From contig JAFZSK010000066.1 in the NCBI GenBank assembly GCA_017620915.1, forward strand, positions 1 through 56,708: 56,708 nt of DNA. Reading direction: 5' to 3'. Below the pieces are notes generated by a model. That model searched no databases. It saw only the letters and a program-made list of their open reading frames with translations, and had not been told where the DNA came from. The position numbers and the translations under genes are program-made. Below, one piece after another: positions 1 to 56,708 of this stretch. This DNA is from Clostridia bacterium. GTDB lineage: Bacteria > Bacillota > Clostridia > UBA1212 > UBA1255. Numbering within the stretch: position 1 is the stretch's first letter; each line of letters starts with the position of its first letter.

Positions 1-464
1 ATGACCTCGTGGGGCACCACCTGACCGGGCGAAATGATCAAATCATACGATTCATCCATCACGCGGCGGTTGATCTCGGCGTCGATCGGGTCGTGCCACA
101 GCCCTTCGGTGATCTCTTCCAGAAACTCCGCGGGAATTTCGCCCAGCTTCATCACGTCGGTGCGCCAGTTGTGCGGGATCAGCGCTTCGTACGGCACGTC
201 GGGAAACATTCTGGCCGCCTGTTCGCGGCTCACCGGCACGTGGGTGCCCAGCGCGGGCATCACGTCAACGTCAACCCCCATTTCCCTGAGCGCGCGGTAA
301 TACACGCAGGTGATGAAGCCGGCGCCGGAATGGTAGCGCGTGAAATCCGGGGGCAATATCAGCACTTTTTTCAGCTGCCGCCCCTCCAGCGAACGCAGCA
401 GCGCTTCCCGGATCTCGTCCGGGGTCAATCCGTCCGGCACGCCGGCAACGCGATACAGTTCCAT
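1..464 (-). CDS. LarA-like (DUF2088) nickel-dependent racemase family protein, partial
   Basis: The N-terminal 154 codons of a LarA-family protein are present; the rest lies beyond the left edge of the window. Visible family motifs are a PPDFTR segment around residue 40, ALGTHVP around residue 71, an HNWRTD segment, and SPGQVVPHEV at the truncated end, which match the substrate- and metal-handling loops of the lactate racemase fold. The family includes lactate racemase but also uncharacterised relatives acting on other 2-hydroxy or sugar acids. The gene is last in a leftward run with a mannonate-oxidoreductase-like SDR, 6-phosphogluconate dehydrogenase and a KDG-kinase-like protein, so a sugar-acid substrate is more likely than lactate here (inference). 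The start is the ATG at 462-464, six bases after the SDR stop, with GGGGTGTGA upstream. No NiRNA-cofactor genes (larB, larC, larE) are in view, so racemase activity is unproven. Confidence 0.8.
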   Translation of the reverse strand, partial: MELYRVAGVPDGLTPDEIREALLRSLEGRQLKKVLILPPDFTRYHSGAGFITCVYYRALREMGVDVDVMPALGTHVPVSREQAARMFPDVPYEALIPHNWRTDVMKLGEIPAEFLEEITEGLWHDPIDAEINRRVMDESYDLIISPGQVVPHEV

Positions 465-470
465 AAGGCA

Positions 471-1319
471 TCACACCCCGCTGTACGCGGAGAAGCCGCC
501 GTCGATCGGCAGCACTACGCCGGTGATGAACGAGGCCGCGTTGTTGTCCAGCAGGAACAGCACCGCGCCCACCAGCTCGTCCGGTTCGCCGAAACGGCCC
601 ATCGGGGTGGCGGCCAGTATTTTGCCCGTGCGCGCGGTGGGCGTGCCGTCCGGATTCCACAGGAGCGTGCGGTTCTGGTTGGTGGAGAGGAAGCCGGGGG
701 CAATGGCGTTGACCCGTATGCCCTGCTTCACAAAATGCACCGCGAGCCACTGCGTGAAGTTGGAAATCGCCGCTTTCGCGCCGGAATACGCCGGTATCTT
801 GGTGAGCGGCGTGTAGGCGTTCATGGAGGAGATGTTCAGGATCGAGCAGCCCGGGCGGTCCAGCATGTCCCGCGCGAACACCTGGCTGGGCAGCAGCGCG
901 CCGAGGAAGTTAAGATTGAACACAAAGCCCACGTCCTCCGGCTTGAGGTCGAAGAAGGATTTGGTCTCCGCGTCAATATCGCCGGGTTCGTAGTATTCTT
1001 TGTCGGTGGTGGCGCGGGGGTTGTTGCCGCCGGCGCCGTTGAGCAGGATGTCGCAGGGACCCAGTTCGGCAAGCACCCGGGTGCGGCAGGCTTCCAGCGC
1101 GTCGCGGTCAAGAACGTTGACCTTGTACGCGCGGGCAATTCCGCCCTCCGCCCGGATCTCTTCCGCCACTTTTTCGGCGGCGGCTTCGTTGAGGTCCAGC
1201 AGCGCGACTTTCGCGCCCGCCGCGGCCAACGCCTTCGAAAACACCGAGCACAATACGCCGCCGGCGCCGGTGACGACCGCGGTCTTGCCCGAAAGATCGG
1301 TATTTATGGGATTTTTCAT
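471..1319 (-). CDS. SDR-family oxidoreductase, D-mannonate oxidoreductase (fructuronate reductase)-like
   Basis: This 282-residue short-chain dehydrogenase carries a Rossmann nucleotide-binding motif TGAGGVLC at residues 17-24, a D/LN pair near 42-44, the NGAG motif near 94-97, and the catalytic Ser (164/165), Tyr178 and Lys182 of the S-Y-K triad (YSGAK). The unusual GGVLC variant of the glycine loop is typical, to my recollection, of the SDR-type UxuB/YjmF branch that interconverts D-fructuronate and D-mannonate. The carboxy-terminal GGFSAYSGV is also typical of that branch. The start ATG has AAAGGAGCAG upstream. It follows gnd by 43 bases and precedes the LarA-like gene by 6, so co-transcription is likely. 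Exact substrate specificity is inferred; another sugar acid such as gluconate or a ketogluconate is the main alternative. Confidence 0.82.
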   Translation of the reverse strand: MKNPINTDLSGKTAVVTGAGGVLCSVFSKALAAAGAKVALLDLNEAAAEKVAEEIRAEGGIARAYKVNVLDRDALEACRTRVLAELGPCDILLNGAGGNNPRATTDKEYYEPGDIDAETKSFFDLKPEDVGFVFNLNFLGALLPSQVFARDMLDRPGCSILNISSMNAYTPLTKIPAYSGAKAAISNFTQWLAVHFVKQGIRVNAIAPGFLSTNQNRTLLWNPDGTPTARTGKILAATPMGRFGEPDELVGAVLFLLDNNAASFITGVVLPIDGGFSAYSGV

Positions 1320-1362
1320 GGTGATCTGCTCCTTTATTTATGAATTTGTGCGAGTGCCGTTG

Positions 1363-2823
<1,461 letters not shown>

Positions 2824-2842
2824 ACTCAACTTGTCCCTTCTT

Positions 2843-2896
2843 TTTTGAACACGGGTTCAGGCCCCGTTTTTAAACATGGGGTCAGACCCCGTGTCA
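2843..2896. repeat. Dispersed hairpin repeat, double copy between kinase-like gene and gnd
   Basis: Two degenerate units stand back to back: one around CACGGGTTCAGGCCCCG and one around CATGGGGTCAGACCCCGTG. They have the GGGG-5nt-CCCC core and AT-rich flanks (TTTTTTGAAC, TTTTTAAAC) of the dispersed family described in the findings. The pair fills almost the whole spacer, so it would be transcribed and could fold in the operon mRNA just before the gnd ribosome site. Confidence 0.8.
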
Positions 2897-2900
2897 GTTT

Positions 2901-3974
2901 TCAGCGTTTGACGCGGGCGTTGCCCTTATATATGTTCCACACCTGCTCCTCGGAGGAGGGGGAGGCGTAGTCGGTGAGCATCGTCACCGCCAGCGCGCCG
3001 GTGGCCCAGCCGAATTTCAGCGCGTCCGCCGGTTCCCAGCCTCGCAGCACCGCGTAAAGCAGGCCGCCCACGAAACCGTCGCCGCCGCCGATGCGGTCCA
3101 GCACGGGGATCTCGCGGGGGTCTTCAACGTACCAGTTGCCGCCGGCCCACAGAATGCCGCCCCAGAGGTGCGCGTTGGCCGACAGGACCTGGCGGAGGGT
3201 AGTGGCGAACATTGACGCCCCGGGGTACGCATTGCGCACGCGCGCGATCATTTCTTTGAAATTGTCGATGCCCGACACGATGCCGCGCCCGCCCGCCTCG
3301 GGGCCTTCGATGCCGAGAGCCAGCTGGAAATCTTCCTCGTTGCCGATCAGGATATCCGCCAGGCCCGCGATCTCGCTGAAGTCGCGCCGCAGTTCCGCCT
3401 CGCGCCCCTTCCAGAAACTCGCCCGATAATTGAGGTCGAAGGACACGAGCGTGCCGTGCTGTTTGGCGCAGCGGGCCACTTCCAGACACGTCTTTGTGGT
3501 CTGCTCGCTCAGCGCGGCGATCAACCCGGAAATATGCAGTATTTTCGCGCCTTCCACCCGGAAAATGCGGTCAATATCGTAATCCGCGGCGTCGATCGTA
3601 CGCCCCACTTCGCCCGCGCGGTCGTTCTGCACCACCGGTCCCCGCAGCCCGTAGCCGGAGTCGGCAATATTGAACTGATGCCGGTACCCCCACGGCCCGC
3701 CCTGCGGCACGTCCGGCCCTTCGTACCTGATGCCGCGCTTGCGCAGTTCGCCTTTAATATACGCCGCGATGGCGCTGCCCGCCACAAACCGCGTCAGCAC
3801 CAGTGTCTCGCGCCCCAGCGCCGCGCTCACGTTCAGCACGTTGGTCTCGGCGGACGTGCTCTGCAGTTCAAACGTGTTCGAAAGCTCCACCGGCTGGCGG
3901 TTCGCCGGCGTCAATCTCACGCCCATGCTCGAAACGGTGACAATATCGTACCTGGCATTCTCTCTAAGCTTCAT
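2901..3974 (-). CDS. PfkB-family sugar kinase, 2-keto-3-deoxygluconate kinase-like
   Basis: The protein has 357 residues and the ribokinase/PfkB fold. The N-terminal strand with a GVRLTP segment and the N-A-A-LGRE region correspond to the substrate lid and first PfkB signature. NEEDFQ is the conserved N-E-E motif, and DRIGGGDGFVGGLLYA near residue 300 is the second PfkB signature; its GGGD aspartate is the catalytic base that activates the substrate hydroxyl. The GGGD variant is common in KDG kinases, which produce KDPG. The length is slightly above usual. The start ATG at 3972-3974 has AAAGGA nine bases upstream and faces a divergent AraC regulator. It is first in the leftward operon with gnd, the SDR and the LarA-like gene. 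No KDPG aldolase is in the window. Other 2-keto sugar acids or fructose-like sugars remain possible substrates. Confidence 0.82.
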   Translation of the reverse strand: MKLRENARYDIVTVSSMGVRLTPANRQPVELSNTFELQSTSAETNVLNVSAALGRETLVLTRFVAGSAIAAYIKGELRKRGIRYEGPDVPQGGPWGYRHQFNIADSGYGLRGPVVQNDRAGEVGRTIDAADYDIDRIFRVEGAKILHISGLIAALSEQTTKTCLEVARCAKQHGTLVSFDLNYRASFWKGREAELRRDFSEIAGLADILIGNEEDFQLALGIEGPEAGGRGIVSGIDNFKEMIARVRNAYPGASMFATTLRQVLSANAHLWGGILWAGGNWYVEDPREIPVLDRIGGGDGFVGGLLYAVLRGWEPADALKFGWATGALAVTMLTDYASPSSEEQVWNIYKGNARVKR

Positions 3975-4132
3975 TCGGATCGGTCCTTTCGTGAAGTGTC
4001 ATAATATATTACTCGAATTGTATTTATACTAAAATTATAGTTGCCCGAAAATGCTATAGAATTGTAAATATAATCAAATCATATTGCAAAAAAATGCAAA
4101 AGCAGGTATTATTACGACGGGGAGGTGAGCGA
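3975..4132. promoter_or_regulatory. Divergent AT-rich promoter region between kinase-like gene and araC-type regulator
   Basis: This 158-bp spacer is much richer in A+T than its surroundings and contains several -10-like hexamers on both strands (TATAAT near 4070 rightward; TATAAT as its complement near 4035 leftward). A TTGCCC near 4041 is a weak -35 candidate for rightward transcription. AraC regulators next to divergent catabolic operons commonly bind here, but I cannot identify a specific operator. Confidence 0.5.
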
Positions 4133-4942
4133 GTGACCAACGAGTTGTTCACATACAGAGATAAAGGGCTGTATTGCCACCATAGCATTGACGACGCACC
4201 GGATCCGGCGGATTATTACATGCATACACATGAGTGGATGGAATTGTATTATTTCGTTGACGGAGACGCGTCGTTTCTGGTAGAAGGCAACGAATATATA
4301 CTTCGTCCGCACGATATACTGATCATGCGCAGCGCGGAGGCTCATAAACTGGAACTTCGGTCCGGGCAGCGCTACGAACGGATCGCGATCCATTTCCATC
4401 CGTCGATACTGGAAAGCGCGGATCCGGACGGTGTATTGCTCCGCCCGTTTCTGGAACGGCCGCTGGGCAGGGGCAATCGTTTTCGCTCTGCCGGTTTCAA
4501 GTCGATATTTGAAAATTTTGACAACGACATCATTCCCGAGCTGCGGCGTTTGATGGTATTGACAACGCTTCAGACCGCGCTGCTTGAGATCTGCGAAGCA
4601 GCGCTTTCCTCGGGGACAACGCCCTACGACAGCGCCGGTATTGCCGCCGCTATTTTGAAATACGTCAACGATCGCCTGTTTTCCGACCTGTCCGTTGCAG
4701 CCCTCAGCCGCGAGTTTTATCTGAGCCCTTCACAGTTGAGCCGTGTATTCCGCAAAGCAACGGGTTCCTCTGTGTGGCAATACATCCGCGCTAAACGCCT
4801 GCTTGCCGCGCGGGAACGAATTGCGTCCGGCGCTACTGCCTCCGCCGCCTGCGCCGCCTGCGGTTTTCGTGACTACTCCGCCTTTTATCGTGCCTATCTG
4901 GACCGCTTTAAAGAGCCTCCGTCCGGGGTTCCGCGCAAATAG
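4133..4942 (+). CDS. AraC-family transcriptional regulator with cupin sensor domain
   Basis: A 269-residue one-component regulator. Residues ~15-100 form an AraC-type cupin: the HTHEWMELYYFVDG segment supplies the conserved histidines and acidic residue, and the strand RPHDILIMRSAEAHKL follows. The C-terminal ~100 residues hold two helix-turn-helix units, LSVAALSREFYLSPSQLSRV and a second ending in ACGFRDYSAFYRAYLDRF, the usual AraC signature. I prefer the GTG at 4133, because the very good ribosome site GGGGAGGTGA ends a few bases upstream; the ATG at 4094 has none. It is divergent from the sugar-acid operon and probably senses a sugar or sugar acid and controls it. The GH71/99-like hydrolase gene downstream is separated by a 468-bp spacer and may be under separate control. 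Confidence 0.92.
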   Translation: MTNELFTYRDKGLYCHHSIDDAPDPADYYMHTHEWMELYYFVDGDASFLVEGNEYILRPHDILIMRSAEAHKLELRSGQRYERIAIHFHPSILESADPDGVLLRPFLERPLGRGNRFRSAGFKSIFENFDNDIIPELRRLMVLTTLQTALLEICEAALSSGTTPYDSAGIAAAILKYVNDRLFSDLSVAALSREFYLSPSQLSRVFRKATGSSVWQYIRAKRLLAARERIASGATASAACAACGFRDYSAFYRAYLDRFKEPPSGVPRK

Positions 4943-5030
4943 TGCTTCGGGAAAACGCGTCGAATTAATTGCACGTTTTGCATGTTGTTTTCGTTTCGAT
5001 CCGCTCATTCTCGTTTTTTTCGCCCAAATT

Positions 5031-5288
5031 GGTATAAAGTGACTGGCGTTCTATAGTTTAATACCAACTCTTCTTTGCTCTCGCTCATTTTCAAAACCGT
5101 AAATCATAAAAAGTGGTATATATTAGCTAATCAAGAATAATTTATTCCAGGCCGGGAGCGACCGCGTGGTATAAAAGCCTGTGACAATTTATTGTTTATC
5201 CCAGATATGTCTAATCCGACGGGGCCAGCAATTGAGAGAAGGCGCCCGCCATGGTATAAAACTGTAAGAAGTTGATCGAATTATCCCA
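5031..5288. repeat. Four degenerate 35-36-bp units starting GGTATAAA and ending TTATCCCA
   Basis: Units lie at 5031-5066, 5115-5149, 5168-5203 and 5253-5288. Each begins GGTATAWA, almost always preceded by TG or TTG, and ends in a form of TTTATCCCA (TTAATACCA, TTATTCCA, TTTATCCCA, TTATCCCA). Interiors differ. Unit 1 is an inverted repeat at its ends (TGGTATAAA / TTTAATACCA). Start-to-start distances are 84, 53 and 85. Each TGGTATAAA also resembles an extended -10 promoter element, so the array could be binding sites, mobile-element debris or tandem promoters. Confidence 0.5.
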
Positions 5289-5302
5289 ACTTTGCTCCAA
5301 AC

Positions 5303-5347
5303 GACTTAAAACTTATAACTTATAACTTCTAGCTTATAACTTCTCCC
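5303..5347. repeat. Heptamer-type A+T tandem repeat (AACTTAT / AACTTAA type)
   Basis: Repeats of seven bases such as ACTTAAA, ACTTATA and ACTTCTA run for about 45 bp. The same kind of sequence recurs, mostly in the opposite orientation, at 49241-49318 and 50834-50867. It has no reading-frame role and lies between the 36-bp unit array and the presumed promoter of the glycoside hydrolase. Confidence 0.65.
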
Positions 5348-5386
5348 TTCCCCTTTGACCTCAGATTTGGTATAATCAAGACAGAT

Positions 5387-5410
5387 CCCGATTCAAAAGG
5401 ACAGACCCGG
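5387..5410 (+). repeat. Partial dispersed hairpin repeat providing the leader of the next gene
   Basis: The bases before the start codon at 5411 read CCCGATTCAAAAGGACAGACCC, separable into TTCAAAAGG and ACAGACCC. This is one arm and the loop of the dispersed GGGG-ACAGA-CCCC family. The AAAAGGA part doubles as the ribosome site for the glycoside hydrolase. Confidence 0.55.
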
Positions 5411-7294
5411 ATGGCGCCGAACGAAAAGACCGAAAACAGAAGACCGTGGATAGTGAAGTTGTGCGTGGCGGCGGCGATCGCCGCCGTGTTCATCACGCTG
5501 CTGGTCACCGCGAGCTGCCGGATGCGGAAATATACGGGGCCGATCGTTGCCGTCAACGGAGACTTTGCCGGCGTTGACGACCTCGGGAGAGTCTTGCCGC
5601 TGTCCGGCGGAGCGCCCGAGCTGCGCGACCGCAAAGTCGGCATCTTCTACTTCCTGTGGCAGGGCGAGCACGGCACCGGCGGCCCGTACGACAACTACAA
5701 GACCGTGCTCGAGCACCCCGAAGCGCTGGAGTCCGAGGCCAACTGGATGGCCGCGGGCGGCGGGCCGAGGCACGCGCACCATTTCTGGGGCGAGCCCCTG
5801 TTCGGGTACTACGTGTCCGCCGACGGATGGGTGATGCGAAAGCACGTGCAGATGCTGACCGACGCAGGCATTGACTACATCATGTTCGACGTGACTAACG
5901 CCGTGCCGTATATTGACCGCGTGCGGCAGCTGATCGGTATCTGGTACGAATACCTCGAGCAGGGGTACGACGTGCCGAAACTCACGTTCCTCACCAACAG
6001 CAATTCCGTAGAGATCATAACGCAGCTGTACACCGAAGTCTATGCCAACGCCGCCATGCATAAAAAGTATCCGCGCCTCGACGAACTCTGGTTCAACTGG
6101 GACGGCAAGCCCATGATCGTTGGCTCCGACTGGTTTATATTCCTGGCCGACGAGATCGCGGATTATTTCACTATCAAGGACACTGTCTGGCCCACGTCCG
6201 GCCGCACGGACAACGGCTTCCCCTGGATGGAATTCCACCGGCTCTACACGAACGACGCAATTTACGGGCGGAACGGGCGCAAAGAGGTCGTCAATGTCTC
6301 TGTTGCCCAGCACAATGTCAGCATCAATATGGCCGCGGCGGCCTGGTACGGCGCGGCGGATCATACGCGGAGCTATCACGACGGCGCCGTTGACCGCTCG
6401 CCCGACGCGATACTGTACGGTTACAATCTGGCGGAGCAGTGGGAGTGGGCGATCGGCGTTGATCCCGAAATGGTGTTTGTCACCGGCTGGAACGAGTGGG
6501 TGGCGCAGCGGCAGCCCGGGAGCGAGACGCAGCCGATCAGTTTCGTGGATTGCGCCAGCCCGGAAGCCAGCCGCGACATCGAACCCATGAACGGACTGCT
6601 CGGGGACAATTATTATATGGAGCTCATCTCGTACATCCGTCAATATAAGGGCACGCAGGGCCGCGTGGCGGTAGGGGACAACATCACCATCGATCCCGAC
6701 GGCGGTTTCGGACAATGGGACGACGCGCGCATCACCGCCGTTTACACCGACTACGAACGCGACACGCTGCCGCGGAACGCGCTCGGATTCGGCGGCATAG
6801 AATACAAAGATGACACCGGACGCAACGATTTCGTGAAATTTAAAGTTGCCCGCGACCAGAAATATGTGTATTTTTACGTCGAGACCGCGGAGGACATCAC
6901 GGAGCCGGGTGAGAACTGGATGACGCTGTTCATTGACTCCGGCGCCGCCCGGGACAGCAGGGACCGGAGCGCGTTCTGGCTGGGTTCGATAGATTTTGCC
7001 GTCAACCTGGAGCCGCCCGAGGGCAATACCGCCATCGTGTCCCGCTACACCAAAACCGGCTGGCAGCGCGCGGGCACGGCGGATCTGCGGGTGGAGGGCA
7101 ATAAACTGATGCTCCGCGTGTCCAAAAAGCTCCTGAATGTAGAGCGCTGGGGCCGCCTTATTGACATTCACTTCAAATGGGCGGACAATTATAAATACAA
7201 TGACGATGGCTCGCTGGACGTCTGGACGTTCTACCGGAACGGCGACAGCGCGCCGCTGGGCAGATTGATGTATGTTTTTTCGGAAAGGCAGTGA
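5411..7294 (+). CDS. GH71/GH99-like glycoside hydrolase with C-terminal CBM9/DOMON-like domain
   Basis: The protein has 627 residues. Residues ~13-36 form a single membrane/signal segment ending in TASC, so it is either an N-terminally anchored or lipid-modified exoprotein. Residues ~70-390 resemble the TIM-barrel families GH71/GH99: an IFYFLWQGEHGTGGPYDNY start with aromatic ligands, MLTDAGIDYIMFDVTN, and MVFVTGWNEWVAQRQPG near 352, the W-N-E-W motif seen in this clan. Residues ~430-625 carry a beta-rich domain (KVARDQKYVYFYVETAEDI, then TLFIDSG) similar to CBM9/DOMON sugar-binding modules. The likely role is endo-acting cleavage of mannose- or glucose-containing polysaccharide outside the cell. 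Substrate cannot be told from sequence. The next gene starts only 6 bases downstream. Confidence 0.7.
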   Translation: MAPNEKTENRRPWIVKLCVAAAIAAVFITLLVTASCRMRKYTGPIVAVNGDFAGVDDLGRVLPLSGGAPELRDRKVGIFYFLWQGEHGTGGPYDNYKTVLEHPEALESEANWMAAGGGPRHAHHFWGEPLFGYYVSADGWVMRKHVQMLTDAGIDYIMFDVTNAVPYIDRVRQLIGIWYEYLEQGYDVPKLTFLTNSNSVEIITQLYTEVYANAAMHKKYPRLDELWFNWDGKPMIVGSDWFIFLADEIADYFTIKDTVWPTSGRTDNGFPWMEFHRLYTNDAIYGRNGRKEVVNVSVAQHNVSINMAAAAWYGAADHTRSYHDGAVDRSPDAILYGYNLAEQWEWAIGVDPEMVFVTGWNEWVAQRQPGSETQPISFVDCASPEASRDIEPMNGLLGDNYYMELISYIRQYKGTQGRVAVGDNITIDPDGGFGQWDDARITAVYTDYERDTLPRNALGFGGIEYKDDTGRNDFVKFKVARDQKYVYFYVETAEDITEPGENWMTLFIDSGAARDSRDRSAFWLGSIDFAVNLEPPEGNTAIVSRYTKTGWQRAGTADLRVEGNKLMLRVSKKLLNVERWGRLIDIHFKWADNYKYNDDGSLDVWTFYRNGDSAPLGRLMYVFSERQ

Positions 7295-7300
7295 TCCGGA

Positions 7301-8827
7301 ATGAGCGACCGCGCGGACGATACCGATATTTTGAACACAGGGACAGACCCCGTTTTGAACGAGGGGACAGACCCCATTGCAGCGCCCGTTGAGCCCGAGG
7401 ATGTTGCCGAAGAGGCCGCTGCCGCCGAAGCAACTGATGCCGGCCGCGTTGACAACAAACGAACGCGCACCCGGGACGATGACAGCATTTTCCGGCGTAT
7501 GGGCAACAAATTGTCCGAAGGCACGTACCGTACCGTATTCGGCGTACTGCTGCTGCTGATCCTGGCCACCAAAATAATATTCGACTTTGACGGCTTCCGC
7601 GGCTTTGTGAGCGACTTCGGGCGGCTGCTGATATCGCTTCTGGGCTACCTGCTGGTAGGTTTCATAATCGCGTACGTGCTCAACGCGTTCGTCAACTGGC
7701 TTTCCGATCACCCTCTCAAAAAGATAAAATCTCCGCGCAAAAAACGCATCATCGGCATCGTTATCGCGTATATCATGCTGGCGGCGATCCTGGCGTTCCT
7801 GATCGGCACGATCGTGCCCAAGTTAGTCGAATCCGTGACCAACCTGGCCAAACTGGTGCCGGGAATGGCGGAGAAAGTGTACGATTTCTATATTGACGTA
7901 GTGGAAAAAGGCAAATTCGATCTGCCGGAAGTGGTAACGGAGGGCATTGTTCAGGGGATCGAAGGTATCAAAAACTGGCTGATGGGACTGCTCAACAGCG
8001 AGATAATAACAAAATACGTTCCGAAAATCTTGTCCGCGACCGGTTCTACACTTTTCAAAGTCGTAATGGGCCTGCTGGTCTCGGTGTACATGCTGCTGGA
8101 GAAGGACCGCGCGCTGGACGCCGCAAAACGCATCAACTACGGCCTGTTCAAACGCGAACGCGCCGACCGGGTGGCAGACGGCGGCCGCAAGATCGATATG
8201 ATCTTCAAGCAGTATTTTGCGGGCAAGCTCCTGCAGGCGGTCGTGATCCTGCTCCTCAGCTATGTGGTGCTGCTGATCGGCAACATCAAATATGCGATCC
8301 TGTTCGCCACGGTCATTGCCATCACTAATATGATCCCGTACATCGGCCCCTGGATCGGCGGCATCCCCACGGTCCTTATCTGTCTGGTGCAGGATCCCTG
8401 GATGGGTGTGCGGGCGCTTATCTGCGTGCTGACGATCCAGATAATCGACAACTGGTTCCTCACGCCCCGCATCGTCGGACACAAAATGGGCATCAGCCCG
8501 CTGCTGGTGCTGATCGGGCTGGGCATCGGCGGCACATTGTTTGGATTCGTGGGCGTATTGATAGGCGACGTGCTGGCGGCAATTGCCAAAGTATTGTTCT
8601 ATGATACGTTCATAGCGCACCGCATCGAGCGCCGTATCGCAATGGGCGAACTGCCGCCGGATTACCGCATTCCCGGACCGGAAGAAGCGGAAAAGGATAA
8701 AAAGCCGATGCTGGTGGAGAAGCTCTGGGCGAAGATCAAGCAGTTTTTCTGCTTCCTCGGCCGTAAGATCAAGGGCCTGTTCAAAAAGCGCAAAAACGGT
8801 GATCACGATGACAAATACGGAGTTTGA
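7301..8827 (+). CDS. AI-2E family transporter (PerM/YtvI-like permease)
   Basis: A 508-residue multi-pass membrane protein. About eight hydrophobic segments are visible from residue ~80, with the family's long central loop and the conserved late segments MIPYIGPWIGGIPTVLI and IIDNWFLTPRIVGHKMGISPLLVLIG (given here as two adjacent segments, not one motif). The C-terminus is a lysine/arginine-rich cytoplasmic tail. Family members are proposed to export small molecules, autoinducer-2 or ions; true substrates are mostly unknown. The N-terminal 65 residues are a non-conserved acidic extension that contains two in-frame copies of the dispersed DNA repeat (encoding NTGTDPVLNEGTDP). That suggests the repeat was inserted into, or recruited for, the coding sequence. 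The gene overlaps the sirtuin start by 20 bases. Confidence 0.88.
   Translation: MSDRADDTDILNTGTDPVLNEGTDPIAAPVEPEDVAEEAAAAEATDAGRVDNKRTRTRDDDSIFRRMGNKLSEGTYRTVFGVLLLLILATKIIFDFDGFRGFVSDFGRLLISLLGYLLVGFIIAYVLNAFVNWLSDHPLKKIKSPRKKRIIGIVIAYIMLAAILAFLIGTIVPKLVESVTNLAKLVPGMAEKVYDFYIDVVEKGKFDLPEVVTEGIVQGIEGIKNWLMGLLNSEIITKYVPKILSATGSTLFKVVMGLLVSVYMLLEKDRALDAAKRINYGLFKRERADRVADGGRKIDMIFKQYFAGKLLQAVVILLLSYVVLLIGNIKYAILFATVIAITNMIPYIGPWIGGIPTVLICLVQDPWMGVRALICVLTIQIIDNWFLTPRIVGHKMGISPLLVLIGLGIGGTLFGFVGVLIGDVLAAIAKVLFYDTFIAHRIERRIAMGELPPDYRIPGPEEAEKDKKPMLVEKLWAKIKQFFCFLGRKIKGLFKKRKNGDHDDKYGV
7331..7376 (+). repeat. Dispersed hairpin repeat, two copies inside the permease coding sequence
   Basis: Two tandem units, CACAGGGACAGACCCCG and GAGGGGACAGACCCC, each preceded by TTGAAC, fall inside the first 26 codons of the permease gene. 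They are translated in the frame that gives the peptide G-T-D-P twice. The reading frame stays open because the repeat has no stop in this frame. Confidence 0.85.
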
Positions 8828-9593
8828 CGCACAGGCGCCGGACAATAAGGAAAAGCTCACGCGGCTGCGTCAATATATTGACGCTTCCCGATACACCGTC
8901 TTTTTCGGCGGCGCGGGGGTGTCAACGGAAAGCGGCGTCCCCGACTTCCGCAGCAAAGACGGATTGTACAACCAGCACGATATCCGCTTCGACAAATACC
9001 CGCCCGAATATCTGCTGAGCCACAGCTGCCTCGCGAACGAGCCTAAAGTGTTTTTCGAGTTCTACCGGCAGAAGATGGACGCGCGCCGTGTATTGCCCAA
9101 CGCCGCCCACAAAGTGCTGGCGCAGCTGGAGCAGGAGGGAAAGCTGCAGGCAATAGTAACGCAGAATATTGACGGCCTGCACCAGCGCGCAGGCAGCCGC
9201 ACGGTGTACGAGATCCACGGCAGCACGGCGCGGAATTATTGCGCACGTTGCGGCAAAAAGTACCCGCCCGATCATATTTTTGATTCTAAAGAACCGGTGC
9301 CGCACTGCGACTGCGGCGGCGTGATCCGCTGCGATGTGACACTGTATGAGGAAGCGCTGCCGGAGCGCACGGTCATGAAGGCAATTGACGCCATAGAAAA
9401 AGCCGAGCTGCTGATCATCGGCGGCACGTCGCTCACCGTGTATCCGGCGGCGTCATTCGTCAACTATTTCAGCGGCTCGCATCTCGTAATAATAAATAAG
9501 GAGCCGCTGGCGTTCCGGACGGATCCGGAACGGGACATTGTCCTCAGCGGCCCCATTGGTCAGGTTCTGTCAGCGCTTATTTCATGCGGTTGA
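8808..9593 (+). CDS. NAD-dependent protein deacylase (sirtuin, SIR2 family)
   Basis: A 261-residue sirtuin from the ATG at 8808 (a GTG nine bases earlier is also in frame). It has the NAD-binding motif GAGVSTESGVPDFRS at residues 35-49, TQNIDGLH at ~118-125, the catalytic histidine in YEIHGS (His137), a zinc-ribbon with Cys145/Cys148 and Cys167/Cys169, and the late GGTSLTVYPA nucleotide motif. It removes acyl groups from lysines using NAD and works in the cytoplasm. The usual R-P-D after the second cysteine pair reads R-C-D here. It overlaps the permease gene by 20 bases, so translation is probably coupled. Its 3' end overlaps the convergent lipoprotein gene by 17 bases. Confidence 0.95.
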   Translation: MTNTEFDAQAPDNKEKLTRLRQYIDASRYTVFFGGAGVSTESGVPDFRSKDGLYNQHDIRFDKYPPEYLLSHSCLANEPKVFFEFYRQKMDARRVLPNAAHKVLAQLEQEGKLQAIVTQNIDGLHQRAGSRTVYEIHGSTARNYCARCGKKYPPDHIFDSKEPVPHCDCGGVIRCDVTLYEEALPERTVMKAIDAIEKAELLIIGGTSLTVYPAASFVNYFSGSHLVIINKEPLAFRTDPERDIVLSGPIGQVLSALISCG

Positions 9594-10038
9594 ATACCAT
9601 GACCTCGTCTTCTCCTTCGCCGGACATGGTCAGCTTGTCGCCTTCGATCTTAATGGTAACGGTACCATCTTCGTCACCAAGATCTTCAAGATCCATAATG
9701 TCGTTTTCGTCTTCGTCCATCTCGATCTTGAGTTTGTCACCGTCGAGGGACCACTTGTATTTGGCGTTCTCGTCAATATACGTTGTGCCGGCGTAAACTA
9801 CTTTAATTGCCATTGCGCCGGTGCCGTCTTTTTTGAATTCCATGGTCATGGAGTAGTCCATGCCTTCCGGAATATCTTCGCCCATCAGGTCAGAGAGAGA
9901 GCTGAGGTCGGCTTTCCATTTGCCGATGAGCTTCTTGTTGAGAGCTGCCTTGGTGCCGGCTTTGGAGCAGGCTCCGAACAGAGCGACTGCAAGTGCCAGT
10001 GTCAGTACAAGGGCCAATACTTTGATCGTTTTTTTCAT
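9577..10038 (-). CDS. Small lipoprotein with lipocalin-like beta-barrel character
   Basis: A 153-residue secreted lipoprotein. The ATG at 10038 is preferred because AAAGGAAG lies seven bases upstream and the product then begins with a typical lipoprotein signal (MKKTIK, hydrophobic core, LFGACSK with Cys ~23). The mature part contains KLIGKWKADLSSL near the start and alternating short strands (TMEFKKDGTGAM, YKWSLDGDKLKIEM, TVTIKIEGDKLTMS), the pattern of lipocalin-like proteins common in Clostridia. The middle is very acidic, with a D/E run. No enzymatic motif is seen. It may bind a small hydrophobic ligand or act as an envelope sensor; this is a guess from fold type only. Confidence 0.75.
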   Translation of the reverse strand: MKKTIKVLALVLTLALAVALFGACSKAGTKAALNKKLIGKWKADLSSLSDLMGEDIPEGMDYSMTMEFKKDGTGAMAIKVVYAGTTYIDENAKYKWSLDGDKLKIEMDEDENDIMDLEDLGDEDGTVTIKIEGDKLTMSGEGEDEVMVFNRMK

Positions 10039-10072
10039 AGTAAACTTCCTTTCTGAAGTTGGATTCGGTGAC

Positions 10073-10101
10073 AATATACATCAAATTGAGATTGTTGTCA
10101 A
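10073..10101 (-). promoter_or_regulatory. Sigma-A-type promoter for the small lipoprotein
   Basis: On the minus strand TTGACA (complement of 10096-10101) is followed after 17 bases by TATATT (complement of 10073-10078), about 35 bases before the start codon. Both boxes and spacing fit a housekeeping promoter. Confidence 0.75.
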
Positions 10102-10541
10102 CAAAAAACGCTGTGACCGGACCGTCCTTGACTGCAAAAACAGCGAAAAACCGGTGGTGAATCGCGAAAACCCCAGTGTTTATGCGGCTTTGCGGGTATA
10201 TGGCGGATTTTTGGGAAATAATTGTGAAAAGTGTTGACCGCGCGGCGCTTTGATCGATGCCGAAAATCGAAAAAAACACGCCTCACGCGGCTGAGAATCG
10301 AATTTTGCGTTTTGTTCAATTGACCGGAAAAAAGTTTTGGGAAATTTATACAAAAATCAGCGAAGAAAAGTGCGTGTGTGGTAGAATCCGGCTCCCGGTT
10401 GAAAGCAGCGAAACGGCGGCAGGGATAAGTATCAAAACAGCTTTCTTGCCATAATATACCCCGCATAAACGCAGCTTTGCTCTCTGTCGCCGCTTTCACC
10501 GGGACATGGCTTGCGGGCGGCGGTGAAAAGGAGGCGTACAA
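10102..10541. other. 440-bp non-coding spacer upstream of the kinase-adhesin locus
   Basis: No gene is visible. It precedes the rightward kinase operon, so it should hold its promoter and leader. Candidates are an extended -10 (TGGTAGAAT near 10379-10387) without a convincing -35, and a TTGACC near 10320. A potential leader hairpin has arms CTTTCACCG at 10493-10501 and CGGTGAAA at 10521-10528; the second arm abuts the kinase ribosome site (AAAAGGAGG). GAAAGC at ~10400 and GCTTTC at ~10440 could form another stem. I found no recognisable riboswitch signature. Confidence 0.5.
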
Positions 10542-12197
10542 ATGAACGAATTGATCGGCGGAAGATTCAAAGTGCTGGAAACGATCTCGAGCGGCAGAGC
10601 GTACAAGGCGTTCGACACGGACGGGCGCAGAACGGTGTTTCTGAAACGCTGGGAGGCCGGGGATGCTTCGTTCGAAGATGAATCCGCGAATCTGAAGATG
10701 CTGGACAGTCCGCACGCACCGGAGCTGATCTGTGCGTTTGAAGACGAAACGGGCCGCTATCTGGCGGAAGAGTGGCTGGAGGGCGAAACGCTGGAGGCGG
10801 TCGTTGCCGCCGGGCCGCTGGAGCCGGTCGAAGCGGCGGAACTGCTTACGGGGGTGTGCGAGGCGTTGTCCTTCCTGCACTGGAACAAGCAGGGGGCAAT
10901 GGTATTCATCGATCTGAAGCCTTCGAACATAATAATACGGCGCCGGCAGGACAACGCCGATCGCCGGGTCAACGGCGAGATCTTCCTGGTAGATTATGAA
11001 GCGGCCCGGCGTGCGGAGCCGGAACTGCCCGGGACTGACGGGACGAACGCTCGAAACGCCGATATAAAGGATGCCGGGGAACGCACGTTCCGGCTGGGCA
11101 GCAGATATTTCACGGCGCCAGAAGTGCTGTTCGGAAAGATCTGTACGCAAAGCGATATCTATGCGCTGGGTGTGCTGATGGGATACCTGCTCACCGGTCG
11201 CGAAGGTTTTCCCGGCTCGTACGCATTTAAAGGGTTCCCGGGTGAGTTTATAGCGACATGTACGCTGCCCGATCCGGAAGCCCGGTATAAAGGCGTCACC
11301 GGTGTAACCGAGACGCTGCGGCGATTTATACGGGAGAACGCGGCGCCGGAAATGGAACGCGGTGCGGAAGAAAAACGAAAAAAGCGTGAACAGATCAGAG
11401 AAAATCCCGTGAACGAAACGCGGCTCCCGGAACTGCTGAAGCATTTCCGCCGTTCCTGCGTCCTTGTAGAGGGCAACCCTTGCTTTGTCAGCGAACTCTC
11501 CAGTGTGGCGGCGTACAGCATGAAGCTGCGAACGGCGGTATTCTCGTTGACCGAACGCGGTCGCCGGAGCCTCGAGTACTATTTTGCGGGAAATACCGAC
11601 GAAAAGGCGCTGGTTGCCGACAAAAACATGTATCCGTATGTGTTTGACCATAAATCGCTGTACCTGTACGATGTTTCCGAATGGGTAAAGCGCGGGTTAG
11701 TGAAAATGACGGAAAACGACGGCGGACAACTATACCGCGGCGCGTTCAAACTGGCCCTGGAACTGCCGCTGCGCCGGGAAGAGGACGTGCGCCGTTTCGT
11801 TGACTGGTGCTTTGCGAATTTCGACCTGATGCTGCTCAATGTTGACCGCGGGGATGACCGCAAGCTGGTCGGTGCGGCGCTGGAGGCCTGCAGTTACGTG
11901 ATCGCCACGCCCGGATCGAACGTGGAGGACATGGAATCCTTCCGCAACTATTATCTGGCGCTGGCGGAAAACGGGCGGCTGATCTATTCGAAGGTGCGTT
12001 TTGTGGCGTGGGATCACGAGGAACAGGAGGCGCCGCGGGAGCGCCTGTGTCCGGTGGTAGGCAAAGACAAATATCTGGGCGAGATCCGGCGCAGCGAACA
12101 GCGTACACGGCGGCGGAACCGCGTCGACGGAGCCAATACGCTGCTTCCGGAGTGCGGCGGTCAATATGAAGAGATCCTTGAACGGCTCATCAGCTGA
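10542..12197 (+). CDS. Ser/Thr protein kinase-like protein fused to a degenerate ParA/MinD-like domain
   Basis: The 551-residue protein has two parts. Residues 8-~270 are a protein kinase fold: a weak glycine loop (SSGRAYKAF, 16-24), Lys35 in VFLKRW, Asp124 in FIDLKPSN with Asn129 (HRD changed to FID), Asp151 in VDYE (DFG changed to DYE) and GSRYFTAPE for the activation segment. The catalytic Lys, two Asp and Asn are all kept, so activity is plausible despite the degenerate motifs. Residues ~310-550 alternate strands and helices like a MinD/ParA/TadZ NTPase (CVLVEGNPCFVSEL, FDLMLLNVDRGDDRKL, CSYVIATPGSNVEDM) but lack the GK[ST] of a P-loop. There is no transmembrane segment. It is first in the adhesin/TasA locus and probably regulates or positions its export (inference). 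The start has AAAAGGAGGC upstream. Confidence 0.75.
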   Translation: MNELIGGRFKVLETISSGRAYKAFDTDGRRTVFLKRWEAGDASFEDESANLKMLDSPHAPELICAFEDETGRYLAEEWLEGETLEAVVAAGPLEPVEAAELLTGVCEALSFLHWNKQGAMVFIDLKPSNIIIRRRQDNADRRVNGEIFLVDYEAARRAEPELPGTDGTNARNADIKDAGERTFRLGSRYFTAPEVLFGKICTQSDIYALGVLMGYLLTGREGFPGSYAFKGFPGEFIATCTLPDPEARYKGVTGVTETLRRFIRENAAPEMERGAEEKRKKREQIRENPVNETRLPELLKHFRRSCVLVEGNPCFVSELSSVAAYSMKLRTAVFSLTERGRRSLEYYFAGNTDEKALVADKNMYPYVFDHKSLYLYDVSEWVKRGLVKMTENDGGQLYRGAFKLALELPLRREEDVRRFVDWCFANFDLMLLNVDRGDDRKLVGAALEACSYVIATPGSNVEDMESFRNYYLALAENGRLIYSKVRFVAWDHEEQEAPRERLCPVVGKDKYLGEIRRSEQRTRRRNRVDGANTLLPECGGQYEEILERLIS

Positions 12198-12208
12198 GGG
12201 TCGCGCGG

Positions 12209-12898
12209 ATGAACGGTCGGCAGCGCAGTTTTTTGCGCGATATTGCGAAAACCGCGTCATTGCTGGCGGTGAGTCTGGAGGCGGAAGCGGCGGCCGGGGG
12301 CCAGGAACCCTTTTACGTGCTGCTGTGGCACGCGCTGCCGTTCCTGCCGTCAAGCGTCCGTGCGGAAACGGAAGGGCTGCTCCGCGGCGCGGCGACGGAC
12401 GACTGCTTCGAGATCTCCGACTGGTTTGAAGGAATGCGGTGCGCATACGGTAAGTACAGTCAGGTGTTGACGCTGTGCCAGCTGCTGTGCTGCGCCTGGC
12501 GTTCGTACGGACCGGACAGAGGCGCTGAATTGTACCGCTGCGTGGCGGAACTGCTGCGGCTGCTGGCCGCGGCGGTGACCGCGGGCGTCAATAGCGACAG
12601 ACCGCCGGAACTGTCCGGAGTCTGGAGGTCAATGATAAAGCACCGCCGATACTTATTCGGCGATGACCCCGGCACGCGGCGCAGGCTGCTCCTGGGGCTG
12701 GAGTGTTCGATCGGAAAGCGCCGTTCGGACCGGCCGTACCGGCAGCTGGTGCGGGCGTTTCTGGCGAAGGACGCAGGCTGTGCGCGGAGTTCCGAGTCCG
12801 GAAAGGATCCGGGCATCGTGCCGGGTAAACGCAGCCGGGACGGTGTGATCAAACTGTATTTGGGGCTCGTTTGTATCTGTGCTGAGCCGGTTAATTAA
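12209..12898 (+). CDS. Hypothetical protein between kinase and thioester adhesin
   Basis: A 229-residue protein that I do not recognise. It has no signal peptide or clear membrane segment and is predicted mostly helical, with leucine-, alanine- and arginine-rich stretches. Several cysteines occur in one region (LTLCQLLCCAW, LYRCVAEL), and the tail after residue ~190 is basic and low in complexity. It starts 11 bases after the kinase stop and ends 24 bases before the adhesin gene, so it is almost certainly co-transcribed. The ribosome site (GAGGGTCGCG) is weak, which suggests translation coupled to the kinase. A cytoplasmic accessory factor for the kinase or for secretion is the simplest guess, but nothing in the sequence proves it. 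Confidence 0.6.
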   Translation: MNGRQRSFLRDIAKTASLLAVSLEAEAAAGGQEPFYVLLWHALPFLPSSVRAETEGLLRGAATDDCFEISDWFEGMRCAYGKYSQVLTLCQLLCCAWRSYGPDRGAELYRCVAELLRLLAAAVTAGVNSDRPPELSGVWRSMIKHRRYLFGDDPGTRRRLLLGLECSIGKRRSDRPYRQLVRAFLAKDAGCARSSESGKDPGIVPGKRSRDGVIKLYLGLVCICAEPVN

Positions 12899-12922
12899 TA
12901 TAAACGATGGAGGAAGCGGAAA

Positions 12923-15433
12923 ATGATTATTGCGAATAAACAGCCGGAGATTTCGGCCGTTGTCAAAAGATGGAAAAAGATCGCTGCGCTGATGTTGTCC
13001 GTGATGATGCTGGCGGTATTTGTACTGACCGGTCCGGTCAACGAAGCGGCGTCCGGCGGAGCGCGCAGCGGCAGCATGGTACCGCTCACCGGATACGGCG
13101 GCGCGGAGTATTATAAAAAGACGAATTATTACGTCAATATCTACGGCGACAACGGGCAGATCGTAGAAGTACGGCAGCGCCCGGGAGGCAGCCGGCAGAA
13201 GATGTACGTGTTGACGGATCCGGCAAGCGGCACGCAGCAGTACGCATATTGCCTCGCTTCGGGATTGTCATTCAAAACGTCGGCGGAGTTTACCGCCGGC
13301 GGCCAGGATACCATATTCAGTGGATACTTTAACAACCTGCCGGAAACAGCGCAAAAAGGCATCGCATATGCTTCGATCTACGGATACAGCGATAAAAACG
13401 ATGCTCCGGACGCTCCGGGTCCGGTGGAAGGAACGATCGGCGCGGACTTCTGGATGGCCACGCAGTGTGTGATCTGGGAGTATCAGCAGGGGATTCGTGT
13501 TGACGCCGGCGCGCGAGAGACGCACGGACTTGTGGAGGCGGACAACTACTACTTTATGATCAAAGGCAAACCCGCGGAAAAGTGCTACGATTACCTGCTG
13601 GAACAGATCCGGCAGGCATCGTCGGTACCGGGATTCGCGGCGGATGATTCTTCCGGCTGGACGGACAATATCGTGACGCTGGACGAGATATATTCCGGTG
13701 CGGGCACGTATACCGGATCCGTTTTCGCCGGCGGGCAGCTGCCGGCGGGCAGTTATACGGTCACAGACGCGAACGGACAGGCGGTGCCGTACCTGACAGT
13801 GATGCGGAACGGAGACCGGTTTACTTTCAGATCTTCACAGGCACTCGAAACGCCGCTGAATCTGGTCATTAAGCGCACGGAGGATCCGGGCAATGAGGGT
13901 GCCGCGGTATTTTTCGCACCGGCGGATACAGGCATTCAGACCATGCTCAGCGCCAGCGGCCGGCTGAGCGATCCGTATAAATTGTACTTCAGTATTCAGA
14001 CGCGCTCGCTCCAGGGGGACCGGGTCACGCTGAACATTCAGAAGACCGCCGCCAACGGCCGTGTATCCGGCATCCCGTTCCAGCTCTGCTGGGCGGACAA
14101 CGACGGCGAAATGAGCAGCATGACAGTATATACAGACGATGCCGGCAGTATCGCGCTGAATCTGCCTATTGGCGACTATCCGGGAGCAATAACGACGCGG
14201 CAGACCGGTTTTGCGATCGGAGAGCTGGTCGGAGATAAATATTTCGGCAGTCTCACCGGATCAAGCGGAAATGTCTACGGCACGTTCTCCGCTTACTTGT
14301 TTCGGGAAGAACATGACGGCGGGATCCGCTGGAACTATTCTTTTATGATGGAAGACGCGCGTTCCCGCTCGTGTGACGGCAACGTTGTGAGCGGTCACTA
14401 TGTCCTGCTGGCCGGAAACGCGACCAACAATACTGTGACGCTAAAATACAGAAATGATCCGCGATACGGCGGCGTACGTCTGCGCAAAACTTCCGAGGAC
14501 GGCACGCTGCAGGGTTTCCGATTTCTGCTTTCCGGTACCGATCCGGACAACAGCGACATCCAGCTCATCCGGACCACCGATTTAGAGGGCATCGCGGAAT
14601 GGAACGACCTGATGCCGGGCAACTATGCGGTAACAGAACTACTGGAGGAGGGCAGCCTCTGGGAACACCTGGACACAATATATGTGACGGTCTCCGCAGA
14701 GGAGACAGTAGAGATCACGGCCTTCAACCGCCTGAAGCCCGGAATACTGAAGATATATAAAACTGCGGAAGACGACCGCTTCGACGGCGTATCTTTCAGG
14801 GTCAGCGGCGTTGACAACGACTTCTTTGCCGTTATCGAGCCGGATGACGAGAGCCTGAACTGGGAGAACGGCAAACAGACCATGCAGGGAGTATTGACCG
14901 GACTGAGCCCCGGGCGTTACACAATAACCGAGATCTGCCCGGATCGGTACAATACGCCGGAACCGGTCACCGTGACGGTATATTCGGGGCTGACAACGGA
15001 ACAACGCTTTAATAATACTGTTGCCCGCGGTGCGCTGACTGTGGAGAAACAGATCTACGCGGAACAGTTCGTGGCGGCTCACGGCAATGCGGTATTCATA
15101 TTCAAGATCACCGGCCTCGACAGCGGCCGTACATACCATCGCGTGATCGAGTTTGATCAGAACGACGTTGACGGCCGCACCGGCCTTGTTTCAAAAAGTT
15201 TTACGCTGGAGGGATTGGCGCCGGGGCAGTACACGGTGGAAGAATTGAAAACGCTCCGGTATGAAATCGAATCGGTCACAGTGACGCCGGGAGGGAGCGT
15301 TTCGGAGAAAGTTGCTACACTGCGCGTATCCCGGGACGGCGAGCGGCCGAAAGTCACGTTCGTCAACGCGGTGATAAACCAGGAAGATACATCCCACACG
15401 GCGCTGTGTGTCAATAAATTCGATTTCACCTGA
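12923..15433 (+). CDS. Thioester-domain (TED) surface adhesin with Cna-B/SpaA-like domains
   Basis: An 836-residue exported protein. A signal segment spans ~17-37. Residues ~60-230 match thioester domains: Cys110 in YAYCLASG and Gln181 in MATQCVIWEY are in the positions that form the internal Cys-Gln thioester. In known TED adhesins this bond reacts covalently with host amines. After a linker come four prealbumin-like repeats of Cna-B/SpaA type (starting near NIQKTAANG, GVRLRKTSEDG, GILKIYKTAEDD and GALTVEKQIY). Their late E in the ITE/VTE/VEE motif can form lysine-asparagine isopeptide bonds. No LPXTG motif or C-terminal membrane helix is present; the protein simply ends TALCVNKFDFT. Either anchoring is through the fibre proteins encoded next, or the C-terminus was lost. 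GGAGG lies upstream of the ATG. The SipW-type peptidase gene follows 29 bases downstream. Confidence 0.85.
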   Translation: MIIANKQPEISAVVKRWKKIAALMLSVMMLAVFVLTGPVNEAASGGARSGSMVPLTGYGGAEYYKKTNYYVNIYGDNGQIVEVRQRPGGSRQKMYVLTDPASGTQQYAYCLASGLSFKTSAEFTAGGQDTIFSGYFNNLPETAQKGIAYASIYGYSDKNDAPDAPGPVEGTIGADFWMATQCVIWEYQQGIRVDAGARETHGLVEADNYYFMIKGKPAEKCYDYLLEQIRQASSVPGFAADDSSGWTDNIVTLDEIYSGAGTYTGSVFAGGQLPAGSYTVTDANGQAVPYLTVMRNGDRFTFRSSQALETPLNLVIKRTEDPGNEGAAVFFAPADTGIQTMLSASGRLSDPYKLYFSIQTRSLQGDRVTLNIQKTAANGRVSGIPFQLCWADNDGEMSSMTVYTDDAGSIALNLPIGDYPGAITTRQTGFAIGELVGDKYFGSLTGSSGNVYGTFSAYLFREEHDGGIRWNYSFMMEDARSRSCDGNVVSGHYVLLAGNATNNTVTLKYRNDPRYGGVRLRKTSEDGTLQGFRFLLSGTDPDNSDIQLIRTTDLEGIAEWNDLMPGNYAVTELLEEGSLWEHLDTIYVTVSAEETVEITAFNRLKPGILKIYKTAEDDRFDGVSFRVSGVDNDFFAVIEPDDESLNWENGKQTMQGVLTGLSPGRYTITEICPDRYNTPEPVTVTVYSGLTTEQRFNNTVARGALTVEKQIYAEQFVAAHGNAVFIFKITGLDSGRTYHRVIEFDQNDVDGRTGLVSKSFTLEGLAPGQYTVEELKTLRYEIESVTVTPGGSVSEKVATLRVSRDGERPKVTFVNAVINQEDTSHTALCVNKFDFT

Positions 15434-15462
15434 TCCGCGCCGGCAAGGCACAGGGAAATAAC

Positions 15463-15972
15463 ATGAAAAAAGTGTTGAAAACAGCGTTCAAAGTGCTGCT
15501 TTGGGCGGTGCCGGTCCTGTTGATCGCCATTTTGGTGTCCCAACTGGCAGGCGTGCGGTATCTGTGCGTGCTGTCGCCGTCAATGGAGCCGGAACTGCCT
15601 GTAGGAAGTCTGGTGGTGATCGTTCCCGCGGATCCGGCACGCGTCAAGCTGGGGGACAACCTCGCGTATCTGACCGGCGGCAACATCGTTACTCACAAAG
15701 TTCTGCTGAACGACACGGAGGAACGCACAATAAAAACTAAAGGGATCGCAGGCAAACTCGAAGACGCCCCGGTGCCGTACGAAGCGGTGCTGGGCGTAGA
15801 GATGTTCTGCATTCCCGGCGCCGGCCGGATCGCGTCGGCAATAAAAACACCCGCGGGGAAGGCCGCGCTCATGACGGCCGGGGTCTTATTCGTACTTGTC
15901 CTGTTGATTCCGGAGTTCCTGCCCGGAAAACGACGCAGGACCGCAGCAGCCGAACCGGATCTGACTGTCTGA
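15463..15972 (+). CDS. SipW-type (Ser/His, ER-type) signal peptidase I
   Basis: A 169-residue membrane protease with two membrane segments (about 8-30 and 128-148). Ser40 in LSPSMEPELPVGSL is the nucleophile, and the general base is a histidine, His78 in GGNIVTHKV. This Ser/His arrangement, instead of the Ser/Lys of ordinary bacterial signal peptidases, defines the SipW/archaeal-eukaryotic branch. TKGIAGKLEDAPVP corresponds to the later conserved region. In Bacillus subtilis SipW processes TasA and TapA. Here it lies directly upstream of genes for three TasA/camelysin-like products with matching signal regions, so these are its likely substrates. The basic C-terminal tail GKRRR lies on the cytoplasmic side. 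Confidence 0.92.
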   Translation: MKKVLKTAFKVLLWAVPVLLIAILVSQLAGVRYLCVLSPSMEPELPVGSLVVIVPADPARVKLGDNLAYLTGGNIVTHKVLLNDTEERTIKTKGIAGKLEDAPVPYEAVLGVEMFCIPGAGRIASAIKTPAGKAALMTAGVLFVLVLLIPEFLPGKRRRTAAAEPDLTV

Positions 15973-16007
15973 GACAGCAGATTAATAAATTTTAAGGAGG
16001 CTTCATT

Positions 16008-16721
16008 ATGAAAAGAAGCGAAAAAATCATCTTTGGGATCCTGACGCTGGGTCTGCTGGCCGTACTGGTGATAGGCAGTACACTCGCCTACATGACGGAC
16101 CGGGAAAACAAGGAAAACACCTTCACCGTGGGTACGCTGGACGTATCGCTGGAAGAGAAAAACTGGGATGACGACACGGACGGCGACGAGGCGGTCCCGG
16201 GCGACACGTTCGTTAAAGACCCGGTGGTGACCGCGGTCAAAAACGACAGCTATATCCGCGTCCGTGTAACCATCAAAGATTCCGCTACCGGGCGGACCAT
16301 CAGCGATGCCGACAGACTGGCGCTGATCTGCCAAATGATCAAATATGACAGCACGTACAAAGCGGATACCCAGACTCCCGGCACGGCGATCGTCAAAGAC
16401 GATTCCTACAGCAGCGCGGATCTCGCGGCCATGCCGATGGTCAATCCGGCATTCACGCAGGTTACTTCATCGACCGCAGGCGAATATGTGTTCAACTTCA
16501 ATGAGATCCTTGAAGAAGGCGGCAAAGTGGCGCTGTTCACCAACCTGGTCGTGCCTGCGGACTGGTCGCAGGTGCAGCTGGATGTTGTCGGCGCGTTCAA
16601 GATCGACGTTGTCGTCGAAGCGATCCAGGCGAAGAATTTTGACACTTCCGCGGAGGCGTTTGCCGCGCTGGACGAAGAGATCAGAAATGGTACAAATGTG
16701 AGCAATTACGTGGCCGGTTGA
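16008..16721 (+). CDS. TasA/camelysin-like fibre protein with SipW-dependent signal
   Basis: The 237-residue precursor has a signal peptide ending GSTLAYMTDRENKENTF, the classic SipW-type boundary (aliphatic core, then T-L-A-Y-x-T-D and an N-x-F within ten residues). The mature part begins VGTLDVSLEE and has the camelysin/TasA beta-sandwich pattern: a V-P-G-D-x-F-x-K-D-P-V-V-x-A-x-K-N motif for the partner strand, then SYIRVRVTI. Homologues build amyloid-like or pilus-like fibres in biofilm matrix by donor-strand exchange. It directly follows the SipW-type gene, with TAAGGAGGC as ribosome site. At 237 residues it is close to TasA size and could be the major fibre subunit (inference). Confidence 0.88.
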   Translation: MKRSEKIIFGILTLGLLAVLVIGSTLAYMTDRENKENTFTVGTLDVSLEEKNWDDDTDGDEAVPGDTFVKDPVVTAVKNDSYIRVRVTIKDSATGRTISDADRLALICQMIKYDSTYKADTQTPGTAIVKDDSYSSADLAAMPMVNPAFTQVTSSTAGEYVFNFNEILEEGGKVALFTNLVVPADWSQVQLDVVGAFKIDVVVEAIQAKNFDTSAEAFAALDEEIRNGTNVSNYVAG

Positions 16722-16847
16722 CGGAGCACGTGATTTATTAAGCGGTTTTTGCGCGGTTGATTGCGTGAAAACAAAAGGGAATGCAGCGGAAGGCCGGGCG
16801 TGAAACGGTCTTTCCGCGCATCCCGGATGATCGGGAGGAACCGGACG

Positions 16848-18686
16848 ATGCGTAAATTTTATATTATTACTCTGGTTGTGCTTGCCTGTGTATTTGCGGT
16901 GAGCGGTATATTCGCGGCCGCAGACTGGTACCGGGAAGACCGGACAACAAACATCATTTCCGTGGGCGAACTCAGCGGCGACCTGATCGATATTTATGAG
17001 CAGGGGACCATCGTGATGCCCGGAGACCGCGTGAGCAAAGTGGTCTCGGTGAAAAACTCCGGCTCTTCCGACGGACTGGTGCGGGTCAGGCTGGAAAGTA
17101 TGTGGGCCGATTCGGGCGAGGAAACCGCCCCGGAGCAGTTTTCGTTCGAGGTCAATGAGAAAAACTGGCTATTTGACGCCGGCACCGGCTATTACTATTA
17201 CCTGGGCGTACTGGCGCCGGGGGAGACAACGGAGCCGCTGCTGGATTCGTTCAGCGTCAGCGGCCCGGAGCTGAACAACTATTATTCATACCGCCCCGGG
17301 TGTATTCTGGTGACAATGGAGATGGTACAGGCCGCCGCGGAGGGCATCTCGCTGTGGGACAAAACAAATTCAGATCTGGGTATCGAATATCAGGAGCGGC
17401 CCGGATACAGCGCTGAGGATGATACCGGCGTGGATTTCGAGGGGCCGGAAGACGGCTTTTTATTCGGAGACAACGGCGATCTGTTCGCCTCGTTTAAAAA
17501 TATTCTGCCCGGGCAAACAATAATACAGAGGATAAATGTGGGCAGCCGGCACGGCGAAACTACCGAGATATTTCTGAAGGCAACGCCGACCGACGGAACT
17601 ACATTGTCTCCTGAAACGGAGGCGCAGCTGACGGAGCTGTTGACGAAATATGTAGATTTGAAAGTCAGTGTCGGGGGCAATGTTGTCTACCGCGGCCCCG
17701 TCTGGCAGGATGGTGTACGCTTAAAGAGCGCCGGCGCGGAAACCGCTATATCCGGATTGTACGATGACGGCATCAGCCTGGGGCGGTTCTACACCGGCGA
17801 CGGACTGCCGGTGACCGTTGAACTGGAACTGAGCCGCGATGTGGGCAACGAGTTCCAGAACCTCGCAGGAGAAATCGACTGGGTGTTTTCCGCCAGCGGC
17901 ACCGATCAGCCGCCGATCCCGCAGACGGGCGACAAAAGCAACAGAATATATTTAATTATCATGCTCGCGGCCGGGGCGGCCTGTCTGGTGCTGATGGCGG
18001 CGAGGGCAGTTGCCGTCCGCAAAAAGCGCGGCGGGCGAAATGTCAACGGCGTGCGCTTCGTCATGCCCGTATTGTCCGCATTGCTGCTGACGGGACTGCT
18101 GATCGGGGCGGCAATATTGACCGGCGGCACGTCCGCGTTCATGACCGACGCGGAGAGCTGTGAAAACGAAGCGAGCATGGGAGAACTGTCGATCGAACTG
18201 AGCGAGCCGTCGTTTGTGCCGGACCAGGTACTGCACCCGTGCCAGACGGTGGACAAAGATCCGCAGGTGACAAATACCGGCAGCGTTCCGGCGCTGGTAT
18301 ATCTCAAAGTTACGGTGCCGATAAAGCGGGTGAAGACCGTATCCCACGAAACGAAAATGATCCTGCCGGCGGAGTCTCACGAGCTGTTCTCCTTCGCTGC
18401 GCCGGAGGATTGGCTTCCGGTCGGACGGTACAACCGGTTTGAACCAAACGGAGATCATTACGCGATCTATGTTTACGGTTATCGCGGTGTGCTGGGACCC
18501 GGCGAGACCACGCCCCCGTTGTTTGAAACGGTAACATTTATAAATCTTTTGGAAGGCGAGCTGCCCGCCGGGACAGAGGCCGTGATCGATATTGACGCAT
18601 ACGGGCTGCAGAGTGAGCATATTGCCGACAAACTCGATATCGATGCGCGGCTGCAATACGGCTATGACAAATTCTTTAAGGAGTGA
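16848..18686 (+). CDS. Fused double TasA/camelysin-like precursor with internal wall-sorting signal
   Basis: One uninterrupted frame of 612 residues contains what normally are two secreted proteins. Part 1: a signal segment (MRKFYIITLVV to AADWYREDRTTN), then a TasA/camelysin-like domain to ~350, then a complete sorting-signal-like tail with PIPQTGD at 356-362, a hydrophobic helix and RKKRGGR. Part 2 follows without a stop: a second SipW-type signal (VMPVLSALLLTG to TSAFMTDAES around 402-430) and another TasA-like domain with the D-K-D-P-x-V-x-N-T-G motif, ending at 612. The start is the ATG at 16848 because GGGAGG lies nine bases upstream; the frame is open back to 16761 without a ribosome site. 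An internal start near 18051-18063 could release part 2 separately. Either this is a real polyprotein cleaved by SipW and sortase, or a recent gene fusion. Confidence 0.8.
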   Translation: MRKFYIITLVVLACVFAVSGIFAAADWYREDRTTNIISVGELSGDLIDIYEQGTIVMPGDRVSKVVSVKNSGSSDGLVRVRLESMWADSGEETAPEQFSFEVNEKNWLFDAGTGYYYYLGVLAPGETTEPLLDSFSVSGPELNNYYSYRPGCILVTMEMVQAAAEGISLWDKTNSDLGIEYQERPGYSAEDDTGVDFEGPEDGFLFGDNGDLFASFKNILPGQTIIQRINVGSRHGETTEIFLKATPTDGTTLSPETEAQLTELLTKYVDLKVSVGGNVVYRGPVWQDGVRLKSAGAETAISGLYDDGISLGRFYTGDGLPVTVELELSRDVGNEFQNLAGEIDWVFSASGTDQPPIPQTGDKSNRIYLIIMLAAGAACLVLMAARAVAVRKKRGGRNVNGVRFVMPVLSALLLTGLLIGAAILTGGTSAFMTDAESCENEASMGELSIELSEPSFVPDQVLHPCQTVDKDPQVTNTGSVPALVYLKVTVPIKRVKTVSHETKMILPAESHELFSFAAPEDWLPVGRYNRFEPNGDHYAIYVYGYRGVLGPGETTPPLFETVTFINLLEGELPAGTEAVIDIDAYGLQSEHIADKLDIDARLQYGYDKFFKE

Positions 18687-18691
18687 TCAAT

Positions 18692-19264
18692 ATGCAAAAC
18701 GGCGGAAAGACCGCGAAAATCATAAGAATAATAGTATTGACTGTGCTGATAATTGCCGCGGCGGCGTGCACCGGCGTAACACTGGCATATCTGACAGACA
18801 GCGACGAAGCGAAGAACCCGTTTACGGTCGGCGAGACAGAAATTGAGATCCGCGAGACGTTTTCGCCGGATGGCGACGTGCCGGAACCGGGGGGGAGCGT
18901 GCCGAAAGTGGTGCGCGTCGTCAATACCGGAAACCTGACCTGCCTCATCCGCGTCCGGCTCCTTTTTGAAGACGACACGCTGGAGAAGGTCGTGGAACCA
19001 TTTGTGACCGGTCAGGGATGGGATCAGTTTCCGGACGGCTTTTATTATTACGTTTATCCGGTCAAACCTGGCGGAAGCACGATCCCGCTGATCGAGGAAG
19101 TGAAGCTCCGGATCGAACACGAGGACGGAACGGATGTCAGTGCGGATGAACTGGAAAAGATCAGTTCCGGGATAATCGTTTATTCGGAGGCGATCGGATA
19201 CCGCGGCGACCCGGCGCTGCCCTGCACTGCGGCGGAGCTGGCGGCGCTGTGGGGTGAATTTTGA
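18692..19264 (+). CDS. Camelysin/TasA-like exported protein
   Basis: A 190-residue precursor starting at the ATG at 18692, with AAGGAGTGATC upstream overlapping the stop of the fused gene. The signal region ends TLAYLTDSDEAKNPFTVGE, again a SipW-type boundary. The mature domain begins EIEIRETFSPDGDVPEPGG and continues VPKVVRVVNTGNLTCLIRVR, the strand pattern of TasA-like domains, with YYYVYPVKPGGSTIPLIEEV further on, which parallels YYYYLGVLAPGETTEPLLDS in the preceding protein. No sorting signal is present. It could be a minor fibre or tip subunit. It is the last gene of the locus; a strong promoter for the next gene starts 30 bases downstream. Confidence 0.85.
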   Translation: MQNGGKTAKIIRIIVLTVLIIAAAACTGVTLAYLTDSDEAKNPFTVGETEIEIRETFSPDGDVPEPGGSVPKVVRVVNTGNLTCLIRVRLLFEDDTLEKVVEPFVTGQGWDQFPDGFYYYVYPVKPGGSTIPLIEEVKLRIEHEDGTDVSADELEKISSGIIVYSEAIGYRGDPALPCTAAELAALWGEF

Positions 19265-19294
19265 CAGAACGAGCATCAAAATATGCTGTATTAA

Positions 19295-19324
19295 TTGACA
19301 TATAGCTGGAAAATATAGTAAAAT
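19295..19324 (+). promoter_or_regulatory. Sigma-A-type promoter for the ABC transporter
   Basis: TTGACA at 19295-19300 is followed by an 18-base A+T-rich spacer and TAAAAT at 19319-19324, 48 bases before the ATG of the ABC transporter gene. This separates the transporter from the TasA-like locus. Confidence 0.75.
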
Positions 19325-19371
19325 ACACCCTGTGCCGTTTGTGGTATCACGGTAAGAAATGGGGTTCCGGC

Positions 19372-22300
19372 ATGCTCGAATTATACGAAATTAAGAAAAA
19401 CTATCCGGTTGGAGACGGAGTGGTCAAGGCGCTCCGGGGCATTGACCTGTCCTTCGGCGAGAAGGGGTTTGCGGCGGTGCTGGGGCCTTCGGGCTGCGGC
19501 AAGACGACGCTGCTCAACATCATCGGCGGTCTGGATCACTATACCGAGGGCGACCTGGTCATCAACGGCCGCTCTACCAAAGAATATAAAGACCGCGACT
19601 GGGATGCGTACCGCAACCATTCCATCGGATTCGTGTTTCAGACATATAACCTGATACCGCATCAGACCGTACTGAGCAACGTGGAACTGGCGCTTACGCT
19701 CGCGGGCATCTCAAAAGCGGAACGCCGCGCCGCGGCCAAACGAGCACTGGAAGAAGTTGGATTGGGTAATCAGCTCAAAAAGAAGCCGGCGCAGTTGTCA
19801 GGCGGCCAGATGCAGCGGGTAGCCATTGCGCGGGCACTGGTCAACGACCCGGACATTATTCTGGCGGATGAACCCACAGGCGCGCTGGACACGGAGACCA
19901 GTGTTCAGATCATGGAAATATTGCAAAAGGTATCCAAAGACCACCTGGTCGTGATGGTGACGCACAACCGCGAACTGGCGGAGACGTACGCCACGCGTAT
20001 AATTCAGGTGCTGGACGGCCGGATCGTCAGCGACTCGGTCAACGACGCCCGTGAGACCGTTCCGGATGCTGATGCAAATGTCAAGGCGGAAGCCCCGGCC
20101 GCGCAAGGCTCGGACGATACGCAGCCTGCGCGCCGCAAGAAAAAGCCGTCGATGTCGTTTTTTACGGCGCTGATGCTGTCGCTCAACAATCTGCTGACGA
20201 AGAAAGGCCGGACGATATTGACCGCGTTCGCCGGCAGCATCGGCATCATCGGCATCGCACTGATCTATTCGGTATCGTCGGGAACGAACCGGTATATTGA
20301 CCGTATACAGGAAGATACATTGTCCTCGTATCCGATCGTGATCGAAAGTAAACATACAGATATCAGCGAACTGCTGAAGAGCATTTCGGGCAGCCGCGAC
20401 GGTAACCATGAACACGAAAACGATGCGATCTACCAGCGCGTTTCTATGTACAACATGGTCAATACCATCAATAACATGAACATCACTGAAAACGATCTGG
20501 GTTCGTTCAAGAAATTCCTGGACAAAGAGATGGCGGATCCGGACAGCAAATACCGGAGCAGCATTTCGGGGCTGCGATATTCATACGACGTGGAGGTACT
20601 GGCGTATACTAAAAATATCGAAAACAACATTGTCCGCTCAGACACGACCGAACTGATGGCGCGCGTTATGACTAAATTCTGGGGCACGGATATCTCTTCC
20701 GCCCCGGGCCGGACTTCGAATCAGTCGTTTTCTATGCTGTTCTCCGGCTCGAACGATTCCGGAATGTGGGAAGAACTGCTGCCGGGCTTGAACGGAGAGC
20801 CGGTGAGCAATATTATATTGACGCAGTACGACCTGGTATACGGCGACTGGCCTAAGGAGAAAGACGAGGTTGTCCTCGTCCTGGACAGCAGCAACGAGGT
20901 GTCTGACCTTGTGCTGTTCGCACTGGGCGTAAAAACCAGCAAAGAGATCGATGATACTATTGACGCCGCGTTTGCGGGTGAGATGCTGGATACAGAGCTT
21001 AAAAAATGGTCGTACGAAGAACTGTGCGGCCGCGAGTTCAGGGTATTGATCAATTCGGACTGTTTCATCCGGGACGAAGGCGGGACCGGGCGGTTCAGCG
21101 ATATTCGCAATACGGAAGCCGGACTGCGTTTTCTGTACAACAACGGATTGCCGGTCAGGATCACCGGTGTGATCCGGCCGAACGCGAATACGACTTCGCC
21201 TATGCTCCGGGGCAATATCGGCTATACATACATGCTGACCGATTACATAATCAGCAAGACCGCAGGCTCGCCGGTAGCGGAAGCGCAGCTTAAAACGCCC
21301 GGCACGGACATATTTACCGGGCTGCCCTTCGCGGACAACATCACACTGCTCTCCGACGCGGAAAAAGCCGCCGCGCTGCGTTCATATATCGGGGAACTTG
21401 ATACGGCGGGCAAGGCGGCAACATACGTGCGCATCGTAAGCACGCCTTCGGAAGAACAGATCGCCGCGATGCTCGAGGCGGCAATGGCGGGCATGACCCG
21501 GGAAGAAATGGAGAACGCACTGATCAGCGGCGCCGCCGAACAGGCCGGAATGAGTGAGCCGGAGATCCGAAAATACCTGGATTCGATGTCCGACGAGGAT
21601 CTGATCGAACTGATCCGCACCCTGATAACGGAGCGCATGAAGTCCGAATATGCGCAGGCAGCCACTATGCGGCTTAAAGGCATGACTGATGAAGAACTGG
21701 CGGGAGAGCTTGATATGCTGCTGCCGACGCTGTCTGATGCGCAGGCCGCGCTGCTTTACGAGACTGCGCTGGAGTTCTCCGATTCCACGCTGGAGGAGAA
21801 CCTTAAGGCGATCGGCAGCGTGGACAAAGAGGTGCCGGCCGGCGTAAGCATCTACACTTCCACGTTCGCAGGCAAAGATAAGATCAAGGAAATGATCAAC
21901 AAGTACAACGACAGCGTGGATGAATACTCTGTAATTAACTATACCGACGCGGTGGGCATACTGATGAGTTCGATCACTACGATCATCAACAGCATTTCCT
22001 TTGTGCTCATCGCGTTTGTGGCCATCTCGCTGATCGTATCGTCAATAATGATCGGCGTGATCACGCTGATCTCCGTGCAGGAGCGTACGAAAGAGATCGG
22101 TATACTGCGCTCGCTGGGCGCGTCCAAACGAAATGTTGCCGGCATGTTCCTGGCGGAGACGGTGATAATCGGATTTATATCCGGCGTGCTGGGCGTGGCG
22201 GTGAGCTGGCTGCTGATATTGCCGCTCAACGCGATCATCCATTCGCTCACGAAAATGACGGCGCTGAGCGCGTACCTGCCGTTTAAGGCGGCAATCGTGC

Positions 22301-22398
22301 TGATACTTATCAGCATGGCGCTGACCGCGATCGCCGGACTGATCCCGTCGGGCAGCGCGGCCCGGAAAGATCCGGTGGAAGCGCTCAGAACAGAGTGA
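19372..22398 (+). CDS. ABC transporter, fused ATPase and FtsX/MacB-type permease
   Basis: A 1008-residue protein. Residues 1-~230 are an ATPase of the LolD/MacB type: Walker [10 protein letters not shown] at 38-46, signature [15 protein letters not shown], Walker [13 protein letters not shown] and the switch H-loop MVTHN. After a charged linker come the first membrane helix ([18 protein letters not shown]), a ~560-residue extracytoplasmic domain, and three C-terminal helices with the FtsX signature [21 protein letters not shown]. In single-chain MacB-like systems such proteins act mechanically on lipids, lipoproteins or peptides. The ectodomain has a glutamate- and alanine-rich helical insert ([20 protein letters not shown], a part of it). 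I choose the ATG at 19372 because the ATPase then begins MLELYEIKK as usual; the ribosome site (GGGGTT) is weak. Confidence 0.92.
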
Positions 22399-22407
22399 AA
22401 AAAGTGG

Positions 22408-22437
22408 TTGCAATTGCCGGCGCGAAGGTGGTATAAT
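22408..22437 (+). promoter_or_regulatory. Extended -10 promoter upstream of rpmE
   Basis: TTGCAA at 22408-22413, an 18-base spacer, then TGGTATAAT with TATAAT at 22432-22437. The leader to the rpmE start is about 115 bases and contains a small stem (CCGGC/GCCGG around 22463-22477), which may serve ribosomal-protein regulation. Confidence 0.7.
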
Positions 22438-22558
22438 GTAATCTGCTGTACTTCCCGCTCGAGCCGACCGGCGCAGCCGGAAAGGCAGCGTAGATACAAT
22501 TGACAGGCGTAAGCTGTAATATACGGTGGAAGCTTTATGTGAAAGAAGGTGACAGGGA

Positions 22559-22756
22559 ATGAAAGAAGGTATTCATCCTAAGTTTTTCGAGACGACTGCA
22601 AAGTGCGCATGCGGCGAGACGTTTACTACGTACTCTACGAAGAAGGATATCACAGTTGAAATCTGTTCGAAGTGCCATCCTTACTACACAGGTAAGCAGA
22701 AGTTGGTAGATACCGGCGGTCGTGTTGACAAGTTCAACAAGAGGTACGGTCTGTAA
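22559..22756 (+). CDS. rpmE: 50S ribosomal protein L31, zinc-binding form
   Basis: The 65-residue protein is a complete L31: MKEGIHPKF start, [29 protein letters not shown] and the [10 protein letters not shown] end. Cysteines at 16, 18, 37 and 40 make it the C+ (zinc-binding) form. It sits in the large subunit near the central protuberance and helps bridge the subunits. It has its own promoter and a downstream terminator, so it is a single-gene unit. The start has AAGGTGAC and AGGGA upstream. Confidence 0.98.
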
Positions 22757-22835
22757 TTTTGTCATTCAACAGAAAGACGGGTTCGTTCGGTTGAAGACCG
22801 TTGTGTTTGCAGGCCTTTACGGGAACGGGTAATTA

Positions 22836-22862
22836 AGGCTTGCCGAATAGGCAGGCTTTTTT
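22836..22862 (+). terminator. Rho-independent terminator after rpmE
   Basis: Arms GCTTGCC and GGCAGGC (one G-T pair) enclose the loop GAATA, followed by six T residues. It lies about 80 bases after the rpmE stop and before the trigger factor gene. Confidence 0.85.
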
Positions 22863-22938
22863 ACTGTAAAACGGGAGTGCAGGCCCGCAGACGCGCAGCA
22901 GAGCCGGGGAAACCATACGCAAACGGAGTGTTATTTAT

Positions 22939-24252
22939 ATGCAAGTTAAAACTAATGAAATCAAGACAAACCTGATCGGCCTGGAGATCGAATCCACGCC
23001 CGAAGTTATCGAAGAAGGCCTGGAGTACGCGTTCCGCAGACATAAGAACGAGTTCCGTGTCAACGGTTTCAGACCGGGCAAGGCGCCCCGCAAAGTAGTG
23101 GAGCAGGTGTACGGTCAGAGCGTGTTGTACAATGACGCGGCGGACTACGTGATCAATAAAGAGTACGGCGCCGCGCTGGACGAACTGCAGCTGGACGTCG
23201 TTTCGATGCCGCAGAATGTGTCCCTTAAAGAGTTCTCTCCGGAGAAAGCGGTGTTCACGCTGGAAGTGTACGTGCGGCCGCAGGTCACGCTGGGGCAGTA
23301 CCGCGGGCTGGAAGTGACGAAAGTTGACGTCACGGTCACCGAAGAAGACGTTGACAACAAGCTCAAAGAAGAAGCGGAAAAGAACGCGCGGCAGATCAGC
23401 GTTGACGACAGACCGGCGCAGCTGGGCGACACCGTCATGCTGGACTTCGAGGGCTTCACGGACGGCGTTGCCTTCGACGGCGGCAAAGGCGAGAACTACG
23501 CGCTGGAACTGGGCTCCGGCAGCTTCATCCCCGGATTCGAGGAGCAGCTGGTGGGTGCCGAGATCGGCAAGGATGTCGAGGTCAACGTGACTTTCCCCGA
23601 AGAATACCAGGAGAAGTCGCTGGCCGGCAAACCCGCGCTGTTCAAGTGCAAGGTCAACGAGATCAAAGTCAAAGAGCTCCCCGAGATCAACGACGAATTT
23701 GCTTCCGATGTGAGCGAATTCGAGACTCTCGATGAATACAAAGCGGACATCCGCAAGAAACTGGAGGAGCGCAAGGCGAAACAGGCCGAGGATTCGTACC
23801 GCGAAGAAGCGATGCGCAAGGCTATCGAGGCCGCCACGATCGACGTTCCCGAGCCGATGATCGAGCGCGAGCAGGATCAGGAAGTCAGCCGCATGGAAGA
23901 ACAGCTCAAGTCTTACGGCATGAAGCTGGAGCAGTACCTCAAATACATGGGCAAGACCGAAGAAGAGTACCGCGCGGATCTCAGACCGCAGGCGGAGATC
24001 AACGTGCGCCGCGACCTGGTGATGGATGCCATTGCCGCCGAAGAGCAGCTGGAAGCCACCGAGGAAGAGATCGACAAAGAGTACGCGGCCGCGGCTGAGT
24101 ACATGAGAATGCCGGTCGAAAAGGTCAAAGAGCTCTATGCGGGCAGCCGGGAGGGTATTGTCCGCGACATCAAACGCCGCAAGGCGGTGGAACTGATCAC
24201 CAACGCGGTGGTCACCGTGGATAAACCCGCGGAAACACCCGCAGAAGCGTAA
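22939..24252 (+). CDS. tig: Trigger factor, ribosome-associated chaperone and peptidyl-prolyl isomerase
   Basis: A 437-residue trigger factor. The N-terminal ribosome-binding domain has GFRPGKAPRKVVEQVYG (residues ~35-51), the variant of the G-F-R-x-G-x-x-P signature that docks on L23. The middle FKBP-like domain has GDTVMLDFEGFTDGVAF and GSGSFIPGFEEQLVGAEIG. The long C-terminal helical arms are charged. It shields nascent chains leaving the ribosome. Its position directly before clpP and clpX is the conserved tig-clpPX order, linking folding and proteolysis. No ribosome site stronger than GGAG is seen. Confidence 0.98.
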   Translation: MQVKTNEIKTNLIGLEIESTPEVIEEGLEYAFRRHKNEFRVNGFRPGKAPRKVVEQVYGQSVLYNDAADYVINKEYGAALDELQLDVVSMPQNVSLKEFSPEKAVFTLEVYVRPQVTLGQYRGLEVTKVDVTVTEEDVDNKLKEEAEKNARQISVDDRPAQLGDTVMLDFEGFTDGVAFDGGKGENYALELGSGSFIPGFEEQLVGAEIGKDVEVNVTFPEEYQEKSLAGKPALFKCKVNEIKVKELPEINDEFASDVSEFETLDEYKADIRKKLEERKAKQAEDSYREEAMRKAIEAATIDVPEPMIEREQDQEVSRMEEQLKSYGMKLEQYLKYMGKTEEEYRADLRPQAEINVRRDLVMDAIAAEEQLEATEEEIDKEYAAAAEYMRMPVEKVKELYAGSREGIVRDIKRRKAVELITNAVVTVDKPAETPAEA

Positions 24253-24327
24253 GCAAAAACGCGCGCATAATCAGGGGACTCTTAAAACAAAGTGTAACAG
24301 CGCCGCAGGGCGCAGGGAGGGATAGAT

Positions 24328-24912
24328 ATGGCATATGTTCCGATAGTAGTTGAACAGACGAGCCGCGGAGAGCGCTCGTACGATATCTTTTCACGATTGC
24401 TGAACGACCGCATCGTGATGCTCAGCGATGAGGTCAACGACGTTACCGCGAGCCTCGTTGTCGCCCAGCTGCTGTTCCTGGAGTCCGAAAATCCGGACAA
24501 AGACATTCAGCTGTACATCAACAGCCCCGGCGGCTCTGTTACCGCCGGCATGGCGATCTACGACACGATGCAGTTCATCAAGTGCGACGTATCCACCATC
24601 TGTGTGGGTATGGCCGCCAGCATGGGCGCGGTTTTACTAGCCGCCGGTGCGAAAGGCAAACGTTTTGCGCTGCCCAACAGCGAGATCATGATCCACCAGC
24701 CTCTGGGTGGATTCCAGGGCCAGGCGTCGGATATGCAGATCCATACAGACCACATTATCCGCACCCGTAAAAAGCTCAACCAGATCCTCAGCGACAGCAC
24801 GGGCAAACCCATCGAAGTCATCGAAAAGGATACCGACCGCGACAATTTCCTCACCGCGGAACAGGCGCTGGAATACGGGCTGATCGATAAGGTAATGACG
24901 CACAGAGCTTGA
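24328..24912 (+). CDS. clpP: ATP-dependent Clp protease proteolytic subunit
   Basis: A 194-residue serine protease subunit with the triad Ser98 (GMAASMGA), His123 (MIHQP) and Asp172 (DRDNF), plus [11 protein letters not shown] for the oxyanion strand. It begins [20 protein letters not shown], with a short propeptide-like start. Fourteen copies form the barrel that degrades substrates fed by ClpX. GGGAGGGATAG lies upstream of the ATG, and clpX follows after 25 bases. Confidence 0.99.
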
Positions 24913-24937
24913 CTGCCTTTGGCGGAAAGGGACTCTT

Positions 24938-26263
24938 ATGGCAAGCGGGAATAGAAAGGATGTGCGCTGCTCGTTCTGCGGCAGGAGCGAAAGGCAGGTC
25001 AAACGCATTATTGCCGGACCGGGCGTATTCATCTGCAACGACTGCATAGATCTGTGCTGCGAGATACTCAGTGAAGAGGATATATTCGCTGATGACGGCG
25101 CGGTGCTAGAGGAAGCGTTCGGTGAGGACGGCGTTTCGCTGCTCAAACCGGCCGAAATAAAAGCGGCGCTGGACGAATATGTTATCGGCCAGGATGATGC
25201 TAAAAAAGCGTTGGCGGTGGCGGTGTACAACCACTACAAGCGTATACTGGCGCTGGGCGATGACAGGCGTAACGACGACAATGACGCAGGCGACTCCGAT
25301 GCGAAACGCTCGGGGGGCGACTGCGAGATCCAGAAGTCCAATGTACTGCTGATTGGTCCCACCGGCGTGGGCAAGACCTACCTGGCTCAGACACTGGCAA
25401 AGATCCTGAACGTGCCGTTCGCGATATCCGACGCTACGACGTTGACCGAAGCCGGATACGTGGGCGAAGATGTGGAAAACATCCTGCTTCGGCTGATTCA
25501 GGCAGCGGATTACAACGTTGCCCGTGCGGAACTGGGCATCGTGTTCGTGGACGAGATCGATAAAATATCCAAAAAGAGCGACAGCCCGTCCATTACCCGC
25601 GACGTGAGCGGCGAGGGCGTGCAGCAGAGCCTGCTGAAGATTCTGGAAGGCACGATTGCCTCCGTACCGCCGCAGGGCGGCCGGAAACATCCGCAGCAAG
25701 AATACATCAAGATCGACACCACAAATATTCTGTTTATATGCTCCGGCGCCTTCGACGGGCTGCCGAAGATCATTGACCGCCGCATCGGCAAAAACACCAT
25801 CGGATTTTCCGGCACGGTGCACAGCCAGCAGACGATGAATGTTGACGAACTCCTTTCCAAAGTCGAGCCGCAGGATCTGCTGAAATTCGGCCTGATACCG
25901 GAATTTATCGGCAGAGTGCCGGCGATCGTCACGCTCGGCGCGCTAAATGAAGACATGCTTTGCCGCATTATGACCGAGCCCAAAAACGCCATTGTGAAGC
26001 AGTATCAGAAGTTGCTGGAATATGACGGCGTCAAGCTGGAGTTCGAGCCGGAAGCGGTGCACGCCATCGCCAAGATCGCGCTGGAGCGCGGCACTGGCGC
26101 CCGCGGCCTGCGTTCCATCGTGGAGAAGGCAATGCAGGAAGTAATGTTCAACATTCCGTCAATGGAAGATGTGGAGCGCTGCGTGGTCACCGAAGGCACG
26201 ATCGTCAACGGCGAACAGCCCATACTTTTCTACCGCGGCGACGCATACAGCGACGCTTCATAA
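24938..26263 (+). CDS. clpX: Clp protease ATP-binding subunit ClpX
   Basis: A 441-residue AAA+ unfoldase. The N-terminal zinc-binding domain has Cys pairs CSFC and CNDC within the first 40 residues, used for dimerisation and substrate or adaptor docking. The AAA+ core has Walker [14 protein letters not shown], Walker [11 protein letters not shown], the pore loop region [18 protein letters not shown], and sensor 2 [14 protein letters not shown]. The IGF loop that docks on ClpP appears as TIGFSG. An insert rich in Asp and Asn (residues ~109-126) precedes the Walker A region. The stop overlaps the tsaD start by one base, so the two are translationally linked. Confidence 0.99.
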
Positions 26264-27276
26264 TGAGCATCCTCACACTGGGAATCGAATCGAGCTGCGA
26301 TGAAACCTCTGCCGCGGTGGTGGCGGATGGTAGAGTCGTATTGTCCGACGTGATCGCGTCGTCCCTGGAATTTCATAAATTATACGGCGGTGTGGTGCCG
26401 GAGATCGCGTCAAGGAAGCATCTGGAAGTGATCGATTCGGTGATCGACCGCGCGCTCAAAGAAGCCGACGTGACCGCCGGGGATATTGACATTGTCGGCG
26501 TGACGCGGGGGCCCGGGCTGATCGGGGCGCTGCTGGTGGGCGTTGCCGCTGCCAAAACGCTGGCGTACGCCTGGGACAAACCGCTGGTGCCCGTGCATCA
26601 TCTCGAAGGCCACATCAGCGCCAATTTTCTGGAAGCGCCCGAACTGGAACCGCCCTTCGTATGCCTCGTGGTTTCCGGCGGGCACAGCCATATCGTGCGC
26701 GTAGAGGATTACGGCAAATTCCGGATCCTGGGCCGCACGCGGGATGATGCGGCGGGAGAGGCGTTCGACAAGATTGCCCGGGCGCTGGGGCTGGGTTATC
26801 CCGGCGGACCCGAGATTGACCGGCAGGCTAAAAACGGCGATCCGCACGCTATTAAATTTCCCGAGACGCGGTTCCCGGACAGTTTCGATTTCAGTTTCAG
26901 CGGCATTAAGACCGCCGTGCTAAATTATCTCAACAACACTAAGGCCAAAGGCGGCGAGATCGTCATTCCGGACGTGTGCGCTTCGTTCCAGCAGGCGGTG
27001 GTGGACGTGCTCAGCGGCAATCTGATCGCCGCCGCGCGCTCCCTTGGCGAGCGGAAAGTGGTGCTGGCGGGGGGCGTTGCCGCCAACTCTGCGCTGAAAG
27101 CCGCGGTCAATGCCAAAGCGTCCAAAGCGGGCATGAAAGTTTATTACCCCCGGCCGCTTTTGTGTACCGACAACGGCGCCATGATCGCCTCCGCTGCCCA
27201 CTACGCCTGGCTCGGCGGCCGGGAATCCGGCGCGGATATGAACGCCGTTGCCAACTGGGACCTCGAGGAGCTGTGA
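26263..27276 (+). CDS. tsaD: tRNA N6-adenosine threonylcarbamoyltransferase
   Basis: A 337-residue TsaD/Kae1 protein. It has the [10 protein letters not shown] start, the metal-binding HHLEGH motif near residue 110, VSGGHSH, the phosphate loop [32 protein letters not shown], and [11 protein letters not shown] before the C-terminal CTDNGAMIA. It transfers the threonylcarbamoyl group onto A37 of ANN-decoding tRNAs with TsaB and TsaE, which are not in the window. The start ATG shares a base with the clpX stop. Confidence 0.98.
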
Positions 27277-27280
27277 GACC

Positions 27281-28192
27281 GTGAAAAAGATCTTTCTGAC
27301 CGCGGCAATCGTGCTGCTGGCTGCGGCGGCTGCGTTGACCGCATTGATACCGTTTTCCCGCGAAGTCCGGTACCGCCGGATGGTGTCCTTCATGGATCCG
27401 CGGCGTTTTAATTCCGAGCGTTCCGAAAACAGCAAAGCCAACTACGAAAAGATTCCCGAACTCACCGCGGATCCGGAGTATCAGGTGTACAATTTACTGA
27501 AAGTCGCGTTTTCCCAGCTGGGCTATCAGGAAGGCTCGCTGGATGGGCACGGCTACAAGCCGGATTCGCCGCAGCCCAATTCCGAGTATGAAGGCGGCCT
27601 GACCAAGTATGGGCTGTGGTACGCGGACAATTACAGCACCGGCATTGGCGCCACCTGGTACTCCCAGGGGCACTGGTGCTCAATGTTCATTTCCTGGTGC
27701 GCAATGACCGCGGGCATACCCACGGAAACGTTCATCTGGCACGCGGACTGCGACGAGGCCATGGCGTGGTTCCGGGTGCGCGACCAGCTCAAATGGAGCA
27801 AAAGCTGGAGCTTCATGAACGACGACTGGTTCTTTGTTGACCCGCCGGAAGTGGGGGACATCGCGCTGTTTTCCGCGTATCAGACCGACCGGGACATCAC
27901 CCACGTGGGGATCGTGTATAAAGTTGACAACGAAAAAGTGTACACGATCGAAGGCAACACCGAAGACTCCTGCAACGTGCGCGAACGCCTGCTGTCGGAT
28001 CCCACGATCATTGCCTACGGCCACCCGGATTATAAAACGCCCGCATTTCCGTCGGTGGAAGACATGGGCTCGATCCGGGTAAAGCCGTGTATTATCGGCG
28101 CGGCGTGCACGCTGGCTGCAGGAGCAGCGCTGCTGGTTGTTGGACTGACGCGCAAGCATAACGGAGAAACGAAAAAGGATGTTCCATATTAA
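27281..28192 (+). CDS. CHAP-domain (cysteine amidohydrolase) membrane-anchored protein
   Basis: A 303-residue protein from the GTG at 27281, with GAGGAG 10 bases upstream; the open frame begins earlier but overlaps tsaD. It has an N-terminal signal or anchor helix (FLTAAIVLLAAAAALTAL), then a CHAP domain with catalytic Cys133 in HWCSMFISWC, His208 in THVGIVYKV and the E-G-N motif (TIEGNTEDS). A C-terminal hydrophobic helix (IIGAACTLAAGAALLVVGL) is followed by a basic tail. CHAP proteins cut peptidoglycan peptides or act as endopeptidases/amidases. The double anchoring suggests activity at the membrane or wall interface. It lies five bases after tsaD. Confidence 0.82.
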   Translation: MKKIFLTAAIVLLAAAAALTALIPFSREVRYRRMVSFMDPRRFNSERSENSKANYEKIPELTADPEYQVYNLLKVAFSQLGYQEGSLDGHGYKPDSPQPNSEYEGGLTKYGLWYADNYSTGIGATWYSQGHWCSMFISWCAMTAGIPTETFIWHADCDEAMAWFRVRDQLKWSKSWSFMNDDWFFVDPPEVGDIALFSAYQTDRDITHVGIVYKVDNEKVYTIEGNTEDSCNVRERLLSDPTIIAYGHPDYKTPAFPSVEDMGSIRVKPCIIGAACTLAAGAALLVVGLTRKHNGETKKDVPY

Positions 28193-28361
28193 ACGCAGAG
28201 ATCTCCGCTTCGCTTGTTTAAGCGTGAAAAGCTTTCGCATGTACGAGAAGATCTTTGTAGTTTGATGCAACACAAGAACGCCCCACTTGAAGGGGTCCCG
28301 GTTTAAAATACTGATTTAATTCAGTATTCTAACGGCGTTCCCTCCAAGCGGATTCTTTTTT
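28193..28361 (+). ncRNA. Structured intergenic RNA candidate with T-tract end
   Basis: The 200-bp gap between two convergent genes can form several stems: TCCGCTT (28204-28210) with AAGCGGA (28346-28352), hairpin CGCTT/AAGCG (28211-28224), GAACGCC (28276-28282) with GGCGTTC (28334-28340), CTTGAAGGG (28286-28294) with CCCTCCAAG (28340-28348; one mismatch), and AATACTGA/TCAGTATT (28307-28328). A T6 tract follows at 28356. The outer stem and the CTTGAAGGG pairing exclude each other, which would allow two forms. It may be a small RNA or a complex terminator for the CHAP gene. I cannot assign a family. Confidence 0.35.
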
Positions 28362-28392
28362 ATCGTTTTGGTGTATTAGAATTGTAGTTATT

Positions 28393-30363
28393 TTAACATG
28401 CAACTATTTCGATCGTAAAATACCCAGATGGGAATAGTCCAGAATATCCGGCATTAAATTTAAAAATTAAATAACCGGTTGAAGTGTCAATGTACGATGT
28501 TCGTTCAAATACATCGCCTGCAGAATCGTGAGTATTTGTTCCACTATTCCATAATGTGCCATTCGCGTTCAAAATTTGAACATATAGGAGCCTTGATTGA
28601 CCAGACGCTGCGCCTTCATAATCACCATGATATGTGCATATTACCTTTATATTATTACTCGGTGCAGTAAACATGAAAGTATCAACATCACTGGTGTTTG
28701 ACAGATGAAATTTAATTTTCTGTCCCGGTTTGATCGTATTTGCCATCTGCAAGGTATCGTTGTATTCTGTTTCGGTGTATTCGCTGATTACTTGAATATA
28801 TATTCTTCTGTCGTCAGGATTGTTGGATCCAGAAATAATCCAACCCGTGTTTTTAATCCCAACCACTCCTGTTTTAAGCCCTTTAATTTTGCCATTTTCA
28901 TCTATACTAATGACACTGGGGGCGTCAACTACGTAGGGCTCATAAAATACATAATCGGTTAAATCATAGAAGAGACCTTCTGTGACATCGGCAGAATACT
29001 TTAATTGGTATTCTTCGCCAACAGCGATTGTAATCAAGCGATAACTTCCGTATTTTTGCTCATAACTCTCCTCCCACTTAAAATTATAAACAACCCTTTT
29101 ATTACCACAATATACACAAGTAGTCCCTTTGTAAAGATGCTCCTTCATGGGAATGGTTCCGGTAACAGTTTCATGGCATCGAGAGCAAATATAATGTCTG
29201 CTTCCCGTTTCAGTGCAAGTTGGTTCTTGGTCGATAATCCATTCGCCTGGAATATGCCCAATTGCGGAAATTGCTCCGGAGTTGATTGTTTCACCGCACT
29301 CGGCACAGACTTGGTGCTTGCTACCCTGTTCGGTGCAAGTCGGTTCTTGGTCGGTTACCCACTCGCCGGGAGTGTGTCCGGTTGCGGCAATATCTTCGCT
29401 ATTTGTTGCCGAGCAACGCAAACAGGTGTACGTTTTTACGCCTCTAACAGTACAAGTCGGGTTTGCTGTTATGATACCAGCATCCCAAGAATGTCCCAGC
29501 GCAGGAACAGAGGTTTGTGCTACTAAAACCGTATTGCAAACCGAGCAATGAGAACCTTTGGTCAATCCGTTTTTAGTGCAGGTAGCGGCAACCGCTTGAT
29601 CGACCACCTCGGTATGTCCTTTGGCTGAAATGCTTTCACGTTTTGTCTCTTTGCATCTGCTACAAGTAAAGGTTTTGACACCCGCCTCCGTACAAGTCGG
29701 ATTCGCTGTCACGACCCCGTCATTCCATGAATGCCCCAGAGCGGGAATAATGGAATCCACATAGGAATTTCCGCAATCGGAACAAGTATGTGTGGTGTAT
29801 CCGTCCGCAGTGCAAGTCGGAGCGGTTACAACCGCGTTGTAATTGTGTCCTACGGCAGGAATGCTTTCAGTTTTGGTCGCACCACAGGTCGTGCAAGTGA
29901 AGGTTTTCTCGCCCACGCTCTCGGCGGTTGCTTCTTTTGTCACAACGCCGCCATTCCAAGAGTGTCCCTTTGCGTCGGTGCGACGATCCACATACGAATC
30001 TCCGCAACGACTGCAAGCGTTAGTGGTAAAGCCTTCTTCTGTGCAGGTAGGAGCGGTGATTGTTTCTTTATAGTCATGCCCCAAAGGGGAAAGTTCTTCG
30101 GTTTTGCTTTCGCCGCAACCCGAGCAGGTATAGGTTTTGACACCCGTCTCGGTACAGGTTGCTTCTTTTGTGATTACACCTTCGCTCCATGCGTGGACGT
30201 GTGCCGTGGAATTGTCCGGATTATTCTGTTGATCTGGCGTGACAGCGGCAATATGTTCATTCGACTCTGATGCAGGCTTGTTTTCTTCGTTCACGGTGCA
30301 GGCAAAGAGCAAGAGGCAGAGCGCCATTACCAAGACAAGAACGGAAAAAAGTTTTTTAATCAT
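28393..30363 (-). CDS. Surface lipoprotein with tandem CxxC repeats, BIG2-like and PPC-like domains
   Basis: A 656-residue lipoprotein from the ATG at 30363 (GGAGGAATC upstream). The signal ends LLLFACTVNEE, with lipobox cysteine ~23. Residues ~60-400 are nine repeats of about 37 residues, each starting H-[SND]-[WY] or H-T/I-P-G-E-W, then a T-C-T-E-x-G core and a C-S-x-C-G-E-like pair, plus a tenth half unit. Such zinc-ribbon-like repeats are frequent in surface proteins of gut Firmicutes and of unknown function. Then comes a BIG2/Ig-like piece (ISIDENGKIKGLKTGVVGIK) and a C-terminal PPC-like beta domain (EYNDTLQMANTIKPGQKIKF, DVDTFMFTAP). Base composition is clearly more A+T-rich than in both neighbours, suggesting transfer. 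Probably adhesive or glycan-binding. Confidence 0.78.
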   Translation of the reverse strand: MIKKLFSVLVLVMALCLLLFACTVNEENKPASESNEHIAAVTPDQQNNPDNSTAHVHAWSEGVITKEATCTETGVKTYTCSGCGESKTEELSPLGHDYKETITAPTCTEEGFTTNACSRCGDSYVDRRTDAKGHSWNGGVVTKEATAESVGEKTFTCTTCGATKTESIPAVGHNYNAVVTAPTCTADGYTTHTCSDCGNSYVDSIIPALGHSWNDGVVTANPTCTEAGVKTFTCSRCKETKRESISAKGHTEVVDQAVAATCTKNGLTKGSHCSVCNTVLVAQTSVPALGHSWDAGIITANPTCTVRGVKTYTCLRCSATNSEDIAATGHTPGEWVTDQEPTCTEQGSKHQVCAECGETINSGAISAIGHIPGEWIIDQEPTCTETGSRHYICSRCHETVTGTIPMKEHLYKGTTCVYCGNKRVVYNFKWEESYEQKYGSYRLITIAVGEEYQLKYSADVTEGLFYDLTDYVFYEPYVVDAPSVISIDENGKIKGLKTGVVGIKNTGWIISGSNNPDDRRIYIQVISEYTETEYNDTLQMANTIKPGQKIKFHLSNTSDVDTFMFTAPSNNIKVICTYHGDYEGAASGQSRLLYVQILNANGTLWNSGTNTHDSAGDVFERTSYIDTSTGYLIFKFNAGYSGLFPSGYFTIEIVAC

Positions 30364-30412
30364 TTTTGATTCCTCCATAACATAATTAAAATTGAGTAAA
30401 TTAAATTCCATG

Positions 30413-31813
30413 TTATTTTGCAGTAAACTCCCACCACAGCGTATTGCCGATCTCGTGTACCGGTACAAATATCGCGAGGGTTTCACGGTTGCCGGTCTTG
30501 CTGTTGGGCGAGTGGATCGAGAGATATAATTGACCGTCCGTGTCACGGAAAAGCATGCCGTGGCCGCCGTCGTAACTCGCCGAGAGCCGCTGGGAATACA
30601 GTTCGTACGGGAGCTGCTTCCAGGGGCCGGTGATCTTGCCGCTTTCGGAGCGCGCCATGCCCACCGCGTAGCCCGCTTCGTCGAAATTGGACCACAACAT
30701 CAGCAGGCTGCCGTCGCTCGCTGGGTAGAGCCAGGGGCCGTCGGTGATGTTGCCCGTTGCCCACGGCGCGTCAGTGCCCATGAAGATATCCTTCGGCTCG
30801 GAGATCAGTTTGGTCAGGTCCGGGGACAATTTTGCCGCCGACATCCGGCCGATGCCGTCCGCGTTGCCCGTCCATTCGTGGACAAATACCATCCAGGGCT
30901 GGCCGGCGTTGTCAACGTACAGCGTGCCGTCAATGCAGTCCCACTCGGCGGGCGTGACGTGCCCGTCGGAGATCATTTCGAACGGTCCCTCCGGCGTATC
31001 GGCGCGGAAGATCGCGCAGCCGCGGTGGTCGGACGAAACTTTGTGGTACGTGGCGAACATATAGAACGCGCCGTTGTATTTATGCACCTCCGGCGCCCAA
31101 TACTGGGTGTCCGAATCCTCGGGTTTTTGCTCGGTCATCTGGAACGGGCCTTCCCACGCGCCCGCCAGGCTGCCCGAAGTGTTTTTAAAGTATTTCCAGC
31201 CGGTGCCGTACATGTAGTACACGCCGTTTTCTATCACGATGCACGGGTCGCGCAGGGAGACGGGGGTGGTGATCACGCTTTCCTCCGGCGTGACGCTGCC
31301 TTTGATATCCGTGTTTTCGGGCAATGCCAGCCGGCCGTTTTCCGCGTCGTAAAACTCCGTGAGCAGACGGTCAACGGCGCACGTCCGCGCCAGATCCCCC
31401 CTAAACGCCACGGAGATAACGATCCGGTCCGCATCGGTACTTTTGCTGACTTTGATCGCGTATTCGTCCTTTTTCAGTGCTTGCGTCAATTCAAAGCACT
31501 CGGGCACTTCGGACGCGCCGAAGGCGAGGATATATTTGGTATCGCCGATGTCTTGACCGCTTTCCTGCGAGATGCGGGCGTTCAGCGCGGAGCGCAGGGC
31601 GTCAACGATAAACGCCGCGGCATCCAGCGTATCGGTCTCGGCGTACTCGTCGGTCACCAGTTTGTACGCGGACTTGCAGCCCGCGGCGGCGATCACCGCT
31701 TTGCCGTCTTCGAAAGCCGGACCGGTCTTTTGCTGTTTGCAGCCCGCCGCACCGCTCATGCCCAGTGCCAGCGCCGTAATTCCCGTCAACATCAATACCA
31801 TCTTGCGTTTCAT
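30413..31813 (-). CDS. GH43-like lipoprotein (five-bladed propeller glycosidase)
   Basis: A 466-residue lipoprotein with a signal ending in SGAAGCKQQ (Cys25). Residues ~180-466 form a GH43-like propeller: Asp189 in SLRDPCIV (general base position), Asp295 in WDCIDGTLYVD (pKa modulator), and ITDGPWLYP around 358 where the general acid Glu normally sits but Asp is present. GGHGMLF and LSIHSPN match a GH43 subgroup. Residues ~35-170 look like the N-terminal alpha/beta domain found before some family GH67 and related catalytic domains (inference). The family cleaves arabinose- or xylose-containing glycans. AAAGGAGTAA precedes the start, and the metallophosphoesterase gene lies 24 bases upstream. 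Confidence 0.82.
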   Translation of the reverse strand: MKRKMVLMLTGITALALGMSGAAGCKQQKTGPAFEDGKAVIAAAGCKSAYKLVTDEYAETDTLDAAAFIVDALRSALNARISQESGQDIGDTKYILAFGASEVPECFELTQALKKDEYAIKVSKSTDADRIVISVAFRGDLARTCAVDRLLTEFYDAENGRLALPENTDIKGSVTPEESVITTPVSLRDPCIVIENGVYYMYGTGWKYFKNTSGSLAGAWEGPFQMTEQKPEDSDTQYWAPEVHKYNGAFYMFATYHKVSSDHRGCAIFRADTPEGPFEMISDGHVTPAEWDCIDGTLYVDNAGQPWMVFVHEWTGNADGIGRMSAAKLSPDLTKLISEPKDIFMGTDAPWATGNITDGPWLYPASDGSLLMLWSNFDEAGYAVGMARSESGKITGPWKQLPYELYSQRLSASYDGGHGMLFRDTDGQLYLSIHSPNSKTGNRETLAIFVPVHEIGNTLWWEFTAK

Positions 31814-31837
31814 AATAATTACTCCTTTATTGTTCCA

Positions 31838-32935
31838 TTATATTGTATCACTTTTATTGTTGATCCCGTCGCCGGCGCGGTCCAGCCGCTCCCAGAAGTC
31901 GTCTTTGAGCCGGGTGTACAGGTGTTTGACGGTAAATCCGTTGTCAGATCCATCCAGCGTGATCAGCGTGCCGCCCAGCATGTCGGCGTTGTGATAATCG
32001 TAAACGCCGGTCTTGAGGCCGAACGTGTAGCGCACGCCGCCGCTCAGGATCGAAGTGCAGTTTTTGTGGTAGTGGCCAACGAAAATGCCGCTACCGCCCG
32101 CCGCCTTGAAAAACTCCAGAAACGCTTCGTTGTCGCCCACGCGCCCCTGCGGGTCGTCGCGCTTGCCGAAATCGCCGTTGCGGGCGGGCAATGTCACGCC
32201 GAGCTCATATTTAGCCCATGCGTCGTCAACATGCTGGTAACCCGCGTCTGCCGCGGCGCGCAGGAATTCATCGGAGGGGATGTGGTAGCACGCGAACAGC
32301 GGCGGCACGGTCCCGCACCGCTCCCGGACTTCGTCCAGCGCCTTCTGGCACAGCGCGATCTGATCCGGCCGGATCCCGGGGTGGGTGAGGCAGCCGTGGC
32401 TGTCCAGCATGAGGAGGGTGCGAACTGCGGAGGGGACAGACCTCTCGCCATCACTAATACGGAGGTCTGTCCCCAATGTCACCGCATAGTTGCCGTGGCC
32501 GGTGGCGTCGCCGCGCATGAACAGGCAGTGGGGCAAGCTCTCGAAATACGCGCACTGGCGGTCAACGCCGAACTCCGTCTCGTTGTCGTGGTTGCCGAAC
32601 ACCGGCGCCCAGGGGATGCCGAGATTTTCGAAAAAATCGCAGAAATCACGGAACTGGCGGCCGGAGTCGTCGAATTCGCCGTATACGTTGTCGCCGGTGA
32701 TGACGATCAGGTGAGGCTGTGCGGCGTCGATTGCCTCCTGCACGTAGCGGTAGGCGTTGTCCCAGACGCGGTCCGGCGTCCACTTCAGCCGTTCGCGCGT
32801 GCACAACCGGTCCGTCCGCCGCATCTGATCCGAGTCGATTATCTGTATGTCCGTAAGCTGCAGTATGCGCACTTCGCCCGCGGGGACGGTGACAAAACTG
32901 CCGTATTTTCCTTTTATGATCGCGCTGCCTGCCAT
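31838..32935 (-). CDS. Calcineurin-like metallophosphoesterase
   Basis: A 365-residue phosphoesterase from the ATG at 32935 (GGAGGTGCG upstream). It has the metal-binding motifs LTDIQ, ITGDNVYGE, FGNHDNE (with the catalytic His), CYHIPS and GHYHKN, which are the five blocks of the calcineurin-like fold with a bimetal centre. No signal peptide is seen, so it is probably cytoplasmic. Relatives act on phosphodiesters or phosphomonoesters, including cyclic nucleotides; the substrate here is unknown. The coding region carries a 13-bp perfect inverted repeat of the dispersed family (32432-32474), translated as GTDLRISDGERSVPSA in a surface-loop position. It lies upstream of the GH43 gene and is probably co-transcribed with it. 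Confidence 0.88.
   Translation of the reverse strand: MAGSAIIKGKYGSFVTVPAGEVRILQLTDIQIIDSDQMRRTDRLCTRERLKWTPDRVWDNAYRYVQEAIDAAQPHLIVITGDNVYGEFDDSGRQFRDFCDFFENLGIPWAPVFGNHDNETEFGVDRQCAYFESLPHCLFMRGDATGHGNYAVTLGTDLRISDGERSVPSAVRTLLMLDSHGCLTHPGIRPDQIALCQKALDEVRERCGTVPPLFACYHIPSDEFLRAAADAGYQHVDDAWAKYELGVTLPARNGDFGKRDDPQGRVGDNEAFLEFFKAAGGSGIFVGHYHKNCTSILSGGVRYTFGLKTGVYDYHNADMLGGTLITLDGSDNGFTVKHLYTRLKDDFWERLDRAGDGINNKSDTI
32432..32474. repeat. Inverted pair of dispersed repeat cores inside the phosphoesterase gene
   Basis: GGGGACAGACCTC at 32432-32444 and its exact reverse complement GAGGTCTGTCCCC at 32462-32474 are separated by 17 bases. They would form a strong 13-bp stem in mRNA or in single-stranded DNA. 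The arms share the ACAGA/TCTGT element with the family, but the flanking arms differ. Confidence 0.85.
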
Positions 32936-33013
32936 GGCGCACCTCCGAACTGGATCTGGCGTCAATATAGCCCATTCCGCCGCAAAATGCAAGTGGCCCG
33001 GGTCAATATCAGA

Positions 33014-33042
33014 TTGCGCTTTCTGCCTGAAGGTAGTAAAAT
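33014..33042 (+). promoter_or_regulatory. Promoter for the surface protein gene at 33086
   Basis: TTGCGC at 33014-33019, a 17-base spacer and TAAAAT at 33037-33042. GCCTGA (33025-33030) and TCAGGC (33053-33058) flank the -10 box as an inverted repeat, which may be an operator or a 5' mRNA hairpin. Confidence 0.6.
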
Positions 33043-33085
33043 ATGCTCGTTGTCAGGCCATCTGATGACGATTGGAGGAACTAAA

Positions 33086-33808
33086 ATGAAAAAAACGATT
33101 GCTTTAATATTGACCGCTGTTCTGGCGGCGACCCTTTTCGGAATCAGTGTCGGCGCTGCTGACGACTGTGAACACGTGATTTTCATCAACCGCGACGGCA
33201 TCCTGTTCAACGGAAACGTCGGCACCCTTACGCCGGGCAGCGGATACGACGAAGTTGATGTGGAGGAATACCTGGGCGGGACCATCGAGATCTCCGGCTG
33301 GTGCGTCACCGACGTGGAGATACAGCAGTACGGATATACGGTTGACGGCGGAGAGTTTATTCCCTCCGATTACGTCAACAACGTCGCGGCCGATGCCAAC
33401 GCCATCCGCGCGCAGATGTCCAAATTCGAAGACGCCGTTGACGCGGCCAGATTCTGGGTCGTGATCCCCACGCAGCCCGGCGACCACACTATCGAAGTAT
33501 ATCTTAAGACCGACGATGTCATGGATCTGCTCTGGACCGTTGAAACGTACGGCGGAAAAGATCCCAACGCAACGGAGGCTCCTACCAAAGCGCCTACCGC
33601 GGCTCCCACCGAAGCCCCTACGGAAGCGCCTACTGAAGTGCCTGCTACCGATGCTCCCGTTTCTACCGAGAAGGCCAGCGAAGGCGGCGACAATAAAGTA
33701 GAGCCCAAAAAGAGCAACACCGGCCTCATCGTGGGTATCATCCTCGGCGTCGTTGCGGTGGCGGCAATAGCGGTCGGCATTATTCTGGCAAAGCGCAAGA
33801 AAAAATAA
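33086..33808 (+). CDS. Membrane-anchored surface protein with P-T-E-A linker
   Basis: A 240-residue exported protein from the ATG at 33086 (GGAGGAACTAAA upstream). It has a signal peptide (MKKTIALILTAVLAATLFG to VGAADD) and a ~130-residue extracellular domain I do not recognise, which contains IEISGWCVTDVEIQQYGYTV and WVVIPTQPGDHTIEVYL (a beta-rich pattern resembling a small Ig- or CBM-like module). A ~45-residue linker of repeated A-P-T-E and a C-terminal helix (GLIVGIILGVVAVAAIAVGIIL) with KRKKK follow. No LPXTG motif is present, so it is held by the C-terminal helix. A glycan- or wall-associated sensor or binder is possible. It is a single gene with its own promoter and a terminator-like hairpin behind it. 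Confidence 0.8.
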   Translation: MKKTIALILTAVLAATLFGISVGAADDCEHVIFINRDGILFNGNVGTLTPGSGYDEVDVEEYLGGTIEISGWCVTDVEIQQYGYTVDGGEFIPSDYVNNVAADANAIRAQMSKFEDAVDAARFWVVIPTQPGDHTIEVYLKTDDVMDLLWTVETYGGKDPNATEAPTKAPTAAPTEAPTEAPTEVPATDAPVSTEKASEGGDNKVEPKKSNTGLIVGIILGVVAVAAIAVGIILAKRKKK

Positions 33809-33873
33809 TCAAAGTGAAGGCTGATTCTCATATGGATAATGAGAGTCAGACCGGGGAGCAATAATAGTTGAAC

Positions 33874-33897
33874 AAGGCGGGGAGCAATCCCCGCCTT
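33874..33897 (+). terminator. Strong hairpin between surface protein gene and his operon
   Basis: A perfect 10-bp stem, AAGGCGGGGA / TCCCCGCCTT, encloses the loop GCAA. There is only a weak T-rich stretch afterwards (TATAACTTGTTTG), so it is a terminator-like hairpin rather than a textbook one. It insulates the his operon promoter 30 bases downstream. Confidence 0.7.
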
Positions 33898-33927
33898 ATA
33901 ACTTGTTTGTATTCCCACAAAAAGCCG

Positions 33928-33956
33928 TTGACTTTAGCGCGCTAAAGTGATAAAAT
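33928..33956 (+). promoter_or_regulatory. his operon promoter with palindromic operator in the spacer
   Basis: TTGACT (33928-33933), a 17-base spacer and TAAAAT (33951-33956) form the promoter. Overlapping the -35 and filling the spacer is a perfect 18-bp palindrome, ACTTTAGCGCGCTAAAGT (33931-33948). A further GCTAAAG half site occurs at 33957-33963, 16 bases downstream of the same heptamer. The first gene downstream encodes a TrpR-family repressor, so the palindrome is most likely its autoregulatory operator, blocking RNA polymerase when histidine is plentiful (inference). Confidence 0.85.
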
Positions 33957-34034
33957 GCTAAAGCGCGAAAGGGAAGCCGGGCTGAACGCACGCCCGAATT
34001 GCCCCCGCCACACCTGCCAAACGAGGTGAACGAT

Positions 34035-34388
34035 ATGTTTGACATTAGTTTTGACTATAATTCGGAGATGGTCGACCGCCTGTGCGAGGCGCTGCTCTCG
34101 CTGAAGACGCCGGAAGAGTGCCGCGCGTTTCTGGCGGACGTGTGCACCATCGGCGAGCTGCAGGATATTGCCCAGCGCCTCACCGCCGCGCTGCTGCTGA
34201 GCCGCGGCAAAAACTACCAGCAGATCTGCGCCGAACTCGGCGTAAGCACCGCCACGATCAGCCGGGTCAACCGTTGCCTGAACTACGGCGCGGGCGGCTA
34301 CCGGACCGTGCTGGCGCGGCTGGAAGGCGAAGCCGAAGGCAATGGCGAAAGCAAAAAAGATAACAGGGAAGGGGGCGGCGGTCAATGA
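34035..34388 (+). CDS. hisR: TrpR-family (YerC/YecD type) regulator, probable histidine repressor
   Basis: A 117-residue all-helical regulator of the Trp repressor superfamily. I use the ATG at 34035, with GAGGTGA seven bases upstream; the frame extends earlier without a ribosome site. The protein has LCEALLSLKTPEECRAFLAD, a typical first part, then VCTIGELQDIAQRLTAALLL, and the helix-turn-helix KNYQQICAELGVSTATISRV with NRCLNYGAGGY after it. In Clostridia such proteins head histidine operons and act as histidine-responsive repressors. Here it precedes hisZ by an ATGA overlap and follows the palindromic operator, which fits autoregulation. The tail is Glu/Lys/Gly-rich and probably unstructured. 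The gene name is by context. Confidence 0.88.
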   Translation: MFDISFDYNSEMVDRLCEALLSLKTPEECRAFLADVCTIGELQDIAQRLTAALLLSRGKNYQQICAELGVSTATISRVNRCLNYGAGGYRTVLARLEGEAEGNGESKKDNREGGGGQ

Positions 34389-35515
34389 AGCTCGAAGAAT
34401 TGTCCGCGCGCCTGCGGGCGCTGTATGCGCAGTACGGATACCGCCCGTATAAAATGAGCAAATTCGAGGAGTACGAGCTCTATGCGGGCAACCGCGAATT
34501 CCTGCTCTCGGACAACATCATCACTTTCACCGACACCGACGGCAAATTAATGGCGCTCAAGCCGGACGTGACGCTGTCTATCATCAAAAACACCGACGTG
34601 GACGTACGCGCCGGCTCCACCGAGAAGCTGTTCTACAGCGAGAACGTGTACCGGGTGCCGAAAGGGGCGGAAGGGTTCCGCGAGATCATGCAGACCGGGC
34701 TCGAGTGCATCGGGGGCGTTGACAGCTACTGCGTGGCGGAGGTGCTGCTGCTGGCGGCGGAAAGCCTGCGTGCCACCGGGCGTCAATTCGTGCTGGATGT
34801 GGGTCTCCCCGGGCTGCCGGCGGAAATTGCCGCCATCATTACCCCGGATGTGGAGGTACAGGGGCAATTGCTCCAATGCGCTGCGGAGAAGAGCCTGCAC
34901 GGGATCGACGCGATTGCCGCCGGGCTTCAAGCCGGTCCGAACGCGGTCAACAACGCCGCAGTAGAAGCCCTCAAAACGCTCTCCGGGCTGTACGGCACGC
35001 CGGAGGAGACGCTGGCGGAGGCGGAGCGCGCGGCCACGGGGCTGGGGCTGGAAAGCGAGCTCACGGAACTCAAAACCGTGCTGGCGGCACTGGCGGATTC
35101 GCCGGTTAAAGACAGCCTGCGCATCGATTTTTCGGTGGCGGGCGGCCGCAACTACTACACCGGCATCGCGTTCAAGGGCTACGTGGAAGGCGTGCCGGAA
35201 CGGGTATTGTCCGGCGGCGGGTACGACCGGCTGGTGGCGCGGTTCATTCCCGGCGCCAAGGCCATCGGGTTCGCGGTGTATCTGGATACGCTGGAGCTGC
35301 TGATGACGCCCGAGACCGCGCAGGACGGGGACGTGCTGCTGGTGTACGACGGCGCGGAGGCGGCAGCGGTGCTGCGGGAAGTGCAGAGAATGACGGCCGC
35401 GGGGCTGAAGGTCAAGGCGGTGCGCAGCGCGGAAGCGGACAAATACCGCGGGCGGTACGGCAAAATAATTGACGCGGGGTCTGTCCCCGTGTTCAATGGA
35501 GGCGACGGACAATGA
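34385..35515 (+). CDS. hisZ: ATP phosphoribosyltransferase regulatory subunit HisZ
   Basis: A 376-residue paralogue of histidyl-tRNA synthetase without the anticodon domain. It has the class II-like motif 2 area (EKLFYSENVYRVP, then EIMQTGLECIG) and the C-terminal YYTGIAFKGYVEGVPERVL with GGGYDRL, as in HisZ and HisRS. It forms an octamer with the short HisG and mediates histidine feedback inhibition. The presence of a short HisG downstream requires it. The C-terminus ends IIDAGSVPVFNGGDGQ, encoded by a dispersed repeat copy, and appears to extend the natural end. ATGA overlaps link it to the regulator and to hisG. Confidence 0.95.
   Translation: MKLEELSARLRALYAQYGYRPYKMSKFEEYELYAGNREFLLSDNIITFTDTDGKLMALKPDVTLSIIKNTDVDVRAGSTEKLFYSENVYRVPKGAEGFREIMQTGLECIGGVDSYCVAEVLLLAAESLRATGRQFVLDVGLPGLPAEIAAIITPDVEVQGQLLQCAAEKSLHGIDAIAAGLQAGPNAVNNAAVEALKTLSGLYGTPEETLAEAERAATGLGLESELTELKTVLAALADSPVKDSLRIDFSVAGGRNYYTGIAFKGYVEGVPERVLSGGGYDRLVARFIPGAKAIGFAVYLDTLELLMTPETAQDGDVLLVYDGAEAAAVLREVQRMTAAGLKVKAVRSAEADKYRGRYGKIIDAGSVPVFNGGDGQ
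35471..35496 (+). repeat. Dispersed hairpin repeat at the hisZ/hisG junction
   Basis: The core GACGCGGGGTCTGTCCCCG is followed by TGTTCAA. It is translated as the last dozen codons of hisZ and immediately precedes GGAGGCGACGGACA, the ribosome site region of hisG. Confidence 0.9.
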
Positions 35516-36180
35516 GCGGAGCGGAGTTTTTGAATATTGCCCTTCCGAAGGGCCGGCTGGGCGAAAAAGTATACGCCGTGTTTGAAAAAGCGGGCTACCC
35601 GTGCCCCGGCGTGATGGACAACAGCCGCAAACTCGTGTTCGAGAACCCGGACGCGGGGGTGCGCTATTTCTGGGTGAAACCGTCGGACGTGGCCATCTAC
35701 GTTGAGCGCGGCGCGGCGGATCTCGGCGCGGCAGGCAGGGACATTCTGCTGGAATACGCGCCGGACGTGTACGAACTGGCGGATCTCGGCCTGGGTGTGT
35801 GCCGGATGGCGGTGGCGGCGCCGGAGAGCTTCCGGGACGAGCCGGAGCGGACGCTGCGGGTAGCCACCAAATTTCCGAACATCGCGCGGAGCTACTACGC
35901 CGACCGGGGGCGGGACATCGACATCATCAAGCTAAACGGTTCCATCGAACTGGCGCCGGTGCTGGGGCTCTCGGACGTGATCATGGACATCGTGGAGACG
36001 GGGACAACGCTCCGGGAAAACCACCTCGCGGTCATAGACACGGTATTGCCCATCAGTGCGCGGCTGGTGGCCAACAAAAGCAGCTACCGCTTCAAGAACC
36101 GCGAGATCCGCCGGCTGGCAGCGGCAGTTTCGGATGCGATAACGGTGGCGAAGGCGGCAGCGACGGAGGCAAAAGCATAA
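35512..36180 (+). CDS. hisG: ATP phosphoribosyltransferase, short form
   Basis: A 222-residue short HisG. It has the N-terminal LNIALPKGRL, the motif AADLGAAGRDILLE (substrate site), RVATKFPNIARSYYAD, and the signature INGSIELAPVLGLSDVIMDI-like segment (here LNGSIELAPVLGLSD) with VETGTTL for the PRPP-binding loop. It catalyses the first step of histidine synthesis, ATP plus PRPP to phosphoribosyl-ATP. Lacking the C-terminal regulatory domain of the long form, it needs HisZ, which is encoded directly upstream with a 4-base overlap. Confidence 0.97.
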   Translation: MSGAEFLNIALPKGRLGEKVYAVFEKAGYPCPGVMDNSRKLVFENPDAGVRYFWVKPSDVAIYVERGAADLGAAGRDILLEYAPDVYELADLGLGVCRMAVAAPESFRDEPERTLRVATKFPNIARSYYADRGRDIDIIKLNGSIELAPVLGLSDVIMDIVETGTTLRENHLAVIDTVLPISARLVANKSSYRFKNREIRRLAAAVSDAITVAKAAATEAKA

Positions 36181-36182
36181 TT

Positions 36183-37502
36183 ATGATCAGTATTATTGAC
36201 GCACGAAATAAATACGCGGATAACGGCGGGCGCATCCCGCGGGAAGCGGTCTTTGCCCGGAGCGCGGCGGCGACTGCGGCGGCGGATATCTCCGCCACGG
36301 TGGCGGCCATAATTGCGGACGTACGGGCGCGGGGCGACAATGCCCTCCGCGGCTACACGCTCAAATTCGACAAGGCAGACATTGCTTCGCCGGAAGTGAC
36401 CGCTGCGGAATTTGCCGAGGCGGAAGCGGCCTGCGGCCCGGAGTTCAAGGCGCTTTTAGAGCGCGCGGCGGACAACATCCGCGGCTTCCACTCGCTCCAG
36501 CGCCGCGTGGGCTTCGAGACCCGGAACGTGCAGGGCGTGGTGACGGGGCAGCGGGTATTGCCCCTGGCGCGAGTGGGCGTGTACGTGCCCGGCGGCACCG
36601 CGGCGTATCCCTCTACCGTACTGATGGACGTGATCCCGGCGCGGATCGCGGGTTGTCCGGAGATCATAATGGTCACGCCTCCGGGGAAAGACGGCAAAGT
36701 GGCGGCGGCAATATTGACCGCTGCCCGCATCGCCGGCGTCACACGGATCTTCAAGGTGGGCGGCGCTCAGGCGATTGCGGCGCTGGCTTACGGCACGGAG
36801 AGCGTACCGGCGGTGGACAAGATCGTGGGCCCGGGCAATGCCTTCGTGGCCGAAGCGAAACGCCAGGTATTCGGGCAGGTGTCTATCGATATGATCGCGG
36901 GACCCAGCGAGATCCTGATCGTGGCGGACGGCAAGAACCGGCCGGACTGGGTGGCGGCGGATATGTTGTCTCAGGCGGAGCACGACCGCATGGCTTCGGC
37001 GGTGCTGGTGACGGATTCGGCGGCACTGGCGGAGGCGGTGAGCGCGGAACTGGAGCGGCAGATACCGCAGTTGGCGCGGCGGGAGATCGCGCGGGCGTCG
37101 ATTGACACCAACGGCCGCATCATAATCGTCAGCGACCTGGCGGCGGCGGTGGATACAGCCAACGAAATTGCCCCCGAACACCTGGAACTCTGCGTGGACG
37201 AGCCCTTCGACTGGCTGCGGCGCATCCGCAACGCGGGCTCGGTGTTTCTGGGCCGGTATTGTCCGGAGGCGCTGGGCGACTACTTCGCGGGTCCCAACCA
37301 CACGCTGCCCACCGGCGGCACGGCGCGATTCTCCTCGGCGCTCTCAGTGGATGATTTCGTGAAAAAAGTGCAATATATCAGTGCGGACGCGGCGGCAATG
37401 GCAGCCTGCGCGGTGGATGTGGACAATTTCGCCCGCACCGAGGGGCTCACGGGACACGGGTACAGCGCAACTATAAGAACGGATAAAGAGAGGGTGCAAT
37501 GA
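36183..37502 (+). CDS. hisD: Histidinol dehydrogenase
   Basis: A 439-residue zinc enzyme for the last two oxidations, L-histidinol to L-histidine with NAD. It has RVGVYVPGGTAAYPSTVLM, KVGGAQAIAALAYGTESVP, VDKIVGPGNAFVAEAKRQV, IDMIAGPSEILIVAD, the zinc/catalytic segment LSQAEHDRMASAVLVT, and APEHLELCVD with GNAGSVFLG-like and GPNHTLPTGG blocks. The open frame extends upstream into hisG, but the ATG at 36183, two bases after the hisG stop, gives the normal N-terminus; GGAGG lies 13 bases upstream within hisG. It overlaps hisC by four bases (ATGA). Confidence 0.97.
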   Translation: MISIIDARNKYADNGGRIPREAVFARSAAATAAADISATVAAIIADVRARGDNALRGYTLKFDKADIASPEVTAAEFAEAEAACGPEFKALLERAADNIRGFHSLQRRVGFETRNVQGVVTGQRVLPLARVGVYVPGGTAAYPSTVLMDVIPARIAGCPEIIMVTPPGKDGKVAAAILTAARIAGVTRIFKVGGAQAIAALAYGTESVPAVDKIVGPGNAFVAEAKRQVFGQVSIDMIAGPSEILIVADGKNRPDWVAADMLSQAEHDRMASAVLVTDSAALAEAVSAELERQIPQLARREIARASIDTNGRIIIVSDLAAAVDTANEIAPEHLELCVDEPFDWLRRIRNAGSVFLGRYCPEALGDYFAGPNHTLPTGGTARFSSALSVDDFVKKVQYISADAAAMAACAVDVDNFARTEGLTGHGYSATIRTDKERVQ

Positions 37503-38566
37503 GTAAATTCTTCAGCAATAAATTCAGCGGCCTTGCGCCGTACGTGCCGGGCGAGCAGCCCAAAGGCGCGAAGTATATAAAGCTCAACACCAACGAGTCG
37601 CCGTTTCCGCCATCGCCCAAAGCGGTGGCGGCCGGTGCGAAGGCGCTGGAGCGGCTGATGCTGTACCCGGATCCGGAGTGCGGCGCGCTCTGCAATGCGG
37701 CGGCGGAGACCTTCGGCGTGCGGCCGGAACAGATCGTGTGCACCAACGGCTCCGATGAAGTGCTGAGCTGGGCGTTCGCGGCGTTTTGCGACGGGGACAG
37801 ACCCGCGGTATTTCCGGATGTGACGTACGGGTTTTACCCGGTGTTTGCGCAGGAAAACGGCGTGCCGTACCGGGTAGTGCCGCTCAAAGACGACCTTACG
37901 ATGGATATTGACGCGCTGATGGCGGCGCAGGGAACGCTGTTTATAGCCAACCCCAATGCGCCGACGGGAATCGCCCTCCCGCGGAACGTGATCGAAGTGC
38001 TGCTGCGGGCGGATCCGGGGCGGATGGTGGTAGTGGACGAGGCGTATGTTGACTTCGGGGGCGAAAGCGTGGTAAAACTGATCGACCGGTACGACAACCT
38101 GCTGGTGACGCAGACGTTCTCGAAATCGCGGTCAATGGCCGGCGCGCGCCTCGGCCTGGGCTTCGCCGCGGAGCCGGTGATTCGCGACCTGAACACGCTG
38201 CGGTTCTCGGTCAATCCGTACAACGTCAACTCCGTCACCCTCGCCGCGGGCGTGGGCGCGCTGAGCGACCCGGCGTACACGGAGGCCAACTGCCGCACGA
38301 TCGTCGAAAACCGCGCCTTTACCGCCGCGGGGCTGGCGAAACTGGGCTTTGAATTGACGGATTCCAAAGCGAATTTCGTATTTGCGCGCTGTCCGGGCGT
38401 TTCCGGAGAGGTGCTGTACCAGGCGCTCAAGGCGAAAGGCATACTGGTGCGGCATTTTGCGAAGCCCGCGCGGATCGCGGACTACCTGCGGATCACGATC
38501 GGTTCGCGGGCGCAGATGGAAGCGCTGCTCAGCGCGCTGGCAGAGATCTTAAACAGACCAATTTGA
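37499..38566 (+). CDS. hisC: Histidinol-phosphate aminotransferase
   Basis: A 355-residue fold-type I PLP enzyme. It has KLNTNESPFPPSP at the N-terminus, NGSDEVLSWAF, NPNAPTG for PLP ring contact, VVDEAYVDFGG with the PLP pyridine-nitrogen aspartate, and the Schiff-base lysine in TFSKSRSMAGARLGLGFA. LRITIGSRAQMEALL at the end binds the phosphate. It converts imidazole acetol-phosphate to histidinol-phosphate with glutamate. The sequence ACGGGGACAGACCCGCGG at ~37791-37808 resembles the core of the dispersed repeat but encodes the ordinary D-G-D-R-P segment of the family. Confidence 0.97.
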   Translation: MSKFFSNKFSGLAPYVPGEQPKGAKYIKLNTNESPFPPSPKAVAAGAKALERLMLYPDPECGALCNAAAETFGVRPEQIVCTNGSDEVLSWAFAAFCDGDRPAVFPDVTYGFYPVFAQENGVPYRVVPLKDDLTMDIDALMAAQGTLFIANPNAPTGIALPRNVIEVLLRADPGRMVVVDEAYVDFGGESVVKLIDRYDNLLVTQTFSKSRSMAGARLGLGFAAEPVIRDLNTLRFSVNPYNVNSVTLAAGVGALSDPAYTEANCRTIVENRAFTAAGLAKLGFELTDSKANFVFARCPGVSGEVLYQALKAKGILVRHFAKPARIADYLRITIGSRAQMEALLSALAEILNRPI

Positions 38567-38582
38567 ATAAGGGGTTAGACGC

Positions 38583-39179
38583 ATGAACGACAGCGGACGG
38601 ATCGCGGAGATCGAAAGAAATACGGCGGAGACGCAGGTAAGCGTGAAGCTGGGGCTGGACGGGGGCAGAGTGTGCATTGACAGCGGCGTGGGATTTCTGA
38701 ACCACATGCTGACGCTGTTCGCGGCGCACGGGCAGTTTGGACTGGACGTGCGGTGCACGGGCGATATCGACGTGGACGACCACCACAGCGTGGAAGATGT
38801 TGGCATCGCGCTGGGACAGGCCTTCGCGGCGGCGCTGGGCGAAAAGCGCGGGATACGGCGGTACGGCAGCTGCATATTGCCCATGGACGAGGCGCTGATA
38901 TTGACCGCCGCGGACTTTTCGGGGCGGGCGCACCTGACCTTCGACGTGAAATTGCCCGCACAGAAAGTGGGGAGCTTCGATACCGAACTGGTGGAGGAGT
39001 TCTGGCTGGGTTTCGTGCGGAATGCCGGCTGCAGCCTGCACATTCGCGAGATCAGCGGCGCCAATACCCACCACATCATCGAAGGCATTTTCAAATCCGC
39101 CGCGCGGTCAATACGCACCGCGGTGGAACTCGATCCCCGGCTGGCGGGCGAGATCCCGTCCACCAAGGGCGTGCTGTGA
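38583..39179 (+). CDS. hisB: Imidazoleglycerol-phosphate dehydratase
   Basis: A 198-residue monofunctional IGPD. It has RNTAETQVSVKLGLDG, SGVGFLNHMLTLFAAHG, DVDDHHSVEDVGIALGQAF (manganese-binding His/Glu cluster), and the mirrored C-terminal half with AGCSLHIREISGANTHHIIE and FKSAARSIRTAV. It dehydrates imidazoleglycerol phosphate to imidazole acetol-phosphate. It has no histidinol-phosphatase domain, and no separate phosphatase gene (hisK or hisN type) is in this operon, so that step must be encoded elsewhere. Confidence 0.98.
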   Translation: MNDSGRIAEIERNTAETQVSVKLGLDGGRVCIDSGVGFLNHMLTLFAAHGQFGLDVRCTGDIDVDDHHSVEDVGIALGQAFAAALGEKRGIRRYGSCILPMDEALILTAADFSGRAHLTFDVKLPAQKVGSFDTELVEEFWLGFVRNAGCSLHIREISGANTHHIIEGIFKSAARSIRTAVELDPRLAGEIPSTKGVL

Positions 39180-39191
39180 GGGGTGAGGGCA

Positions 39192-39854
39192 ATGACGGCG
39201 ATCGTTGACTACGGCGCGGGCAACCTGTTTTCCCTGGTCAGCTCTCTTTCATTTATAGGCGAGGAGGCAATTGTCACCGGAGACCCGGACAAGCTCCGGG
39301 CGGCGGACCGGATCATCCTGCCCGGCGTGGGCGCCTTCGGCGAAGCGGCCGAACTGCTGCGGACGCGGGGTCTGACCCCGGTGTTAAAACAGATCGCGGC
39401 GGAGGGCAAGCCGTTCCTGGGCATCTGCCTGGGCATGCAGTTATTGTTCGACGAAAGCGAAGAATTCGGGCGGCACGAGGGGCTGGGTCTGATACCGGGG
39501 CGCGTTGTCCCCATCGAGAGCCTGCCGGGCTGGAACAAAACGCTGAAAATACCGCATATCGGGTGGAATCCGTTGACGCTGACGCGCCCCTCGACGCTGT
39601 TCCGCGAGGTCAGCGACGGCGACTGCGTATATTTCGTGCACTCTTTCTGCGCGACGGACTGCGCGGCGGCGGTCACGGCCACGGCGGAGTACAGCGTCAC
39701 CGTGACGGCGGCGGTGGAGAAGGGCAACGTATTCGGCTGCCAGTTCCACCCCGAAAAAAGCGGCAACGTGGGCCTGCGCATACTGCGCGCGTTCTGCGCT
39801 CTTTTAAACACGGGGACAGACCCCATGTTCAAAGGAGGTGACGGCCGGTGCTGA
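39192..39854 (+). CDS. hisH: Imidazole glycerol phosphate synthase, glutamine amidotransferase subunit
   Basis: A 220-residue class I glutaminase. It has IVDYGAGNLFSLVSSLSF, ILPGVGAFGEAAELL, the nucleophile Cys in PFLGICLGMQLLFDESEE, VYFVHSFCA, and the catalytic His-Glu in CQFHPEKSG. It passes ammonia to HisF. I choose the ATG at 39192, preceded by GAGGGGTGAGGG. Two dispersed repeat copies lie in the gene: one inside the frame just before the nucleophile region (39362-39389, encoding RGLTPVLK), the other making the C-terminal tail LLNTGTDPMFKGGDGRC. It overlaps hisA by seven bases. Confidence 0.96.
   Translation: MTAIVDYGAGNLFSLVSSLSFIGEEAIVTGDPDKLRAADRIILPGVGAFGEAAELLRTRGLTPVLKQIAAEGKPFLGICLGMQLLFDESEEFGRHEGLGLIPGRVVPIESLPGWNKTLKIPHIGWNPLTLTRPSTLFREVSDGDCVYFVHSFCATDCAAAVTATAEYSVTVTAAVEKGNVFGCQFHPEKSGNVGLRILRAFCALLNTGTDPMFKGGDGRC
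39362..39389 (+). repeat. Dispersed hairpin repeat inside hisH
   Basis: GACGCGGGGTCTGACCCCGG followed by TGTTAAAA matches the family core and arm. It encodes T-R-G-L-T-P-V-L-K in a region where HisH proteins normally also have an R-G-L...L-like helix start, so the repeat either replaced or fortuitously resembles native sequence. Confidence 0.7.
39802..39834 (+). repeat. Dispersed hairpin repeat at the hisH/hisA junction
   Basis: TTTTAAACACGGGGACAGA continues CCCCATGTTCAAAGG. The arms AACACGGGG and CCCCATGTT pair almost perfectly around ACAGA. The unit codes for the hisH tail, and its end runs into AAAGGAGGTGA, the excellent ribosome site of hisA. Confidence 0.9.
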
Positions 39855-40636
39855 TCTTTCCGGCGATCGATATATACGGCGGCAAAGCGGTGCGTCTGTT
39901 CAAAGGCGATTACGCCCGGATGACGGTGTACAGCGAGGATCCGGTGGCGGTGGCGGAAGCGTTTGCCGAGGCCGGCGCGACCTGCGTCCACGTGGTGGAC
40001 CTCGAAGGCGCGCGCAGCGGCACGACGCCCAACCTGGAGCTGATCCTGCGCATCCGGCGCGAAAGCGGCCTGTTCACCGAAGTGGGCGGCGGCATCCGGA
40101 CGCGGGAGACGGCGGCGAGATATATTGACAACGGCATCGATCGTGTTATACTTGGTACGGCCGCCGCGCGGGAACCGGCGCTGCTGCGGGCGCTCACGGC
40201 GGAGTACGGGGAGCGGATCGCGGCGGGCGTTGACCTCCGCGACGGGTACGTGGCGGTCAACGGCTGGACCGAACGCACCGGCCTCACCGCGGCGGAGTTC
40301 TTCCGGCAGCTGGGGGAGGCGGGCGTCAACACGGCGATCTGCACGGACATTTCCCGCGACGGGGCGATGCGCGGCGCCAACACGTCGCTGTACCGCGAGC
40401 TGTTGACGCTGCCCGCGACGGCGGAGTACGGCATCCGGTTGATCGCGTCCGGCGGCGTATCTACTATAGAGGACGTGCGCGAATTGACCGCTGCGGGCTT
40501 GTACGGCGCCATCATCGGCAAGGCGTATTATACCGGCGCCATTGACCTCCGCGAAGCCCTTCGCCTCGCCGCGGAACCTGACTCGAAAACTGACGCGGGG
40601 TCTGACCCCGTGTTAAAAAAGGAGGCGGCAACATGA
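39848..40636 (+). CDS. hisA: Phosphoribosylformimino-5-aminoimidazole carboxamide ribotide isomerase
   Basis: A 262-residue (beta/alpha)8 isomerase starting at GTG 39848, with AAAGGAGGTGA upstream. It has IFPAIDIYGGKAVRLFKGDY (general base Asp in the first strand), HVVDLEGARSG, EVGGGIRTRETA, the phosphate loop of the first half, YIDNGIDRVILGTAA, the second Asp in ICTDISRDGAMRGAN, and LIASGGVSTIEDV with AIIGKAYYTGAIDL. It carries out the Amadori rearrangement of ProFAR to PRFAR. The last ~15 residues (TDAGSDPVLKKEAAT) derive from a repeat copy and go beyond the normal end of HisA. It overlaps hisF by four bases. Confidence 0.97.
   Translation: MLIFPAIDIYGGKAVRLFKGDYARMTVYSEDPVAVAEAFAEAGATCVHVVDLEGARSGTTPNLELILRIRRESGLFTEVGGGIRTRETAARYIDNGIDRVILGTAAAREPALLRALTAEYGERIAAGVDLRDGYVAVNGWTERTGLTAAEFFRQLGEAGVNTAICTDISRDGAMRGANTSLYRELLTLPATAEYGIRLIASGGVSTIEDVRELTAAGLYGAIIGKAYYTGAIDLREALRLAAEPDSKTDAGSDPVLKKEAAT
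40591..40620 (+). repeat. Dispersed hairpin repeat at the hisA/hisF junction
   Basis: GACGCGGGGTCTGACCCCG followed by TGTTAAAAAA encodes the hisA tail and leads into GGAGGCGGCAAC, the ribosome site of hisF. The position mirrors those at the hisZ/hisG and hisH/hisA junctions. Confidence 0.9.
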
Positions 40637-41391
40637 TCACCAAACGCATCATTCCCTGCCTCGACGTCCGGAACGGCCGCGTGGTCAAAGGCGTGAATTT
40701 CAAAGGCGTGGCGGACGTAGCCTCCCCGGTGGAACTGGCCGAGTATTACAGCGCGGCGGGCGCGGACGAACTGGTTTTTTACGACATCACCGCTTCGGCG
40801 GAGGGGCGGAAACTGTTTACAGATGTGCTGCGCGAGACCGCTTCGCGCGTGTTCATACCGCTCACCGTGGGAGGCGGTATCAATACGGTGGAGGATTTCG
40901 ACCGGGTGCTGAAATGCGGCGCGGACAAGGTCAGCGTGAACTCGGGCGCGATCCGTGACCCTTCGCTGATCGGCGCGGCGGCAACGAAATACGGCAGCCA
41001 GTGTGTGGTATTGTCCGCGGACGTGGCGCGGGTGCACGGCGAGTACCGGGTGTTCGCCAAAGGCGGCCGCGAAGACACGGGCATGGAGGCGATCAGCTGG
41101 ATCCGGCGCGCGGTGGACAACGGCGCGGGCGAAGTGGTGGTCAATTCCATTGACACCGACGGCGTGAAAGGCGGCTTTGACCTCGATCTGCTGGCCCACG
41201 TGACGTACTACGTGAAAGTGCCGGTGATCGCGTCTGGCGGCGCGGGATCGATCTCCGACTTCATCACGCTGTTCCGCACGCTGCCGGGCGTTGACGCGGG
41301 GCTGGCGGCGTCGGTGTTCCATTTCGGCGAGATCGCTATCCGCGAACTGAAGCAGGCAATGGCCGCGGCGGGCGTGCCCGCACGGCTTTGA
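40633..41391 (+). CDS. hisF: Imidazole glycerol phosphate synthase cyclase subunit
   Basis: A 252-residue (beta/alpha)8 cyclase. It has KRIIPCLDVRNGRVVKGVNF with catalytic Asp11-type residue, ADELVFYDITASAEGR, PLTVGGGINTVEDF, LKCGADKVSVNSGAI, EVVVNSIDTDGVKGGFDLDL with the second catalytic Asp, and IASGGAGSISDF. It uses ammonia from HisH to form imidazole glycerol phosphate and AICAR. ATGA overlap with hisA. Confidence 0.98.
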   Translation: MITKRIIPCLDVRNGRVVKGVNFKGVADVASPVELAEYYSAAGADELVFYDITASAEGRKLFTDVLRETASRVFIPLTVGGGINTVEDFDRVLKCGADKVSVNSGAIRDPSLIGAAATKYGSQCVVLSADVARVHGEYRVFAKGGREDTGMEAISWIRRAVDNGAGEVVVNSIDTDGVKGGFDLDLLAHVTYYVKVPVIASGGAGSISDFITLFRTLPGVDAGLAASVFHFGEIAIRELKQAMAAAGVPARL

Positions 41392-41395
41392 GGAT

Positions 41396-41438
41396 ATTTG
41401 AACGGGGGACAGACCCCGTTTTTGAACAGGGGGACGGA
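41396..41438 (+). repeat. Dispersed hairpin repeat, double copy at the hisF/hisIE junction
   Basis: TTTGAACGGGGGACAGACCC is followed by CCGTTTTTGAACAGGGGGAC, a complete unit plus a second 5' arm. It occupies nearly all the 51-bp gap. The AGGGGGAC portion lies at ribosome-site distance from the hisIE ATG, so the repeat may supply it. Confidence 0.9.
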
Positions 41439-41442
41439 CAAT

Positions 41443-42090
41443 ATGATCAAGATCGATGAACTCAAATTCGACGAGCGCGGGCTGATCCCGGCGATCGTTG
41501 TGGACTATGCCACGCGGCGGGTGCTGATGCTGGCGTATATGAACCGGGAGAGCCTGGAATTGACCATGGAGAAGGAACTGACCTGCTTCTGGAGTCGGTC
41601 GCGGCAGAAACTCTGGGTCAAAGGCGAGACCAGCGGCAACTACCAGCACGTGGTGTCCATTGCCGCCGACTGCGACCGGGATTCGCTGCTGGTGACGGTG
41701 GTGCCCGACGGGCCCGCGTGCCACCTGGGGACCACGTCCTGCTTCGATTACCCCCTGTACGAGAGCGAGACCCGGGGTGAGTTTTCCCTGGACGGTCTGA
41801 TGGAGATGCTGAAAGGCCGCAAACTGACGCCCAAAGAAGGCTCCTATACTTCGTACCTGTTCGACAAGGGCCTGGACAAGATCCTCAAAAAGATCGGCGA
41901 AGAAAGCACCGAAGTGATCATCGCGGGCAAGGCCCAGGATAAACCCGAGACCGTGTATGAGATCGCCGACCTGGTGTACCACGTGATGGTGCTGATGGTG
42001 GAAGCCGGCATTTCTATTGACGACGTGCGCGCCGAGCTGGGGCGCCGCCATGTGATCGACCGCAAAGTGAAGCAGGAGAAAATGACATGA
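41443..42090 (+). CDS. hisIE: Bifunctional phosphoribosyl-AMP cyclohydrolase / phosphoribosyl-ATP pyrophosphohydrolase
   Basis: A 215-residue fusion from the ATG at 41443. Residues 1-~110 are His[38 protein letters not shown] and the zinc segment [11 protein letters not shown] with CHLGTTSCF. Residues ~125-215 are His[32 protein letters not shown] and [13 protein letters not shown] with metal-binding acidic residues. It performs steps two and three of the pathway. It ends with an ATGA overlap into the pectate-lyase-like gene, which is unusual for a his operon. Confidence 0.97.
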
Positions 42091-44438
42091 GATTTTTAAA
42101 CAGGGGACAGACCCGATTTCAAAAACTGACGGCGCTGGCGTGCGCATTGCTGGCGCTGGCGATCGTACTTTCCGGCTGCGGCGGCGCGGGCACAGGTCCG
42201 AGCGGTACCGGCAGCGGCAACAGCGGCGAACCGGCAGTTACGCCGGCACCCGGGGCGGAGGAGAGGACAATGACAGAACTGCTTAAAGTCGGGGGCGTGA
42301 CGCATTTGACCGCGGACACGCGGGTATATGACGCTACGGCGCTGGGCGTGCCCGCAGACGGCAAAGCGGACTGCGCGGACGCGATACACGCGGCCATTGA
42401 CGCCGTGCTGGAAAAAGGCGGCGGGATCCTGTACTTCCCGTCGGGCCGGTACCGGATAAATACTCCGGTCGTGATCGACCACACCCGCCCGGGCTGGCTC
42501 TGCCTCGCCGGCGACCCCGACGGCTCCTCGTCGTTCATGCTGGGCAACAAGATAGGGGAAGACCCCGGGTTCCGCGTTGCCCGCGACGACACCCACTTCT
42601 CGTTCCTGACCTTCACCGACAACAACGCCAAAGCCCCCGGCATGAGCCTCGAAGCCCGCGGCTGCTCGCTGTACGGCGTCGTATTCACCAAAAACACCGC
42701 GAAAAGCACGCTGCCCTGCCTGGAAGTCTCCGGCTCATACAACACGGTCCGCCAGTGCGGCTTCTCCCACAATAATCGCGACACGTACCAGGTCGAATTC
42801 ACCAAATACCCCGGCCGCGACGCCCGCGGCAACGTCATGTGCGACGTCCACTTCGGCGACGTATACTCCAAATGCACGCTGGTCTCCAGCCGCGACGACG
42901 GCAGCGCACAGGAGGATCTGACCATTGCCCGCAACCTGTACCTGATCCCCGGCGAACCCATGATCGAGGTACGCGCGGTCAACGGCCTGGCCATCTGCAA
43001 CAACATGCTGGACGCGGCGTCCACCGCGGTGGAGATCGCGCCGGATGGCTTCGGCGTGTACAACGTGGAGATCTGCGACAATTACATGGGCGGCAGCAAG
43101 GGCGGCGTGCGCATGATACAATCCGACGCACCTGGCGGCAACATCTCCGTCCACGACAACTACATCTGGACCCCCGACAGCATCACCGTATGGGGCGACA
43201 ACTACTTCCGCGTCTCGGCGACGCACAACTACTGCGTGCTGACCGGGGGACAGGCGCTGTTCATGATGAACGCCGTCGCGGCCACAGTGGGGGGCAACCG
43301 GGTGGCCAACATCTCCGGCGGCGGCACCACCGAACTGGAAATAATAAAGCTGGACAAGGCGTCGGTTATTGACTCCGCCGGATACGGCAGCGTCGACATA
43401 CCCAAAGATGGCGCGCGCGTCGATATCGAAGTGCCCGAATTGCCCGCACGGAGCGAAGCGGAGCCGTACCGCGGCGCCGAACGGCCCGCTCCGGACCAGA
43501 CCGGCGACACCCTGCTGGGCACGCTGCTCACGAAATATTACAACGTGAAAGATTACGGCGCGGTGGGCGACGGCGTCACGGACGACACCGCGGCGGTAGA
43601 GCAGTGCGTGAAAGCGGCTAAAAAGAGCAGCGGTACCGCGTATTTCCCGGCGGGTACGTATCTGATCACCAAAACGATAAAAGTGACGAAAGATGACTCC
43701 AAGATCCTCACGCTCAAGGGCGACGGCGCGGAAGTTTCCCGCTTCGTTGGAGCGGAAAGCCTGGACGGCCCGATATTCGACATACGCATGAAGTACAACT
43801 TTAACGCCAAAGACCTGGGTTTCGAGCACCGCGGTCAGGGCAGCGGCATTGACGCACTGTACGTGAAGGCCTTCGACTGCGCGTTCACGTCGGGCGAGGG
43901 CAACACCGCGCCGCTCCTCCACTTCAGCGGCTCCAACTGCTGGGCGGTGCGCTGCGAATTCAACACCCGCAACGCCGAATCGTACGGCCTCACCTACACC
44001 CGCGACAAGGGCGAGATCTCCATCAACGATTTTATTACGGACAATATTTTCACCGGCCCCGGCAAAGGAGTGCTGGTGGGCGACGGCTCCACCGTGGGCG
44101 AAGGCCGTTCGGAAGGCCTGAAGATCCACGGCAACACCTTCGTCAACACCGGCAAAACATCGGTGGAGATCTATGAGATATTGCACGTGAATATTGCCTA
44201 TAATACGTTTGACGGCGCCGAAAACGCGATCTTCCTGTCAAATAAAGGGTACGGACCGGACGGGATCTATATTGACCACAACAAAATCAGTGCCCGCGGC
44301 GACTGCATCACCTCGGGCACCGTTGACGGCGGCGGAGACTATATTTCAATGGTGGTCATCCACGACAACGCCCTCACGTCTGCCGGCGGGAAGACTGTCA
44401 GCGAGCCCGTGGCGTTTGCCAGCGAGATGATCCACTGA
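42087..44438 (+). CDS. Pectate-lyase-3-like beta-helix lipoprotein, two repeats, coupled to the his operon
   Basis: A 783-residue lipoprotein. The signal peptide has a hydrophobic run ([19 protein letters not shown]) with lipobox LSGC. It contains two Pectate_lyase_3-type beta-helix starts: [20 protein letters not shown] with [14 protein letters not shown] near residue 90, and [20 protein letters not shown] with [10 protein letters not shown] near residue 490, each followed by parallel beta-helix coils with N-ladders. The family includes polysaccharide lyases, epimerases and phage-type depolymerases; the exact reaction is unknown. The first residues [12 protein letters not shown] are encoded by a dispersed repeat copy, and the ATG overlaps the hisIE stop, so expression follows histidine control unless an internal promoter exists. 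No separate ribosome site other than AGGAGAAA in hisIE is seen. Confidence 0.78.
42091..42126 (+). repeat. Dispersed hairpin repeat forming the start of the pectate-lyase-like gene
   Basis: TTTTTAAACAGGGGACAGA continues CCCGATTTCAAAAACTG. The unit lies directly behind the start codon and encodes residues 3-12 of the signal peptide's n-region, including its arginines. Confidence 0.85.
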
Positions 44439-44449
44439 TCCGGCGGCGT

Positions 44450-45508
44450 TCAGCAGTCGATCTTTACTTCGTTGCCCGTGGCGGCAGATTCGTAGATGGC
44501 GGACAATATCTTCATCAGCACCACACCGTCCTCCGCGGGGGCGTTGCTCGGCCTGCCCGTGAGCACGCAGTCAACGAAATCGTCGATCTCCCGTTCGAAC
44601 AGCCCGTTGAAATCCAGCGCCGTGGGCATATCCAGCGTGACGTTGGTCATGTAGCCGTGGGACGTGGAATAGATCTTCAGGTCGGGGGAGAGGGTGGCGC
44701 CCGCTTTGGTGCCCAGGAAAACGATGTTGTTCTCGCCCGGCAGGTTCATATCGAAGGACGCCTCGATGCCGATGGTGAATCCGTTCTCGAAGCGGATCAG
44801 GGCCGAGGCGAAGTCTTCCACGTCGCTGGTGTTGCCCGCGTCGGACGCTTTGTATTCGCCGGGGCGGGTCTTGACTTCCGGCCGGGAACCCAGTTTGTCG
44901 AAGGTCACGCCGTACGCGGATACGGGCTTGGGGCAGCCGGCAATATATCTGGCCAGGTCGATCACGTGCACGCCCAGGTCAATGAGCGGACCGCCGCCGG
45001 AGCGCTTTTTGTCTGAGAACCAGCCGCCGGGGCAGCCGTGGCGCCGGGTGTATGTGGCTTTGGCGTAGTAGATCTCGCCGAAGTCGCCGTTGTCAACAAA
45101 ATCTTTTAATATCGCGCAGTCGTTGCCGAAGCGGCGCACAAACCCGATCTGCAGCAGTTTGCCGGATCGTTTTGCGGCGGCCAGCATCTCTTCCGCTTCT
45201 TTGCCGTTCATCGCCATCGGTTTTTCGCACAGCACGTGTTTGCCCGCGTTCAGCGCCGCGATGGTGCAGGGGGCATGGGCCGAGTTCCAGGTGCAGACGC
45301 TGACGGCATCCAGTTCCTCGAGTTTGACCATTTCGTTGACGTCCGTGTACAGCCGCGTGATGCCGTGGCGCGCGCCTTTTTCCTTCAGGCGGGCTTCGTT
45401 GATGTCGCAGAACGCGTACAGTTCGACGTTGGGGTTGCGCTTGTAGCCGCTGATGTGGAATTCGGAAATGCCGCCGACGCCGACGATACCGACTTTAAGT
45501 TTTTTCAT
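44450..45508 (-). CDS. Gfo/Idh/MocA-family NAD(P)-dependent oxidoreductase
   Basis: A 352-residue sugar oxidoreductase. It begins KVGIVGVGGISEFHISGY, the Rossmann GxGxxG; has DAVSVCTWNSAHAPCTIAAL and the family's catalytic-type motif KHVLCEKPMAMNGKEAEEM (EKP lysine); and later GGGPLIDLGVHVIDLARYIAG with the conserved D...H pair that contacts the sugar. Members oxidise or reduce hydroxyls of inositols, glucosides and sugar derivatives. It follows the epimerase-like gene by four bases and is thus second in a two-gene leftward operon; such pairs often convert an unusual sugar to a central intermediate. Confidence 0.93.
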   Translation of the reverse strand: MKKLKVGIVGVGGISEFHISGYKRNPNVELYAFCDINEARLKEKGARHGITRLYTDVNEMVKLEELDAVSVCTWNSAHAPCTIAALNAGKHVLCEKPMAMNGKEAEEMLAAAKRSGKLLQIGFVRRFGNDCAILKDFVDNGDFGEIYYAKATYTRRHGCPGGWFSDKKRSGGGPLIDLGVHVIDLARYIAGCPKPVSAYGVTFDKLGSRPEVKTRPGEYKASDAGNTSDVEDFASALIRFENGFTIGIEASFDMNLPGENNIVFLGTKAGATLSPDLKIYSTSHGYMTNVTLDMPTALDFNGLFEREIDDFVDCVLTGRPSNAPAEDGVVLMKILSAIYESAATGNEVKIDC

Positions 45509-45512
45509 GGGA

Positions 45513-46307
45513 TTACCCTCCGATCTTGCCTTTCAGGAACTCTACCGCCATCGCGATATCTTTTTCCGGCGTCTCGCCGCACTCGCGCTCGATGGTCAGG
45601 AAGCCCGTGTAGCCCACGTCGGACAATGCTTTCAGATAGCCGTCCCACTTCACGTCGCCCTGACCCAGCGGTACTTCGATGTACGGCGGCTGCGTGCCGC
45701 GCATACCGTCTTTCGCGTGGGTGTGGACAATATAATCCTTCAGTTCGTACACGCCTTTGACCGCATCGTCGTCAACGCACATCGTGAGGTTGGCGGGGTC
45801 GTAATTGACCGCCACTCCGCGGGAGCCGAGGGTGTCAAGAAACTCCCGCAGCCTTGCCGCCGGCTCCGGCCCGGTCTCGATGGCGAAGTGCGCCTTCAGA
45901 CTGTCGGCGTACTCGGCCAGCTCGTGGCACGCGCTCTGCATGATCTTATATACGTCGTCCGCGGGATCTTCCGGCACGCGGCCGATGTGGGTGGTGACCA
46001 CGTTGGTCTCCAGCTCCACCGCCAGGTCCAGGATCCGCTTGGACTTTTCGATCAGGCCGGGGTTGAGTTCCGGGTTCGTGAAGCCCTTGCCCAGGTCGCC
46101 GCACAGCGCCGAAATGACAAGGCCCTGCGCCTTGACTTTGTTCAGAAATTCGCGCCGGTCCGCCTGCGTCAGGTTCTCCGGCGCCATCTGGCCGTATGTG
46201 GCGTATACCTGCAGCCCCTGGCCGCCGACTTCCGCCGCCTTTACCAGTGCCTGGTCAATGGGCAGCCTGAACGAATCCAGCATCACGCCGATCTTGAATG
46301 GGTACAT
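45513..46307 (-). CDS. Sugar phosphate isomerase/epimerase family TIM-barrel protein
   Basis: A 264-residue xylose-isomerase-like TIM barrel starting at the ATG at 46307, with GGAG eight bases upstream. It has [54 protein letters not shown] with the metal-binding Glu, [20 protein letters not shown] with metal-binding His/Asp, and FLTIERECG with the last Glu. The four metal ligands of the family are therefore present. Relatives are hydroxypyruvate isomerase, myo-inosose dehydratase and D-psicose epimerase. With the Gfo/Idh enzyme it probably forms a sugar oxidation-isomerisation pair. Confidence 0.9.
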
Positions 46308-46386
46308 ATGATCATCTCCGGTCAATATTTTGTGGCTCTACCGGCCGCTGCTGCATGCGCCGCGGTTTCCGGTGTCAACTGTCAAA

Positions 46387-46416
46387 ATTCTACCATTCAG
46401 CCGCTTGCGGTGTCAA
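46387..46416 (-). promoter_or_regulatory. Promoter of the epimerase-oxidoreductase operon overlapping the GH127 stop
   Basis: On the minus strand TTGACA (complement of 46411-46416), an 18-base spacer and TAGAAT (complement of 46387-46392) preceded by TGG. The -35 box overlaps the stop codon of the upstream GH127 gene (46413-46415). Confidence 0.75.
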
Positions 46417-49196
46417 GGTGTCGCAGGTATCAGATCGAACGCGTCCAGCTCAGCGAACCCCACATCGTCTTTAGTCTTTTCGATGCGTAGCGTATGCTGC
46501 CCTTTGGTGAGCGTCAGGCGGATGTCCGCGTAGATATCATCGTCGAAGCTGCCCCAGCCCAGCGTTTTGCCGTTGTCATTGTAGCGGAGAGTGCCGCACT
46601 TTACGCCGTCCACGAACACGGTGTGGGTCGCAAACCCCAGCGCCGCGGCGTAGTAAAAGCGCAGCGTATATTCACCGTCCGCGGGAATCGTGAGTGCTTC
46701 GAAAGTCAGCGACGAGCCCACGTCGTCAATGCCAGCCACGTGACGCGTTGACCGGTACGCCGAACCTGTGAGTTTAGCGTCCTCCGCCTCGTAGCGGACC
46801 GCGCCGGTGTCGATCTCATTGACCGTCACCGAAACAGATATTTTCAGTCCTTCGGGAAACGCGCCGCCGCCAACAGCCGTCAGACAGATGCGGTTATGGC
46901 GGTCGGTGCGCAGCAGATCCGTGGTCAATGTGACCGTCCCTTTGCCCTTGGACAAGGTGACTGTTCCCGCGTCCGCCCGGTCGAGCTCCAGCGCCAGCGT
47001 CACGTCCTGCGGCGTGTCGTATGCGAATTCCAACGTATATGTAAGCTGTTTCCAGCCAGTTGACTGACCGGCTTTCTCGTACGGCGCGATGACCGACGTA
47101 AACAGCAGAGTATGGTCGTCGGGGCGCTCCGGTTCTTGCGCGGGCAGCGTGCCGGTCCACGGAATGTGCGTGATGCGCAGCCGCGTGAAGGCGTACGGGA
47201 TCAGTTTTACAGTCTCGGTCTTGCTGCCCAGCCGCGTTGCGGCAACGGGAGACACCGGGGTGTCTCCGGCAATATTCTGCGCGGTATTGAGCTGCCAGTC
47301 GCCAACACGCTTTGCCTTCGCCTCCAGCATTACCGGGGCGTCGGAGGCCTGGAACCGCATATTCTCAGTGATCGTTTTGCGCGTAAATTTAAAATTGGCG
47401 GCAACGTTCCCAAAATTAAAATCGCTCAGCGCGTAATTCCACGCGGTGGTCGGCGTAATGTTGTAGGACGGATAGTCGCCGTTCAGATGCCAGTTGTTCG
47501 GGTTATAGTTGATCGGTTTCCGGTCTTCGCCGATCGCCAGTGCGAACAGTACCGCGCCGCGGCGGATGCTGACGCTGTTGTTGTCCGTGAGCGTCGCTGT
47601 GAGCGCCGCGGGAAAGTCCAGCGTAATGACGTCACCGTCGTGCCATTCGGCGGAGAGGCGCGCGTATTGACCGGGGCGCAGTTCGGCGTCGATCGGGTGG
47701 CCGTTGACCAGCACCTCCGCGTTATCGCACCATTCCGGCACGCGGATATAAATAGGATAAGTGTCGGTTTTGTCCGCCGCCAGCGTGAGAGTCACGCGGT
47801 CTTCGAACGGATAATTGGTAGTCTGAGCGATGGTAAGGTGTGTATCGTTCCCGACCGTTGCAGTGACTTTGTTGGGCCCGTATGCGCCAACTGCCAGCCC
47901 GTTGTCCGACGTTTTCAGCCACATGGACGCTATGAACAGCGGCCAGCCCATCTGGTAGTTATGCACGCAGCAGGGGTAGCCGCCAGGCAATCCGTACACC
48001 GACCGGTCGCCGCCGTCGCTGGTGAAGCCGTGGTTGCCGAGATCCGCCGTGACCTGGTTCTGCATCGTGAAGTAGACCTGGCCCTTGCCGTCGGGGAGCA
48101 ATTGCTGCGGCAGCGCGTTGTAGGTGATCAATTCGAGTTGGTCGGCGATCGTGGCGTCCCGCAGGAGTTCGAGGGCGATCTCGTCGCACAGCATCCGTTC
48201 CACCACCGCGCAGGTCTCGTTGCCGTACACGGCGTCAATGCCCCGCGTCAGCTCGTCGCCGTTGGACATGCCGTCCTGCCGGCCCGCGGCCATGTAGATG
48301 TTCTCTATGCCTTTATAGTACACATCCAGGTAGTGTTCGTCGCCGGTCAACGCATACATTACCGGGAACAGCTTGAAGCTCTGCTGGACGTTGACGATGT
48401 GGTACGTATTTGACCAGGCGTCCGCGTCGTACGCCGCTTCCCAGTTGTATGTCTGTTTGTACAGCCGCTCGCACAGATCCAGCAGTTCAGCATCGCCCGT
48501 GCGTTCGTACAGCCAGAGTACTGCGAAAATATTGTCCCCGCCCCGGGCTTCGGCCCAGGAGTAGAGCGGCCGGCGTTTAAGCTCCTTTGCCTCCCATGCG
48601 AAATAGTTCTGCAAAAACGGCACCACGCGCTCGTCGTCCGTGGCGTCGCAGTAATACTCCAGCGCGATCAACATCGGCATCAGCGGCCAGTAATCCACGG
48701 TCTCCGGCGTGGCAGCAAGCGGGCCGAACGCGCCGCTCTCCGTCTGGCTGGAGAGCGTCCATTCGATCCACTTCTGCGCCTGCGCTTTGAGGTCGGCGTC
48801 GTCCTGCACGTACGCGGTAGCCACCAGCCCCCTCACGTAATACGTGCCGCGCTCCCAGTTTTCGCCGCTGCCGCCCAGCCAGCCGGAACGTCCGTCGCCG
48901 TCCGCGCAGCAGTCGGGGGACACTTCTTCAAAATGTTTTGTAACGTTTTCGGCCTGCAGCAGGAGCTGATTTTTCAGCCAGCTTTCGGCCTTGACCTGCC
49001 CCAGGGGCAGCATGGAAAATTTCATATTGTCAACGGCTCCTTCCGCGGTCACTTCTACTTCACGCTGTTCTCCCGCGGGCACCGGCGGCAATGTGCTGTC
49101 GCTGCCGTAGTTGCTGCCGCGGCCTCCGCACCCGCAGGTAACGGCCAGGGTCAATACGACGAGCAGACATACTACGCGCGCTATTTTTCCGGACAT
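46413..49196 (-). CDS. GH127 (DUF1680) beta-L-arabinofuranosidase-like lipoprotein with C-terminal CBM
   Basis: A 927-residue exported enzyme from the ATG at 49196 (GGAGGT upstream), with an N-terminal hydrophobic signal ending TCGCGGRGS. Residues ~30-600 match GH127: an N-terminal loop with W-L-G-G-S-G, an alpha/alpha barrel including YYCDATDDERVVPFL, the acid/base and zinc region around ELLRDATIADQLELITYNAL, and Cys409-Cys410 in YPCCVHN, of which the first is the nucleophile in the characterised enzyme HypBA1. Residues ~790-927 form a CBM6/35-like jelly roll (VRYEAEDAKLTGSAYR). It probably removes beta-L-arabinofuranose or related residues from plant glycans. Transcription is leftward towards the epimerase pair, which has a separate promoter. 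Confidence 0.88.
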   Translation of the reverse strand: MSGKIARVVCLLVVLTLAVTCGCGGRGSNYGSDSTLPPVPAGEQREVEVTAEGAVDNMKFSMLPLGQVKAESWLKNQLLLQAENVTKHFEEVSPDCCADGDGRSGWLGGSGENWERGTYYVRGLVATAYVQDDADLKAQAQKWIEWTLSSQTESGAFGPLAATPETVDYWPLMPMLIALEYYCDATDDERVVPFLQNYFAWEAKELKRRPLYSWAEARGGDNIFAVLWLYERTGDAELLDLCERLYKQTYNWEAAYDADAWSNTYHIVNVQQSFKLFPVMYALTGDEHYLDVYYKGIENIYMAAGRQDGMSNGDELTRGIDAVYGNETCAVVERMLCDEIALELLRDATIADQLELITYNALPQQLLPDGKGQVYFTMQNQVTADLGNHGFTSDGGDRSVYGLPGGYPCCVHNYQMGWPLFIASMWLKTSDNGLAVGAYGPNKVTATVGNDTHLTIAQTTNYPFEDRVTLTLAADKTDTYPIYIRVPEWCDNAEVLVNGHPIDAELRPGQYARLSAEWHDGDVITLDFPAALTATLTDNNSVSIRRGAVLFALAIGEDRKPINYNPNNWHLNGDYPSYNITPTTAWNYALSDFNFGNVAANFKFTRKTITENMRFQASDAPVMLEAKAKRVGDWQLNTAQNIAGDTPVSPVAATRLGSKTETVKLIPYAFTRLRITHIPWTGTLPAQEPERPDDHTLLFTSVIAPYEKAGQSTGWKQLTYTLEFAYDTPQDVTLALELDRADAGTVTLSKGKGTVTLTTDLLRTDRHNRICLTAVGGGAFPEGLKISVSVTVNEIDTGAVRYEAEDAKLTGSAYRSTRHVAGIDDVGSSLTFEALTIPADGEYTLRFYYAAALGFATHTVFVDGVKCGTLRYNDNGKTLGWGSFDDDIYADIRLTLTKGQHTLRIEKTKDDVGFAELDAFDLIPATP

Positions 49197-49225
49197 TACG
49201 GTACCTCCACAAGATTGCTGAGGAC

Positions 49226-49254
49226 AATATAAACTAAACGGCAGCAAGTTGCAA
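49226..49254 (-). promoter_or_regulatory. Candidate GH127 promoter using a repeat-derived -35 box
   Basis: On the minus strand TTGCAA (complement of 49249-49254) lies 17 bases before TATATT (complement of 49226-49231), which is 30 bases from the start codon. The TTGCAA belongs to a heptamer tandem repeat, so the repeat appears to supply the -35 element. Confidence 0.55.
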
Positions 49255-49318
49255 GTTGCAAATTGCAAGTTTTTAGTTTTAAGTTTTAAGTTATAAGTGA
49301 TAAGTGTTAAGTTGCAAG
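49241..49318. repeat. Heptamer tandem repeats (AAGTTGC, AAGTTTT, AAGTTAT, AAGTGAT types)
   Basis: About ten near-heptamers beginning AAGTT or AAGTG run through the spacer between the divergent GH127 and acyltransferase genes. AAGTTGC units come first, then AAGTTTT, AAGTTAT, AAGTGAT, AAGTGTT and AAGTTGC again. The units differ mainly in their last two or three bases. Confidence 0.8.
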
Positions 49319-49472
49319 GAACGGCGAAAAGTGCTACAATACCGCCTGAAAACAGCGGCTCGGTAATTACCGGAATTGTCCGTGAGAATGCTCAAAAGAG
49401 TGCCGGAGCGTCCGTAAAAGACGCGGATGCCTCCAAACAGGGCCGCAAAAACACGAAAACGGGGTAAAAAAC

Positions 49473-50834
49473 ATGGCAAAACTGGACATTGACAAGAAAC
49501 TGGCCGCCAAAAAAGGCAAGCCGATGAGCAAGTTTATGGGAAAAGCACTGCGCACGTTCCTGGCAACGCCCAATTCGAAGAAAATGAACCTCGAGGTCAT
49601 TGACGAAGTCGGGATGAAGAACGTAAAAGGGCCGTTCGTTGTGCTCAGTAATCACACGTCACGGTGCGACTGGCAGTACGTTGCCCTCGCGGTGAAACCG
49701 CACATGCTGAACTACGTAGCGTCGTACATCGAATTCCACAGAGCGCACATGCATGCGATCTTCGACCTCACCAGCGTCATTCCCAAGAAGAATTTCGTTG
49801 CCGACTCCCACTGCATCAAAGAAATCATCTCCGTCATTCAGAAAGGCGGCAACGTCATACTGTTCCCTGAAGGCAAATCCAGCATCTCCGGCACCAACCA
49901 GCCCGTGGCCGTCGGCACCGGCAAGCTGCTCAAACACCTGAACGTGCCGGTCTACACCACCACCATCACCGGCGGTTACATGTCCAACACGCAGTGGAAC
50001 ATTGCCGACCGCCCCGGCAAAGTCATCATCAAGATCAAGCAGCTGCTCACCGCCGAGCAGACGCAGTCGATCAGCCCCGACGAAATGGAGCGCATGGTCA
50101 ACGACGCGATCTATAACGACGACTTCATCTGGAACGAGACCGCGCGGGTCAAATACCAGGGCACCGAGCACATCGCCGAAAAGCTGGAAGAGCACCTTTA
50201 TATTTGCCCCAAGTGCGGCAAGGAGTTCACGCAGCGCGGCGTTGACAACGTGTTCACCTGCGGCGAATGCGGCAACAGCGTAAAGATCAACGAATACTAC
50301 GACCTGATCCCGAATTCGGACGACGCGGTGATCCCGAAAAATCTGCGCGTGTGGTTCGAACTGCAGCGCCGCCGCGTGTTCCGCGAGATCCGGGACAACC
50401 CGGACTTCTGCCTGGAAGAACCCGTGACCCTCGGTTATCTGCCGTCGGATCACTACGTACCCAAGACCGCCACCAGCGAACCCTGCGGCGAAGGAACTCT
50501 CAAGATCACCCGCGACGAATTCTCATACAAGGGCACCAAACTCGGCCAGCCCTTCGAGATCCATGCCAAAACGCAGAACATGTCTTCGGTAGTATTCGAG
50601 ACCGATTCCCACTGCTTCGGCGCGTTCTTCGACGGTAACTATTACGAGTTTGAACCGAAGCGCCCCTCCGGCAGCAAGTGGCTGCTCAGCGTGGAGGAGT
50701 GCCACCGGCGCGCGGGCGGCAAATGGCAGAACAACCTGCCGCAGCAGCAGTGGATATACGAAGACAACAAAGATACGGACAACGACGAATACTACCTCGC
50801 CGGCCATGCGCCGGAAGGGGAACCGGTGTTCTAA
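49473..50834 (+). CDS. PlsC-like 1-acylglycerol-3-phosphate acyltransferase with C-terminal zinc-ribbon extension
   Basis: A 453-residue protein. Residues ~40-220 are a PlsC acyltransferase: His61-Asp66 in NHTSRCDW (the HX4D catalytic motif) and FPEGKSS at 131-137 (acyl-acceptor phosphate site). No clear membrane helix precedes it, unlike many PlsC proteins. After that comes a zinc-ribbon with Cys245/Cys248 and Cys263/Cys266 (CPKCGKEF, CGECGNS) and a ~180-residue unknown domain containing PRPSGSKWLL-like and YEFEPKR segments. The extension may sense or bind something, or hold partners. The enzyme should transfer an acyl chain to lysophosphatidic acid or a related lipid at the membrane. It has its own leader; TACAAT near 49335 is a -10 candidate. 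Confidence 0.8.
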   Translation: MAKLDIDKKLAAKKGKPMSKFMGKALRTFLATPNSKKMNLEVIDEVGMKNVKGPFVVLSNHTSRCDWQYVALAVKPHMLNYVASYIEFHRAHMHAIFDLTSVIPKKNFVADSHCIKEIISVIQKGGNVILFPEGKSSISGTNQPVAVGTGKLLKHLNVPVYTTTITGGYMSNTQWNIADRPGKVIIKIKQLLTAEQTQSISPDEMERMVNDAIYNDDFIWNETARVKYQGTEHIAEKLEEHLYICPKCGKEFTQRGVDNVFTCGECGNSVKINEYYDLIPNSDDAVIPKNLRVWFELQRRRVFREIRDNPDFCLEEPVTLGYLPSDHYVPKTATSEPCGEGTLKITRDEFSYKGTKLGQPFEIHAKTQNMSSVVFETDSHCFGAFFDGNYYEFEPKRPSGSKWLLSVEECHRRAGGKWQNNLPQQQWIYEDNKDTDNDEYYLAGHAPEGEPVF

Positions 50835-50867
50835 GTTTTAAGTTATAAGTATTAAGTGGTAAGTGAG
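50834..50867. repeat. Heptamer tandem repeat (AAGTTTT, AAGTTAT, AAGTATT, AAGTGGT)
   Basis: The stop codon of the acyltransferase gene is followed by five AAGT-type heptamers that fill most of the 43-bp gap to the next start codon. It is the same family as at 49241-49318. Confidence 0.8.
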
Positions 50868-50877
50868 GGAGGATACT

Positions 50878-51588
50878 ATGGCTAATTGCAGATATTGCGG
50901 CAGTCCGCTGTATGAAAATATGAAGTTTTGCGGCAATTGCGGCCAATTGGTGATCCAGGAAGAACTTCTGGATGAACCGCAGACGTCCGCGGTCACCGAT
51001 CAGCCGGCAGTGCCGGAGCGTCCGGCGGAATCCGCGCCCGGAGGCGGACAGGTCCCGCCGCAGTTTGGCTCCGTCTACGGAACAACACCGCGTCCCGGTT
51101 CTGCGCCGGAAATGCCGCCGGCAGTAAGCGCGCCGGTCGGCACCGCCGCATGGCAGATGCAGAACGCCGCGGCACAGGCTGAGCAGGCCGCCGCAAAAAA
51201 GCCGGATTCGTTTGGCATTGCTTCGATGATCCTGGGCATTGTGAGCATTGTCATCGCATGTTGCTGTTGTTGCATTAAATTCGGGTTCGTGTTCAGCCTC
51301 ATTGCCGGCATCACGGCCATTGTGCTCGCCATCGTGGCAAAATCGAAGTCGCCGGAGCATAAATTCTCCGGCATGGCGATCGCCGGGCTGATCATGGGAA
51401 TAATCGGTACGCTGCTGGGCGTTGCCTCTATGTTCCTTGTGATGTTTTCATCAGTCCTTCAAAACAGCACGTCTGAAACAGCGAAAGATTCCGATCTTTA
51501 CACCAAACTGAAGGATTTTCTGGAGTCGCTCGGCATAAATATCGACGAATCGGCCGCCGATGCAACACCGTTGCCGAAAAAATACTGA
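50878..51588 (+). CDS. Zinc-ribbon and DUF4190-like two-helix membrane protein
   Basis: A 236-residue protein from the ATG at 50878 (GGGAGGAT upstream). It has an N-terminal zinc ribbon (CRYCGS and CGNCGQL, residues 3-25), a ~85-residue Pro/Ala-rich linker, two hydrophobic segments (MILGIVSIVIACCCCCIKFGF and SLIAGITAIVLAIVA with a following short AGLIMGIIGTLLGVASMFLV), and a polar tail with LKDFLESLGINI. This arrangement is typical of small DUF4190-type envelope proteins common in Clostridia, function unknown. The cysteine cluster CCCCC in the first helix is unusual. It lies 43 bases after the acyltransferase gene, which also carries a zinc ribbon, so the two may be co-expressed. Confidence 0.75.
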   Translation: MANCRYCGSPLYENMKFCGNCGQLVIQEELLDEPQTSAVTDQPAVPERPAESAPGGGQVPPQFGSVYGTTPRPGSAPEMPPAVSAPVGTAAWQMQNAAAQAEQAAAKKPDSFGIASMILGIVSIVIACCCCCIKFGFVFSLIAGITAIVLAIVAKSKSPEHKFSGMAIAGLIMGIIGTLLGVASMFLVMFSSVLQNSTSETAKDSDLYTKLKDFLESLGINIDESAADATPLPKKY

Positions 51589-51622
51589 GCGCGCGAATAA
51601 GGCGGCCGGGGAGTGCTGAACC

Positions 51623-52603
51623 ATGGAACGTAAAACGATCGCGGTGACCATGGGCGATCCGCTGGGGATAGGGCCGGAGATCGTGGCGAGCGCCATTGCC
51701 GACCCGGAACTTGACCGCGTCTGCCGCCCGCTGGCCGTGGGCAACCGCCGCGTTTTTGACCTTGCCGCCGCGCGGCTGGGCATTGACAGCTTCGAGAAGC
51801 GGTTCGGGGTCAATATCGTTGACGTTCCGCTGCCCCCGGACGCCCCCGGCGTCGAAAGCCTGGACGATTATTTTGGCACAGTGCAGGCGTTTGCGGGCCG
51901 CCATGCGTTCGACTGTATCGTGAAGGCGCATGAGCTTTGCGCAAACGGCACGGCGCAGGCGGTGGCTACGGCTCCGGTCAACAAAGAAGCCCTCCGCGCG
52001 GCCAACGTGCCGTTTATCGGTCATACTGAAATTTTAGCGGCGCTCACCGGCACCTCTGACCCGCTCACGATGTTTGAGACGGACGGGTTGCGGGTGTTTT
52101 TTTTGACGCGGCATGTGGCCCTCCGCCGGGCGTGCGAGCTGGTGACGACCGAGCGGCTGCTGGATTATATTGACCGGTCAATAACCGCGCTTCGCCGCAT
52201 GGGCGTGACGGTGGATATTGACCATCCGCTGGCGGTGGCGGGCCTCAACCCGCACTCCGGTGAGCACGGCCTGTTCGGCATGGAGGAAGTGGAGATTATT
52301 GCTCCCGCGGTGGCAGAGGCGCAGGCGGCGGGCTACCCGGTCAACGGTCCCGTCAGCGCTGATTCGGTGTTCCACCTGGCGCACAAAGGCCGCTTCGCTG
52401 CGGTGCTGTCGCTGTACCACGACCAGGGGCACATCGCCACTAAAACGCTGGATTTCGAGCGCACGATCTCGCTCACGCACGGCCTGCCGTACCTGCGCAC
52501 GTCGGTGGATCACGGCACGGCGTTCGACATCGCGTGGCAGCAAAAAGCCAGCCCGGTGTCAATGCTCGAAGCCGTCCGGCTGGCCGCTAAGTACGCTTTT
52601 TAA
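51623..52603 (+). CDS. PdxA-family dehydrogenase (4-hydroxythreonine-4-phosphate or D-threonate/erythronate 4-phosphate type)
   Basis: A 326-residue oxidoreductase of the PdxA family. It has MGDPLGIGPEI, TAPVNKEALRAANVPFIGHTEIL with the conserved His, LTMFETDGLRVFFLTRH, AGLNPHSGEHGLFG with two metal-binding His, VNGPVSADSVFHLA and LYHDQGHIATKTLDF. The KTLDFERTISLTHGLPYLRTSVDHGTAFDIA end is usual. PdxA2-type proteins act on four-carbon sugar acid phosphates together with a DUF1537 kinase. That kinase is not visible here, so vitamin B6 synthesis remains possible; the sugar-acid genes at the left of the window favour the catabolic reading only weakly. Confidence 0.88.
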   Translation: MERKTIAVTMGDPLGIGPEIVASAIADPELDRVCRPLAVGNRRVFDLAAARLGIDSFEKRFGVNIVDVPLPPDAPGVESLDDYFGTVQAFAGRHAFDCIVKAHELCANGTAQAVATAPVNKEALRAANVPFIGHTEILAALTGTSDPLTMFETDGLRVFFLTRHVALRRACELVTTERLLDYIDRSITALRRMGVTVDIDHPLAVAGLNPHSGEHGLFGMEEVEIIAPAVAEAQAAGYPVNGPVSADSVFHLAHKGRFAAVLSLYHDQGHIATKTLDFERTISLTHGLPYLRTSVDHGTAFDIAWQQKASPVSMLEAVRLAAKYAF

Positions 52604-52611
52604 TTTACCCC

Positions 52612-52667
52612 TTGCCATTTGCCATTTGCCATTTGCAATTTGCCATTTGCAATTTGCCATTTGCCAT
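52612..52667. repeat. Eight uninterrupted heptamers (TTGCCAT x6, TTGCAAT x2) between pdxA and folD
   Basis: The order is TTGCCAT three times, TTGCAAT, TTGCCAT, TTGCAAT, TTGCCAT twice, with no break in phase. It begins eight bases after the pdxA stop and its last base is the first base of the complementary stop codon of folD (52667-52669). Confidence 0.95.
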
Positions 52668-53518
52668 TAGGCCCTGGCATTCGCTTCTGCGGCCTCCACT
52701 GTCTGCTCCATCAGCATGCAGATCGTCATCGGACCCACGCCGCCCGGCACGGGGGTGTACGCGGAGGATTTGGCGGCAGCGTTTTTGAGGTCAATATCGC
52801 CTACGTTGCCCGGATTGTACCCGGCATCGATCAGTACGGCGCCGTCTTTTATCCAGTCCGCTTTAACGAACTCCGGTTTGCCCACGCATGCCACTACTAT
52901 GTCGGCGCGGCGGACGATCTCCGGAAGATCGACGGTGCGCGAATGCGCGATAGTGACGGTGGCGTTTTCGCGGAGGAGCAGCATTGCCACCGGGCGGCCC
53001 AGGATGCGGCTGCGGCCGATGACGACCGCCTCTTTGCCCGCCAGCGGGACCCCATATTCCTTTAAGATCCGGATGATGCCGGAGGGCGTTGCCGCCGCGA
53101 ACCCTTTTTCGCCGAGGGAGACTGCGCCGAAGCTGGCGGCGTTGACCCCGTCCACGTCCTTTTCGATGGCAATGGCGTTGAAGCACGCCGCTTCGTCAAT
53201 ATGCCGCGGCACCGGATGCTGCAGCAAAATGCCGCACACGTCCGGGTCAGCGTTCAGCTTCCGTATTTCTTCGATCAGCGCTTCCGTGGTGATGGTTTCA
53301 GGGAGTGCGACTTTGCGCGACGCCAGGCCGATGCGGGCGCAGGCGCGGCCTTTCATGTTGACGTAGGTGACCGACGCGGGGTTTTCGCCCACGATGATCG
53401 TGGCCAGCACCGGCACGCGGCCGGCGGCTTTGACCACCCGTTCCACGCGCGTTTTCAGATCCGCCTCGATGCGGGCGGCCAGTAGTTTGCCGTTCAGGAT
53501 CAGCGCTTCCGACGTCAT
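52667..53518 (-). CDS. folD: Bifunctional methylenetetrahydrofolate dehydrogenase/cyclohydrolase
   Basis: A 283-residue FolD. It has VGENPASVTYVNMKGRACARIGL-type active-site region with the catalytic Lys (in YVNMKGRAC), LLQHPVP (Q-x-P-x-P motif), DVDGVNAASFG, TPSGIIRILKEYGV, VVIGRSRILGRPVAMLLL (NADP site), ATVTIAHSRT and the C-terminal YTPVPGGVGPMTICMLMEQT. It interconverts methylene-, methenyl- and formyl-tetrahydrofolate. It overlaps the preceding pyrophosphatase gene by four bases (ATGA), so it is translationally coupled to it. Confidence 0.97.
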   Translation of the reverse strand: MTSEALILNGKLLAARIEADLKTRVERVVKAAGRVPVLATIIVGENPASVTYVNMKGRACARIGLASRKVALPETITTEALIEEIRKLNADPDVCGILLQHPVPRHIDEAACFNAIAIEKDVDGVNAASFGAVSLGEKGFAAATPSGIIRILKEYGVPLAGKEAVVIGRSRILGRPVAMLLLRENATVTIAHSRTVDLPEIVRRADIVVACVGKPEFVKADWIKDGAVLIDAGYNPGNVGDIDLKNAAAKSSAYTPVPGGVGPMTICMLMEQTVEAAEANARA

Positions 53519-54051
53519 TTGCAGTAGGTCTCCACGTAGCTGTCGATCGCCGCCTTCACGATCTCCACCGCTTCTGCGCGGTCCTGGACCTCATCGTCCA
53601 CCGCCGTCTGTTTGTTTTCCAGCGATTTGTACACGGTGAAAAAGTGCGACATTTCATCAAAAATGTGCCGCGGCAGTTCGTTGATGTCGTGGTACATGTT
53701 ATAGTTGGGGTCGTTGAACGGGATGGCAATGATCTTCTCGTCGCGCCGCCCGGAGTCGATCATGGAGATCGCGCCGATGGGGTAGCAGCGCACCAGCGTC
53801 ATGGGTTCGATCTCTTCGGAGCAGATGATCAGCACGTCCAGCGGGTCCAGATCGTCGCCGTACGTGCGGGGGATAAAGCCGTAGTTGGCCGGATAGTGCG
53901 TGGATGTATGCAGAATGCGGTCCAGCATCAGCATGCCGGTGGCCTTGTCGAGTTCATATTTCTTTTTGCTGCCTTTTGGGATCTCCACCACGGCCACAAA
54001 GTCTTCGGGATTTATGCGTTTGGGACTGATATCGTGCCAGATGTTGCTCAT
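53515..54051 (-). CDS. ppa: Family I inorganic pyrophosphatase
   Basis: A 178-residue soluble pyrophosphatase. It has VVEIPKGSKKKYELDK, HYPANYGFIPRTYGDDLDPLDVLI with the metal-binding D-x-D-P-x-D motif, and later DEKIIAIPFNDPNYN. It hydrolyses pyrophosphate to drive biosynthetic reactions. First of a two-gene unit with folD. A TACAAT on the minus strand near 54092-54097 is a -10 candidate; the ribosome site (AAAGGCAGG) is distant from the start. Confidence 0.96.
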   Translation of the reverse strand: MSNIWHDISPKRINPEDFVAVVEIPKGSKKKYELDKATGMLMLDRILHTSTHYPANYGFIPRTYGDDLDPLDVLIICSEEIEPMTLVRCYPIGAISMIDSGRRDEKIIAIPFNDPNYNMYHDINELPRHIFDEMSHFFTVYKSLENKQTAVDDEVQDRAEAVEIVKAAIDSYVETYCK

Positions 54052-54127
54052 TTGGACGCTGCCTGCCTTTCAATATTTGGTTCGGCGGTATTGTAGCATA
54101 GCGGGGGGCTGATTACAACTGACCGGA

Positions 54128-54916
54128 TCACTCCGTCTCTTTAAAATACTTGTACGTTCCCACGGTCAGCTCGTCGCAGGCCGCTTCGTCGCAGGCGATC
54201 ATTGCCGCCGGATGCAGCTGGAGCGCGCTGACGGTCCATTTGCCCGAGACCGGTTCTTCGACCAGGTGGCGGAGCGCGCGGGCTTTGTTGTGCCCGGACA
54301 ATAACAGCAGCACTTCGCTCGCGTCCATGACCGTGCCGACGCCCACGGACAACGCGGCCTTGGGCACTTTGTTCGGGTCGCCGCCGAAGAAGCGCGCGTT
54401 GGCCAGCAGCGTGTCGTAGGTCAGTTTCCGCACGCCGGTGCGGGAGTTCAGGCTCGTGAAGGGCTCGTTGAACGCGATGTGGCCGTCAACGCCGCTCCCG
54501 CCCAGGAACAGATCGATGCCGCCGTACGCGGTGATCTTGTCCTCGTACCGCGCGCATTCCGCTTCGGGATCCGCGGCCATGCCGTTCAGGATATTGACGT
54601 TGTCCGGATCGATGTCGATGTGGTCGAACAGGTTGTCGTGCATGAATTTCCAGTAGCTCTGCTCGTGCTCGCGGGGTAGGCCGATGTATTCGTCCATATT
54701 GAAGGTGACAACGTTTTTGAAGCTCACCCGGCCTTCGCGGTTGGCCGCGACCAGTATGCGGTACACGCCGAGGGGCGAGGAGCCCGTGGGCAATCCCAGC
54801 ACGAACGGCCGTATCTCCCCGGCCGGCGAGGCGTTGTGCGCGTTGATGCGGTCAATGATATACTCCGCCGCCCAGCGGCTCATTTCTTCGTATGTATCCC
54901 GTATGATTACTTTCAT
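54128..54916 (-). CDS. nagB: Glucosamine-6-phosphate deaminase
   Basis: A 262-residue NagB. It has LGLPTGSSPLGVYRILVAAN (phosphate site), FNMDEYIGLPREHEQSYWKFM with catalytic Asp, LFDHIDIDPDNVNIL, YEDKITAYGGIDLFLGGSG with VDGHIAFNEP following (catalytic His/Asp region), and VLLLLSGHNKARAL. It converts glucosamine 6-phosphate to fructose 6-phosphate and ammonia. I choose the ATG at 54916, with AAGGAGGTAC upstream; the frame extends further without a ribosome site. It is divergent from the GH36 gene, suggesting both serve use of hexosamine- and galactose-containing glycans. Confidence 0.96.
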   Translation of the reverse strand: MKVIIRDTYEEMSRWAAEYIIDRINAHNASPAGEIRPFVLGLPTGSSPLGVYRILVAANREGRVSFKNVVTFNMDEYIGLPREHEQSYWKFMHDNLFDHIDIDPDNVNILNGMAADPEAECARYEDKITAYGGIDLFLGGSGVDGHIAFNEPFTSLNSRTGVRKLTYDTLLANARFFGGDPNKVPKAALSVGVGTVMDASEVLLLLSGHNKARALRHLVEEPVSGKWTVSALQLHPAAMIACDEAACDELTVGTYKYFKETE

Positions 54917-54947
54917 GATAGTGTACCTCCTTGCGGTCGCTGGCGTG

Positions 54948-54976
54948 ATTATATCAGCCCGGCGCGGTTTATTCAA
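54948..54976 (-). promoter_or_regulatory. nagB promoter
   Basis: On the minus strand TTGAAT (complement of 54971-54976), a 17-base spacer and TGATATAAT with TATAAT as complement of 54948-54953. The -35 box overlaps the dispersed repeat copy at 54969-54995. Confidence 0.7.
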
Positions 54977-54995
54977 GGGTCTGTCCCCGCGTTTG
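54969..54995. repeat. Dispersed hairpin repeat between divergent nagB and GH36 promoters
   Basis: TTATTCAAGGGTCTGTCCCC continues GCGTTTG. The core is GGGTCTGTCCCC with a shortened 5' arm. It touches the nagB -35 and lies just upstream of the GH36 -35. Confidence 0.8.
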
Positions 54996-55003
54996 TACCG
55001 CGT

Positions 55004-55033
55004 TTGCAGAGGACCGCCGGCTCGTGATATAAT
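55004..55033 (+). promoter_or_regulatory. GH36 gene promoter, extended -10
   Basis: TTGCAG at 55004-55009, an 18-base spacer, then TGATATAAT with TATAAT at 55028-55033. The leader to the ATG is about 40 bases and includes GGAGG. Confidence 0.7.
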
Positions 55034-55078
55034 CCCCGACAGACGGGTTTATTATAATAGGAAGTGGAGGCATGCGGT

Positions 55079-56708
55079 ATGAGCAAGCGGGCGCTGAATG
55101 TTGCCGCCGGAAAGCGGCTGTTTAACAAGGTGCTGAAGGAGCCGGCGGCGATGCCGTTTTCGTTCAGATACGGCGGGGTGCTGCACCGGGGGCTCGAGGG
55201 CCTGAACGCGCGGAGCGTGACCGTCGGGGGCGGCGGCGTGACGCGGGTATTGACCACGGCGCGGGTGGACGACCGGCTGGAGGTGCGCGTTGACGTCCGC
55301 TATATCGAGGAATTCGGGCAATGCGAATACACCGTCTGGTTCGAAAACACGGGCAACGCGGCAACGGAAGTATTGTCCGAGGTGCGCGCACTGGAGCTTT
55401 CGCTGGAAGGCCGCGATCCGGTGCTCCGGGGCAATCTGGGCGACCACGACAACTGGTACGCCGCCTACGAACACGACCTGGCCAAGGGCGATCAATACTT
55501 TCTGTCCACGGGCGGCCGCGCGACCCACATCGTTTTTCCGTATTTCGACCTGGTGCACGGGAACGGCGGCACCATGCTGGCGCTGGGCTGGGCGGGCACC
55601 TGGGAAGCGCTGTTCAGCACTGATCTAAACACGGGTCTGACCCGCGTTCAACTGAAATCGGACGTGACGCTGGAGGCCGCACTGCTGCCGGGCGAGAAGG
55701 TGCGGACGGGACTGGTGGTGCTGCTGCCGTACAAAGGGCGCGATTATTTCGACGCTACGAACCTGTGGCGCGAATGGTTCATGAAATACAACTTGCCCAA
55801 AGCGGACGGCACAGGGAAGGAACTGGAGCCGTTGTCCTCCGCGTTCTTCGCCAACGACACCGGATTGCCCAATTCCGACGGCAGCATCTCGGAGCGCAGC
55901 TTCACGTGGCGGCGGACGCTGGAGAAATTGAAGACGGAAGGGATATTGACCGACCTGCACTGGTTCGACGCGGGCTGGTATTTTGACCCCGCCGGACGCA
56001 CGGCGGAGACCGACTGGTGGGGGACAACCGGAAGCTGGGAAGTGGACAGCACCAAATGGCCCGGGCAGTCAATGCGCGTCTATAACGAGACCTGCCGCGC
56101 CGCGGGCATGAAAACGCTCACCTGGTTTGAGCCCGAGCGCGTGACGAACGTGCCGGCGCTGGTAAAATATCACGGCTACAAAGAGGAATGGAGCATCGGC
56201 GACGGCTTCGTGCGCACCAATAACCTGGGCGACCCGGACTGCCTGGCCTGGACGCTGTCCCGCATCACAACTATGATGGAGGACAATGCGGTGGATATGT
56301 ACCGCGAGGACAACAACAGCGATCCGGGCTTCGCGTGGCCCTTCCGCGACAGCCAGGAGGCGCGGGCAACGGGGCTCCCGCGCGCGGGCATCACCGAGAA
56401 CAAATGCATCTGCGGCCATTACGCGCTGTGGGACGGGATCATAGAGTATTGCCGCGCGCACGGAAAGTGCACGTTTGTGGATTCCTGCGCCTCGGGCGGC
56501 GGGCGCAATGACATCGAATCGATGCGGCGGGGCTTCCCGATGATGCGCTCGGATTACGACCGGACAACGAGCGCGATGCGATTGTCCCAATCCACCACGC
56601 TGCCGCGCTGGCTGCCCTTCCACGGCTCCAGCACGAAGGAGTCGCGGGAGCAGCTGGACGTGAACATGAACGCCGGCAGTTCGGTGTACGTGGCGCGGGC
56701 GTCGTACC
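55079..56708 (+). CDS. GH36-like alpha-galactosidase, partial at window end
   Basis: The first 543 residues are present; the C-terminal part lies outside. There is no signal peptide, so the enzyme is cytoplasmic. The N-terminal ~250 residues form the beta-sandwich of GH36, and the barrel begins near TDLHWFDAGWYFDPAGRTAE. TLTWFEPERV is a conserved substrate segment, NAVDMYREDNNSD carries the nucleophile aspartate, and MRRGFPMMRSDYDRTTSAMRL carries the acid/base aspartate, both split by FVDSCASGGGRNDIESM as in the family. It should hydrolyse alpha-galactosides taken into the cell. A dispersed repeat copy at 55624-55650 lies within the sandwich domain frame (encoding LNTGLTRVQL). GGAGG lies eight bases before the ATG. 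Confidence 0.9.
   Translation, partial: MSKRALNVAAGKRLFNKVLKEPAAMPFSFRYGGVLHRGLEGLNARSVTVGGGGVTRVLTTARVDDRLEVRVDVRYIEEFGQCEYTVWFENTGNAATEVLSEVRALELSLEGRDPVLRGNLGDHDNWYAAYEHDLAKGDQYFLSTGGRATHIVFPYFDLVHGNGGTMLALGWAGTWEALFSTDLNTGLTRVQLKSDVTLEAALLPGEKVRTGLVVLLPYKGRDYFDATNLWREWFMKYNLPKADGTGKELEPLSSAFFANDTGLPNSDGSISERSFTWRRTLEKLKTEGILTDLHWFDAGWYFDPAGRTAETDWWGTTGSWEVDSTKWPGQSMRVYNETCRAAGMKTLTWFEPERVTNVPALVKYHGYKEEWSIGDGFVRTNNLGDPDCLAWTLSRITTMMEDNAVDMYREDNNSDPGFAWPFRDSQEARATGLPRAGITENKCICGHYALWDGIIEYCRAHGKCTFVDSCASGGGRNDIESMRRGFPMMRSDYDRTTSAMRLSQSTTLPRWLPFHGSSTKESREQLDVNMNAGSSVYVARASY
55624..55650 (+). repeat. Dispersed hairpin repeat inside the GH36 gene
   Basis: TCTAAACACGGGTCTGACCC continues GCGTTCA. 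AACACGGG and CCCGCGTT pair around TCTGA except for one mismatch. It is read as L-N-T-G-L-T-R-V-Q, the same N-T-G pattern as in other coding copies. Confidence 0.75.

Follow-up and report, generated by a model that had tools for sequence, protein, structure and literature searches.

A kinase with a putative TadZ-related domain heads a conserved gene block encoding a thioester-domain adhesin and TasA-like proteins in one genus of Clostridia

Results

Seven genes on one strand form a compact block

The window analyzed here is a stretch of 56,708 nucleotides from a Clostridia bacterium. An initial annotation of this sequence had described seven consecutive same-strand genes between positions 10542 and 19264. 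Indeed, every open reading frame was found where it had been placed, and all seven lie on the + strand. The features of the block are as follows.

10542 to 12197, + strand: gene for a kinase fused to a predicted ParA-like domain (PF00069; C-terminal profile match to ParA PF-32)
12209 to 12898, + strand: ORF2, predicted all-helical, genus-restricted
12923 to 15433, + strand: TED adhesin gene (PF08341, PF17802; TED motifs; conserved C-terminal tail)
15463 to 15972, + strand: SipW-type signal peptidase gene (TIGR02228, E=5e-18)
16008 to 16721, + strand: TasA1, TasA-like subunit 1 with SipW-type signal (TIGR04088, E=7e-11; PF12389, E=4e-8)
16848 to 18686, + strand: TasA2, TasA-like polyprotein (TIGR04090, E=6e-24; TIGR01167 LPXTG_anchor, E=0.007)
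18692 to 19264, + strand: TasA3, TasA-like subunit 3 with SipW-type signal (TIGR04088, E=2.5e-7; TIGR04090, E=7e-13)
19295 to 19324, + strand: sigma-70-like promoter TTGACA-18-TAAAAT (11/12 consensus positions)

Up to TasA1, the genes are separated by gaps of 11, 24, 29, and 35 bp, followed by 126 bp between TasA1 and TasA2 and 5 bp between TasA2 and TasA3. TasA2 probably starts at ATG 16848 rather than TTG 16761, and TasA3 probably starts at ATG 18692. The best promoter match on the + strand (19295 to 19324) lies 3' of the last gene, TasA3, and precedes a downstream ABC-transporter gene; it is a probable marker of the end of the unit. An internal promoter separating the blocks had been named at the outset as an observation that would count against a single system. 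No convincing one was found within the block, where + strand matches are weak (9/12), and neither a good promoter nor a good terminator was found between the TED and TasA blocks. Over the entire region, 11 promoter matches were counted, compared with 5.0 +/- 2.3 in shuffled sequences. GC and GC3 of all seven genes are similar to those of the flanking genes; therefore, the block shows no obvious sign of recent insertion from a foreign source. A small lipocalin-like gene lies upstream of the block in the opposite orientation.

The first gene encodes a Ser/Thr kinase with a ParA-like C-terminal domain

Residues ~1 to 270 of the first protein form a Hanks-type Ser/Thr kinase domain (PF00069, E=2e-20), with the catalytic residues Lys35, Glu47, Asp124, Asn129, and Asp151 invariant in 26 homologues. 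The kinase model shows a PknB-like fold (Z 25.6, rmsd 2.1, 224 aligned) in a PDB fold comparison that used the whole model; only kinases were listed, so this comparison says nothing about the fold of the C-terminal domain. That domain (KinC; ~250 residues, aa ~300 to 551) has no Pfam name. Its profile matches one solved structure, the ParA-family protein PF-32 (3k9g; E=2.4e-4), and the P-loop motif GK[ST] is present in none of the 26 homologues. No transmembrane (TM) segment is predicted in the kinase-KinC protein. Judged from sequence, KinC is a predicted degenerate ParA/MinD domain related to TadZ/CpaE, in agreement with the initial description of a kinase fused to a degenerate ParA-like domain. 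KinC is single-copy in 27 of the 31 genomes sampled from the order, with split matches in G026 and G017.

The second gene, ORF2, encodes a protein predicted to be all-helical, with no TM segment and no family assignment (AlphaFold pLDDT 84.9). It is present in all seven genomes of the window's genus and nowhere else among 146 genomes. A weak SpoIIIAB-like helical match (Z 8.0) is within the noise for helical bundles. We considered ORF2 as a degenerate TadB or TadC, which was unsupported (hhalign 0.6% for TadC and 1% for TadB, where the positive control of TadC against TadB reached only 25%). ORF2 shows no similarity to a 212-aa gene at the equivalent place in G012, a genome from the same family as the window's genus.

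The adhesin retains thioester motifs and has no C-terminal anchor of its own

The third gene encodes a thioester-domain (TED) adhesin with Cna-B-type repeats, as first annotated: it carries a signal peptide, a PF08341 domain scoring over the cut-off (E=5e-10), and three SpaA domains (PF17802, SpaA/Cna-B repeats). With motif definitions taken from PMC6194298, the TED contains Cys110, a TQxxPhiW motif at 180 to 185, and Gln339 (in IQTML) as the candidate bond partner; the Gln of the TQ motif is ruled out as the thioester Gln by the same definition. A Cys110-Gln339 thioester bond with class II-like spacing is therefore a prediction from sequence, and the 229 residues between the two compare with 171 and 204 in published class II Cys-Gln pairs (PMC4450167, PMC6194298). 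The Cys, the TQxxPhiW motif, and the candidate Gln are kept in 10/10 kinase-linked TEDs, with a Cys-Gln spacing of about 220 to 229 residues.

Neither an LPXTG motif nor a C-terminal TM anchor was found in the TEDs of the seven genus species. A C-terminal wall anchor (LPXTG) is usual, though not universal, among TED adhesins. The TEDs of G020 and G022, which have no TasA genes at the locus, end in PETGD or PQTGD plus a TM segment, both sortase-type anchors. The C-terminal tail of the genus TEDs is conserved as NQE[KDR][TS][ST][DH]TA[FLY]C[VIE]N.F (NQExTSHTAxCxNxF in the window). The claim that the adhesin lacks a wall anchor thus stands for the protein itself in 7/7 species and needs qualifying for the locus, where an anchor may exist on TasA2.

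TasA2 joins two TasA-like parts around a sortase-like motif

The SipW-type protein matches TIGR02228 over the cut-off, with the Ser in SPSMEPE and a His, in THK, instead of Lys, confirming the Ser/His-type signal peptidase that had been proposed. Similarly, the three TasA-like products proposed with it were recovered as members of the TasA/BsaA family: TIGR04088 scores over its cut-off in TasA1 and TasA3, and TIGR04090 does so in TasA2.

In TasA2, a sortase-like motif separates two TasA-like parts. It consists of a signal, a TasA/BsaA-like domain, IPQTG, a TM segment, a K/R-rich loop, a second TM segment with a SipW-type signal, and a TasA-like domain; three TM segments are predicted in all, and the PQTG lies at aa 358. 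The fusion is a single open reading frame in 7/7 species, each with [IVA]PQTGD, a TM segment, a basic loop, and a second TM segment, after which comes an AFMTD SipW-type site; an assembly error is an unlikely explanation for a fusion kept in seven diverged species. The PQTG, TM segment, and K/R residues of the N-terminal half are thus present throughout the genus, but they are internal to the reading frame, and the LPXTG_anchor match is only E=0.007. The genome has one sortase gene. By its motif, TasA2 may supply a wall anchor within the locus.

The block is conserved in one genus

The order kinase, ORF2, TED, SipW, TasA1, TasA2, TasA3, and ABC transporter is kept in 7/7 genus genomes, SipW included; in G003 it is visible from within ORF2, where the contig starts, and the kinase is off the contig. 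Because protein identities among these genomes are about 31 to 89%, this conservation of order is more than chance. The proposal that the gene set is one conserved unit is thus borne out in its genus. Across a class survey of 391 genomes, TED genes occur in 60 and BsaA-family genes in 37, and only the window's genus has them side by side. A more general SipW-signal model gave no TED adjacency outside the genus in 61 genomes scanned, and the cluster was not found outside the genus in the sampled class genomes. SipW/TasA loci without TED occur in G011, G013, G014, and G015. In other family members, such loci contain other large proteins, with PA14/fibro-slime (L118) or VWA (L117) domains. A layout in which TasA-like subunits adjoin a large head protein may be general.

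Tad and TED cassettes replace each other behind the kinase gene

We read the neighborhood of the kinase gene in the 31 genomes of the order sample and sorted it into three states. TED follows the kinase, with at most one small gene between them, in six of the genus genomes (G000 to G002 and G004 to G006), in G012, and in G020 and G022, which belong to another family. A divergent Tad cassette follows it in G008, G010, G011, G014, G015, G017, G019, and G021, and in reduced form in G007. The f4 genomes have the kinase with neither behind it. The Tad cassette contains CpaB-like, TadA-like, TadB-like, TadC-like, and small prepilin-like genes; it was identified by matches to RcpC/CpaB (PF16976, E=4e-4 in G015; TIGR03177, E=1e-9 in a class relative), to TIGR03819 (E=1.7e-10, TadA-like), and to T2SSE and T2SSF.

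Upstream amidase and HEAT-like genes are common to G012, G020, and most Tad-type genomes, indicating that what varies at this site is the cassette behind a shared gene. The block of the window's genus is situated elsewhere, and the kinase, ORF2, and TED are still together there. On the kinase tree (29 rows), Tad is the outgroup state and the placement of TED needs two events; 0/200 bootstrap trees need only one. Further, nine genomes contain the cognate TadA (E<=1e-249), namely all Tad-cassette genomes except the reduced or partial G007, plus G013, where it is on another contig. It is absent genome-wide at E<=0.001 from G000 to G006 and from G012, so the window's genome does not encode a Tad/Flp pilus as defined by TadA ATPase, TadB/C, and CpaB. 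In G020, G022, and the f4 genomes, the only match is a second ATPase type of weak similarity. Tad and TED are mutually exclusive within the window's family in the genomes examined; behind the kinase gene of this family, one substitutes for the other.

The expectation that homologues of the kinase would lie near TED, SipW, and TasA genes in related genomes held in part: TED is beside the kinase in two separate branches, whereas SipW/TasA is there only in this genus; among other relatives, the kinase either heads a Tad cassette or stands alone. The TadZ-like kinase protein is thus the order-wide constant and the TasA fiber a late addition.

KinC homologues occupy the TadZ position of Tad loci

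The KinC profile has matches in 39 of the 391 class genomes, and most of the strong matches with a readable neighborhood adjoin Tad genes. In other Clostridia, KinC homologues occupy the TadZ/CpaE position of Tad pilus loci, with an N terminus that is either a kinase or receiver-like. At L131, TadA (T2SSE, E=5e-28) lies behind a kinase-KinC protein; at L132, a protein with a KinC-type C terminus and a receiver-like N terminus is followed by TadA (T2SSE, E=7e-23) and TadB (T2SSF, E=5e-5). The receiver-like N terminus in L130, L132, and L133 was judged by eye and has no Pfam match. The receiver-like version at L141 matches CpaE_hom at E=1.3e-4, below that model's cut-off, and aligns with the window's kinase family by hhalign (97.2%, E=3e-11). 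A second hhalign comparison, of KinC with the Tad-locus proteins bearing receiver-like N termini, gave 99.9% (E=2e-35). The similarity between KinC and a separate MinD-like gene of L136 was not significant.

Published TadZ consists of an atypical receiver and a ParA/MinD ATPase (PMC13170226). The window's protein has the homologous ParA/MinD-type domain, a kinase where the N-terminal receiver would stand, and no Walker A P-loop, even a deviant one (GK[ST] in 0/26). In sequence, it looks like TadZ with the receiver replaced by a kinase and the P-loop lost, and it would either descend from TadZ or work like TadZ. As two defining features are missing, we do not class it as TadZ; without the P-loop, it cannot be taken to use ATP for positioning as TadZ does.

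Discussion

The initial proposal of a covalently attaching fiber system under kinase control is supported in part. The locus is perhaps best explained as a cassette for surface attachment under the control of a pilus regulator put to new use, with TED probably displayed on TasA fibers, a reading that we favor tentatively. The TED adhesin would be exported by the Sec pathway, and its Cys-Gln thioester would bond covalently to a target surface. SipW would release and mature the TasA-like subunits, which could polymerize by donor-strand exchange, as Bacillus TasA does (PMC10151520). The N-terminal half of TasA2, wall-anchored via the internal PQTG, might serve as the fiber base, and the unanchored TED might be held by the fiber, perhaps via its conserved C-terminal tail. 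On the cytoplasmic side, the kinase-TadZ protein could place or gate assembly by phosphorylating some target. The physical link between TED and TasA and the role of the kinase are the steps that we infer. The conserved gene order, the Tad/TED exchange, the KinC homology to Tad-locus proteins, the missing TED anchor where TasA genes are present (7/7), the PQTGD-type motif in TasA2 (7/7), and the sortase gene speak for this explanation; the restriction of the SipW/TasA association to one genus speaks against it, as does the f4 kinase without adjoining surface genes, which suggests that the kinase may have a wider role. The lost P-loop of KinC and the internal position of the PQTG in TasA2 also count against it. 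A more specific version is somewhat unlikely: a Tad localization protein whose receiver is replaced by a kinase would have outlasted the pilus and would position or gate TED on TasA fibers that start from a polyprotein cut by SipW and sortase, a fiber system that would pair cytoplasmic control of the pilus type with covalent attachment.

The main rival, possible if rather doubtful, is that two separate modules adjoin, an old kinase-TED adhesion system and a newly acquired SipW-TasA matrix whose fibers do not carry TED; the TED anchor would then have been lost for another reason, for example because a secreted TED cross-links the matrix. Each module can exist alone, as kinase-TED occurs without adjoining SipW/TasA in G012, G020, and G022, and SipW/TasA loci occur without TED in the four genomes noted above. 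Against this separation stand the tight spacing up to TasA1, the strict co-conservation in 7/7 genomes, the lack of a good promoter or terminator dividing the blocks, and the coincidence of both TED anchor loss and TasA2 PQTG presence with the joining. That the kinase has a general regulatory role in the envelope or the cell cycle, with neighbors that are incidental, is improbable; it would lie at a chromosomal insertion site for surface cassettes that has amidase and HEAT-like genes upstream and a conserved 193-aa gene downstream. The same upstream genes do occur in Tad, TED, and no-cassette genomes, and the f4 genomes retain the kinase without a cassette. However, the genus block left that site with kinase, ORF2, and TED still together, Tad operons throughout the class have KinC at the TadZ position, and the TED pairing arose twice. 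Finally, the kinase homologues are Tad-locus proteins, and the window's protein might serve a Tad pilus whose genes lie at another genomic location, with TED adjacent by accident; this is largely refuted and very improbable, as neither the seven genus genomes nor G012 has a cognate TadA at E<=0.001.

The more interesting findings are the origin of the kinase from Tad pilus control and the exchange of Tad and TED, which suggests that these bacteria exchanged one attachment device for another and kept its controller. If the favored explanation is true, a retractile pilus has a cytoplasmic controller that can detach from its machine and couple to an unrelated covalent adhesin, and thioester adhesins are linked to TasA-type fibers, hitherto treated as a separate mode of sticking. 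The exchange of Tad for TED, together with an anchor that is absent on the adhesin and present on the fiber subunit, makes the idea directly testable.

The open-licence papers searched describe neither TED together with SipW/TasA nor a fusion of kinase and TadZ, and the initial remark that the combination had not been described as one system agrees with this. The individual parts have known relatives. With TIE/TED adhesins such as SfbI, Cpa, BaTIE, and CpTIE (PMC4450167, PMC6194298), the window's adhesin shares the YC-hydrophobic Cys motif, TQxxPhiW, and a Cna-B-type stalk; unlike them, the genus TED has no LPXTG/TM anchor and is encoded between a kinase-TadZ gene and SipW/TasA genes. The sipW-bsaABCRSD operon of Clostridium perfringens (PMC7395162) and Bacillus tapA-sipW-tasA likewise combine SipW and BsaA/TasA-family subunits in one operon, and the window's TasA-like proteins match the BsaA family model TIGR04090. 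The partners in C. perfringens are a two-component system and putative secreted proteins, and no LPXTG motif was found in BsaA (PMC7395162), whereas in the window a kinase-TadZ fusion and a TED adhesin take the place of these partners, and one TasA-like polyprotein has an internal PQTG.

The kinase protein has in common with E. rectale TadZ and Caulobacter CpaE (PMC13170226) a ParA/MinD-like domain and homologues at the TadZ position, and differs in the kinase that replaces the receiver, the lost P-loop, and the lack of a Tad machine in the genome. Kinase/FHA-linked T7SS variants (PMC11217815), some of them beside Tad genes and one with a TadZ-like component, are likewise Gram-positive surface machines with dedicated Ser/Thr kinases; in contrast to these, no EssC or WXG100 component is among the window's annotated genes. 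Named contigs with the same kinase domain come from metagenome-assembled genomes labelled Clostridia bacterium, uncultured Ruminococcus sp., and Mageeibacillus sp., four of which are of buffalo or yak rumen or cecum, or RUG, origin.

TasA2 precursor and neighboring ABC gene

In the TasA2 polyprotein (16848-18686, + strand), a SipW-type signal occurs twice, and a sortase-type PQTG motif with a transmembrane segment lies inside the chain; this layout is kept in all seven species of the genus. TasA2 is predicted to be an unusual, double-processed precursor. The block is always followed in the genus (7/7) by an ABC ATPase-FtsX permease fusion (19339-22398; 1008-1019 aa across the genus), which is probably a separate transcription unit.

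Other genes in the window and in relatives

Pfam searches gave no match for two further ORFs of the window:
5411-7294, lipoprotein-like, 627 aa; strongly conserved in G007, a family member with a reduced Tad cassette behind the kinase (L090:1231-3099, E=2e-230)
30530-33808, 1092 aa; adjoins a low-GC stretch (28-30 kb, GC 0.45)

Divergent Tad loci of other Clostridia encode a divergent TadA-type ATPase family with the P-loop GSDMGVGKST; a T2SSE Pfam search found no match for the L098 and L136 members:
L098:11468-13216, no T2SSE match
L091:7211-8920, TIGR03819 match (E=1.7e-10)
L136:7473-9131, no T2SSE match

A second TED protein of the window's own genome (contig C100, L112:3683-10375; 2231 aa) contains 13 FctA/Spy0128-like isopeptide domains and is unlinked to kinase or TasA genes. 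Large proteins of other kinds occur in SipW/TasA loci of the same family:
L117, VWA protein, 1523 aa
L118, PA14/fibro-slime protein, 1075 aa
L119, unannotated protein, 2249 aa
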